A stretch of DNA of 43,937 bases from NCBI GenBank assembly GCA_001897525.1, contig MKTB01000032.1, forward strand, positions 1-43,937, given 5' to 3'. A program made the translations under genes and the position numbers. This document shows positions 1-43,937 of this stretch, piece by piece (within the stretch, counting starts at the first letter, position 1; every line of letters begins with the position of its first letter). The notes under the pieces were generated by a model, which saw only the letters and a program-made list of their open reading frames with translations, was not told the origin of the DNA and did no database searches. Origin of the DNA: Bacteroidetes bacterium 43-16 (lineage in GTDB: Bacteria > Bacteroidota > Bacteroidia > Chitinophagales > Chitinophagaceae).

Positions 1-48
1 CTGTTGATGGGCGTTATAAACACTTGCCCAGTGGTTGCCAAACCACAT
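1..48 (-). CDS. Possible start of the gene after traG (partial)
   Basis: Downstream of traG on the minus strand an ATG at 46-48 opens a frame that runs to the window edge without a stop (16 codons, beginning M-W-F-G-N-H-W). In this element class further tra genes follow traG closely, so a start here is plausible. Too little is visible to name the product, and an open frame of 16 codons is weak evidence by itself. Confidence 0.3.
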   Translation of the reverse strand, partial: MWFGNHWASVYNAHQQ

Positions 49-61
49 TCACTATATGCCC

Positions 62-2455
62 TTATGGGCGCACGAGGTATTCCTCCAAACTAACTTCGGT
101 GGCATAGACTGCCGAGTGCGTACCACCTAAGCCAATCCAAACCTCCTTGTACAGTCGGCTGGCATCGTTGTTCATATTAATGGAAAGCACCTGACCTTTC
201 TCCTTATCGGTAAGTCCTAGCATTGCCTGTATATCATCGAACTTGTTCATATACTTGCGTTGGTCTAGGAGTATCTTGCAGTCGGAATTGTTGATGATAC
301 TTTCTTTCACAATAGGCGACTGGATAATGTCATCGACCTCTTGCGTTACGACAATTGCTTCACCGAAAAACTTCCTAACCGTTTTGAAGAGATATTTTAT
401 ATATTCCGCCATTCCTTCCTTCGCAATCGCCTTCCAGGCTTCTTCGATTAAGATGAGCTTACGGATACCTTTTAGCCTTCTCATTTTGTTGATGAAGACC
501 TCCATGATAATGATGGTCACTATCGGGAATAAAATTTTGTGATCCTTGATGGCATCAATTTCAAACACGATGAAGCGTTTGGAAAGTAAGTCTAATTGCT
601 TATTGGAGTTTAACAGGTAATCATATTCACCACCTTTGTAGTAAGGTTCGAGTACATTCAGGAAATTGGCAATGTCAAAGTCTTTTTCCCTTACCTGTTT
701 TTCCTCCAATACCTTGCGGTAATCACCTTTTACATATTCATAAAAGCCATTGAAGGACGGATACACATTCTCCGCTCTGATGCGTTCGATATACCCGCTT
801 ACTGCATTGGAAAGCGCAACTTCTTCTGAACGGGTTGGCGGCTCATCGTCACGTTTCCATAAGGTCAGTATCAAAGTCTTGATACTTTCCCGCTTCTCAA
901 TGTCGAACACGCCATCATCGGTATAGAATGGGTTAAAGGCAATGGGATTATCTTCGGTATAAGTGAAGTAAACACCGTCTTCGCCTTTGGTCTTCCCTTT
1001 AATGAGTTCGCATAAGCCCTGATAAGAGTTACCCGTATCTACCAACAGTACGTGTGCGCCCTGTTCGTAATACTGCCGTACCATATGGTTTGTGAAAAAT
1101 GATTTACCCGAACCAGACGGACCAAGTATAAACTTATTCCGGTTGGTGATGATACCCCGCTTCATTGGCAGGTCAGAAATATCCAAATGGATAGGTTTTC
1201 CAGTAAGCCTGTCGGCCATCTTGATACCGAACGGCGAGGGCGAATTGTGGTAGTTGGTTTCTTCCGTAAAGAAACACAGTGCAGGCTCAATAAATGTGTA
1301 AAAACTTTCTTCACTCGGAAAGTCGCCTGCATTGCCGGGCATACCTGCCCAGTACAAAGTGGCTACATCCGTGGTATTGTGGCGTGGCTTACATTCCATC
1401 AGCGCCAACGCACTACCGCAATCGTTCTTTAGCTGTTTCAGTTCCGAAGGGTCTTCTGACCAAGCCATAATGTTAAAGTGCGCACGGATAGAAGACAGCC
1501 CGAAGCTGTGGGCTTCGTTCAGGTACTTCTCTATCCACTCTTTGTTGATCTGGTTGGCACGGCTGTACCTTGCCAGTGAGTGCATATTCCTTGCGGACTT
1601 TTCAAACTTTTGTAAATTGTCTTCGCTGTTATCTAAAAATAAATACTGGTTATAGATATGGTTACAGCTAAGGAGCAGACCTACAGGTGCGGCGAATGAC
1701 AAACGGCAATCACTCCGGTCGGTAGAGAGCTTTTCAAAACGGGTATCTGCCGATACAGTTCCGGGTAGATCGTCTGTGTCAGAAAGCGTGTGCAGGCTTA
1801 GCCTCTTGTTTCCGATGCGTACTTCTTCTGTACCGAGCGCGATGTCCTGCATCGGTGTTCCTGCTTCCCTTGATAAAGTGAGATACTGCTCTAACAATCC
1901 CTGTGTGTCCTCCGTTCCGATAATCTCCTCTTCTGTAAGGCGTTTCAGGGTTATAAACCCGCTATCGTTCACGATACGCTCAAACTGGGCCACCGCCTCC
2001 ATGAAGTGGTGTATCGTTTCCTTGTTCCTGATTTCCTTTGGTATCAGTGTGCCTTTACAAAGCGAACTGAAGTTACTTTGCATCCGCATCCTATCCTTAG
2101 TAGTCTTGGTCAGGAATAGGTAGCAGTAATGGTTTAGAAACGGCCGCTCATTGAAATGGCGTTGGTAGGATTTTGATAAAAAACTCTGGTCTTCCATTGC
2201 CAAATCCGGCGAATAGCTTTCTTTGATGTACCAATCCTGTTTGTGAATGACCGTAAAATCAGGCAAGGTTTTAATCGCCTTGTGCCAGGCGGAATGTATC
2301 ACTTCATACTCAACAGAAGCTACTGTGAACAGTTCCGGCAAACGCACTTCAAAACAAGTGGTAATGTCTGCATCTTTGGAAAGAATGCAATTGTTCTCTA
2401 CTGCCAACAAAGGAAATTTGTTTTCCAGTGTAGTGGTTTTTGCTACGTTTCTCAT
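62..2455 (-). CDS. traG: TraG, VirB4-type conjugation ATPase
   Basis: Cytoplasmic or membrane-bound ATPase that powers assembly of, and transfer through, the mating-pair type IV secretion channel. The 797-residue length fits the Bacteroidota conjugative-transposon TraG family. A Walker A motif GPSGSGKS lies at residues 445-452, and a Walker B-like strand LILIEEAW lies near residue 667, followed by the helicase-like region with VVTQEVDDI. The N-terminal half has the VirB4 family layout. The ATG overlaps the traF stop by 4 bp (ATGA), indicating translational coupling in a traE-traF-traG transcript. The next gene appears to start just before the window edge. Assignment is secure from motif content and gene order. 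Confidence 0.95.
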   Translation of the reverse strand: MRNVAKTTTLENKFPLLAVENNCILSKDADITTCFEVRLPELFTVASVEYEVIHSAWHKAIKTLPDFTVIHKQDWYIKESYSPDLAMEDQSFLSKSYQRHFNERPFLNHYCYLFLTKTTKDRMRMQSNFSSLCKGTLIPKEIRNKETIHHFMEAVAQFERIVNDSGFITLKRLTEEEIIGTEDTQGLLEQYLTLSREAGTPMQDIALGTEEVRIGNKRLSLHTLSDTDDLPGTVSADTRFEKLSTDRSDCRLSFAAPVGLLLSCNHIYNQYLFLDNSEDNLQKFEKSARNMHSLARYSRANQINKEWIEKYLNEAHSFGLSSIRAHFNIMAWSEDPSELKQLKNDCGSALALMECKPRHNTTDVATLYWAGMPGNAGDFPSEESFYTFIEPALCFFTEETNYHNSPSPFGIKMADRLTGKPIHLDISDLPMKRGIITNRNKFILGPSGSGKSFFTNHMVRQYYEQGAHVLLVDTGNSYQGLCELIKGKTKGEDGVYFTYTEDNPIAFNPFYTDDGVFDIEKRESIKTLILTLWKRDDEPPTRSEEVALSNAVSGYIERIRAENVYPSFNGFYEYVKGDYRKVLEEKQVREKDFDIANFLNVLEPYYKGGEYDYLLNSNKQLDLLSKRFIVFEIDAIKDHKILFPIVTIIIMEVFINKMRRLKGIRKLILIEEAWKAIAKEGMAEYIKYLFKTVRKFFGEAIVVTQEVDDIIQSPIVKESIINNSDCKILLDQRKYMNKFDDIQAMLGLTDKEKGQVLSINMNNDASRLYKEVWIGLGGTHSAVYATEVSLEEYLVRP

Positions 2456-2781
2456 ACGGTGTTCTGTTTAGGTGTGAATTTTAAATAGCGGTGTACAGGC
2501 TTGCGGCAAATGATATAGCGGGGGTGCCTTTTGTTTGCTGCAATTTTCATCAAGCCGTGTTCGCCGTACTTCCTGTTTAGCGAAAAAGTCTGCCATACAA
2601 TGAGCGAAGCTCCACCTGCGCCAAGGAACAAGCAGATGTAGGAATTTACACCCGCCATATACAGTACCATCACGAAGATCAGCGTACCGAGCAGTCCGCC
2701 GGCGAAAATGAAAAGGTATTGCGCTTTGAGGCCCCTAAATTCCACCGTTCTTCCGATGCCTTTATTGATATGATAATTCAT
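2452..2781 (-). CDS. traF: TraF, DUF4133 conjugation membrane protein
   Basis: Small VirB3-like inner-membrane component of the transfer channel. The protein starts MNYHINKGIGR, the usual DUF4133 beginning with the conserved K-G-(I/V) segment, followed by two hydrophobic helices (about residues 23-65). An in-frame upstream start would add 21 residues but would overlap the traE coding region; the ATG at 2779-2781 gives an 11-bp gap after traE and the family N-terminus, so I chose it. It ends in a basic tail and overlaps traG by 4 bp. Confidence 0.9.
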   Translation of the reverse strand: MNYHINKGIGRTVEFRGLKAQYLFIFAGGLLGTLIFVMVLYMAGVNSYICLFLGAGGASLIVWQTFSLNRKYGEHGLMKIAANKRHPRYIICRKPVHRYLKFTPKQNTV

Positions 2782-2792
2782 AAGGCACAGGA

Positions 2793-3098
2793 TTAAAGGA
2801 AGAATGAGCGCAGGATAGTAGCTGCAACAATCAAGAAGATACACGCACCAAACCAGCTTGCGGCAGTTTTAGAAGTGTCGGGGTCGCCGGAGCTAAACTT
2901 GTTGTACACCTTAACGCCTCCGATGAGCCCAACCACCGCGCCGATGGCGTATATTAATTTGGTTGCGGGGTCGAAATAGCTTGTTACCATTTGGGTAGCT
3001 TCGTTGATACCTGCAGAACCATTTCCCTGTGCAAGAGCACCCATTGCTGACAACGTTGCCACTGCTGCCAGCAAAACTTTTTTTCTCTGTTTTTCCAT
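2793..3098 (-). CDS. traE: TraE, DUF4134 conjugation membrane protein
   Basis: 101-residue VirB2-like (pilin-like) subunit. A signal segment at residues 8-24 ends in ALAQ. A mature region follows with two hydrophobic helices (LIYAIGAVVGLIGG and ACIFLIVAATILRS) separated by the polar, typical YNKFSSGDPDT loop. The first gene of the traE-traF-traG transcript; it has its own upstream region with a phased repeat at 3191-3223 and is separated from the preceding operon by a terminator at 3245-3278. Confidence 0.9.
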   Translation of the reverse strand: MEKQRKKVLLAAVATLSAMGALAQGNGSAGINEATQMVTSYFDPATKLIYAIGAVVGLIGGVKVYNKFSSGDPDTSKTAASWFGACIFLIVAATILRSFFL

Positions 3099-3190
3099 AA
3101 TTGAAACACATTAATTTGTTACTGTTTATCCCGCACCTTGCGAGCTTTCGGAACAAATGTCTAATGGAAAAAGAGGCATTGCCCTAAAGT

Positions 3191-3223
3191 GGCAGTCAGA
3201 GGAAGTATTTGGCCGCGAGTGGC
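3191..3223 (-). promoter_or_regulatory. Phased GCC repeat, traE promoter region
   Basis: Read on the minus strand, GCC or a close variant recurs every 10 bp (plus-strand GGC at 3191, 3211 and 3221, with GGA at 3201). The units are GCCACTCGCG, GCCAAATACT, TCCTCTGACT, GCCACTTTAG. The last unit runs into a TTTAG segment that could be the -7 region. The block lies about 90 bp upstream of traE and resembles five other blocks in the window. The regulator is not known. Confidence 0.6.
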
Positions 3224-3244
3224 ATTACAGCAGATGCTTAGCCA

Positions 3245-3278
3245 TAAAAAAACGCCAAACTTTTTACGGTTTGACGTT
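3245..3278 (-). terminator. Intrinsic terminator after the traA-D/paralog operon
   Basis: On the minus strand, a 10-bp stem (AACGTCAAAC with GTTTGGCGTT, one G-U pair) and an 8-nt loop are followed by a run of U. It begins 20 bp past the stop of the gene at 3298-4377. It separates that operon from traE. Confidence 0.8.
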
Positions 3279-3297
3279 GGTTGACCAGGGAGGTATT

Positions 3298-4377
3298 CTA
3301 CATTTTCCGCCCTTTTTTACTTTGTTGGTTCTGTGAGGTTTTAATGGGTTTGTTCTGCTGCTTTTCTCTTTTTAGTTGCGCTAAATTTTCTTTGATTTTT
3401 TGAGGAACATAGATGTCTTCCCATTTGGCTTGTTTCGCGGTAAAATTCATTTGTAATCCTGTTTCCCTCAACCCGTCTTTAAGATCGAATCCGTGCAGTC
3501 TGTTCCAACCTATCGGGTCCATTTTAATCTCGCTTGGTATTTCCACTACTACCAGATCTTTAGGAATTTTGGTAATGGTTTCATAGTCTATCTCACCCAA
3601 TTCTTTTTTTTGACGATTATAGGGTATGACATATTTTTCAGTTGTATCATTGAAATAGTCTTCAATTTGGGAGAACCCAATACCATTGGATAAAAAATCA
3701 TCTTTGGGCCTAAGTTTATCCATTCGCAAATCCACATAGAATGTGTGCTCCTCAATTTCAATCGTAGGTAACATCCCCTTGTTTACCCGCATGTCATAAG
3801 CTTCCTTAATCATTATATCCAAATCGCTATTTTGACGAATATAGTCAAGGGAGCAATTGTACTTACTGCTCATACCCGTCGGGTCAATATCGCCCATTCT
3901 TGGTACGGTAATAATAGCAAAGCTGTGTTTTCCGGTAATGTAGGCATCTATTCCATTTTCTGTTCTGTCTGCATCAAGGCGTTTGGAGTTTCTGTTGTAC
4001 ACAAACTCATAATGTGTACCATAGTCTTTCATCTCGTCAAAAAACAGTTTCCTTTCTTCAGGTCGGTATTTCTCGACTAATGCTAGTTGGTTTATATCGA
4101 AAAGATATTTAGTTCCGTCAATTTCGATTTCCGGCTTCCCTTCCAGCCAATCAATATAGCCCTTTGCGTCGTCAATATTATGAGGAAATGTCTTCCTACT
4201 TCCTGACATTTTGCTGTCGTCCAGTCCAACGATATACCCATATTCAGGAAAGTCCTCTTTTCGGTAGGTGATGATAAGATTGTCTGTAGACTTTTCCGGT
4301 ACATTGTTCTTGTGACTTGCTATTATATGCCCTCTATATTCTTCCAGAATATAATCGGGATCATCTTTTTTAATCAT
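3298..4377 (-). CDS. Unknown element protein with two tandem repeat domains, long paralog
   Basis: No known family recognised. The protein (359 residues) has an extra N-terminal part (about 1-80) and then two copies of a repeat of roughly 115-130 residues. Each copy opens with a strand like IEIDGTKYLFD or IEIEEHTFYVD and ends in a V/I-x-x-P segment followed by DPTGM or DPIGW and a helix. The region from about residue 81 on is paralogous to the whole of the next gene (4405-5229); shared blocks include RVNKG-LPTI, PKDD and ITKIPK-L. It ends in SKKGRKM, a C-terminus shared with two other proteins here. It is last in the traA-traD transcript, with a terminator directly after it. Soluble, no signal peptide. 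Its job is unknown; operon position suggests a transfer-linked role or a transferred effector. Confidence 0.75.
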   Translation of the reverse strand: MIKKDDPDYILEEYRGHIIASHKNNVPEKSTDNLIITYRKEDFPEYGYIVGLDDSKMSGSRKTFPHNIDDAKGYIDWLEGKPEIEIDGTKYLFDINQLALVEKYRPEERKLFFDEMKDYGTHYEFVYNRNSKRLDADRTENGIDAYITGKHSFAIITVPRMGDIDPTGMSSKYNCSLDYIRQNSDLDIMIKEAYDMRVNKGMLPTIEIEEHTFYVDLRMDKLRPKDDFLSNGIGFSQIEDYFNDTTEKYVIPYNRQKKELGEIDYETITKIPKDLVVVEIPSEIKMDPIGWNRLHGFDLKDGLRETGLQMNFTAKQAKWEDIYVPQKIKENLAQLKREKQQNKPIKTSQNQQSKKGRKM

Positions 4378-4404
4378 AATTCTATACTTAAATTATTGCA
4401 ATGA

Positions 4405-5229
4405 TTACATTCTGCGACCACGATTACGCTTATTGACTAAAGGTTTCGTTAGACCAGATTTTATCTTTTCTACTTTTCTTTGTCTCAATTCTTCCAGATT
4501 TTCTTTGATAATATCGGGCAGATCTGTTTTTTCCCAGGGTATTTTGGGGGAGCTGAAGTGCATCCTGAGGTTTGATGTTTTCAAAGCAGTTTTTGCGTCC
4601 CGATTATTCTGCCAATTCCAGCCTACAGGATCTAGCGAGAAACTGTACGGTAGTCTGACTGCTATAAGGTTTTTTGGAATTTCCGTTATCTTCAAATAAT
4701 CGAGTTCTTTTATTTCCCGTTTTTTGGGGTCGTAGGCAAATACATTCTCTCCGAGTACCTGGTCATACTGTGTGAAAGACGGTATAGGTATTCCCACGGA
4801 CTGTGGATCGTCCTTCGGAATAAGCCGATCTTTGTCGAGCACCACATAAAATAAATCTCCTGCAATATCTATGGTCGGAAGAACACCTTTATTTACTCTG
4901 AGATCAAAGGCCTGTTGGTCTACCATAATTTCAAAATCCGTTTTCCCTTTTAGCTGTTCCATTGGTACTTGATACCTTTGCGACATACCAAAGGGATCAA
5001 GTTCTACCAACTCAGGTATTTTTATCCTTACACTTTGTTCGTCTGTCCAGATGGTATGGATGTTCCTGCTATCCAGCCCATACTCAAATTCATATCCCCC
5101 AGGTACATCGGCCATATAACCAAAAGGAATAAAGTTGTTTTCATTTGCTCTTTCTTTCAAGCTTAGACTTTCTACATCAATAAAGAAATCAGTACCATGA
5201 ATATTGATGATTGGCAATTCTCTTTTCAT
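4405..5229 (-). CDS. Unknown element protein with two tandem repeat domains, short paralog
   Basis: 274 residues, a tandem paralog of the adjacent downstream gene (3298-4377). The first repeat starts near residue 6 (INIHGTDFFID), contains VELDPFGMSQRY, and is followed by AFDLRVNKGVLPTID, where the second repeat starts; that contains ITEIPKNL and SLDPVGWNW. The C-terminus is NKRNRGRRM. No signal peptide, membrane helix or catalytic motif is visible. It lies 47 bp downstream of traD and 27 bp upstream of its paralog, so the two were probably born by local duplication inside the operon. CTnDOT has no gene pair of this kind between traD and traE as far as I know. Function unknown. Confidence 0.75.
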   Translation of the reverse strand: MKRELPIINIHGTDFFIDVESLSLKERANENNFIPFGYMADVPGGYEFEYGLDSRNIHTIWTDEQSVRIKIPELVELDPFGMSQRYQVPMEQLKGKTDFEIMVDQQAFDLRVNKGVLPTIDIAGDLFYVVLDKDRLIPKDDPQSVGIPIPSFTQYDQVLGENVFAYDPKKREIKELDYLKITEIPKNLIAVRLPYSFSLDPVGWNWQNNRDAKTALKTSNLRMHFSSPKIPWEKTDLPDIIKENLEELRQRKVEKIKSGLTKPLVNKRNRGRRM

Positions 5230-5276
5230 GATCGTATGTTGTTATTTGTTCATAAACAATAAAGGGGAATTGCCTT

Positions 5277-5912
5277 TCAGACAAACTCCCCGATATCAAA
5301 ATCCTCGAGATTATTTTTCCGCATTAAGGAAGAGCGGACTTCCGTTTCAGAAGTGATTGTGCTGTCCAAAAGTTCGGCAATCTTTCGGGATGCACCCTCA
5401 ATGGAATTTTCCAGCAGGGCGAATAATTCAGTCCCTTGTAATCTTTGAACTATGGCTACCGCTGTTTCCTTTTGAGCTTGTTCCAAACTTTCTTTTTGGA
5501 GCAATGCACCTACGGAGCTTAGTTCTTCATAGGTAACCCCTTGGGCAAGACTGCTATCGCCACCGGATACTCCATACCTGTTCCATTCTTCTTCCTCTTC
5601 CTCCAAATCAGGCATATTTCTGAAAACATCGTCCAGCTCTTCCTGCGGAACCTGAATACTTACATCTTCGTTCTCGTCGTAATCAATGTCTAAATTAGCT
5701 GGGTTTATTTCCGGTTCTGCTATTTGGCTTTCATCGGCAGTGTTTGGCAGTGAAAGGCTTCTTATTGGCTTGGGTTGTCCCATAATACCGGGCAGGTTCA
5801 GGTTAACTTTTTCCTGTTTGGGCTTTTGCTCCAACCTCTTATGAATGACAATCTTATCCTGCAAAAGCAGTACAATCACGATTAGCAGGCATATCACAAT
5901 TACTATTTCCAT
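5277..5912 (-). CDS. traD: TraD-like conjugal transfer protein
   Basis: 211 residues. An N-terminal membrane anchor (about residues 3-18) is followed by a basic turn and a long polar, acidic middle (run of E near residue 100) and a helical C-terminal part. This size and layout, and the position directly after traC, match TraD of Bacteroidota conjugative transposons. No enzymatic motif is seen and the biochemical role is not established. It is not related to the F-plasmid coupling protein TraD; the coupling function here belongs to the ATPase at 13755-15755. Confidence 0.7.
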   Translation of the reverse strand: MEIVIVICLLIVIVLLLQDKIVIHKRLEQKPKQEKVNLNLPGIMGQPKPIRSLSLPNTADESQIAEPEINPANLDIDYDENEDVSIQVPQEELDDVFRNMPDLEEEEEEWNRYGVSGGDSSLAQGVTYEELSSVGALLQKESLEQAQKETAVAIVQRLQGTELFALLENSIEGASRKIAELLDSTITSETEVRSSLMRKNNLEDFDIGEFV

Positions 5913-5924
5913 AAATCGAGAATT

Positions 5925-6230
5925 TTAAAACAGCGCTTTGTATTTTTCTTTATACTCCTTTGAAATTGCATCTTCAAACGCTTCAAAGTGATGGTCAAGT
6001 ATATTGTTCAGATAGGCGAACAACGGTATTTTGTCATCGCCAATTATTTGTACAATACGAGTCAATCGTTCGTGATGCTCCGGGCTTAGGTAGATGCTCT
6101 TGTTACCTCGTGCCTGCACTGTATCCATTTGCAGAAATGTTTGCTCATAGCTTGTTTGTACTTCGTTTTTTGTGATGGCGGAAGTATTGTCTGCAACAAT
6201 AGCGTTCCTCTTTTTATTTGCATTCTTCAT
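5925..6230 (-). CDS. traC: TraC, DUF3408 protein
   Basis: 101 residues. A polar N-terminus is followed by a DUF3408 domain: SIYLSPEHHERLTRIVQ, then ILDHHFEAF and KEYKEKYK. It is a paralog of the upstream gene (6230-6640), which has the same blocks. DUF3408 proteins accompany the ParA-like TraA in these elements and may be DNA-binding partners (helix arrangement similar to ribbon-helix-helix proteins); this is inference. The ATG shares one base with the traB stop, indicating coupled translation. Confidence 0.85.
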   Translation of the reverse strand: MKNANKKRNAIVADNTSAITKNEVQTSYEQTFLQMDTVQARGNKSIYLSPEHHERLTRIVQIIGDDKIPLFAYLNNILDHHFEAFEDAISKEYKEKYKALF

Positions 6231-6640
6231 TATAAAATGGGTTTAAAGCGTTCGTTGAAATAATCTGTAATATCGTCCCCGAACTCCCTAAAGTGGTGTT
6301 CAAGGATATTGTCAATGTATGAGTAGAGTGTTGTTTTTTCTTCCCTCGTTAACTGCACAATGCGGAGCAGCCTTTCGTGATATTCAGGACGTATGTAAAC
6401 CACTTTGCCGCTTCGACCTGACGGAAAGCGGTTGACCAAAAATGTTTCGTCATAGTCCGCTTTCTTTGACGAATTGCTTCGGGATTTTTCCCTGGTTTTG
6501 GGCTTGATTTCGTTTGGTTCTTCCTGTTGCTGATTATTTTGAGGTGGAGCAACTGGCTCATCACCGCTGATGATGTTCATCAAATAATCTTCATCAACAT
6601 TTGGCTTTTTAAAATCTTCGTTTTTGTTATCTGAACTCAT
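6230..6640 (-). CDS. traB: TraB, DUF3408 protein
   Basis: 136 residues. The N-terminal 70 residues are low-complexity and polar (Q/N/E/K rich), followed by a DUF3408 domain: YIRPEYHERLLRIVQ, then YSYIDNILEHHFREFG. It is 12 bp downstream of the ParA-like traA and overlaps traC by one base. Two consecutive DUF3408 genes after a ParA gene is the standard arrangement in CTnDOT-type elements. Confidence 0.85.
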   Translation of the reverse strand: MSSDNKNEDFKKPNVDEDYLMNIISGDEPVAPPQNNQQQEEPNEIKPKTREKSRSNSSKKADYDETFLVNRFPSGRSGKVVYIRPEYHERLLRIVQLTREEKTTLYSYIDNILEHHFREFGDDITDYFNERFKPIL

Positions 6641-6652
6641 AGCTGAATGACT

Positions 6653-7420
6653 TTATAGATGTATGATTTTTAAAAATTCTTCGACAAACAAATCCATTTT
6701 GGTTGCCTTCATCAATTGAGGTTCTGCGGGTAGCAGGCTTGAACGGAACACATAATTTTCGGTATCGTCCGTTTCCTTTCGGAAACGCTTACTGTCCATT
6801 ATCCTTGTTTCCATTATGGGCAGGTTGAGTGTTTTAATGACACTTTGATATGCCTCGTACAAACCTGTTTTTTCCCTACCGTCCACTTGGTTCCAGAACA
6901 GCCACAGCTCTTGTTGCTCATTGCCCTCAATAGTTTTGGGCAGTTCAAGAAAGGCTTTGGTAAAGCCCAATGTGCTTTCCACTACTAAGCGGTCGGCTGT
7001 AATGGGTGAAAAGATAAAGTCCATTATTTTTAAGGTTGTCAATACACCTTTAGTATTGGCAGTTCCAGGCAAGTCGAAGAAAATAACATCGGGCGCAACT
7101 GCCGACTGGCTTACATATTCCGACGCTTTGTCCAAAGCATTTTCAGCCTTGCTTTTGATAATCGGATATGCCTTCTTGTTGATGGTCTGGAATTGCTTCA
7201 TTGCCGCTTTTTTGTGGTAGTCATTCTGCATCAAGGTTTTCTTATCCCGTTCACGCATATTGGTCAGGCTGTGCTGTGGAAAGTCGCAGTCCATTACTAA
7301 CACATTATATCCTAAACGGTAATGAAGCACACTTGCTAGCAAGGTGGTCATTGTTGATTTTCCCACGCCGCCTTTTTGGGTAGAAAAGCTGATTTTTAAG
7401 GTTTTCTTCTTTGTTTCCAT
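6653..7420 (-). CDS. traA: TraA, ParA-like ATPase
   Basis: 255 residues with the deviant Walker A motif KGGVGKS at residues 16-22, the switch strand VLVMDCDFPQHS near residues 40-51, and a Walker B-like DVIFFDLPG near residue 113. ParA/MinD ATPases position DNA or protein complexes; in this element class the first tra gene is of this type, probably acting with the DUF3408 partners at the transfer apparatus or in element segregation. First gene of the transcript traA-traB-traC-traD-paralogs. Its upstream region holds paired palindromes, an octamer array and a phased-repeat promoter about 370 bp away. Confidence 0.9.
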   Translation of the reverse strand: METKKKTLKISFSTQKGGVGKSTMTTLLASVLHYRLGYNVLVMDCDFPQHSLTNMRERDKKTLMQNDYHKKAAMKQFQTINKKAYPIIKSKAENALDKASEYVSQSAVAPDVIFFDLPGTANTKGVLTTLKIMDFIFSPITADRLVVESTLGFTKAFLELPKTIEGNEQQELWLFWNQVDGREKTGLYEAYQSVIKTLNLPIMETRIMDSKRFRKETDDTENYVFRSSLLPAEPQLMKATKMDLFVEEFLKIIHL

Positions 7421-7478
7421 TATTTAAAAATTTATTGTTACACGCCTTGCTTGTTTTACAGGTTTAAATATTTGTCTA

Positions 7479-7531
7479 TTGGAATATTCCTTTTTCACTG
7501 TATTCCTGCATTGGCATTTTGGAATGTTCCT
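7479..7531. promoter_or_regulatory. Two GGAATRTTCC palindromes upstream of traA
   Basis: TTGGAATATTCCT at 7479-7491 and TTGGAATGTTCCT at 7519-7531 are 13-bp near-identical palindromic sites exactly 40 bp apart, i.e. about four helical turns. A related half-site (TATTCCT) lies between them. They lie 60-110 bp upstream of the traA ATG and look like a cooperative operator, possibly for TraA/TraB autoregulation; the binder is unknown. Confidence 0.5.
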
Positions 7532-7617
7532 GTGCCGTTTTACGCTTTCCCTACAACCTTGTAAGGAGTATGATTTGGCAGGTTGTAAACCTTGCAGAAA
7601 ACAAAATGCTTTACCGC

Positions 7618-7673
7618 TTTTATGCTTTTACGTTTTTATAGTTTTATGCTTTTAAAACCTTATGCTTTTATGG
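7618..7673. repeat. Array of seven 8-bp repeats (TTTTATGC type)
   Basis: Seven consecutive octamers with no spacers: TTTTATGC, TTTTACGT, TTTTATAG, TTTTATGC, TTTTAAAA, CCTTATGC, TTTTATGG. A degenerate eighth (TTTACCGC) precedes them. The strict 8-bp period and its place between traA and oriT suggest iterons bound by an element protein, or an A-rich repeated leader of the traA mRNA (minus strand). Confidence 0.65.
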
Positions 7674-7786
7674 CAAACTGCCTGTTTGCAAACCCGATTT
7701 TCTTTCCTGTTTAAATACATTTTTTACTGCCTGCATTAAAACTGTAAGGCAAATAAAACGGATAATTTACCTGCTGTACGATATAT

Positions 7787-7819
7787 GGCAGTGTTTGGCG
7801 TTCAAAGGCAGTGTTTGTC
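7787..7819 (-). promoter_or_regulatory. Phased GCC repeat, traA operon promoter region
   Basis: On the minus strand: GACAAACACT, GCCTTTGAAC, GCCAAACACT, GCCATATATC, i.e. a GCC or GAC every 10 bp (plus-strand GGC at 7787, 7797, 7807 and GTC at 7817). A TATAT segment follows the last unit. If this is the promoter, the traA transcript has a leader of roughly 350 nt that includes the octamer array. Confidence 0.6.
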
Positions 7820-7910
7820 CGGGTATTGCATTGCAATACTCTTACATACAGTTGCTTACTTTGTAAAATGATTTTTATTAACGGATTTATGCAAAAGACT
7901 TTTGACAAAT

Positions 7911-8060
7911 CGGAGGGTAACAGCAACGGCATCGAGCCGTTTTTCCCTGTTACATTCAATCCGTCCCGCAGGGCGGATTTTTGTGTTCACCGGAACACGG
8001 CAAGTTGTGTTTTGAGGCACTCGAAACCGAGTTAGTGCCTCAAAACAACTTGCCCTTTGC
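7911..8060 (+). other. oriT: Candidate oriT
   Basis: A dense set of inverted repeats just upstream of mobA. There is a nested hairpin at 7917-7953 (outer arms GTAACAG/CTGTTAC, inner ACGGC/GCCGT), a GC-rich hairpin near 7968-7978 followed by T5, GTGTTC-ACCG-GAACAC at 7983-7998, and a long imperfect repeat with arms 8000-8021 and 8034-8053 (2-nt bulge, inner ACTCG/CGAGT). Relaxase targets typically sit next to such an imperfect inverted repeat, and CTnDOT-type oriT lies by mobA. The nick position cannot be set by eye. Confidence 0.55.
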
Positions 8061-8117
8061 AGGGGGCAGAAAACACCTTCCGAAGTCAGCGTTTTGTATG
8101 AATTTTAAAATGGATTT

Positions 8118-8558
8118 GTGATGAACGAGAACAGAAACAAAAAACAGAATAAGGGTGGACGGACACCCAAAACAGACCCAAGCATCCACCGCCACGTTTT
8201 CCGTCTTACAGACGAAGAAAACACGAAACTTTTATCGCTTTTTGATGCATCGGGAATGACCAATAAAGCAAAATTTATCATCGGCTTGTTGTTCGGTAAG
8301 GAAATGAAATCAGTAAAAATTGACAAAGGAACGGTTGATTTTTATATGCGATTGACTTCGTTTCATAGCCAATTTCGCTCCGTTGGTGTGAACTATAACC
8401 AGATTGTAAAGCTGCTGTATAAGCATTTTACCGAGAAAAAAGCGGCTGCATTCCTGTACAAACTGGAAAAACAGACGGTTGAAATGGCGATGCTATGCCA
8501 AAAAATCATTCAACTTACCGAAGAATTTGAAGCAAAACACCTGAAAAAACAAGCTTAG
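8118..8558 (+). CDS. mobA: MobA, relaxosome accessory DNA-binding protein
   Basis: 146 residues. The basic N-terminus (NKKQNKGGRTPK) leads into a ribbon-helix-helix-like segment (RHVFRLTDEENTKLLSLFDASG) and a MobC-type helical domain with VGVNYNQIVKLL, a pattern close to the G-x-N-x-NQ-I signature of plasmid mobilisation accessory proteins. It should bind oriT and recruit or orient the relaxase. Start: the second codon is also ATG, so the true start may be 3 bp later. The relaxase gene begins 3 bp after its stop, so the two form one transcript. Confidence 0.85.
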   Translation: MMNENRNKKQNKGGRTPKTDPSIHRHVFRLTDEENTKLLSLFDASGMTNKAKFIIGLLFGKEMKSVKIDKGTVDFYMRLTSFHSQFRSVGVNYNQIVKLLYKHFTEKKAAAFLYKLEKQTVEMAMLCQKIIQLTEEFEAKHLKKQA

Positions 8559-8560
8559 AA

Positions 8561-9847
8561 ATGATAGCAAAAATCGGTAGAAGCGGAAATTTATATGGGG
8601 CATTGGCATACAATCAACTCAAAGTGGAGCATGAAAACGGACAAATTTTGTTTGCCAGTAAGATGATTGAAACCGCTAACGGGCATTATTCCGTAGCACA
8701 ATTAGCCCAATCTTTTGCGCCTTACCTAATAGCCAACCGCAATACCGAGAAACATACGCTGCATATTTCGCTCAATCCCGACCCGAATGATAAGGTAAGC
8801 AATGAAAAATATCGGGAAATGGCAGAACAGTATATGCGGGAAATGGGTTACGGCGAACAGCCTTTTGTGGTGTTCAAACATACCGATACCAGCCGCAGCC
8901 ATATACACATTGTATCAGTTTGCGTGAATGAGCAGGGAAAAAAGATCTCGGACAAATTCGAGAAAATGCGGTCGATGAATGTATGCCGTGAACTGGAAAA
9001 ACAACACGGGTTGATACCCGCCACCGACAAAGAGCGTAATCAGACTGATAAGGTTTTCCGTCCGGTTGATTATCGGGCAGGCGATGTTAAGAGCCAAATC
9101 GCTTCAGTCGTTCGTCACCTGCCAAACTATTACCAATATCAAACATTGGGAGAATATAATGCCCTGCTTTCCCTGTTCAATATTACCGCCGAGAAAATAG
9201 AGGGCGAATTGCAAGGGAAAATGCAGCAGGGCTTATTGTACATTCCATTGAATGAAAATGGTGATAGAGCCGGGCATCCGTTTAAGGCTTCATTATTCGG
9301 GAAGAGCGCAGGGCTTTCGGCTTTGGAACTGCATTTTGCGAAATGCAAAACGGCTTTGAAAACCAGCCCCACCAAACAGACCTTAAAATCCGCCGTTAGC
9401 ATTGCCCTGCAATCTACAACTGATGAATTGAGCTTTAAAAAGCATTTGGCAGAACAAGGTATTAATGTCGTGGTAAGAAGAAATGATACGGGCCGAATAT
9501 ACGGAATGACATTTATAGACCACAACTCAAAAGCTGTATGGAATGGTTCACGTTTGGCAACAGAACTTTCTGCCAACGCTTTTAACGATTATTGGAATAG
9601 TAGTCGTCAATCGGAGAAAAAAGAATCAGGCATACGACAGTCAAAAACACCCACATCAGATGATGCAGATCTTCCCGAGGAAGCCCCACACCATCTGTTC
9701 AATTTCTTAAATACTGACAAACATGAAGATGGTTTGATCGAAGCGTTGGGCGGATTGCTTCCCGAAGCTCAAGGCGAAGATTACGAGGAACAGGATTTTG
9801 CTAACCAAATGAAAAAGAAAAGAAAACACCGCAGAAATTCTGGATAA
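8561..9847 (+). CDS. mobB: MobB relaxase
   Basis: 428 residues. This nicks oriT, stays linked to the 5' end through a tyrosine and pilots the strand into the recipient. The relaxase domain occupies about the first 250 residues: N-terminus IAKIGRSGNLYGALAYN (candidate catalytic tyrosines Y12 and Y17), then HTLHISLNP, and the metal-binding HIHIV segment with H114 and H116. The C-terminal part is basic and ends in a K/R-rich tail, which could serve as a secretion signal. In related elements the coupling gene follows directly; here a 3.9-kb cargo island separates them. Confidence 0.92.
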   Translation: MIAKIGRSGNLYGALAYNQLKVEHENGQILFASKMIETANGHYSVAQLAQSFAPYLIANRNTEKHTLHISLNPDPNDKVSNEKYREMAEQYMREMGYGEQPFVVFKHTDTSRSHIHIVSVCVNEQGKKISDKFEKMRSMNVCRELEKQHGLIPATDKERNQTDKVFRPVDYRAGDVKSQIASVVRHLPNYYQYQTLGEYNALLSLFNITAEKIEGELQGKMQQGLLYIPLNENGDRAGHPFKASLFGKSAGLSALELHFAKCKTALKTSPTKQTLKSAVSIALQSTTDELSFKKHLAEQGINVVVRRNDTGRIYGMTFIDHNSKAVWNGSRLATELSANAFNDYWNSSRQSEKKESGIRQSKTPTSDDADLPEEAPHHLFNFLNTDKHEDGLIEALGGLLPEAQGEDYEEQDFANQMKKKRKHRRNSG

Positions 9848-9886
9848 GCAAATTAAATACACTGGTATATTAAGACGGATGCTGAA

Positions 9887-11128
9887 TTAAAAATAGGTTG
9901 AGATACCAAAACTAAAACCACCGAGCAATACAGGCGGATTCGCAAAGAAGTCACGGCTACGCTGGTGCCTGTAGTTCAATCGCAATACGGTTTCAGAATT
10001 TGGACGGAAGCTCAATCCTCCCACCACACTCCACAGATCTTCACCAATATTATCGCCAGTTTCCCTAAGCTTCCCCACATTCCAATCCACATATTCCAAA
10101 CGGCAGGCAAGGCTTAGGGATGCTTTTGGCCATCCCAATATTTTTCGTTGTAAAACAGGTTGGACGATATCGACAAATCCGCCTTGTTGCCGCTCACCAT
10201 ATTGTTGAGTATAACTTTCCGGAACCATTAGTTTAATCCATGCCCATTCACCGGTAATAAAAGTCTTTATGTGCGGAATCTTCGTGTTAAAATCAACTGC
10301 ATATACACTCAATGTCCGTTTTTCGTCGATAACGTTGCCATTGTCAACGTACCTGTTGTAAATACCACCCATGTAAGAAATGCCAATTTCACCTATCCTG
10401 TTATTTCTTGCTGCCAGTTTTCCTGAAAAGAGTGGTTGCCCGGTGAGACTTAACTCGAAACGGTCGGTGTTGGATTTTGTCGCAGCCAGGTACGTTTTGC
10501 CCTGTTCATTGTTAATGATGGATTGATCAAATCCTCCCGAAACATAAGCTTCATAACCGAACATCCAGTCGTCATCGTAATGTTTACCATACAATCCGAA
10601 TCCGGCGTTGCTCCAGGTGGAAGGCAAAAGCTGTGTCGCTGAAATTGGACGGTCTGTAAACTCCCACTTAGGCCCGTCATGGTTTTGATTGAATGCACCG
10701 ATCGGACTAAGGATAATCCCCCCACGCAAGTTCAGCAAAGGATGAAACTCCATGTCCAATGCCGCAAATTCGATGTTGATCTCCTTGGTACCATTCTCAA
10801 ATTCAAGCTCGCTCATGAACTTGATGCGCTTGCTGATCGTGGATGCCATAAAAATGGTGAACCTCCTGAATTGGAACTGGTTTCCTTGGCTTACCCCGTC
10901 CTGGCCAATATGTTGCCAGTTGGCCTCCATATATCCACCCACAGATATGGGCAGTTTGCCTGCTGAAAGCATTGGTCTATTATATATCGCATCCATATTC
11001 ATTGTATTGTTCAGTGAATCCCTGTTTTCCGCTCTCCTGAACAGGGTAGAATCAATCTGAGCATGAACCAGCGCCGGTACAAACAGACTAACACTGATTA
11101 AAAGTGTGACGTAGTATTTTTTATGCAT
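9887..11128 (-). CDS. Porin-type outer-membrane beta-barrel (OprO/OprP-like)
   Basis: 413 residues with a signal peptide ending in LVHAQ (about residues 1-24). The mature part has alternating hydrophobic/aromatic strands and a final aromatic (FGISTYF) typical of an outer-membrane barrel. Segments such as VGGYMEANW, FQFRRFTIFMAS and LRGGIILSPIGAFNQNHDGP resemble the phosphate-selective porin O/P family in Bacteroidota. It is the last gene of a three-gene unit; its ATG overlaps the Rieske gene by 8 bp. The substrate is unknown; co-expression with redox lipoproteins and a metal regulator suggests uptake linked to metal or respiratory metabolism (inference). Confidence 0.75.
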   Translation of the reverse strand: MHKKYYVTLLISVSLFVPALVHAQIDSTLFRRAENRDSLNNTMNMDAIYNRPMLSAGKLPISVGGYMEANWQHIGQDGVSQGNQFQFRRFTIFMASTISKRIKFMSELEFENGTKEINIEFAALDMEFHPLLNLRGGIILSPIGAFNQNHDGPKWEFTDRPISATQLLPSTWSNAGFGLYGKHYDDDWMFGYEAYVSGGFDQSIINNEQGKTYLAATKSNTDRFELSLTGQPLFSGKLAARNNRIGEIGISYMGGIYNRYVDNGNVIDEKRTLSVYAVDFNTKIPHIKTFITGEWAWIKLMVPESYTQQYGERQQGGFVDIVQPVLQRKILGWPKASLSLACRLEYVDWNVGKLRETGDNIGEDLWSVVGGLSFRPNSETVLRLNYRHQRSRDFFANPPVLLGGFSFGISTYF

Positions 11129-11567
11129 GTTTAAGTGATATGTTGAGTTGGTCGTTAACGATATTTACAGAAAAAGAGCGCAAGCTCTCCCGGGCTGGCC
11201 CATTTTGTACCTGCCCTTTGTTGTTGAACTCACTGCCATGTGCAGGACATTGCAGTATATCGCCGAAAGCCTGTAATTCAGCGCCCTGATGAGTGCATTG
11301 CATAAGCACCGCACTGTATTCGCTTTCTGAAAAACGGAATACATATATGGGGTACCTCAGTTGGCCGTGTTCCACAATAATGTATTTTCTATAGATTTCC
11401 TTTCCGCCCTTACCAGAAAGGAAACTGCTCAACGGAACGGAAAGATCGGAGCCCATAATCTTACCTGATATGGACTTCCCCGTAGCACATCCTTCCAACA
11501 GTACAGGTGCCAGACCTGTACCGAGGCAGGCAAAGCCACATTGTTTGATAAATTGCTTTCTGTCCAT
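11121..11567 (-). CDS. Rieske [2Fe-2S] protein
   Basis: 148 residues. An N-terminal export segment with a possible lipobox (LLEGC, C27) is followed by a Rieske fold. The cluster ligands are visible: C91-T-H93 in CTHQGAEL and C107-P-A-H110 in CPAHGSEF, which is the C-x-H...C-x-x-H pattern. It probably moves electrons in the periplasm or at the outer membrane, perhaps to or from the dihaem protein encoded immediately upstream (1-bp gap). A full twin-arginine motif is not seen (R-K only), so the export route is uncertain. Confidence 0.88.
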   Translation of the reverse strand: MDRKQFIKQCGFACLGTGLAPVLLEGCATGKSISGKIMGSDLSVPLSSFLSGKGGKEIYRKYIIVEHGQLRYPIYVFRFSESEYSAVLMQCTHQGAELQAFGDILQCPAHGSEFNNKGQVQNGPARESLRSFSVNIVNDQLNISLKHA

Positions 11568-11568
11568 A

Positions 11569-12768
11569 TTATAATGATTTGAGGAATTTGATAATCGCGG
11601 CTTTATCTGTTGGAGACAGGTTGTTGTACTGCTGACGGGAAGCTACCGCTTCTCCTCCGTGCAGTTCTATTGCCTGTTCAATGCTGGTTGCCATGCCATC
11701 GTGCATCAGGAAATACTTTCCGCCCTGTGAATTAGGTGAAAGACCCAGCCCCCATAATGGCGGTGTCCTCCATTCATTGGTCTTTGCAGTACCTTCGGTG
11801 TATCCATCATCCAGGCCCGAACCCATATCATGTAGCAACAGATCGGTGTATGGATAAAAATCCTTGAATGCAAGTGCCGAAATCGGGGCATTGCCTGTAG
11901 TTAGTTTGGGTTTGTGGCAACTGCTGCAATTCACTTGCGTAAAAAGGGCTTTCCCCTTTATTACATCCGCATCGGTCTGATTACGGGGGATGGGTGCCTT
12001 CAAGGTTTGTAAATAAAAACCTAGGTTGTTCACTCGCTGGGTGGAAATTTCTGGATCTACTTTCTGCCCGGAATACACATCTATGGGATGGTAGAGCGTA
12101 GATATCCCCATATCCTGTGCGAGTGCGTCTACCGTCTGCTGAAGAAGATCATAAACACTAGCCTTCTTACCGAACCGCCCGATATACCTGCCATTGTGAG
12201 AAACGCTTCCGCTACGGGGATTGATATAGGATGGGATATTTATCCAGTTTACCCTGCCGGAGATGCCGTCCCCATCCAGATCATTTGGATCAGCCATTTG
12301 GAGCAGTACATCATCAGGAACAAATTCAAGAAGCCCCAGTCCTGTAACTGCGGGGGGCGTAAACCTTGAAAAGGCCGCTCCCGGAGGTAAAACTTCCGGT
12401 TGATAGCCTGGGATAGCTCTGTTCTGTAACTGTGGACCGCCCAGATGCAAAAACTGGTTACCCGTTTCGTCTACCTGGCCAAAACGTGTCAATGTGCTGA
12501 ACGGATTTCCCTTACCGTCTCCTGCATGGCAGCTCACGCAACTGTTGGAAACAAACAAAGGACCTAGCCCCTTTTCAACGGTAAATACTTCATCATTAAA
12601 GGTTCTGTCGCCATCATTGAAGCGTTGCATTTCCGAAAGACTAAGCCCCTCAATCGGACCGTCCAGCAAGCTGTCTTCCAAGGGCAATCCGGGCTCAAAC
12701 TTTTCGCAGGCCTGTATCCCGACTATCAGGGCTATAATTCCCCCGATGATAATTTGTGATTTTCTCAT
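11569..12768 (-). CDS. Dihaem lipoprotein, DUF1111/cytochrome c peroxidase-like
   Basis: 399 residues. The signal segment has a lipobox ending at C21. Two c-type haem sites are visible: CVSCH at residues 77-81 and CSSCH near residue 283. Features of the di-haem oxidoreductase (DUF1111) family include PPAVTGLGLLEFVPDD, the calcium-like DPNDLDGDGISGR loop, and RTPPLWGLG near the C-terminus. Proteins of this family are often found with iron-regulated or imelysin genes. It is first in the unit dihaem-Rieske-porin, divergent from a DtxR-type regulator with palindromes between them, so metal-responsive control is likely. Confidence 0.85.
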   Translation of the reverse strand: MRKSQIIIGGIIALIVGIQACEKFEPGLPLEDSLLDGPIEGLSLSEMQRFNDGDRTFNDEVFTVEKGLGPLFVSNSCVSCHAGDGKGNPFSTLTRFGQVDETGNQFLHLGGPQLQNRAIPGYQPEVLPPGAAFSRFTPPAVTGLGLLEFVPDDVLLQMADPNDLDGDGISGRVNWINIPSYINPRSGSVSHNGRYIGRFGKKASVYDLLQQTVDALAQDMGISTLYHPIDVYSGQKVDPEISTQRVNNLGFYLQTLKAPIPRNQTDADVIKGKALFTQVNCSSCHKPKLTTGNAPISALAFKDFYPYTDLLLHDMGSGLDDGYTEGTAKTNEWRTPPLWGLGLSPNSQGGKYFLMHDGMATSIEQAIELHGGEAVASRQQYNNLSPTDKAAIIKFLKSL

Positions 12769-12853
12769 TTGCTACTTTTTTTATTCATTACTTTTCAATT
12801 TGGCTCATTAAATAACAGGAATACTCTATAAGATAATACTAAAAAATATTCAC

Positions 12854-12880
12854 AGACTAATTTAAAATATAAATTAGTCT
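12854..12880. promoter_or_regulatory. 27-bp perfect palindrome in the divergent promoter region
   Basis: Arms AGACTAATTTA (12854-12864) and TAAATTAGTCT (12870-12880) are exact inverted repeats around 5 bp. It lies 86 bp upstream of the dihaem gene and 85 bp upstream of the regulator gene. The TTAG/CTAA content fits DtxR/MntR-type operators. Confidence 0.6.
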
Positions 12881-12931
12881 TACAAAAATAATAAGCTAGA
12901 CTATACTAACAAATAAAGTTTGTTTAAAATG

Positions 12932-12945
12932 TTAGAGCGGTCTAA
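12932..12945. promoter_or_regulatory. Palindrome TTAGAGCGGTCTAA before the DtxR-type gene
   Basis: A 14-bp site of the form TTAG-n6-CTAA, 19 bp before the regulator ATG. DtxR/MntR-family boxes commonly have this TTAG...CTAA shape. It shares AGTCTA/TAGA elements with the larger palindrome at 12854-12880. Probably autoregulatory. Confidence 0.5.
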
Positions 12946-12964
12946 TAATTTGTAGATTTGTTAT

Positions 12965-13633
12965 ATGATTTCGGAAACTGAAGAAAACTACTTGAAAGCT
13001 TTATTTGTCTTATCCATTGACAAAGGTGAAGTGAATATATCGGAGCTGAGTAAGCAATTGGAAGTTAAGATACCTACAGCTAATAGCATGATGAAACGCC
13101 TTGCCGAGAAAGAGCTGGTCATTTATGAAAGCTACAAGCCAGTCAAGCTTTCTGCGAAAGGAAAAAAGGAAGCCGCCCTGATAATCAGGAAGCACCGGCT
13201 TACCGAAATGTTCCTAGTGGAAAAGATGGGCTTTGGATGGGAAGAGGTTCATCTTATTGCCGAACAGATCGAACATATCCGGTCAACGGCATTTTTCGAG
13301 AAAATGGATGAATTACTTGGGCATCCGAATGTTGACCCTCACGGATCACCGATACCGGACATAAACGGAAAGATCACAACCGAACACTATCTGAGGTTAA
13401 GCGACCATAAGAAAGGAGATAAGGTCGAATTTATGGCAGTTTCCCATTCTTCCGAAGATTTGCTGAAATTCCTGAACAGCAAGGAACTTGTACTGGGTAC
13501 TGTTTTGTTTATTGAGTCCATAGAACCATTCGATGGAACAATGTCGGTTTCCTATGATAAAAGACAAAATGAGATGCTGAGCAGCAAAGTCTGCGACAAA
13601 CTTCTGGTGAGAGGAGCTGAAGGTAATTCCTAA
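12965..13633 (+). CDS. DtxR/MntR-family metal-dependent regulator
   Basis: 222 residues in three parts. An N-terminal winged helix (about 1-65) contains ISELSKQLEVKIPTANSMMKRL. The dimerisation/metal-binding domain (about 70-140) contains HRLTEMFLVEKMGFGWEEVH, EQIEHI and GHPNVDPHGSPIP. A C-terminal FeoA/SH3-like part follows. It senses Fe(II) or Mn(II) and binds palindromic operators. It is transcribed away from the dihaem-Rieske-porin unit, with two palindromes between. Metal preference cannot be told by eye. It lies 40 bp before a phased repeat and the mobC gene. Confidence 0.9.
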   Translation: MISETEENYLKALFVLSIDKGEVNISELSKQLEVKIPTANSMMKRLAEKELVIYESYKPVKLSAKGKKEAALIIRKHRLTEMFLVEKMGFGWEEVHLIAEQIEHIRSTAFFEKMDELLGHPNVDPHGSPIPDINGKITTEHYLRLSDHKKGDKVEFMAVSHSSEDLLKFLNSKELVLGTVLFIESIEPFDGTMSVSYDKRQNEMLSSKVCDKLLVRGAEGNS

Positions 13634-13660
13634 AATCAATCTGAAAATTATAGTCTTCCC

Positions 13661-13700
13661 GCCAAATACTGCCACTCGATGCCACTGGCTGCCACATTCC
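13661..13700 (+). promoter_or_regulatory. Phased GCC repeat, mobC promoter region
   Basis: Best example of the motif: GCCAAATACT, GCCACTCGAT, GCCACTGGCT, GCCACATTCC, four units with GCC at exactly 13661, 13671, 13681 and 13691. They are followed by TATAG, a possible -7 element, and the mobC ATG lies 54 bp downstream. It points into mobC. Confidence 0.7.
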
Positions 13701-13754
13701 TATAGCCACCCCTTATAGCGTTTAAATTCACGCCCGAACATTAAAACTAAAATA

Positions 13755-15755
13755 ATGCAAGGGGAAGATGATTTAAGAGGGTTAGTCAAGATAATGGCTT
13801 TTATGCGGGCAGTGAGTATTCTTTTGGTACTGATGCACCTTTATTGGTTCTGCTACGGTTTCTTTTTAGAGCGTGGCTGGACGTTGGAAGTAATCAACAA
13901 AATATTAGGGAATTTTGACAGAACTGCTGGTTTGTTTTCACATACCCTTTATACCAAAGCATTTGCTCTGGTGTTGTTAGCTTTGAGTTGTTTAGGTACA
14001 AAGGGCGTAAAGAATGAAAAAATAACATGGTCAAAAATTTACGCGGCTTTAGGCGTTGGTTTTGTGCTGTTTTTCCTGAACACACCATTGTTAATACTAT
14101 CTCCCGCAACAGGTACATTTCTGTATATCCTTACTATTTCGTTAGGTTATATCGCCTTGCTTATGGCTGGGGTATGGATGAGCCGCTTGCTCCGCACCAA
14201 TCTTATGGACGATGTTTTCAATAATGAAAACGAAAGCTTTCAACAGGAAACCAAGCTGATGGAAAACGAGTATTCCGTCAATCTGCCCACCAAGTTTTAC
14301 TACAAAGGCAAATGGAACAACGGTTGGATAAACATTGTAAATCCTTTCAGGGCATCTATTGTACTCGGTACTCCAGGTTCCGGAAAATCATATGCTATCG
14401 TAAATAATTACATCAAGCAACAGATAGAAAAGGGCTTTAGTATGTATATATACGATTTCAAATTCGACGACCTTTCTACCATCGCCTACAATCACTTACT
14501 GAAACACCGGGACAAGTACAAAGTGCAGCCCAAATTCTACGTCATCAATTTCGACGACCCTCGCAGAAGCCATCGGTGCAACCCACTCAATCCCGACTTT
14601 ATGACGGACATTTCAGATGCTTACGAAGCGGCCTACACGATAATGCTGAACCTAAACAGGTCGTGGATACAGAAGCAGGGCGATTTTTTCGTGGAAAGCC
14701 CAATTATTCTTTTGGCTGCGATAATCTGGTATTTGAAAATTTATGAGAATGGAAAGTACTGTACATTCCCACACGCCATCGAATTACTGAATAAAAAGTA
14801 TTCGGATGTATTCACGATTCTTACCTCGTACCCCGATTTGGAAAACTACCTATCGCCATTTATGGACGCGTGGCAAGGTGGTGCACAAGATCAACTGCAA
14901 GGTCAGATTGCATCGGCAAAAATTCCTTTATCGAGAATGATCAGTCCGCAACTCTATTGGGTGATGACAGGTGATGATTTTACGCTGGACATTAATAACC
15001 CCAAAGAACCAAAAATTTTATGCGTTGGCAATAATCCTGACCGTCAAAATATTTACTCTGCCGCATTAGGTTTGTACAATTCACGGATCGTCAAACTGAT
15101 TAACAAAAAAGGACAGCTAAAGAGTTCTGTTATCATAGATGAGCTGCCTACGATTTATTTCAGAGGACTGGACAACCTGATCGCAACTGCCAGATCAAAC
15201 AAAGTAGCAGTATGTTTAGGATTTCAAGATTTTTCGCAATTAACAAGGGACTACGGCGACAAGGAAAGTAAGGTAATTCAGAATACCGTTGGTAATGTAT
15301 TCAGTGGTCAGGTTGTAGGAGAGACCGCAAAGAGCCTTTCGGAACGCTTTGGAAAAGTATTACAGAAACGTCAGAGTATGACCATCAATAGAAATGATAA
15401 ATCAACATCTATCTCCACACAATTAGATAGCCTGATACCTGCATCCAAAATATCAACCTTGACACAAGGTATGTTTGTGGGTTCTGTATCAGACAACTTT
15501 GATGAACGTATCGAGCAAAAGATTTTTCATGCAGAAATTGTAGTGGACAATGAAAGGGTAGCCGCTGAAACCAAAGCTTACCAGCAGATACCACAAATCC
15601 TTTCTTTTGTAAATGAGCAGGGAAAAGATCAAATGAAAGAGGAAATTGAAAGCAATTACAAACGTATAAAGTCAGACATCCTGCATATTGTTGTGAGTGA
15701 AATAGAACGGATAAAGAATGATCCTGATTTGCAGCATTTGGTACAGGAGGGATAA
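13755..15755 (+). CDS. mobC: MobC, VirD4/TraG-type coupling ATPase
   Basis: 666 residues. This is the inner-membrane ATPase that brings the relaxase-DNA complex to the secretion channel. Four hydrophobic helices lie in the first 150 residues. Walker A GTPGSGKS is at residues 205-212, and Walker B-like SSVIIDELPT is near residue 458, followed by FQDFSQL and the TraG/VirD4 C-terminal region. It lacks the relaxase neighbour usual in this family because the dihaem-DtxR island lies between. A phased repeat with its own promoter sits directly upstream, so it can be expressed independently of mobA-mobB. Confidence 0.92.
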   Translation: MQGEDDLRGLVKIMAFMRAVSILLVLMHLYWFCYGFFLERGWTLEVINKILGNFDRTAGLFSHTLYTKAFALVLLALSCLGTKGVKNEKITWSKIYAALGVGFVLFFLNTPLLILSPATGTFLYILTISLGYIALLMAGVWMSRLLRTNLMDDVFNNENESFQQETKLMENEYSVNLPTKFYYKGKWNNGWINIVNPFRASIVLGTPGSGKSYAIVNNYIKQQIEKGFSMYIYDFKFDDLSTIAYNHLLKHRDKYKVQPKFYVINFDDPRRSHRCNPLNPDFMTDISDAYEAAYTIMLNLNRSWIQKQGDFFVESPIILLAAIIWYLKIYENGKYCTFPHAIELLNKKYSDVFTILTSYPDLENYLSPFMDAWQGGAQDQLQGQIASAKIPLSRMISPQLYWVMTGDDFTLDINNPKEPKILCVGNNPDRQNIYSAALGLYNSRIVKLINKKGQLKSSVIIDELPTIYFRGLDNLIATARSNKVAVCLGFQDFSQLTRDYGDKESKVIQNTVGNVFSGQVVGETAKSLSERFGKVLQKRQSMTINRNDKSTSISTQLDSLIPASKISTLTQGMFVGSVSDNFDERIEQKIFHAEIVVDNERVAAETKAYQQIPQILSFVNEQGKDQMKEEIESNYKRIKSDILHIVVSEIERIKNDPDLQHLVQEG

Positions 15756-15830
15756 TTTTTGTAGCATCATCTGTTCATTTTGTTCATTGCTAAAACTCAA
15801 GCTAGTTAGTTTGACTATCGCCATTAAAAA

Positions 15831-16025
15831 TCATTTTATTACAATTAATGTTTCAAGGCTGAATTTTATAACGTATTTCTCATTTAACCTAAGAATTATG
15901 AGATCAATATGATTAGGAAATTTATCAATTTCTACAACTTCACCTAAATTGATAACAAAATCACCGGTTTTAATTTCCTCTATGGGGATAGTTTTAAATT
16001 GGGAAAGACTTTCGATATTAAGCAT
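15831..16025 (-). CDS. Small hypothetical protein (64 aa)
   Basis: An ATG start with a protein-like composition: alternating hydrophobic strands (TGDFVINLGEVVEIDKFP, LIILRLNEKYVIKF) suggest a small beta-barrel fold. No family recognised. It stands alone, between the coupling-protein gene (opposite strand) and the methylase operon terminator region. An overlapping plus-strand frame at 15718-15912 is less protein-like. Moderate confidence because of size. Confidence 0.5.
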   Translation of the reverse strand: MLNIESLSQFKTIPIEEIKTGDFVINLGEVVEIDKFPNHIDLIILRLNEKYVIKFSLETLIVIK

Positions 16026-16116
16026 TTGCAGTTAGACTGGGTTAAACAATAGTTATACATTGTTGCTATTGACATATACCATTTTGCTGGAGACATTTAC
16101 ATATCCGAGTGAAAAT

Positions 16117-16151
16117 AACGGGGAAAAATCAAACCTGATTTAATCCCCGTT
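16117..16151 (-). terminator. Long hairpin downstream of the methylase-helicase gene
   Basis: Arms AACGGGG and CCCCGTT enclose an inner repeat AAATCA/TGATTT, giving an almost continuous 14-15 bp stem with an AACC loop. It lies about 120 bp past the stop of the minus-strand gene at 16272. The U-tract is weak (TTATTTTC), so termination is likely but not certain. The rest of 16026-16271 is AT-rich with no gene seen. Confidence 0.45.
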
Positions 16152-16271
16152 CATTAACGCTCTCATTATCAAACATAAGCATTTAAATTATTTAATAAAA
16201 AATTACTGTGACATTTTATGTTAACGGTTATTTTTTTTAAAGATTATTAGGAAAGAATTTAACAATCTATC

Positions 16272-19200
16272 TTATAGTACACCTTTTGGCAAATGGACAC
16301 CTTTTGTTCTTAAAATATCCTCTGAAACAGATGAAGCTTCCTTTTGCTTTTCCTCTTGCGCTTCCACGGGTTCTTCCTTAGGCTCAGGCATGATAGATAG
16401 CTGGATTTTTCTTTCCACAGCAGCCAGTTCCGTTTTAAGTTCGCCTAATCTGTTTTCCTTGGACCATGTACCATCTACTACTTCCTGAAGAATAGGCAAA
16501 TCCTTTTTTATTTCGGCAATTTTCTCCTGTTCCTGCTTTACATAGCCTGGTAGTTTTTCCAGTGCCCTTAAAAAATTCATGGATGCAGTTTCCGGTTCTT
16601 TGGCCATTATGCCGTTGTTGTAAGTATATTTGATATTGCCCTCGCCCTGTACCAAAAATCGGTTTACCCGAATGTCCACGCCCTCCTTTTCAGACATTTC
16701 AGTTTTGACCAATAGTGTAAATCCGTACAACGTACCGATTTCTTCATACTGCCCTCCGGTGCGGGCATTGTCTGCAAGTTGATTAAGCTTGGTGCCGATT
16801 TGCTTCATATCGGCATTCGGCGGTAGTCCTTCCAGTAAAACAGGGTTTGCAACAGTGCCATCCTCACGTTTTTGTAAGCGCCCTTGTAAATTATCCCAAT
16901 CAAGGCTCATTCGATGCAGTCGGGATTGCGTACTTTCCAGCATTTCCGTATAGTCCTGCAGTTTATATTTCGCACTGAATTTGGAACGGTTAAATGCCTG
17001 TTTTTCACTTTCCAGTCCGGCAATCTGTTTTTCCAGTTTGGCTTTATCCAGCAGGTCTGTATTTCCCGACAGGATAGCCACATATTCAGAAAAGTTCATT
17101 CCTGATTTTTCGTCCATACTGCCTTCATCAATAGTTCGCTTGCCGAGATTGTTGGTCTTTAACTGATCGATAAAAAGCTGCTTGTTGTACAGCAGGTTGA
17201 ATTTGTAGCTATCCAAAGACTTTTCGACAGCGTAGATAATCACATCTACCTGGTTATCGGCAAAGAATTTAGCTATTTCATTGCCTTTACGGATGGCTCG
17301 CCCATCACGTTGTGCAAGATCGCTCGGTCGCCACGGTGTATCGAGATGATGTATGGCAACGGCTCTTTTCTGGGCATTAACGCCCGTACCCAACATACTT
17401 GTAGAACCGAACAACACACGGATCTTTCCCTCATTCATTCCTTTAATCAGTTCTTTGCGCTGCTTATCACTTTTAGCTTCCTGTATAAACCGGACTTCAT
17501 GTGCAGGTATGCCATGATCCTCTACCAGCTTGCGTTTGATTTCCGAATACACGTTCCATTCGCCAGGCTTGTAAGTACCGAGATCAGAGAAAACGAACTG
17601 TGTTCCTTTTTGGGTATTATACTGGTTATAATATTTAGCGATGTTTGCCGCACAGTGCGATGCCTTATTATCGGGATGGTCGTCATACCTACCGCTTACC
17701 ATCCGCATATCGAGCGACATCTTGCGGGCATAATCCGTAGCTATAAGCATCTTTGCTTTTTCTTCGCTTTGTGATAGAGGTGCTCTCCCAAGAAGTTCCG
17801 CATTACCTGTTTTAGCAAAGTCCATCAGTTTTTTGATAAAGACTTCCTGATCTGGTGTAGGCGGTATGTTATACAGCACTTCGTTCTTAACCGGGCGATC
17901 GATGCCAATATCTTTTGCTGTGCGGTAGTCCGTGATTTCTGAGTAGAATTGGGCTAATTCCGGCACTTTGATAAAATAGCGAAAACGCTCTTTCGCCACA
18001 ATGTTATTAGCCACCGAAAACTCATAATCGGTAGTTTTCCGAGCATAGATAGCCGCCCATGCATCAAAAGAATGGATACCCTGTTTTTCCATTGCCCTTG
18101 GCCGCAGGTATTTGAACAGCAAGTATAGTTCGGTCAGGGAGTTGCTAATGGTAGTACCCGAAAGAAAGGTTGCGCCCATGTCCGCATTGGTACGGTCCTG
18201 AATGGTACGGATGGCGAAGAGCAGGTTCATGGCTTTTAGACTGCCGTCTATGTTGCCCAATCCTGCTACCCGTGTGTGACGGGTATTGAACATCAGGTTT
18301 TTAAATTGGTGGCTCTCATCCACAAACAAGTGGTCTATACCCATCATTTTAAAATCTACGACGTCATCTTTTCGGTTTTCAATATCGTGTTCAAGGGTTT
18401 TAAGTTTCACCTCCAGGTTTTCTTTCCGTTTGATTACGCCTGCTAGCATTCCCCTGGTCACTTCCTTTCCTTGGGATTGCAAGGCATCTAAATTGCGCTC
18501 TACGCTGTCCAGCTCTATTTCAAGGATTTCCTTTTGTATTTCGGGCGATTGCGGTATCATCCCGAATTGGTCGTGTGTCAATATCACACAGTCCCAATCA
18601 TTGTTTTTAATGTCCCCAAAAATCCTCAGGCGCTTTTGGGGCGTAAAATCTTCTTTGCCCGGAAACAGGATCTTGGCGTGTGGATAAGCGGTACGATAGG
18701 CTTCGGCAATTTCGTGAACGTTGCTTTTCAGTCCAATAATCATTGGCTTGTGGGCAAGTCCCAAACGTTTCATTTCCTGTGCGGCAGTGCACATCACCAA
18801 TGTCTTGCCTGCACCTACTTCGTGGTCGCAGATAGCACCGTTGTTCAGCTTTATCATCCAAACCGTATCCTTTTGGCTTGAATACAGGTCTTCAATACCC
18901 AAAGCCTTACGATCTAAGCCTGGAAAGTCCTGATGGTTGCCATCGTAGTTCGGCCGAACGAAGCAGTTGAACGTGTCGTTGTATTGATCGGTCAGCCTGT
19001 TTTTAAATTGGTCGTTTTGCGCATGTAGCCAATCGGTAAAGGCGGTGCGTATTTCGTCTATCTTCGTGTTAGCCATTTGTATGGCTTCCATATCTCTCAC
19101 TTTTACTTCCTGATCGCCAACCCTCATTTTCTTGGTAATGTCTGGCGTGGTATTGACCAAAGCATGTTTGAGCAGGGCTATCCCGTCAAACGTCCGGCTT

Positions 19201-21689
19201 TCGGACTTAACGGCATATTTTTCCCAAATGTGCATATTGCCCTGGTGACACTTTACGGAAAAATCGTCGGAGCTTTCCGAGTAATAAACGTTAACATCTG
19301 CATCGAACAGGTGGGAAGCAAAACGGGCATAAATACCTGTGGGTATCCAGCGTTCGCCAAGGTTAAAATCCAGTTCTTCAAATTCGATCCGCCTTGGTCG
19401 GGCCTCTTCCAGAACGTTGAGGCTTGTTTTGGCTTCGGTATCCTCCGGATTATTTTCGATATAGCTGCGTACCTCTTCAGCTTTCTCTACAACGTTCCCC
19501 GCAGTCCAGCGTTCGGCTATTTCGTATCCCTTTTGCAAAGGATTGTAATAAATGCGGCCATGTAAGGCTTCTTTCAGGGCGTCAGCGTTCATACCGCTGA
19601 TTTCGGACATATACGCCAAATCCACACTTCCATATTTATTGAGCGTGGCTGCTAAGGCTTCTTCAGGATTGTCAATTGCTATGGTTACTGTCGAAAAGCT
19701 TACAGGTCGGCTAAAGATATCCGCTTTGTGTACAACGCCACCGATTACACGTTCCAGGTAAGGCATTTCCTTACCCGAACTATCTGTTTTAATGAGCTTA
19801 ATATTATCTGCATTGTTAAGGTTGCCATACCTTTTGACAAAAGCATCATAAAGGCGGTTCAGGTTTTCCCTTTCTTCCTTTTGTTCGACCTGATACTGTG
19901 CCTCGTTAGTGTAAAGGTGCTGGTACACATCACGGACTTCGATATATGCTTCAGCTCTTGCTCTTTGCAAGCTGGGTAGTTGCAAGGGATGAAATATGGC
20001 GTTTCCTTCTGCGGTATCCACTTCTTGCAAGTGACCGACCCAACCTTTATCCATGGCAAGGCAATCATTACGGTGGAACGATTGCAGTTCGCCACTATAC
20101 GGGGCAACTTCGGGAATAGCTGCTTTAACAGGCTGGCTGCTTCCGTTTACACCTGAAAACAAATCTCCGATAGTTTCCTGCTTTTTGCCATCGTTAGATG
20201 GCGTTCCATTAACTGCTTTATTGGTAATGGAAGTTGTGTATGGTTGCTGCATTGCACTACTGAAAAGGTCAGGCTGGCGACCTATTGCACCTCTTCTTTT
20301 GTTGGTGCTTTGCCTTTTGATTGATGTGGTCCGTTTGGGCGGAGCAAGAACTGCTACCGGTTCGTCCGTAGTGTCAAAAAGGTCGAAAATGCTCAGTTGT
20401 TTAAGTTCCGGTGGACTTTCACGATGAGCTACCTGTGCAGACAGAGATGGTATTCCCTTTTGGATGATTACGGGTTCAATAACCGGCGGTGTAACCTTTG
20501 GTTCAATAGGAATTTGTATCACCGGCTCTTCGTTCCGTTCGCCTAGGTACAAATTCAAGTTAAGGTGCTTTCCAAAATCTTCATTAAGCATCTGTTTGAG
20601 GTCCTTGGCAATTCCGCTGGTGCCATCTCTATGGAAATAGATGAGCGCTGGCTGTCCATAAGGGTCTGTATCCAGTTTGCGGTCTGTATGTACAATCCGT
20701 GTATTGTCTGAAAACAGTGCATTGCCAGGCGTATTGTATTCGGTCTGCTTACTTTGGCAAAATAGTTCTTCCCTTTCGTTAAGGCCTTGTTTAGCCGTAT
20801 TCTTTTGCAGGACAATCAGGTCACTGCCAACCTCTGTCCCGGCATAATCAGTAAACAGATTATTAGGTAATCGAACAACTGAAACCAGGTTGTTTTGTTG
20901 CATCAAAGCCCTGCGTATCGGTTCGTTCTTCGGGCTGTTCAGAATACCCTGTGAAGTGATGTAAGCTAACAAACCGCCCTCACGGAGCATATCAGCGCCT
21001 TTCAGAAAAAAGTAATTGTGTATGCTTCGGGCTGCCTGTACCTTCGCACTGTCCTTGCTTCTGGAATAGGTAAGGTCGAATACCGAGGTGTCGCCAAAAG
21101 GAATATTGCTGGCTATAACATCATAGTTGTTTTGTTCCCTTTCGGAAATTTCCTCAAAGCCTCCTATACGAATATTGCTTTCGGGATATAGCTGCTTTAA
21201 AATCTTGCCGGTGAGCAGATCCTTTTCGTAAGCAGTAACATCTGCTTTTGTATTCGCTGAAAAAGATTGTATAAATGAACCGATACCCGCCGAAGGTTCG
21301 AGGAATTTGCGGATGTGCAGGCCGCTGTCTCTAAAAGCGGCAGAAATTGCATCTATTACCTCAGGAGGTGTATAAAAAGCCGTGAGCACAGAACTTTTCA
21401 TACTATCCACATACCTGCGGTATTGCTTGTCGTCTTCGGAATTTTCTTTGAGCAGCTGGAGAAGTTCCTGCGTAACAGGGAAAAGCTCGTGTTCGGTCTT
21501 TCTCCAATTATTAATGTCTAATGCGCTGGCTATAGGGTTCAGTACGAATTTAAGACCGCCAAATCCGCTGTATTGCATCATTGGCAGTCTTTCCCCTACG
21601 GAGGCTTGCCGTTTCTCCTTTTCCAGTTTAAAAGCAATTCGCAGGGCATAGATATTCTGTTGGAGATGTAGCTTTTTACTGAAGCCCAT
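16272..21689 (-). CDS. Giant N6-adenine methylase / SNF2-like helicase fusion
   Basis: 1805 residues. An N-terminal methyltransferase has SAM motif [10 protein letters not shown] (near 130-140) and catalytic NIPFGD (near 195), variant of NPPF. After a P/Q-rich linker (about 390-530) comes a superfamily-2 helicase: [11 protein letters not shown] (near 955-965), DESH box (near 1123), [17 protein letters not shown] and arginine-finger [11 protein letters not shown] (near 1460-1470), then a coiled-coil tail. Such methylase-helicase giants occur in Bacteroidota conjugative elements and resemble the layout of phage P1 DarB, an antirestriction protein. The likely role is protection or processing of the element DNA on entry (inference). 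It overlaps the upstream DUF1896 gene by 14 bp. Confidence 0.9.
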
Positions 21690-22113
21690 TTTCCTCTATC
21701 CATATTGCGATGGTCCCTGTTATTTCGGTATAGAGCAGCTCGTACTCCGGGCCATAAGCGAAATCATCGGTTAGCTCATATCTTGCAAAAACAGCCTCGC
21801 AAACAGGAAGCATTTTCAGGGCGAAGGGCCGCAGCTCTTCATCGGCCATGATGGTATCAAATTCATTGCATACGATCTGAAAAACCGTATCGAATTTGGA
21901 GAAGTATAAGCCTTCAAAAAGGATATAATTGGCAATTTCATCGCATTGCGCTATAGCGTTTCCCGAACGGAAAGCTCCGTCATACGCGTTGGCAGCCCAC
22001 GATGATCGTTGCGTTATAAACTTTTCATCGTTTGCCTTTTCGGGAAAGCTACTGTTTAGTAATTCCTTCAGTCGTATCCTGAAATAAGAAAGGTCTTTTT
22101 GCTGTGTATCCAT
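21676..22113 (-). CDS. DUF1896 protein
   Basis: 145 residues; DUF1896 family, recognised from the sequence and from its regular place before the methylase-helicase in Bacteroidota elements. Mostly helical and acidic, with [28 protein letters not shown] and [12 protein letters not shown]. No catalytic motif and no membrane helix. It overlaps the large gene by 14 bp, which suggests co-translation and probably a partner role. A phased repeat lies 70-105 bp upstream. Confidence 0.85.
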
Positions 22114-22184
22114 ACAATTATTTGATTTTAGAATGCTACTTGAAGTCTAAAATTAAAGCAGGAAGACCCCGGCATCTAAGAGGT

Positions 22185-22217
22185 GGTAGTGTTTGGCGTT
22201 TAGAGGCAGGATTTGAC
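22185..22217 (-). promoter_or_regulatory. Phased GCC repeat, DUF1896/methylase operon
   Basis: Minus-strand units: GTCAAATCCT, GCCTCTAAAC, GCCAAACACT, ACCACCTCTT, each starting 10 bp apart (plus-strand GGT 22185, GGC 22195, GGC 22205, GAC 22215). TTAGATG follows. It points into the DUF1896 gene. Confidence 0.6.
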
Positions 22218-22249
22218 GCAATAAACTTAGTAGTGAGGGATTTAATTTG

Positions 22250-22257
22250 TATTTTTG
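22250..22257 (+). promoter_or_regulatory. Candidate -7 element of the DUF262 gene
   Basis: TATTTTTG matches the Bacteroidota -7 consensus TAnnTTTG, 43 bp before the ATG at 22301. No convincing -33 TTTG is seen at the usual distance. Confidence 0.35.
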
Positions 22258-22300
22258 TTAGTTATCAAACCAAACATTTTTAAGCGACAGATATTAGATA

Positions 22301-24439
22301 ATGAATGAATTAGAACCTCTGAAGAGCATTTTTAAAGACAGATTATTTAAAATTCCCGATTACCAGCGTGGGTACGCCTGGACTACACGCCAACTCAAAG
22401 ATTTTTGGGAGGATTTGGTCAATCTCCCAGCCGATAGGTTTCACTACACAGGACTACTCTCATTAAAAAAAGTGGACAAGAATACCTGGTCTAACTGGAA
22501 TGATGAACGGTGGCTCATTGAAGACAGAGCCTTCAAGCCTTTTCATATTGTTGATGGACAACAAAGACTAACTACGTTTGTCATATTTATTCAGGCTATT
22601 TCGGAACAATTGAGACTTGTTCCGGAAAATAAGGATAAGAAAGATGAAGATATTTATCTGGGCTCTTTTAGCCTGAAGGCGATTAAGGAAGAGTATTTGG
22701 TCATAGAAAGACCGCCGCAGTTGATCATTACAACCTACAAGTTTGGTTATGAGGTTGATAACCCAAGCTTCAAATTTCTAAGGCACAGGATTTTTCTGGA
22801 ACCCAATAGTGGAACAATCCAAGAAACCTTCTATACGCTCAACCTTGAAAATGCGAAACGCTTTTTCAAAGAAAATCTGCAAAATTTCCTTGACAAATAC
22901 GGGTTAAGTGAAATCGAGATCTTATTCAAGAAAGTCACGCAGAACCTGATGTTCAACGTCTATGAAATAAGTGATGACTTTGATGTATTCGTTGCATTTG
23001 AGACCATGAATAACCGCGGGAAAAAACTATCAAATTTAGAGCTTCTTAAAAATCGCCTAATCTATTTAACGACCTTATACGATGAGAAGGAACTTAAAAA
23101 TGATGAGCGGATTTCTTTGCGTGAGAAAATTAATGATGCCTGGAAGGAAGTCTATTATCAACTGGGACGGAATAAACAAAATCCACTCAACGATGATGAT
23201 TTTTTAGTTGCCCATTGGATAATGTATTTTCAATACACAAGAGAAAAAGGCGATGATTATATCAGGTTTTTGTTGGAGCAGAAATTTACACCGCAAAGTA
23301 TTTATGCAAAAACAGAAGTGAAGGTTAGTTCTTTACAGGATTTTGAAGAAGTCAGGGAAGATGAAGATAACGATCAGGAAGAAGTTGAGACAAATGGAGA
23401 AGAAGAAACAACAGTATTGCGTTCGCAACTCTCTCCTAAAGAAATTGAAGACTATGTAAACAGTTTAAAAGCTGCTGCCGTTCACTGGTACAACACCCAT
23501 AATCCGGTCAACAATCCAGACTTGACTGCACAGGAAAGCTTGTGGATAGACCGATTGAACAGAATAGGCATTATCTATTTCCGCCCGCTTGTAACGGTGG
23601 CTTTCTTGAACAAGGATGTTAATTCGGATAAGCGAGTTCAATTATTTAAAGCAATCGAGCGCTTTATATTTATCACATTCCGGCTTAGCCGGGCTTTCTC
23701 TACGTATAGAAACAGTGAGTTTTATCGGGCGGCCAGACAATTGCGAAATAGCGAATTGACAATTGAGCAAATTATCCAGCGTTTGAATGATAGAATGAAT
23801 TACTGTTTTTATACGCCAGAAAATTCCAGTGAAACTTATTTCGACTATACTTACTTCCAAAAATTCATCGACAAGAAATTTAAAAGCGGCGGTGGCTTTT
23901 ATTATTGGAATGGACTTCGCTACTTCTTGTATGAATATGAAATGGAAAAGGTAAGACGAAGAGGAAGTCAAAAAATAGATTGGAAGCTTTTTGTAAGGAG
24001 CGAAAAAGACAAAGTTTCCATTGAGCACATTTATCCTCAAACGCCAACACATACGGGTTGGAAATCCAATTTTAAGGGCTATAAAAAATCACAGCTACCC
24101 TTTTTTCAAGGAACATTAGGAAATCTCTTGCCACTCTCACAGAGTATTAATTCTAGTTTGCAAAATGATTGCTTTGATGACAAGAAAAGCGCTAAGTATA
24201 ACGAGAAGAAAGAGAAAATAAGACAAGGTTATGCTGATGGTTCACATTCTGAAATTGAAGTTTCAGGCTATGCTGTTTGGAATGCTGATGCTATCCTTGA
24301 TAGAGGCAACAAACTGCTGGAATTTATGGAAGAACGTTGGGATCTGCAATTTGAAAATGAAGCTGCAAAGGCTGAACTACTGTTCCTTGAATTTATGCTC
24401 GAAGAGGAAGAAGAGGAAATACATACGACTGAAGAATAA
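22301..24439 (+). CDS. GmrSD-like DUF262-DUF1524 fusion (putative Type IV restriction)
   Basis: 712 residues. The N-terminal DUF262 domain (ParB/Srx-like NTPase) contains PDYQRGYAW at residues 19-27 and the signature DGQQRLTTF at 85-93. The C-terminal DUF1524 His-Me/HNH nuclease contains E575-H576-I-YPQTP, then GTLGNLLPLSQSIN and a KKSAKYNEKK segment. This fusion matches GmrS+GmrD, the NTP-driven nucleases that cut modified (glucosylated hydroxymethyl-cytosine) phage DNA; the substrate here is unknown. There is an acidic linker near residues 350-370 (D/E runs). It is followed after 21 bp by a HEPN gene on the same strand, so it is probably a two-gene operon. Confidence 0.88.
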   Translation: MNELEPLKSIFKDRLFKIPDYQRGYAWTTRQLKDFWEDLVNLPADRFHYTGLLSLKKVDKNTWSNWNDERWLIEDRAFKPFHIVDGQQRLTTFVIFIQAISEQLRLVPENKDKKDEDIYLGSFSLKAIKEEYLVIERPPQLIITTYKFGYEVDNPSFKFLRHRIFLEPNSGTIQETFYTLNLENAKRFFKENLQNFLDKYGLSEIEILFKKVTQNLMFNVYEISDDFDVFVAFETMNNRGKKLSNLELLKNRLIYLTTLYDEKELKNDERISLREKINDAWKEVYYQLGRNKQNPLNDDDFLVAHWIMYFQYTREKGDDYIRFLLEQKFTPQSIYAKTEVKVSSLQDFEEVREDEDNDQEEVETNGEEETTVLRSQLSPKEIEDYVNSLKAAAVHWYNTHNPVNNPDLTAQESLWIDRLNRIGIIYFRPLVTVAFLNKDVNSDKRVQLFKAIERFIFITFRLSRAFSTYRNSEFYRAARQLRNSELTIEQIIQRLNDRMNYCFYTPENSSETYFDYTYFQKFIDKKFKSGGGFYYWNGLRYFLYEYEMEKVRRRGSQKIDWKLFVRSEKDKVSIEHIYPQTPTHTGWKSNFKGYKKSQLPFFQGTLGNLLPLSQSINSSLQNDCFDDKKSAKYNEKKEKIRQGYADGSHSEIEVSGYAVWNADAILDRGNKLLEFMEERWDLQFENEAAKAELLFLEFMLEEEEEEIHTTEE

Positions 24440-24460
24440 CCTACAAAAATATTAATCTAA

Positions 24461-25219
24461 ATGAATTATACAGAAAACATTGAACGTTTAAAAATACTGC
24501 TTACAGGAGCCTCCACAGATGTTACGATAACCAGTGAAAATGAAGCAGAATATAAAAGGCTAAAAAACGAACTGAAACAATCTGCTAAGTTTAAGGCCAA
24601 CGAGCCAAAAGAATTTAAAATATGTGTTACTCTCCAGGAATTTAGGAGAGAGATGCAGGCCAAAGGAGGCTATGCCGAAAGGAGAAAATATATCAATCAA
24701 CTCTTCTACCCGCTGATCTCTGATGAGAATTCCCTGTTGGACAGTATAGAGGAAATACAGCAAAATATAAACTTTGGTCATCTGAACCTTTTGCCCCAAG
24801 ATATACAACAAAAAGGACGGGAAATGTCGGAAGTTTACCTTTATCTGTATTGTATTGAAAATTCGCTGCGAATATTTATCGAGGAAATAATGAAGACGGA
24901 AGCGGTAACCATACCGAGAAAGGTGCAGGATACTGTAGACAAATTGAAGAAAAGTGAGCAGGAAAGTAAATATTTGCCCATACGTGGAAACAGTGATCTC
25001 TTTTACTGCGATTTTATAGAGTTGGGAAAAATAATTGTTGGGAATTGGACAATTTTCGGAAAGTATTTCCCGAAACAGAATGAACACTGGTTGAATGTCA
25101 TGGTGGATGAACTGTACAAGATACGATGTTTAGTTGCTCATAATAGTTATGTTGGCAAAGATGAGCGTGATGCGCTGAAAGTTTATTATAAGAGCATTAC
25201 CGCACAATTGCGATTATAA
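24461..25219 (+). CDS. Swt1-type HEPN protein (putative RNase)
   Basis: 252 residues. A helical N-terminal part is followed by a C-terminal HEPN domain (about 120-245): YLYCIENSLRIFIEEIM, then FIELGKIIVGNWTIFGKYFP and DELYKIRCLVAHNS. R222 and H227 form the R-x4-H catalytic pattern of HEPN RNases. HEPN enzymes usually kill or arrest the infected cell by cutting RNA, or act as toxins. Directly downstream of the DUF262-DUF1524 gene (21 bp), so the pair may work as one defence module with two effector activities. No antitoxin is obvious, although small HTH genes follow. Family assignment rests on motif pattern. Confidence 0.75.
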   Translation: MNYTENIERLKILLTGASTDVTITSENEAEYKRLKNELKQSAKFKANEPKEFKICVTLQEFRREMQAKGGYAERRKYINQLFYPLISDENSLLDSIEEIQQNINFGHLNLLPQDIQQKGREMSEVYLYLYCIENSLRIFIEEIMKTEAVTIPRKVQDTVDKLKKSEQESKYLPIRGNSDLFYCDFIELGKIIVGNWTIFGKYFPKQNEHWLNVMVDELYKIRCLVAHNSYVGKDERDALKVYYKSITAQLRL

Positions 25220-25303
25220 CATTGGGCATTAAGGCGATCACAACGTGGTAATAATTTTGATGAACATTTTGTATTAAGATAACTTAAATTTTAACTTTAC
25301 TTT

Positions 25304-25522
25304 ATGGCAGCACCCTTTTTATTGAAATTACGCTTAGCATTAGGTATAGAACCAGAAGAAGTTGCTGAGATATTGCATATCAGCGTTAAGGAGTATTTGG
25401 CATTGGAAAATGATCCCAAGGAACATTTTTACGAAGATCAGGCTAAAACGCTCATGAATTGGATGACGCCGAAGATGAATGGTAATTTTGATCAGTTCGT
25501 TCAGTTGCTCAATCAAAATTAG
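25304..25522 (+). CDS. Small XRE-like helix-turn-helix protein (72 aa)
   Basis: 72 residues. EVAEILHISVKEYLALENDP looks like the recognition part of an XRE/Cro HTH; the N-terminal part LLKLRLALGIEP is typical of the preceding helix, but the protein stops soon after the fold. It has the ATG in TTTATGGC and lies 84 bp after the HEPN gene on the same strand, so it could be a co-transcribed regulator or stand alone. It is less like the three minus-strand XRE paralogs than they are like each other. Confidence 0.6.
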   Translation: MAAPFLLKLRLALGIEPEEVAEILHISVKEYLALENDPKEHFYEDQAKTLMNWMTPKMNGNFDQFVQLLNQN

Positions 25523-25662
25523 GTGCGACATTAAAAGATGTAAATCACATGTTGTAAATATGAATTTGATATAACGGGTAAACTTAACTTAACGGAGGAC
25601 CAAATTGTGCAACTTGTGATACGCTTAACTCTTTGTTTGTCATTTAATCTGACTATTGAAAT

Positions 25663-26025
25663 TTAGTTATTCCTTGTCTTTGCCTGCAGACGACTGGCTT
25701 CCTGTTTGCTCTTTCTAATTTGTTCCTCTATATTCTTAATTTGGTCATTTGAGCATCCCTGATACATAATATTTACGCCCTGATTACCCTCGTAATTGTT
25801 GAAATGATTAGTAAAGGAGGATTTCTCCTGATAATTGAGAATGTACTCCGGAGCAACACCAAAAATATCAGCCAATTCGTATAGTCTTGAAACGCTAACG
25901 TCTGCAATATTGTTCTCTATATTGCTATACGCTTTGGGAGTGATGCCTAACGCTTTTGCTACATTTTCTTTAGATAGCTTTTTTTCCTTTTCTCGTATTT
26001 CACGAATATTATCTCCGATTTTCAT
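25663..26025 (-). CDS. XRE-family regulator, paralog A
   Basis: 120 residues. N-terminal XRE HTH (residues 1-66: MKIGDNIREIRE, VAKALGITPKAYSNIENN, RLYELADIFG), then a short linker with GNQGVNIMYQG near residues 79-90, and a C-terminal charged helix (coiled coil). It starts 15 bp after the stop of paralog B, so it is last of a three-gene minus-strand operon. The GN-x-G-(V/I)-NI motif is shared by all three paralogs. Probable DNA-binding regulator; target unknown. Confidence 0.8.
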   Translation of the reverse strand: MKIGDNIREIREKEKKLSKENVAKALGITPKAYSNIENNIADVSVSRLYELADIFGVAPEYILNYQEKSSFTNHFNNYEGNQGVNIMYQGCSNDQIKNIEEQIRKSKQEASRLQAKTRNN

Positions 26026-26040
26026 ATGCTGATTATGTGT

Positions 26041-26472
26041 TTAAAAATCAATACTATTATTTTTGAGCAAAGCCTCTAATAATGAAATTCTTTTACGTTC
26101 ACTTTCCAATAACTCTTGCTGCAATTTGTATAACTTCTCCTTATTTCTAAGTTCTTCTTTAGTTCTTAGATATTCTTGATTAGCGAGATTTGGTTCTCCG
26201 CCCTGATACATGATATTTACACCTTTGTTTCCATTGTTATTATGAAAATAATTGAAGAACTCCTTTTTTGAACTTTTGTAATGGAGGATATACTCAGGGC
26301 TACATCCAAAAATTTCTGCAATTTGCTCTAATCTATCCACAGAAATATCCGTAACATTATTTTCTATGTTCGCATAAGCACGGGTAGAAATTTCCAGCCT
26401 TTCAGCAACATGGCTTCTCTTAAAGTTTTTTTCAACTTCCCGTATTTCCCTTATGTTATCTCCAACTCTCAT
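26041..26472 (-). CDS. XRE-family regulator, paralog B
   Basis: 143 residues. XRE HTH in the first 66 residues (MRVGDNIREIREVEKNF, VAERLEISTRAYANIENN). The middle has GNKGVNIMYQGG. A C-terminal coiled coil (ERKRISLLEALLKNNSIDF) ends like that of paralog C. Closest in the HTH to paralog A. The middle gene of the operon, 55 bp after paralog C. Confidence 0.8.
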   Translation of the reverse strand: MRVGDNIREIREVEKNFKRSHVAERLEISTRAYANIENNVTDISVDRLEQIAEIFGCSPEYILHYKSSKKEFFNYFHNNNGNKGVNIMYQGGEPNLANQEYLRTKEELRNKEKLYKLQQELLESERKRISLLEALLKNNSIDF

Positions 26473-26527
26473 AACTACATAAAAAATGTTCGTTAAAGAT
26501 GTGCTTGCAATATCACATAACCGGTTG

Positions 26528-26917
26528 TCAAAAATTAAATTCGATATTATTATCCCTTAAAAGTTTTTCCAATCTTGGTATTCTGTTCAATTCCTCTTGG
26601 TAAAGTTCTTTGTACGCCATCCGGATTTTTTCTTGGTCAATTCCCTGTACATGAATATTGATACCGGAATTTCCATTATGATTAAAAAAGAAATTCCTAA
26701 TTCCTGTAACGGGTTTATTGAGCGTAATCAAATCGGCAACATCGAGGGATAATAAGCGTGCAATTGCGTCAAGCATAGAAAGCGTTATGTCTCGCTCATC
26801 ACTTTCAATTGCTTCATATTCTTCCACACTGATATTAAGCTCTTGCGCAATAAAACTTTTTTCAATCTTTTGAGCAGTTCTTATCTGACCGATGTTACTT
26901 CCAATTTTCATATTCAA
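26528..26917 (-). CDS. XRE-family regulator, paralog C
   Basis: 129 residues; MNMKIGSN could begin at the third codon (26911). The HTH (QIRTAQKIEKSFIAQELNISVEEYEAI) is diverged from A and B. GNSGINIHVQG lies near residues 81-91, and the C-terminus is LEKLLRDNNIEFNF. First gene of the operon. A consensus promoter and three 20-bp direct repeats lie directly upstream, so this is the likely autoregulator of the array. Confidence 0.8.
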   Translation of the reverse strand: MNMKIGSNIGQIRTAQKIEKSFIAQELNISVEEYEAIESDERDITLSMLDAIARLLSLDVADLITLNKPVTGIRNFFFNHNGNSGINIHVQGIDQEKIRMAYKELYQEELNRIPRLEKLLRDNNIEFNF

Positions 26918-26932
26918 TGCTTATTGTTTCTC

Positions 26933-26964
26933 CAAATATAGTAAAACTTCCAATATGGAACAAA
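26933..26964 (-). promoter_or_regulatory. Bacteroidota promoter of the XRE operon
   Basis: On the minus strand, TTTG (plus-strand 26961-26964), a 20-bp spacer, then TATATTTG (plus-strand 26933-26940) matches the Bacteroidota consensus (TTTG -33, TAnnTTTG -7) with the right spacing. The spacer contains the palindrome TTCCATATTGGAA, the first unit of the direct repeats, so a bound regulator would block the promoter. Confidence 0.7.
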
Positions 26965-27006
26965 TTCTTCCAAGTTCGTACAAATTCGTCCAATGCGGGA
27001 AGCTGT
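26947..27006. repeat. Three 20-bp direct repeats, XRE operator
   Basis: CTTCCAATATGGAACAAATT (26947), CTTCCAAGTTCGTACAAATT (26967), CGTCCAATGCGGGAAGCTGT (26987). The first two share 14 of 20 bases (CTTCCAA at the start, ACAAATT at the end); the third keeps TCCAA only. The period is two helical turns. They begin 30 bp upstream of the paralog C start and overlap its promoter, as expected of an autorepressor operator. Confidence 0.6.
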
Positions 27007-27093
27007 TTTCTTCTAAAAAATTGACTGAACAATTTCCTTTGTATTGACAAGAACAAACATGGGAAGATTGACCTACAAGTATAAGCAATATTG

Positions 27094-27119
27094 TTGCTTG
27101 TCCACTAATGGACAAGCAA
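27094..27119. promoter_or_regulatory. 11-bp perfect inverted repeat upstream of the TlpA gene
   Basis: Arms TTGCTTGTCCA and TGGACAAGCAA around CTAA. It is in the non-coding stretch 26918-27240, 120 bp before the TlpA gene. No U-run, so not a clear terminator; a protein-binding site or mRNA leader hairpin is possible. The rest of the stretch has no supported gene; a frame at 26921-27187 is not protein-like. Confidence 0.4.
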
Positions 27120-27240
27120 AAGCCATTGTTTTGTTCTTCTGCCTCAAATTCAGTCTTCGCTCTATTATTAAACGCCCGGATTAGCACATGTAAAACCTCC
27201 TAACGGAGCAGTATTCTATTGTGTAACCTAACTACGATTG

Positions 27241-28629
27241 ATGATGAGCAAAACTATACGTAACAAGATTTCTATTTTCACAACCTGCCATCACCCGGAA
27301 CTGGTAACGGGCGGCAGGTATTTTCTATCCATAATTTGTTTCATGTTGTTTGGTGTCGAGGTAGCCCGTCCGCAGTCCCGAGAACCCGGGACTGCAAACA
27401 ACCAAAACATCACCGCTTTAAACATCGGCGACCAAATCCCCGAAGCACTTTGGAACACTCCTTTGCAGGTGGTGAACCATCCACAGGGTAAACAGACCGC
27501 TACGCTTGCCGACTATAAAAGCAAGCTGATAATACTGGATTTTTGGGCTACATGGTGCGGCAATTGTATCAAAAACTTCCCTAAACTTCACGCTTTGCAG
27601 AATGAATTTGGCGACAAAATAAAGGTGTTGGCAATAACCAAAGAAGACACGGATAAAATAGCCAAGTTTTTTAAAACAGGCGTAGGGAAAGAACACACTT
27701 ACGTCAATTCAGTAATTAATGACAGCGTTCTTTCAAAATACTTTCCTTACCGAAGTGTACCCCATATCGCATGGATTAATCCCAACGGTAAAGTGCTGAA
27801 CACCACCCAAGCGGAGGACATCACCACCGCCAACATACAAGCCATTTTGGATAATCAAAAAACACAGATGGTTGCCAAAGTCGATATTGACAAAAATAGA
27901 CCCCTGTTTCTTTCCGAACATTTTAGTAACGACTTGCAATTAAAATCCTATTCTATTTTTGTTAAAGGGTATTATCCGGGGCTACCGTCAGGAAATAATT
28001 TCAAGAAAACCGAAGATGGTGAAATTTATGGCAGGCAAATGACCAATACCACCATGATGCGAATTTACAACCCGATACTATATGAATTATTCGATAAGAA
28101 AGGCGACCAATTTAGTTCAAAGCGTATGATAATAGAGGTAAAAGAGCCAGCATTGTTAGACGTTATAAAAAACGAAGATGGTAAAAGCGAAAGATATAAC
28201 CTATACAACTACGAACTTATAGTTCCTGAAGAAAAGGCTGACAGCTTGTACTATTATATGTTGGCAGACCTTAACCGTTATTCGGATTATATAGGCTCAA
28301 TCGAAAAGCGTATGGTGGATTGTCTTGTTTTGATTAGAACCTCTACCATAGACAAAATTAAAAGCAAAGGAGGAAAGCCTAAAAACACTTTTCCAGCTTC
28401 GCCATCTATCCTGACTAATCAAAAACTTGGTTCGATGATTAACATGCTTAGTGAGGAAAAAGTCATTACGCTACCGATAGTAGATGAAACTGGCTATACA
28501 GATAATGTTGATATAGAAGTTTCAGGTATTAAGGACTTAACCAGCTTAAAAAAAGAACTCAACAGGTATAACCTTGACCTCGTACCCGCAAAAAGAAGCC
28601 TTAATATGTTCGTCTTAAAAGACAAGTAG
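27241..28629 (+). CDS. TlpA-like thioredoxin-fold protein
   Basis: About 462 residues. An N-terminal export segment (hydrophobic stretch YFLSIICFMLFGVEV) precedes a TlpA/AhpC-type thioredoxin domain near residues 60-195: LIILDFWATWCGNCIKNFP contains the catalytic C-G-N-C, followed by VLAITKEDTDK and the cis-proline strand RSVPHIAWINPNG. The remaining 250 residues are a family-specific domain I cannot name. Probably a periplasmic disulfide or thiol enzyme. Start: the frame opens at a TTG (27238), but the adjacent ATG at 27241 is the better start. It lies 37 bp before the SusC gene. Confidence 0.85.
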   Translation: MMSKTIRNKISIFTTCHHPELVTGGRYFLSIICFMLFGVEVARPQSREPGTANNQNITALNIGDQIPEALWNTPLQVVNHPQGKQTATLADYKSKLIILDFWATWCGNCIKNFPKLHALQNEFGDKIKVLAITKEDTDKIAKFFKTGVGKEHTYVNSVINDSVLSKYFPYRSVPHIAWINPNGKVLNTTQAEDITTANIQAILDNQKTQMVAKVDIDKNRPLFLSEHFSNDLQLKSYSIFVKGYYPGLPSGNNFKKTEDGEIYGRQMTNTTMMRIYNPILYELFDKKGDQFSSKRMIIEVKEPALLDVIKNEDGKSERYNLYNYELIVPEEKADSLYYYMLADLNRYSDYIGSIEKRMVDCLVLIRTSTIDKIKSKGGKPKNTFPASPSILTNQKLGSMINMLSEEKVITLPIVDETGYTDNVDIEVSGIKDLTSLKKELNRYNLDLVPAKRSLNMFVLKDK

Positions 28630-28666
28630 CTGCTTCTATTTTTTTACAATCTAACTCAATTAATGA

Positions 28667-31600
28667 ATGAAATCTTTTATACTCATTATTACATTGCTTA
28701 TTGCTTCCTTTAGCATGTTTGCACAACAAACCATCACAGGCACAGTTGTTTCTCACAACGATAGTTTACCTATTGAGGGAGCCAGCGTATCCCTGCAAGG
28801 AGCCAACAGAACAGTAAGCACCAATGGTAAAGGACACTTTACCATCCAAACTGCGACAAATGCAAGTACCGCTATTTTGGTCGTTAATCATGTGGGTTTT
28901 GAACCAACAACAATAACAGTAAATCTGCCATATAAAGATACTTTAAACATCATTCTACAAGCATCAACTCGCTTGTTGGAGGAAGTAGAAGTAGTATCAA
29001 CAGGGTATCAGAAAATACCCAAAGAACGGGCAACAGGTTCATTTGCCACTGTAAGCAATGAACTGTTTAACCAACAGGTGGGTACAGACATCCTTTCGAG
29101 GCTACCAGCTATTGCTAATAGCATGGTAATGGATGCCGGAAAGCAAGGCACACCACAAATGATGATACGGGGTTTGAGTACAATAAGCGGACAAAAAGAC
29201 CCGCTAATTGTTGTCGATAATTTTCCTTATGACGGTGATATTACCAATATCAATCCCAACATTGTAGAAAATATAACCATCCTCAAAGATGCATCGGCTT
29301 CCAGCATTTGGGGAGCAAGGGCGGCAAATGGTGTTATCGTTATCACCACCAAGAACGGACGTTTCAATCAACCGATTACTTTATCGTTCAATTCCAATCT
29401 TACTATCGGGGCAAAACCCGATTTAGACTACATCCGTCAGATGTCGTCCAGTGATTATATTGACGTGGAGCAAGAATTGTTCAACAGAGGCTACTACAAT
29501 AGCGATATTAATTCAACAAGCCACCCGATAATCAGTCCGGTAGTTGACCTTTTGGAAAAAGCTCGTAGTGGAGCATTAACCCAAGAACAGGCACAGCAGC
29601 AAATAACCGCTTTGAGAACCATAGATGCAAGGAAGCAATTCAATCAATATATGTACAAACCATTGGTCAATCAGCAATATTTTTTAAGTGCGCAGGGCGG
29701 GGCAGATAAGTTTTCTTGGACATCTTCGGTGGGTTACGACCACAATAAGGATAATTTGGGAAGCACTTACCAGCGCATGAACCTTCGTTTCCAAAACACT
29801 TATCGTCCAATAAGACAGCTTTCACTTTCAACCGGGCTTTATTATACGCAAAACAGAAATAAATCGGGTCGCTTAGGTTATAATAATGTAACAATGAGAG
29901 GCGGGACTTTTGCACCGTATATGCAAATGGCTGATGCGAATGGAAATGCGCTACCCGTTGCAAGGGACTACAATCAAAGCTATATCCAAAATCTCGGTGA
30001 TGGAAAATTGCTTGACTGGAATTATTATCCGCTTACAGATTGGCAACACCAAACATCTAATGGCACTGTTTCCGATATACTGGCAACTGCTACGCTCGAT
30101 TACCAAATCATAAAGGGGTTGAATGCAACCGTAAATTACCAGTACGAAAGACAAATTGGATTAAATACCAACCTTGCCGATGAAAACAGTTATATGGCAA
30201 GGGACTACATCAATCTCTTTTCCCAAATTGTGAACGGAAATGTAGTTTACATCGTACCCAATGGTAGCATATTAGATAAATCAAATAACTTATTAAATGC
30301 AAATAATGTACGAGGTCAGCTAAACTTTGACAACACTTACGGCAAGCACAATATAACAGCTCTGATTGGTGGGGAAGCACGTTCCGCTAACATGCAATCA
30401 AATCAGGCACGTTTCTACGGTTATGACCCTAACACTTTAACCACGGGCAACGTGGATTATACAAAAACATATCCAACAATTATTAGCGGGGGCGCCTCTT
30501 TAATTCAAAGAGGTCAATACCTGCGGGAAACGACCACGAGGTTTATATCTTACTTCGCTAATGCTGCTTACACGTTTGATAATAGGTATGTCGTATCGGC
30601 AAGCGCCCGCCGGGATGCAAGTAATCTTTTTGGTCTAAAAACGAATGACCAATGGAACCCCTTTTGGTCGGCAGGGTTTGCATGGAAACTATCGAACGAG
30701 AATTTTTATAAAGTTGATTTCTTGCCTTACCTCAATCTCCGGGCAACGTATGGCTTTAGTGGCAATATTGACCCCGCAATGGTTGCAGTCAACACAATTT
30801 GGTATCCCAACAATGTGAATATTTTTACAGGTGCAGCATACGCACAGTTTAATAATTACTACAATCCACTACTAAAATGGGAAACCTCAAAAATGCTCAA
30901 CCTTGCGGTAGATTTTCGTCTGCGGAACGACCGTTTAACAGGTTCAATAGAGTATTATCACAAAAAAGGTATTAATCTCTTTGGGATGGCTCCAATGGAT
31001 TACACAACTGGAGTTGACCCCTATATGTTACGGAATGTAGCCAGTATGAAAGGGGATGGTTGGGATATTCAGCTAAAAAGTATAAACGTAGACCGTACAT
31101 TTAAGTGGAGTACCATACTGAATTTTAGTTTATACAAGGATAAAATTGTTAGCTATCAAGTAGAAAGGACATTGGCACAGGAATATGTCAATGTTTCCTC
31201 ACCGCCCATATCCGGGATTGAGGGAAATCCTGTATATGCCATTTATGCTTATAAATGGGCGGGACTTGACCCCAATACAGGTGAAGCACTGGGATACCTC
31301 AATGGAGAAGTAAGTAAAGATTATAGCAGTATTGTAGGCACAGGCACTAACGTAGAAGACCTTGAATACTTTGGTTCTTCTATTCCGACTAAATTCGGTT
31401 CGTTAATCAATGCGGTATCGTACAAGAATATCAGCTTACAAGTTGGCGTTTCATTCAAATTTGGATATTGGTTCAGACGTAACTCTATTAACTATACCAA
31501 CCTGTTTTATAACTGGCGGGGACATTCCGATTATGCACTACGCTGGCAAAAACCGGGTGATGAAGTAAATACCAACGTACCTGTAAATCTATATACCACA

Positions 31601-31873
31601 AATACCAACCGGGATGCTTTTTATAACGGCTCAAGCGTTTTGGTAGAAAAAGGCGACCATATCAGGCTCCAATATATCAATCTTGCTTACGACTTCATAA
31701 TGCCAGCAAACAAGACAAAAGGTATCAAAGGATTACAGGTGTTTTTCAACGCAAGTAATCTTGGGTTATTATGGAAAGCTAATAAAGCAGGCATTGACCC
31801 TGACTTTGGCTTAGGCTATTTCAATCTAAAAACTCCTGCAAATTATTCACTTGGTCTTAAAGCCAAATTATAA
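28667..31873 (+). CDS. SusC/RagA-family TonB-dependent outer-membrane receptor
   Basis: 1068 residues. Signal peptide (MKSFILIITLLIASFSMFAQ), a carboxypeptidase-regulatory-like domain (about 21-100, ITGTVVSHNDSLPIEGASVS), plug domain (about 120-220, LSRLPAIANSMVMDAG, IRGLSTISGQ, KDASASSIWGARAANGVIVITT), and a 22-strand barrel to the end (GLKAKL). It imports large nutrients or metal complexes with its SusD partner, powered by TonB. Forms a TlpA-SusC-SusD unit; the SusD gene starts 11 bp downstream. The substrate is unknown; no glycosidase gene is near, which argues against a polysaccharide locus. Confidence 0.93.
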   Translation: MKSFILIITLLIASFSMFAQQTITGTVVSHNDSLPIEGASVSLQGANRTVSTNGKGHFTIQTATNASTAILVVNHVGFEPTTITVNLPYKDTLNIILQASTRLLEEVEVVSTGYQKIPKERATGSFATVSNELFNQQVGTDILSRLPAIANSMVMDAGKQGTPQMMIRGLSTISGQKDPLIVVDNFPYDGDITNINPNIVENITILKDASASSIWGARAANGVIVITTKNGRFNQPITLSFNSNLTIGAKPDLDYIRQMSSSDYIDVEQELFNRGYYNSDINSTSHPIISPVVDLLEKARSGALTQEQAQQQITALRTIDARKQFNQYMYKPLVNQQYFLSAQGGADKFSWTSSVGYDHNKDNLGSTYQRMNLRFQNTYRPIRQLSLSTGLYYTQNRNKSGRLGYNNVTMRGGTFAPYMQMADANGNALPVARDYNQSYIQNLGDGKLLDWNYYPLTDWQHQTSNGTVSDILATATLDYQIIKGLNATVNYQYERQIGLNTNLADENSYMARDYINLFSQIVNGNVVYIVPNGSILDKSNNLLNANNVRGQLNFDNTYGKHNITALIGGEARSANMQSNQARFYGYDPNTLTTGNVDYTKTYPTIISGGASLIQRGQYLRETTTRFISYFANAAYTFDNRYVVSASARRDASNLFGLKTNDQWNPFWSAGFAWKLSNENFYKVDFLPYLNLRATYGFSGNIDPAMVAVNTIWYPNNVNIFTGAAYAQFNNYYNPLLKWETSKMLNLAVDFRLRNDRLTGSIEYYHKKGINLFGMAPMDYTTGVDPYMLRNVASMKGDGWDIQLKSINVDRTFKWSTILNFSLYKDKIVSYQVERTLAQEYVNVSSPPISGIEGNPVYAIYAYKWAGLDPNTGEALGYLNGEVSKDYSSIVGTGTNVEDLEYFGSSIPTKFGSLINAVSYKNISLQVGVSFKFGYWFRRNSINYTNLFYNWRGHSDYALRWQKPGDEVNTNVPVNLYTTNTNRDAFYNGSSVLVEKGDHIRLQYINLAYDFIMPANKTKGIKGLQVFFNASNLGLLWKANKAGIDPDFGLGYFNLKTPANYSLGLKAKL

Positions 31874-31884
31874 AAGCTATTACA

Positions 31885-33255
31885 ATGAAAAAAAACACTC
31901 AAATAATAACGTTTCTATTATTCCTGACATTGCTTATTTCGGGATGCGAAAAGTTTCTTGAAGAAAAATCAGATAAAAGTTTAGCCATCCCTACAACGCT
32001 GCGTGACCTGCAATCATTGCTGAATAATGCCTCTGATGTTAATCACGTATTTTGCTCAATGGGTGAAGCAAGCAGTGATGACCACTTTTTGAAAGATGCA
32101 GATTACAATGGATTAAATTACGAAAGTGATAAACGTCAATATACATGGCAAGCGGATTATGTAACCCGTCCACTATCTTCAAATGGTGATGAATGGTATA
32201 ATTGTTACAAGGTAATATATATCTGTAATTCTGTTTTACAAGGACTTGAGGAGAACAACCTGACTGGACAAGAAGCAGGTTATATCAAAGGGCAGGCTTT
32301 GGTTTTCAGAGCAGCACGTTATTTGGACGGTGTACAGGTATGGTCGCCCGTTTATAATAGAGCAACAGCAAATACGGACTTGGGTATGGTGCTAAGGTTA
32401 GAACCTGATATAAATATTCCCTCTGTTAGGTCATCCGTACAGGAAACCTATGACTTGATATTAAAAGACCTTAATGATGCACTTCCATTGTTACCAGCAA
32501 CAATTACTTCTCCTACATTGCCCACTAAGGCGGCAGTTTACGGACTATTAGCAAGAACACATTTGATAATCGGAAATTATGTCGAAGCACTGGAAAATGC
32601 AGAAAGGGCATTTGAAATTAGTAATGAGTTGATTGATTTTAATGGATTGAACCCAAACGCAAATTATCCAATACCGTCAGTAAATCAAATAAGTAAAGAA
32701 ATCGTATTTCAAACACGGATGTTTTCATCTGCCATTAACAACTTTAATGTAGCAAGAATTTCACCATCACTCTATAACCTTTATGATGCCGGGGATTTGC
32801 GAAAGAGTATTTATTTTCGTGGAGTAGCTGTTGGGGAGTATAGATTTAAAGGTACACATACGGGCAATACAGGATTAATCACTGGAATTACAACAAGTGA
32901 ATTGCTTCTCATTATTGCAGAATGTAATGCCCGATTAGATAACATTAGTGAAGCTGCAAACACTCTTAATAAATTACTGATTAAGAGATGGGATGTCAAT
33001 CAATTTATACCATACTCATTTACTAATAAAGATGCTGCACTGAATACGATTTTAATAGAAAGAAGAAAAGAATTGGTATATCGTGGGCTTAGATGGTCAG
33101 ATATCAAAAGATTGAACAGGGACGGATATAATATAACATTGACACGAACCGTAAACGGTCAAACCATAACATTGCCACCCAATGACTTGCGTTACGCTAT
33201 TGCTATTCCTGAAACGGTGATAGAAATAGGCGGCATCCAGCAAAATCCGAGATAA
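31885..33255 (+). CDS. SusD/RagB-family surface lipoprotein
   Basis: 456 residues. Lipobox LLISGC near residues 16-21, then EKFLEEKSDKSLAIPTTLRDLQ, the usual SusD start. Helical TPR-like segments run through the middle (YIKGQALVFRAARYLDG, LPTKAAVYGLLARTHLIIG), and the C-terminus ends RYAIAIPETVIEIGGIQQNPR, typical of the family. It caps the SusC barrel and captures substrate. A bidirectional terminator lies 16 bp after the stop. Confidence 0.92.
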   Translation: MKKNTQIITFLLFLTLLISGCEKFLEEKSDKSLAIPTTLRDLQSLLNNASDVNHVFCSMGEASSDDHFLKDADYNGLNYESDKRQYTWQADYVTRPLSSNGDEWYNCYKVIYICNSVLQGLEENNLTGQEAGYIKGQALVFRAARYLDGVQVWSPVYNRATANTDLGMVLRLEPDINIPSVRSSVQETYDLILKDLNDALPLLPATITSPTLPTKAAVYGLLARTHLIIGNYVEALENAERAFEISNELIDFNGLNPNANYPIPSVNQISKEIVFQTRMFSSAINNFNVARISPSLYNLYDAGDLRKSIYFRGVAVGEYRFKGTHTGNTGLITGITTSELLLIIAECNARLDNISEAANTLNKLLIKRWDVNQFIPYSFTNKDAALNTILIERRKELVYRGLRWSDIKRLNRDGYNITLTRTVNGQTITLPPNDLRYAIAIPETVIEIGGIQQNPR

Positions 33256-33270
33256 ATTATAGTAAACATA

Positions 33271-33297
33271 AAAAGGGGCTTGTGATGCCCCTTTTTT
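33271..33297. terminator. Bidirectional intrinsic terminator
   Basis: AAAAGGGGC, loop TTGTGAT, GCCCCTTTTTT: a strong GC stem with a T6 run on the plus strand and a U-run on the minus strand too. It sits between the convergent SusD (plus) and DUF6520 (minus) genes. Confidence 0.9.
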
Positions 33298-33321
33298 GCT
33301 TTTTAAAATGTTTTTGAGAAA

Positions 33322-33612
33322 TCATTCTCGCTTACTGTCAACGATAGCCATAACTTGGGGATTGGTTTTCCCCGACAGTTTGCTTTGTAAATCCAATTCA
33401 TTTTCTGCCGTTATTTGGCAAGGTAACTCTTCACCTGAACCACATTCCTCTGAAGTTCCGGGTTGCCAATTGGCAGGGTCAGCAAATACACCGGGATTTA
33501 CTGCATCTGTATAATGATAGGTGCTTGCTGTACTTGCCATTTTAAATGACATAGTAACCGCTGCAATTGCTAATGCCACTACAGCAAAGAGGTTCATTTT
33601 TAATTTTTTCAT
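33322..33612 (-). CDS. DUF6520-family small exported protein
   Basis: 96 residues. N-terminal signal peptide (MKKLKMNLFAVVALAIAAVTMSFKM), then a small polar mature part containing two cysteines in EECGSGEELPCQI that could form a disulfide. The family is found in Bacteroidota, of unknown function. It is 4 bp downstream of the MauE-like gene on the same strand. Opposite the TlpA-SusC-SusD unit. The coexistence of a thioredoxin-like protein, a MauE-type redox membrane protein and a small cysteine-bearing exported protein suggests a shared disulfide-related job (inference). Confidence 0.75.
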   Translation of the reverse strand: MKKLKMNLFAVVALAIAAVTMSFKMASTASTYHYTDAVNPGVFADPANWQPGTSEECGSGEELPCQITAENELDLQSKLSGKTNPQVMAIVDSKRE

Positions 33613-33616
33613 TGCT

Positions 33617-34144
33617 TTAAAATTTTGATGTTAAAGAATACTTTTTTATTTGTCTTTTGGCCGACCCGCCCTCAGTAGTTTCGCCTCCAGCGTTGCTACC
33701 TCGTAATTTGTACCATAAGTAAAGCCCCCAACCGCTTAAAAAAAGGAACAAGAGATTGAAGAAAAAATGTTGCAACCAAGTCATGCCGCTTATCACCGAT
33801 CCGCACTCGCATGGTAGCTTTTCCCATGCGCCCATAAGAGCCACAACGATATAAGCCGTAAAAGCAGTCATTAATCCAGTTGAGAGGATTAAACCCGCTT
33901 TACGATATTTTTCCATTATCAATGCCAGTACTGTTATTAATTCCAATGCCGGGAGCATGTAAATAAGGATGTACCCTAAACTATCTGAAATGGGTTGACG
34001 GAGGATACCGCTTTTAAATGCTGCAAAGTTTGTTATTTTGTCAATGCTTACAGGTATCCAAAGAAGCAGCAAAAGAATAATAACGATATTGAGTGTTATC
34101 CGTTTTCTTTTGAGTTGGTTTGGATATATAGCCGTTGTTTCCAT
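33617..34144 (-). CDS. MauE/DoxX-like redox-associated membrane protein
   Basis: 175 residues, four hydrophobic helices (about 18-33, 58-77, 82-104, 125-145). A C-E-C-G motif sits in KLPCECG near residue 112, as in MauE-family proteins. These are linked to disulfide formation or quinone-coupled redox in other bacteria. The short basic C-terminus is polar. It is transcribed toward the DUF6520 gene (4-bp gap) from a start preceded by nested inverted repeats at 34148-34190. Confidence 0.75.
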   Translation of the reverse strand: METTAIYPNQLKRKRITLNIVIILLLLLWIPVSIDKITNFAAFKSGILRQPISDSLGYILIYMLPALELITVLALIMEKYRKAGLILSTGLMTAFTAYIVVALMGAWEKLPCECGSVISGMTWLQHFFFNLLFLFLSGWGLYLWYKLRGSNAGGETTEGGSAKRQIKKYSLTSKF

Positions 34145-34147
34145 TGC

Positions 34148-34190
34148 CTTTGTATCTTAGTGAGGGTTCTCACCATCCTTTGATACAAAG
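34148..34190. promoter_or_regulatory. Nested inverted repeats before the MauE gene
   Basis: Outer arms CTTTGTATC (34148-34156) and GATACAAAG (34182-34190) are exact inverted repeats enclosing an inner hairpin GTGAG-GGTT-CTCAC (34160-34173). They lie 4 bp upstream of the MauE ATG. This could be an operator for the neighbouring AraC regulator or a folded mRNA leader. Confidence 0.45.
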
Positions 34191-34287
34191 TTCACTAAAG
34201 CGTTAAGCGTGGGAAAGACAAAATCGGTAAAAATTGAGCAGGTTTGTGTCGAGAATTTTCCGATTTTGACAATATCTTGGAATATCC

Positions 34288-35232
34288 CTATTTTTTGCGT
34301 TTCTGATAACGCTCCAAGGCAGAGCGAAAGGACCGTTCATCAGCATAACCCACTTCCATATACACATCCTTGATCCCGATCCCCTGATCCAATAAAAGTA
34401 AAGCATGGCCAATACGCAGATCGGTGATAAATTGCTGAACGCTTACATGATAGGTACGCTTAAATATATTCAGCAAAGTTCTCTCGGTAACAAAGAATTG
34501 CGCTGCCAACTGCCTTACGTTTAAGGAGACATCACAATAATGCTCTTCTATAAACCCCTTGATCCGATAAGCCGCATCCTTATCCTGGTCTTCCAACAAG
34601 CTATCGTAATACTCCAGCAGCAAACTTACGTATTTGCGCAGATTGCCATCAAGTGCCCCTTTGTTATTTTGCGAATAACTATAAATCTTATACAGCCAAC
34701 GATGTATTTTCCTATCCATACGGCATTGCCCCATTGTTTCATAAGATTTTTTACCATCCAAGAACCTTTGCAGAATTTGTTGCACATTGTAATACTCCTG
34801 ATCTATACTTTCAATCCAATCGGGATGTATGCTCAGCACTAGGGCAATGTGTTGTCCTCTTTCAGCGTATGCTAAATATGATCCCTCGTCATAGTACGAC
34901 ATCAGGAATGTATTGGCTTGTATCTTAATTATAGGAATTTTTGAAGATGTGGTATAGAGCAGGCTGCCTTTGAGCATAAAGAACATGAACAGTTGCCTGT
35001 CATGGATATCAAAGGGAATATGGGTTGGCTCTTTAACATTAATCTCTACCAGATCGACAAAAAAAGGCTTGTAATTCAGTTGTTGGCTGAAAAGATCCAT
35101 TTCAGGTATTTGGAAATGATGTGTTTTCTGGGCAAAGGTCAGTAGGTACCTGCTCGGTTCGGAGAGGTTATGAGGCTCATTCTTGGATTTTACGTGCTCA
35201 TTTTTAGAATACAACGTATATGGTATCTTCAT
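34288..35232 (-). CDS. AraC-family transcription regulator
   Basis: About 314 residues. The N-terminal part is an unrecognised ligand-binding or dimerisation region; the C-terminal third (about 215-314) is a double HTH: SLNVRQLAAQFFVTERTLLNIFKRTYH, then DLRIGHALLLLDQGIGIKDVYMEVGYADERSFRSALERYQK, which is the AraC/XylS signature. The longer frame begins with a GTG at 35256; I prefer the ATG at 35230-35232. It sits opposite the SusCD unit and upstream of the MauE-DUF6520 genes, the likely targets. Confidence 0.88.
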   Translation of the reverse strand: MKIPYTLYSKNEHVKSKNEPHNLSEPSRYLLTFAQKTHHFQIPEMDLFSQQLNYKPFFVDLVEINVKEPTHIPFDIHDRQLFMFFMLKGSLLYTTSSKIPIIKIQANTFLMSYYDEGSYLAYAERGQHIALVLSIHPDWIESIDQEYYNVQQILQRFLDGKKSYETMGQCRMDRKIHRWLYKIYSYSQNNKGALDGNLRKYVSLLLEYYDSLLEDQDKDAAYRIKGFIEEHYCDVSLNVRQLAAQFFVTERTLLNIFKRTYHVSVQQFITDLRIGHALLLLDQGIGIKDVYMEVGYADERSFRSALERYQKRKK

Positions 35233-35331
35233 AGGCCAATGGTTTTCCCAATTCACTGGAAATCATTTACAATAGCATTGGAGCTTATTATGAGAAATAA
35301 AAATTTCAAATATATAATTGAATAAAAAACT

Positions 35332-35352
35332 AAAGTTGGGTTTAACTTGGGT
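35332..35352. promoter_or_regulatory. AAGTT...AACTTG motif, copy A (araC upstream)
   Basis: AAAGTTGGGTTTAACTTGGGT, followed by AAAATTTT. Similar to two sites near rteC (42759-42782 and 42923-42942). It is 100 bp upstream of the araC ATG. The rest of 35233-35426 is AT-rich with no gene. Confidence 0.4.
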
Positions 35353-35426
35353 AAAATTTTCTGATCGTAAACTTTGTTGTTATTGATGATCAATTCAGTA
35401 TATACTTTCGAAAAGGCAAACCAATT

Positions 35427-36347
35427 CTATAACTTCAGTACTTCTTTCAGTTTCTCTACTGCCTGGCTATGTTTTTTTTCTTCCATTTTTGAGAGATTGA
35501 ACAATTTCCATTGAACGGATGGTAGTTGGGCAACCTCTGCCATATTAGGCAACCCCAGTAGTTCCCATTGTGGGTTTCGCTCTTTGAACGATAACAAAAA
35601 TTTCCGCTCATTAGTGGTCATATCCGTATTGATAATTTCAATGAGTTGTTCCCTTGTGGCTTCCAGTGCTTCAACGGGAATATCCACTTCGGCCATTTGT
35701 GCAAATTCTGCTTCATATATTTCTCTTATATTTTTACGGTGAGGAGCCAAAAGTTCTGCCATTGGCCGTTGATGGCTGATTAGGAATACAAGGAACGTTT
35801 TGCGCAGGTCTTCAGTAAAGCCTTCGTTTTCGAGGAGGAATTTCACGTCAAATAAATCACGGGGATGTTGCCGGTCCAGGGCGGCTGCAATCTTTCCGGC
35901 ATACAGATCGGGCAACGAAGCTACCTGTATTTCGGCATATCCGAACTCCCTCTCCACTGGTTCACTTACCTCCATTCGTACTTCGGAGAATACCGTTCCA
36001 CGGATCACCGGCGACAATTCCACCTTAATCCTTACATCTTCCACTTGCAGAAGTAAGCGAAGCGCATTGCCCTGTTCGTGTGCGTTTTGTATGTGAATGC
36101 CAGGAATGGTTTTCTTAATCAACTCACTTAATCGGGTTAATGCAGCACGAATGTTGACCAATGCTTCCTCACGGCCTTCGGAGGGCAGGTACAATAAATC
36201 TATATCTACAGAAAGCCGTGGCAGCTCCCTGTAAAAAAGATTGATAGCCGTGCCGCCTTTTAGTGCAAAACATTTTTCACTATCCAGTAGCGGTAGGATA
36301 CGCACCAACAACTGCACCTGTTTGTAATATATGCTGTCCTTTTTCAT
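35427..36347 (-). CDS. abiEii: AbiEii/AbiGii-family nucleotidyltransferase toxin
   Basis: 306 residues. The N-terminal nucleotidyltransferase fold contains FALKGGTAINLFYRELPRLSVDIDLLYL (residues ~27-54), with the G-G-T and S-x-D-x-D pattern of DUF1814/AbiEii; further on YAGKIAAALDRQHPRDLFDV is also typical. AbiEii toxins act in abortive infection and are neutralised by AbiEi (type IV toxin-antitoxin). It starts 1 bp after the stop of the AbiEi gene, as in the family. Confidence 0.9.
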   Translation of the reverse strand: MKKDSIYYKQVQLLVRILPLLDSEKCFALKGGTAINLFYRELPRLSVDIDLLYLPSEGREEALVNIRAALTRLSELIKKTIPGIHIQNAHEQGNALRLLLQVEDVRIKVELSPVIRGTVFSEVRMEVSEPVEREFGYAEIQVASLPDLYAGKIAAALDRQHPRDLFDVKFLLENEGFTEDLRKTFLVFLISHQRPMAELLAPHRKNIREIYEAEFAQMAEVDIPVEALEATREQLIEIINTDMTTNERKFLLSFKERNPQWELLGLPNMAEVAQLPSVQWKLFNLSKMEEKKHSQAVEKLKEVLKL

Positions 36348-36348
36348 C

Positions 36349-37137
36349 TTAGGATTGGAAATTTTTAGGAACGGTTATTTTGTAGGTTTTATCGAGATCG
36401 CCGCCTTTGACGATTACCCGGTTTCCGGAACCGAGGTCTATGCTATCGGTATTCAATTTTGAAAACCAGGTATAGTTGTGTCGTGAACCGAACCAAAGGA
36501 AAAGCCGTTTAACCTTTACATTGGTACAGGCTTCCAGTAATTTTTGCAAAGTGCGGGGCGATAAGGAGGTCATACCCTGTATAAGCTGATCAGCGTGTTC
36601 TAACGAGATTTTATCCGGTACTTCGTCCAGCATTTCGAGGCAGGCTCTTTCCGGACAGGATATTTTAAGTTCGTCCAAACCCTCTTTCCAGAAAACAGTA
36701 GAAGTGTAGCTGTCGGATACTTGCCTTTCCATACCGGAAAACAGTTTATTCCGGGTATGGCGAACAAATGTTATCGTTTCCGATAGTTCATTGGCCCATA
36801 CAGGTAATTTATCATTGCCATAAAGCTGTATTGTTTCTTTTTTCGAAGTAGGCAGATAATGGGAAAAACCTTTTAATTCCAGTGCTGACATTCCTCCTGC
36901 AACAAGATCTGTTTTCATCACGGTTTGTAGCGTGTACAGCATACTTTGCCACGAAAGCTGAACCTTCCCCCGTATATAAAGTCCTTTCCACAACAGCTTC
37001 AGTTGTTCACTCTTAACCAGGTTATCTATAGCATGTGTATCTAAAGCAGCCTGGTCCGTCAGCCACTTTCGCGTAACAATCATACTTTCAGGCATTATTC
37101 GCTCCAATAGTTTACGTCGTTCAGTGTTAAGCGCCAT
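36349..37137 (-). CDS. abiEi: AbiEi-family antitoxin
   Basis: 262 residues. N-terminal winged-helix antitoxin domain (residues ~1-60: ERIMPESMIVTRKWL, LVKSEQLKLLWKGLYIRG), followed by the AbiEi C-terminal region (GGMSALELKGFSHYLP, ETITFVRHTRNKLFSG). AbiEi proteins bind inverted repeats upstream of abiE and repress it; two such palindromes lie at 37158-37174 and 37218-37238. The pair is located directly after the topoisomerase gene and is a likely element-stabilising or anti-phage module. Confidence 0.88.
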   Translation of the reverse strand: MALNTERRKLLERIMPESMIVTRKWLTDQAALDTHAIDNLVKSEQLKLLWKGLYIRGKVQLSWQSMLYTLQTVMKTDLVAGGMSALELKGFSHYLPTSKKETIQLYGNDKLPVWANELSETITFVRHTRNKLFSGMERQVSDSYTSTVFWKEGLDELKISCPERACLEMLDEVPDKISLEHADQLIQGMTSLSPRTLQKLLEACTNVKVKRLFLWFGSRHNYTWFSKLNTDSIDLGSGNRVIVKGGDLDKTYKITVPKNFQS

Positions 37138-37157
37138 ATTTATAAATTTTAATTTAG

Positions 37158-37238
37158 ACGGTGATTATCGCCGTGAAAACAAATTTACATAAATATTTTT
37201 ATTGCTCCCATAAAAAATAACGGCGATTAACGCCGTTA
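37158..37238. promoter_or_regulatory. abiE promoter with two flanking palindromic operators
   Basis: ACGGTGATTATCGCCGT (37158-37174) and ACGGCGATTAACGCCGT (37220-37236, extended to a 21-bp palindrome 37218-37238) are direct copies of one palindrome 62 bp apart. Between them, on the minus strand, TAAATTTG (plus-strand 37180-37187) matches the -7 consensus. Published AbiEi regulators bind inverted repeats of this kind; the arrangement here fits cooperative repression. Confidence 0.75.
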
Positions 37239-37255
37239 TAATAAACTTATATAAA

Positions 37256-39334
37256 CTATTTCTTTTTCTTCTTTTCAAACTCAAAGGTAGTTTTGCAATA
37301 ATCATCCAATACGATATACGCATCGAATTTCTTTCCTGCCTTGCTTTTCATTCCTTTGATAAGCGAAGTACTCTTTTTATTGACAAGGCTTTCAATATCG
37401 GCTATGCAAATTTGTACGCCACACACATTGCGGAACTGCACCCAGCTACAACCCTCATCAGGACATTTGACAATCTTATCACGAATGATGAGTTGCTGAC
37501 TTTTGCATTTAGGGCAAACCAGTTGAGGCAGGTTGTTATGGGCAATGGAAGTTTGCAGCAATTCATTGGTAATAGTAGACGCATAAGTTTCCATTTCCTT
37601 TTGGAATGCCCCGACATCCGCATCGTTATTTTCTATTTTCTGTAAAGCCAATTCCCACTCGGCCGTCATTGACACATCCGCAATTTTGCGATCCTTAACC
37701 AAATCATACACTTGCAATCCCTTTTCTGTAGGGATCAGGGACTTCTTTTCCCTTTGGATGTAATTGCGTGCAAACAGGGTTTCGATGATTGCCGCCCTTG
37801 TTGCCGGAGTACCTATACCGATATTTTGAAGGGCTTTACGTTCGTCTTCATTCTCGATTTCTTTTCCTGCGGTTTCCATTGCCGACAATAGCCCCGCCTC
37901 GGTATAAAGTACAGGCGGTTTGGTTTTCTTTTCGAGAACGGAGGCTTCTTTTATTTTGAGTTCATTGCCTTTTTTCAGTTCAGGCAAATCCTGTACAGGT
38001 TCCGTATCATCGTCCGTAAAACTTCCTTTAATAGAACGCCAGCCAGGTTCCATAATCTTACAGCCTTTTGCTGAAAAATCGTAATGCAACACCTGTAAAC
38101 CCACATCGGTTATTTCTTTGATACAGGCTTGCGAAAGCGCTTCGAGCAATCGAAATGCAATCATATCATATACCTCATTTTCTTTTGCGTTCAGGGCTGA
38201 CGGGATTTTATCCGTAATCAGTAATCCGTGGTGGTCGGTAACACGCAGATCGTTCACGATCCGTTTATTGAAACGCCCCCATTTTACTTTTGATACGGCC
38301 TGCTTGCAGGTTTCCCTATCTTGCAAAGCCCTCACCAGATTGGGAATTTCTGCCCATACATCTTCAGGAATGTATTTACTTCCCGTACGAGGATACGTAA
38401 TGAACTTTTTTTCATACAGACTTTGCGCAATGTTGAGGGTTTCTTCGGCTGAGAGGTTCAACTTTTTATTGGCTTCTTTTTGTAATCCGGTAAGGTCGAA
38501 CAATAAAGGCGGTTGCTCTGTAACGCTTTTGGTTTCTACCGATATAACTGTTGCCGTTTCATTTCGCTGAATGGCCTTCAGTGTATCATCGGCAAGTTTT
38601 TGATCCTCCCATTTTGTTTTGGAAATGCTTTTAAAATCTATCAGTTCTTTGTTGTGCAATAACTGGATCTGCCAATATTTCGTTACCGAGAAATGCTTGT
38701 TGTCTAAATAGCGTTTGCATATTAAAGCCAATGTAGGTGTCTGTACCCTTCCAAGCGAATAAATGCCGTTTCCCGCGGCAATACTTAAGGCCTGTGTGGC
38801 ATTGATACCCACAAGCCAATCGGCACGGCTTCTGCCTCGTGCCGCCTGGTACAGTCCGTCAAATGCAGCACCGTCTTTCAGGTTATCAAACCCTTGCTTA
38901 ATGGCCTTTTCGGTAAGCGAACTAATCCAAAGGCGTTCAAAGGGCTTGTTGCATTTCAGGTATTCGTAAATATAGCGGAATATCAATTCGCCCTCACGAC
39001 CTGCATCGGTAGCCACAATGATGCTGTTGCTTTGGTTAAAAAGCCGTTCTATGACTTTGAGCTGCTTTAAAGCTCCAGGATCTGCGGTATAACCTTTGTC
39101 CTTTTTGATTTTCCGGACAGTCAGTAAAAAAGGGTTGGGGATTATGGGCAAAGCTGATTTGTCAAATCCCGATATACCGTAATCTTCGGGCATTCCCAAT
39201 CCAATTAAATGACCGAATGCCCACGTAACAAAATAGCCGTTACCTGTCAGGTAGCCATCCTGTTTATCGGATGCCCCAACTAGTCCGGCTATTTCCCTTG
39301 CTACGCTTGGTTTTTCTGCGATGATTGTTTTCAT
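37256..39334 (-). CDS. exc: TopB-like type IA topoisomerase (Exc)
   Basis: 692 residues. A TOPRIM domain is at the N-terminus (MKTIIAEKPSVAREIAG; acidic D-A-G-R-E-G-E near residues 107-115), followed by the type IA core with catalytic FITYPRTGS (Y314) and NIGIGTPATRAAIIETLF; the C-terminus has a CPKCKSQQ-type metal ribbon and a K-rich end. In CTnDOT the topoisomerase Exc is in the excision operon with two excisionases and orf3, the order found here. Six bp after the DUF3945 gene; same transcript. Confidence 0.9.
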   Translation of the reverse strand: MKTIIAEKPSVAREIAGLVGASDKQDGYLTGNGYFVTWAFGHLIGLGMPEDYGISGFDKSALPIIPNPFLLTVRKIKKDKGYTADPGALKQLKVIERLFNQSNSIIVATDAGREGELIFRYIYEYLKCNKPFERLWISSLTEKAIKQGFDNLKDGAAFDGLYQAARGRSRADWLVGINATQALSIAAGNGIYSLGRVQTPTLALICKRYLDNKHFSVTKYWQIQLLHNKELIDFKSISKTKWEDQKLADDTLKAIQRNETATVISVETKSVTEQPPLLFDLTGLQKEANKKLNLSAEETLNIAQSLYEKKFITYPRTGSKYIPEDVWAEIPNLVRALQDRETCKQAVSKVKWGRFNKRIVNDLRVTDHHGLLITDKIPSALNAKENEVYDMIAFRLLEALSQACIKEITDVGLQVLHYDFSAKGCKIMEPGWRSIKGSFTDDDTEPVQDLPELKKGNELKIKEASVLEKKTKPPVLYTEAGLLSAMETAGKEIENEDERKALQNIGIGTPATRAAIIETLFARNYIQREKKSLIPTEKGLQVYDLVKDRKIADVSMTAEWELALQKIENNDADVGAFQKEMETYASTITNELLQTSIAHNNLPQLVCPKCKSQQLIIRDKIVKCPDEGCSWVQFRNVCGVQICIADIESLVNKKSTSLIKGMKSKAGKKFDAYIVLDDYCKTTFEFEKKKKK

Positions 39335-39340
39335 ATTATA

Positions 39341-40810
39341 CTACATTTTTCTGCCTTTAGATTTTGCGGGTGTTTGAGGTTTTTCCTGTTGTTCCTGCTG
39401 CTTTTTGTCTTTTGGGGCTTGCTGTCCTGACTTCAAAGGCTCTTTGATGTTCTTGGTCGCTTCATTAGTTTTACCTTCCGAATTAACCGCTGTTTGGGTT
39501 TTATGGGTTTCAACAGGTTTTGCCTGTGCCTTAACCTGGCTTGGAAACTGGAAGTTCGTTTTTCCGGTTTCGGCATTGAAAGTAATATAACCTTGGTACG
39601 GTTGTCCTTTCTTATCCTTCAACCCATCAATGTAAACGGTTTGCCCAGCTTTGAAATCCTTGTATTGTTCGTCTGTCAGTTCTTTTCCCCTGAATGTTTT
39701 CGGGGCTTCCTGCGGTTGATCGTTCTGATTGCTTTGTTGCGTATTCTGTCCGTTGTTTTGCGTTTGTCTGTTGGTGTTGTTGCGGTCAAACAGAAATTCT
39801 ACATAACGTTTGTCTGCATTGAACTGTACCGTTGCAGAAAATTCAGTTCCTTTTTTGGAAAGCATACCATCCAGCTGAAGCGGTTTGCCCTCCATTAAGG
39901 TTTGCTTTTGTGCGTCGTCCAATTTTACCCCTTTTATCTCATCGGGGATTTTTATGAAATCTGTCCGAAGAGCAATAAGTTCATTGGTCAGTCTATCCAC
40001 GCTGACAATGGAGGGCATCATTTCTCCCGTCTTAGTGTTTTTCAAATCAACCACTCTGCCCATATTGCCGGTTTCGAGTAGATTTTTTTTATCCTCATCC
40101 GTGAATTTGTGCCCAAAAAACTCAAAATTCAGATTGGGTTCTTTTCGGATACCGTGTATTGCTGCCACCACTTGTCCATCTTCTGTAGACTGTAAAGACA
40201 AACGGGCATCGGTGCGTACAATCGCACCACCGAGGTTTACACTTACGGGCACAAGCTCATTGGTTTTATAGCCTTTCAACAAAGGGTCTAACAAATTCAG
40301 TTTTTCAAGGCGATCTTTACCCAATCCAAGATTGTTCATTGTTTCCCAATCAATCTGTTCCGGCTTAAAGCGATATTCGCTTGTGTCCGTTGTTGTTTGT
40401 GTTGTTTCCATATCATTTTTATTTTCTTGTTTTTTATCCTGTTGCGTTTCAGCCTTCACTTCATGCTGCTTCATCAGTTGCTCACCTTCAGGAGTAGGCT
40501 TATCAACCTGCTTTTGCATTGCATCTGCAGTATCAATAGCTACAGGTGCAGGTACCTTGAAAAAAGAGAAATTGGTCGGGTTCTTCAACTGGCTGAAGAA
40601 ATTGGAGAAGAAATTGGAAAAGAAATCTCCATGCTTATCCACACGCATAAACTGATTTTTGTTTTTCTTCGTGGGATCAACGGTTTCCATATTGCCGTTC
40701 TCGTCAATGCTTTTTACAGCCTGGATTTTCTTTTTCTCTTTATCCAGCACCAACAATATATCTGAGAATTGTTCTGGCATTTCTTGCCTATGTGTGGTTT
40801 CCTCGCTCAT
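39341..40810 (-). CDS. DUF3945 protein (orf3 of the excision operon)
   Basis: 489 residues. There is a long charged, low-complexity N-terminal part (FFSNFFSNFFS near residue 65) and a middle DUF3945 domain (LNLLDPLLKGYKTNELVPVS; SVDRLTNELIALRTDFIKIP). Two copies of a short repeat follow: IKGVKLDDAQKQTLMEGKPL and FRGKELTDEQYKDFKAGQTV, each followed by a strand ending in V-x-F-N-A. Polar Q/K-rich tail ends in KSKGRKM. Corresponds to orf3 of the CTnDOT excision operon by position and domain; biochemical role unknown. An internal promoter-like phased repeat lies upstream at 40874-40906. Confidence 0.8.
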   Translation of the reverse strand: MSEETTHRQEMPEQFSDILLVLDKEKKKIQAVKSIDENGNMETVDPTKKNKNQFMRVDKHGDFFSNFFSNFFSQLKNPTNFSFFKVPAPVAIDTADAMQKQVDKPTPEGEQLMKQHEVKAETQQDKKQENKNDMETTQTTTDTSEYRFKPEQIDWETMNNLGLGKDRLEKLNLLDPLLKGYKTNELVPVSVNLGGAIVRTDARLSLQSTEDGQVVAAIHGIRKEPNLNFEFFGHKFTDEDKKNLLETGNMGRVVDLKNTKTGEMMPSIVSVDRLTNELIALRTDFIKIPDEIKGVKLDDAQKQTLMEGKPLQLDGMLSKKGTEFSATVQFNADKRYVEFLFDRNNTNRQTQNNGQNTQQSNQNDQPQEAPKTFRGKELTDEQYKDFKAGQTVYIDGLKDKKGQPYQGYITFNAETGKTNFQFPSQVKAQAKPVETHKTQTAVNSEGKTNEATKNIKEPLKSGQQAPKDKKQQEQQEKPQTPAKSKGRKM

Positions 40811-40873
40811 GTTCCGAAAATTTTAAAGTTCATAGCCGAATTTATATAAAGCCGTGAGCGCATTTTGTTATAT

Positions 40874-40906
40874 GGCACTCAAAGGCAGTGTTTGTCACTT
40901 AATGGC
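40874..40906 (-). promoter_or_regulatory. Phased GCC repeat, DUF3945/topB
   Basis: On the minus strand, GCC at plus positions 40904, 40884 and 40874 with GAC at 40894, i.e. four units 10 bp apart (GCCATTAAGT, GACAAACACT, GCCTTTGAGT, GCCATATAAC). It overlaps the last codons of the xis2d-like gene and is about 65 bp before the DUF3945 start, so orf3-exc may have a second promoter. Confidence 0.6.
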
Positions 40907-41203
40907 GTTCAACTTAGTTGCCGGCGGATTAAAACTTTCCCGTATAAATTGATGTACGTCAGATAGTTTATAATACAGTTTTCCGCTTATGGTATAATAC
41001 GGCAGCTTGCCGATGGATCGGTAACGTTGCAGCGAGCGGTTACTAATTTTGAGCATCTGAAGCAAATCCTGATTGTCCAGCAGTTCCTCACCGTCTATAC
41101 TGTTGCGTTTCCTTTGCAGCTCATCTATATTATCGCCCAACATATCCAGGCGACCCATCAGGCGTTCCATCCACGCCAAAAATTCCATTCTGTCAATATT
41201 CAT
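40895..41203 (-). CDS. Xis2d-like HTH protein
   Basis: 102 residues with an excisionase-type winged HTH: LLDNQDLLQMLKISNRSLQRYRSIGKLPYYTISGKLYYKLSDVHQFI. The N-terminal 40 residues are helical (coiled-coil-like). In CTnDOT the second gene of the excision operon is xis2d, an architectural DNA-bending protein that also activates tra and mob promoters; position and fold here agree. 26 bp after the preceding gene. Confidence 0.75.
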   Translation of the reverse strand: MNIDRMEFLAWMERLMGRLDMLGDNIDELQRKRNSIDGEELLDNQDLLQMLKISNRSLQRYRSIGKLPYYTISGKLYYKLSDVHQFIRESFNPPATKLNAIK

Positions 41204-41229
41204 AGGAATATAATTTTAAAGGTTCATGC

Positions 41230-41583
41230 TTATTTTCTGTCTGTCTTTAGCTTTCTGCCTTTTTCGATATAACTTTTGCCTTTTGCCATAAGCTGCTGCA
41301 CATAATCGTCACTGCTCTGTATGGCATTGGCTTTAAGCATATCCTTTATTGCTCCAATGGTATAGAAATACTGCCCATAGATTTTTGAATAAGTAATCTC
41401 GCCTTTGGTCCGCATGCGCCATAAGGTCTTTTCGCTGATGTGCAGGTATTGGCATACCTCGTGGTTGTTGAGCCACAAGTCATCATAACTTGTATTGTCC
41501 AATCTTTTCAGGTAATCGGCAATCGCGTTTATGCGGCTGTTGAGCTGTTGCCACGCATCTTCTTCGATAGTTATTATTTTCAT
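41230..41583 (-). CDS. Xis2c-like HTH protein
   Basis: 117 residues. MerR/excisionase-type HTH: LWLNNHEVCQYLHISEKTLWRMRTKGEITYSKIYGQYFYTIGAIKDML, with a basic C-terminus (KSYIEKGRKLKTDRK). First gene of the excision operon; by analogy to CTnDOT it is Xis2c, needed for excision and as an activator of tra. A 9-bp inverted repeat overlaps its start codon, and a phased repeat is directly upstream. Confidence 0.75.
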   Translation of the reverse strand: MKIITIEEDAWQQLNSRINAIADYLKRLDNTSYDDLWLNNHEVCQYLHISEKTLWRMRTKGEITYSKIYGQYFYTIGAIKDMLKANAIQSSDDYVQQLMAKGKSYIEKGRKLKTDRK

Positions 41584-41612
41584 TGCATAGTTTTTAAATA
41601 TTCACTATGCAA
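41583..41612. promoter_or_regulatory. Inverted repeat over the xis2c start
   Basis: Arms TTGCATAGT (41583-41591) and ACTATGCAA (41604-41612), 9-bp exact, 12-bp loop. The first base overlaps the ATG and the rest covers the ribosome-binding region. It could be an operator or a translation-blocking hairpin. Confidence 0.5.
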
Positions 41613-41625
41613 AATTCCTAAAGGT

Positions 41626-41638
41626 GGCAGTGTTTGTC
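41626..41638 (-). promoter_or_regulatory. Phased repeat (short form), xis2c
   Basis: Minus strand: GACAAACACT then GCCACCTTTAGG, two units 10 bp apart (plus GGC 41626, GTC 41636). TTTAGG follows as at traE. Shortest member of the set, about 45 bp before the xis2c-like ATG. Confidence 0.5.
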
Positions 41639-41692
41639 TGCCAAGCCTTACCCATTGGTTTGGCGGGTTTTTAAAAATTTTTACAAATAGGG

Positions 41693-41717
41693 AAAACCCT
41701 TGTTTAATAAGGGTTTT
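41693..41717. promoter_or_regulatory. Inverted repeat upstream of xis2c, candidate RteC site
   Basis: AAAACCCTT (41693-41701), 7-bp gap, AAGGGTTTT (41709-41717), exact arms. Located between the rteC terminator and the xis2c promoter region. RteC of CTnDOT activates the excision operon through inverted half-sites upstream of xis2c, so this is a candidate, not a match by sequence. A perfect 12-bp palindrome TGCCAATTGGCA is nearby at 41759-41770. Confidence 0.45.
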
Positions 41718-41779
41718 GGAGCATTTAAGATATTTTGCAAAGGAGTTTTACCAACACTTGCCAATTGGCAGGTATGGGC

Positions 41780-41812
41780 AAAGAAAAAGCAGTACATTTT
41801 GTGTACTGCTTT
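41780..41812 (-). terminator. Intrinsic terminator of rteC
   Basis: Minus strand: arms AAAGCAGTACA and TGTACTGCTTT (plus-strand 41786-41796 and 41802-41812), 5-nt loop, then a U-rich run (TTCTTTG). It begins 23 bp after the rteC stop. Confidence 0.8.
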
Positions 41813-41834
41813 GGATTTACTGTTTAACCTTTAG

Positions 41835-42680
41835 CTAAAGGTCTCTATCCATATATTCTTCCAATGAGGTTTTAAGTTGGTCTAAAAATGCAGTTCGTGA
41901 GCCTGCTCTTGTTTTCATCCGGTGAAAAGCATGGTGTAGATCGCCGAGCGGAATACGGAAGATAATTTGGAACATCAGGCTTATTTTTCTGATGCCAATT
42001 TTACCGTGCGATATTGCCCCTGAAGCATAAAGCGCATAGACTAACTCTATAAGGGCATTTTTACTGTCCGTCCAGAAAACATCTTTTGAACTTTCCGAAT
42101 TTTGCAAAATTGAATCTGGATTTTCATCGGGACTTATTTTCGTCAGGAGATAGGTATATAACAATTCGTTGGAAATAATTCTAGCTACCTTGTAGTCGTA
42201 AAAAGTAGAAAAAGAAGGATCTATCTCAAACACAATACTGTTCAACCCATCGTGATAGTTGATCTGTCCACGCTTAAAATAAGTTTCGTCCCTGTCTGTG
42301 CGACCTGAACGATAATACCGATAAAAATCCGAATTGCAGACATGTTCGATATATTCCCGTTTAAGATTAGCCAACTGTATCGAAAAATAACTCATCCCCA
42401 TTTTTCCATTATTGACAGGACAGGTCGTTTCTATGCGATAAATCTTATTGTAATAAATCAATTTACCGAGTACCTGAGGCTTTATCGTACGGAAGAAATG
42501 CATCTCTTCTGTTTCGTCTTTAAATCCTTCTTCCACTATAAATTTTTTGATTGAAAATAGCAGATCCTGGAGATAAATTGTCATTTCATAAGCTTCATCA
42601 ATCAATCTTTTACTTTGCGAAGAAATCAGGTCTTCTTTCTTGTGAATCTCTAAAATAACGTTTTGTAGAATGTATTTCAT
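41835..42680 (-). CDS. rteC: RteC-family activator of the excision operon
   Basis: 281 residues, RteC family: FFRTIKPQVLGKLIYYNKIYRIE is the family signature, followed by REYIEHVCNSDFYRYYRSGRTDRDETYF and a C-terminal helical part (FRIPLGDLHHAFHRMKTRAGSRTAFLDQL). In CTnDOT rteC is switched on by the RteA/RteB two-component system and in turn activates the excision operon. The longest frame begins with a TTG (42710); the ATG at 42678-42680 gives the usual N-terminus MKYILQN and is preferred. It is upstream of the excision operon, with a terminator between. No rteA/rteB are in the window. Confidence 0.9.
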   Translation of the reverse strand: MKYILQNVILEIHKKEDLISSQSKRLIDEAYEMTIYLQDLLFSIKKFIVEEGFKDETEEMHFFRTIKPQVLGKLIYYNKIYRIETTCPVNNGKMGMSYFSIQLANLKREYIEHVCNSDFYRYYRSGRTDRDETYFKRGQINYHDGLNSIVFEIDPSFSTFYDYKVARIISNELLYTYLLTKISPDENPDSILQNSESSKDVFWTDSKNALIELVYALYASGAISHGKIGIRKISLMFQIIFRIPLGDLHHAFHRMKTRAGSRTAFLDQLKTSLEEYMDRDL

Positions 42681-42758
42681 AGCTATTAATTTATTTAAGT
42701 TGATTCTCAATTGCGTTATTTACCAATTACAAAGATGAGTATTCCATATACAAACGTC

Positions 42759-42942
42759 ACACAAGTTCAACCCAACTTGTGTAAGATTTTATCAAACATA
42801 AAGTCATTGTCTCTTAATTTACGATGAACCGTTCTTACTATCTTTTTTTTACAAGTAGTAAAAATGGTCGGCTGAATTAAATCATATAGAACTGCTACTG
42901 AATGGTTAATTTTCAATTTCCCCAAGTTTAACCCAAGTTGTG
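42759..42942. promoter_or_regulatory. Two AAGTT...AACTT sites between rteC and the next gene
   Basis: ACACAAGTT-CAACCC-AACTTGTGT (42759-42782) is an exact 9-bp inverted repeat. A second related site CAAGTTTAACCCAAGTTGTG lies at 42923-42942, and a third is upstream of araC (35332). The spacing between the two is about 160 bp. They sit in the divergent region of rteC (minus) and 43096 (plus). A response regulator such as RteB, which controls rteC in CTnDOT, is a candidate binder. No gene is supported in 42681-43095; a frame at 42767-43045 is not protein-like. Confidence 0.5.
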
Positions 42943-43095
42943 AAAAATTGCTGCACATATTTGCAGCTGACATTAGGATTTTATGCTCGGTTGATCTTAT
43001 TCTTGAATACTTTGATGCGGCGTGAAATGTCGCTATTAACTTCATCCATTGATTAAAAAAAGCTACCTTTGGGCCATAAATATGCGGCGATAGAT

Positions 43096-43491
43096 TTGAG
43101 AAAATTCTCTAAAATAGCAACTCCCTTTTTGGCTTTCATAATGCTTTTTGGAATTATGAGGAACAATCTGTTGTATGTTATTTATGAGTACGATACGGCT
43201 CTTTTCATCAGCCTGTTTTGTGAAAACCAAAATAAACCTCAACTCAAGTGTAATGGGAAGTGTAAGCTTGCCAAAATGCTTAAAGAGCAGAAAGAAGAAG
43301 AGGCAGCAAAAGTATTGAAACAGCTGCAAACAGAGGTGTTATACTATCCCCAACCTGTATTTACCTATCCTTCCAGACCGGAAAAGTTTGAAGAGGTAAA
43401 AAGGAAACATCCTTTGAGCAATCAAAGTTTGTATTCATTCCTGTTCACTATGAGGAATGACAAACCTCCGGAATATTTTACATCCATATAA
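43096..43491 (+). CDS. Small membrane protein with C-N-G-K-C motif
   Basis: About 132 residues. One N-terminal membrane helix (about residues 9-22), then a periplasmic-looking region with three cysteines: LFCENQNKPQLKCNGKCKLAKML, followed by a charged coiled segment and a polar tail. Bacteroidota have a family of small proteins with the C-E-N...C-N-G-K-C pattern, often beside metal-handling genes; function unknown. The start is uncertain: TTG at 43069 or 43096 (RKFSK, typical membrane start), or ATG at 43141; I chose 43096. Confidence 0.6.
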   Translation: MRKFSKIATPFLAFIMLFGIMRNNLLYVIYEYDTALFISLFCENQNKPQLKCNGKCKLAKMLKEQKEEEAAKVLKQLQTEVLYYPQPVFTYPSRPEKFEEVKRKHPLSNQSLYSFLFTMRNDKPPEYFTSI

Positions 43492-43720
43492 TTCTATAGT
43501 ATTAGGTGTGGTTGCTGTTTAGATACCAGAACTTTCTTTGTTCTGAATGCTAATGGTATGCGGCATTACGATTAAACAGCAGTCAGACTTGTCTTTTTCG
43601 GCGTGCAGATAGCTGATAACTTTTTGCGGTTATTAGATTTGATATGCCCGGTAAAATAAATTTCAGTTGGAATACATCCGATTCCAGCTAAACGTAGTTA
43701 ACTATAAAAATTTTCAGAAA

Positions 43721-43937
43721 ATGAATACTCTAAAAATATTAAAATACTTTCTTATTATAATTGCGGGCAGCTTCCTTATTTCCTGTTCTAAAGATGATAA
43801 TCCCATTATTGAGAATGAACTTAATGGCCTGAAATTGGTAACAACGTTATCCAATACAACACATAAGGTGGAATTGTATACCCTCAATGGAAAATTACAA
43901 ACAGGCTTCAATAATATCTTTTTTCAGATCAAAAATA
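43721..43937 (+). CDS. Lipoprotein, 5' part only
   Basis: ATG at 43721 opens a frame running off the window. The signal peptide has a lipobox (GSFLISC, cysteine near residue 22), then SKDDNPIIENELNGLK and a beta-strand-rich start (VELYTLNGKLQTGFNNIFFQI). This resembles small periplasmic or surface proteins in metal-linked clusters, but the family cannot be named. 43492-43720 upstream holds no supported gene. It is likely in one unit with the membrane protein before it. Confidence 0.7.
   Translation, partial: MNTLKILKYFLIIIAGSFLISCSKDDNPIIENELNGLKLVTTLSNTTHKVELYTLNGKLQTGFNNIFFQIKN

Follow-up and report, generated by a model that had tools for sequence, protein, structure and literature searches.

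Blocks of GCC-like triplets, repeated at intervals of one helical turn, stand in front of several transfer operons in a contig of Bacteroidetes bacterium 43-16, and raise the question of whether they form one regulatory system and, if so, which protein reads them. The stretch analysed, here called the window (43,937 nucleotides), is contig C32 of an assembly of 39 contigs and 4.73 Mb and bears part of a CTnDOT-like integrative conjugative element (ICE); its Pfam matches (DUF4134, TraG, a MobC-type coupling protein, RteC and topB/DUF3945) are the gene set of CTnDOT-like Bacteroidota ICEs. Pfam yields domains only; names such as traA, mobC, Xis2c and Xis2d are those of an initial annotation and of CTnDOT usage. 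The genes concerned are:

62-7420, tra genes
2793-3098, traE (DUF4134), with an array upstream
5277-5912, tra gene of 211 aa, with an array within it
6653-7420, traA
8118-9847, mobA/mobB
13755-15755, mobC (T4SS coupling protein)
16272-22113, methylase-like gene (1805 aa) and DUF1896 (21676-22113)
37256-40810, topB and DUF3945 (39341-40810)
40895-41203, minus strand, Xis2d, an HTH_17 protein (Pfam), top candidate for binding the arrays
41230-41583, minus strand, Xis2c, an HTH_17 protein (Pfam), a less likely binder
41835-42710, minus strand, RteC (Pfam PF09357), putative upstream regulator

No integrase was found among the window genes scanned; a near-identical element of Pedobacter antarcticus has an integrase and a 17-bp end repeat. 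The window holds no Rfam family, and a sigma-70 scan of 7400-8200 gave nothing informative. Cargo (a di-haem oxidoreductase and an iron-dependent repressor) lies between mobB and mobC at 9887-13633, mobC having its own array promoter, and defence-like cargo is found at 22301-25219 and 35427-37137 (a Swt1-like HEPN protein together with a GmrSD-type protein, and the pair AbiEi/AbiEii). The 11 RteC matches spread over several contigs of the genome point to many resident ICEs or remnants.

The initial annotation had listed six blocks with 10-bp steps. All six are present and their coordinates hold, and five of them are arrays of four GCC-like triplets at exact 10-bp steps, located before traE, traA, mobC, DUF1896 and DUF3945/topB; the block at xis2c has one 13-bp core only. 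Absent from the list is an array at 5723-5758; a further one precedes a second HTH pair in relatives. The features are:

3188-3223, minus strand, array of four units upstream of traE
3154-3161, minus strand, traE -7 box GACATTTG, offset 62-69
5723-5758, minus strand, intragenic array in the 211-aa tra gene, 28.1 bits with the full matrix
5690-5697, minus strand, box TAATTTAG of the intragenic array, offset 61-68
7784-7819, minus strand, traA array, intergenic between mob and tra, with ~365 bp separating it from the traA start codon
7750-7757, minus strand, traA -7 box TTTATTTG, offset 62-69
13661-13696, plus strand, array upstream of mobC
13723-13730, plus strand, mobC -7 box TAAATTCA, offset 62-69
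22182-22217, minus strand, array upstream of DUF1896 and the 1805-aa methylase-like gene
22148-22155, minus strand, DUF1896 -7 box TAATTTTA, offset 62-69
40871-40906, minus strand, array upstream of DUF3945 and topB, overlapping the xis2d 3' end
40837-40844, minus strand, DUF3945 -7 box TAAATTCG, offset 62-69
41626-41638, minus strand, single 13-bp core GACAAACACTGCC in the xis2c promoter, at ~-33 to -21
41610-41617, minus strand, xis2c -7 box GAATTTTG
41639-41664, minus strand, separate conserved block GCCAAACCAATGGGTAAGGCTTGGCA, candidate RteC operator

Counting the first G as 0 and reading in the direction of transcription, GNC-type triplets stand at 0, 10, 20 and 30, the exception being the TCC at 20 of traE. 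The successive triplets are GCC-GCC-TCC-GCC for traE, GAC-GCC-GCC-GCC for traA, four times GCC for mobC, GTC-GCC-GCC-ACC for DUF1896 and GCC-GAC-GCC-GCC for DUF3945.

The 43.9-kb window has six copies of the exact core GNCAAAYACTGCC, whereas 200 Markov-1 sequences averaged 0.015 and never had more than 1. The whole 4.73-Mb genome contains ten copies (and one of the reversed pattern), six of them in the window, which rules out a host-wide motif; the other four lie upstream of another ICE's traA (C2), upstream of a second HTH_17 pair (C4), in another xis2c promoter (C34) and within a homologue of the 211-aa gene (C18). Across 147 genomes, that of the window included, GCCAAACACTGCC gave 40 matches and its reversal 7. 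When the weight matrix was made from four of the operon classes, the held-out fifth operon of the window scored 19.3-42.1 bits, counting array columns alone; the top score among 20 shuffles was 10.8-16.2 bits in this test and 15.2 bits with the full matrix. In the loci around Xis2c (80 named loci and 20 further stretches), exact cores numbered 101 against 0 reversed. A chance origin of the arrays is ruled out by the Markov-1 counts, the reversed-pattern counts and the held-out matrix test.

A TTTAG/TATA-like segment within about 10 bp of each block, to which the initial annotation had drawn attention, can be read in the window, yet the conserved feature is a -7 box starting 29 bp after the last GCC of the array. 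In all five promoter classes, the best match to TAnnTTTG, described as the consensus of Bacteroidota primary sigma-factor promoters (PMC9723704, PMC7366714), starts at offset 62 from the first G, so that this promoter feature has a fixed place throughout. The -7 box played no part in building the array alignments. Among 254 distinct arrays from all fetched loci, a pool whose class labels derive from crude text patterns and which, like the whole-element scans and the comparison of DUF3945 regions with Xis2d divergence below, includes elements that served to build the matrix, the TAnnTTTG match peaks at 62 (4.43 of 6), the next best offset being 61 (2.96). The 11 arrays of the second HTH pair also peak at 62. 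In a flavobacterial transcriptome the box maps to -12 to -5 (PMC9723704), and if the same holds here the arrays span approximately -74 to -39, which would place them at about the position just upstream of the -33 region. The missing -33 TTG carries little weight, because Flavobacterium johnsoniae promoters have no general -33 motif (PMC7366714). Distances to the start codon fall within narrow ranges for DUF3945 (61-65 bp), DUF1896 (57-72 bp) and xis2c (41-43 bp); for traA, by contrast, the distance is about 340-430 bp.

Arrays recur at the orthologous promoters of dozens of related ICEs. With an array called at 21 or more of 35 matches to the class seed, they were present in 81 of 81 upstream regions of DUF3945 and in 58 of 59 of DUF1896, the exception (L044) giving no match. 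For the remaining operons 30 loci per gene were fetched from 39 genomes (L051 not among them), and arrays preceded mobC in 30/30, traE in 30/30 and traA in 28/29 of the loci read, one traA locus giving no match; these counts lean to close homologues because more matches were listed than were fetched. Together, the orthologous arrays, the fixed -7 offset and the held-out matrix support the earlier proposal of helically phased operators belonging to an element-wide regulon.

The 98-kb Pedobacter antarcticus element (L042, contig C24 of genome G100), which is bounded by the 17-bp repeat with the integrase inside one end, has seven arrays of 30.4-47.1 bits: one lies within the 211-aa gene, and the others precede DUF3945, DUF1896, mobC, traA, traE and the second HTH pair. 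Apart from these, no non-overlapping site exceeds 8.6 bits, and the matrix scan found no array in the ~21 kb flanking the element. The same seven arrays are found in the elements of G102, G105 and G026 (> 100 kb read in each), with one extra weaker site in G102. The second HTH_17 gene pair itself follows the tra operon and is preceded by an array (L121:10100-10787, with relatives in L134, L140 and L235). In G105 (L245:3255-3842), an MT-A70-like methyltransferase gene beside DUF1896 has an array of its own that scores 43.1 bits, which looks like recruitment of a cargo gene into the regulon.

The array unit varies with the element. A CTnDOT-like element of Bacteroides ovatus (Xis2d 52%, Xis2c 41%) has GACAAATGAG-type arrays upstream of traA and in the downstream gene, together with a mixed GAC/GCC array upstream of DUF3945, and two further relatives have GAC arrays upstream of traA and in the downstream gene. 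In these Bacteroidales GAC-type arrays the box is at offset 61. Where Xis2d is < 80% identical and the DUF3945 upstream region is readable, DUF3945 arrays score at most 12.0 bits and are weak or absent, a point against the regulon reading, while most such elements keep their traA arrays. When viral contigs were scanned for the GAC unit, 12 matched; the four-unit array was not seen in the sequences inspected.

In other elements, those of Bacteroidales among them, the intragenic array is found in this same gene and is often followed by TAATTTTG or TATATTTG at offset 61; it likely marks an internal promoter. Codon-level constraint at the array is mildly raised, with weak support: synonymous identity is 0.826 there versus 0.651, and the segment ranks 41st of 200 in the gene.

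The xis2c promoter is organized differently. The GCC of its core starts 11 bp before the -7 box, compared with 32 in the arrays, and the core therefore lies approximately two turns closer to the box, covering ~-33 to -21, so that the view of it as a short form of the arrays has to be abandoned. Its position suggests self-repression. The exact single core is present in 43 of 84 xis2c promoters; those of L062, L083 and L122 gave no match, the core being missing in L062 and L083. Behind rteC and upstream of the xis promoter lies a conserved block of the CCAATTGG-N-CTTGGC type (also written CCAATGGG-CTTGGC), still recognizable in 6 of 10 elements that lack Xis2c and have lost the array core. The obvious candidate to bind this block is RteC.

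We think it probable, from comparison of sequences, that the array blocks serve as operators for a single transfer regulon spanning the element and that its activator is most likely Xis2d, bound head-to-tail on the array in the manner of BldC and of excisionases. RteC would start the xis operon from its own operator. Xis2d protomers would then bind head-to-tail to the array units, which lie a helical turn from one another on the same side of the helix, the promoter-proximal protomer helping RNA polymerase, and the operons led by traA, traE, mobC, DUF1896 and DUF3945/topB would be switched on. The array within the 211-aa tra gene would serve an internal promoter, and the second HTH pair of relatives would also belong to the regulon. 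Finally, Xis2d would limit its own synthesis from the xis2c promoter, where it would occupy the single core at ~-33 to -21.

The initial annotation had named both HTH proteins as candidate binders, and one of them remains likely. Xis2c, alone or in mixed filaments with Xis2d, might bind the arrays and activate, as it too is an HTH_17 protein and its own promoter often carries the single core. However, the Xis2c ORF is absent between rteC and xis2d in 10 of 15 further elements, and eight of the nine of these whose tra/mob stretches were fetched keep the traA array (17.8-36.1 bits), which makes Xis2d the likelier binder. The same eight have the intragenic array in seven cases, the traE array in five and the mobC array in three at the scan threshold of 12 bits, so that the weak arrays among them rest on position, since this threshold is below the best shuffle of the full matrix (15.2 bits); the ninth element, in G112, has weak matches only. 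The C18 element of the window's own genome is a similar case, without Xis2c next to xis2d and with arrays at mobC, traE and traA. Several of the genomes lacking Xis2c at this position carry other ICEs, from which the protein could be supplied; even so, we regard activation through Xis2c as improbable. RteC might bind the arrays directly, since in CTnDOT it governs excision and transfer genes (PMC1976400) and since these elements contain rteC. Near the xis promoter, however, stands a separate conserved block that persists in elements where the core is gone. Stretches from other ICE families that have homologues of rteC or mobC/tra but give no Xis2d match mostly lack arrays: of 24 (L257, L260, L264, L266 and L268-L287, each covering part of an element), 23 have no array > 17 bits, the exception being L283 with one array beside a mobA homologue. 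Both observations make RteC less likely, and we give direct binding by it very little credence.

Another protein encoded by the element might fill this role, for example the second HTH_17 pair behind the tra operon, which is MerR-like and whose own promoter bears an array; that array fits a downstream member of the regulon equally well, and we rate such a binder as quite unlikely. The sign of regulation might also be the reverse, with the arrays as repression operators that keep the transfer genes off until the protein is removed. Excisionase-type proteins can act in this way, Apl repressing pR and pL (PMC7498355) and RdfS lowering its own promoter (PMC11963761). But the arrays end near -39 with a fixed gap to the -7 box in five classes, a place more usual for an activator, and we consider repression unlikely.

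Returning to Xis2d as the activator, three related elements with an altered recognition helix (TYRCLQRYRT, with wing IKYFT or IKFFT, in place of the usual SNRSLQRYRS and LPYYT) had no GCC arrays at the promoters read, by matrix or by eye (G102b, G129 and G135a; stretches L240, L241, L288-L291, L293-L296 and L298-L300). Because the three are related to each other, the loss may be a single event. The observations on elements lacking Xis2c, lacking Xis2d, with the altered helix or with the GAC dialect are correlations. An observation that counts against Xis2d is that the ends of the P. antarcticus element have no array (best core with two mismatches), and an excisionase should act at the ends. 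The predicted Xis2d model (mean pLDDT 81) has a long N-terminal helix; its first PDB match in a fold search was 6AMA, a BldC-DNA complex (probability 0.99 but E 0.043), with RacA, RdfS and TorI further down the list. No match in that search reached E <= 0.001, and a search of the PDB by sequence gave no relative (best E 0.37).

BldC of Streptomyces protects four tracts one helical turn apart, with four protomers on direct repeats at the smeA-ssfA promoter (PMC5859096), and the candidate operators described here are likewise direct repeats one helical turn apart; as a fold match of Xis2d, BldC is weak. Unlike Xis2d, BldC is a chromosomal developmental regulator, and Xis2d, whose binding here is putative, has the long N-terminal helix. 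Sites of the phage 186 excisionase Apl are also direct repeats one turn apart (PMC7498355), and RdfS of ICEMlSym R7A has a dual regulatory role, activating PintS and attenuating its own promoter (PMC11963761). Apl and RdfS differ in binding att DNA, where the P. antarcticus element ends have no array, and in the larger number of promoters and the single fixed spacing found here.

In CTnDOT itself, RteB activates rteC, and RteC controls the excision operon and transfer genes (PMC1976400; PMC5729914), while its excisionases are described as moonlighting transcription factors (PMC9956884), an arrangement like that proposed here. The gene set is the same, and the CTnDOT-like B. ovatus element has phased arrays. 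Hopp et al. reportedly described, in 2015, a dyad-symmetric Xis2d site located only between mob and tra of CTnDOT, which counts against the array reading and contrasts with direct-repeat arrays at five to seven promoters in a fixed geometry. Excisionases doubling as transfer activators are an already known kind of regulator, of which the Xis2d array regulon would be a variant. We recognized no description of this array in a literature search whose reach did not extend to the primary CTnDOT papers, which may contain one.

Taken as a whole, the fuller reading is about as likely to be right as wrong. In it Xis2d, a protein of the excisionase family, would act as master activator of conjugation for a large group of Bacteroidota ICEs. 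It would assemble head-to-tail as a filament of four protomers at ~-74 to -39 of about seven promoters (one intragenic), limit itself through the single core over -33 in the promoter of its own operon, and read an operator dialect (GCC, GAC, possibly TAGG) that changes with the recognition helix across the promoters of an element. The shared ladder of repeats looks like one switch for a small DNA-binding protein across many related bacteria. For a widespread group of ICEs, with members here from flavobacteria, sphingobacteria, Chitinophagaceae and Bacteroides, it defines by sequence the operator and the promoter geometry of the transfer genes. It lets membership of the transfer regulon be predicted, cargo genes included, and allows direct tests of how excisionase-activators switch on conjugation, and the dialects offer a natural test of whether ICEs sharing a cell switch each other on.

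In the altered-helix elements, some mob, DUF1896 and DUF3945 genes without GCC arrays have direct repeats of the form TAGG-N6-TAGG near their starts, with a raw count of 12 matches in three stretches; as a suggestion only, these repeats could be a third operator dialect. An RteC-like stretch, with 62.8% identity over 66% of the query, is present in plasmids NZ_MZ465529.1 and NZ_CP025402.1, whose records are named Escherichia coli.
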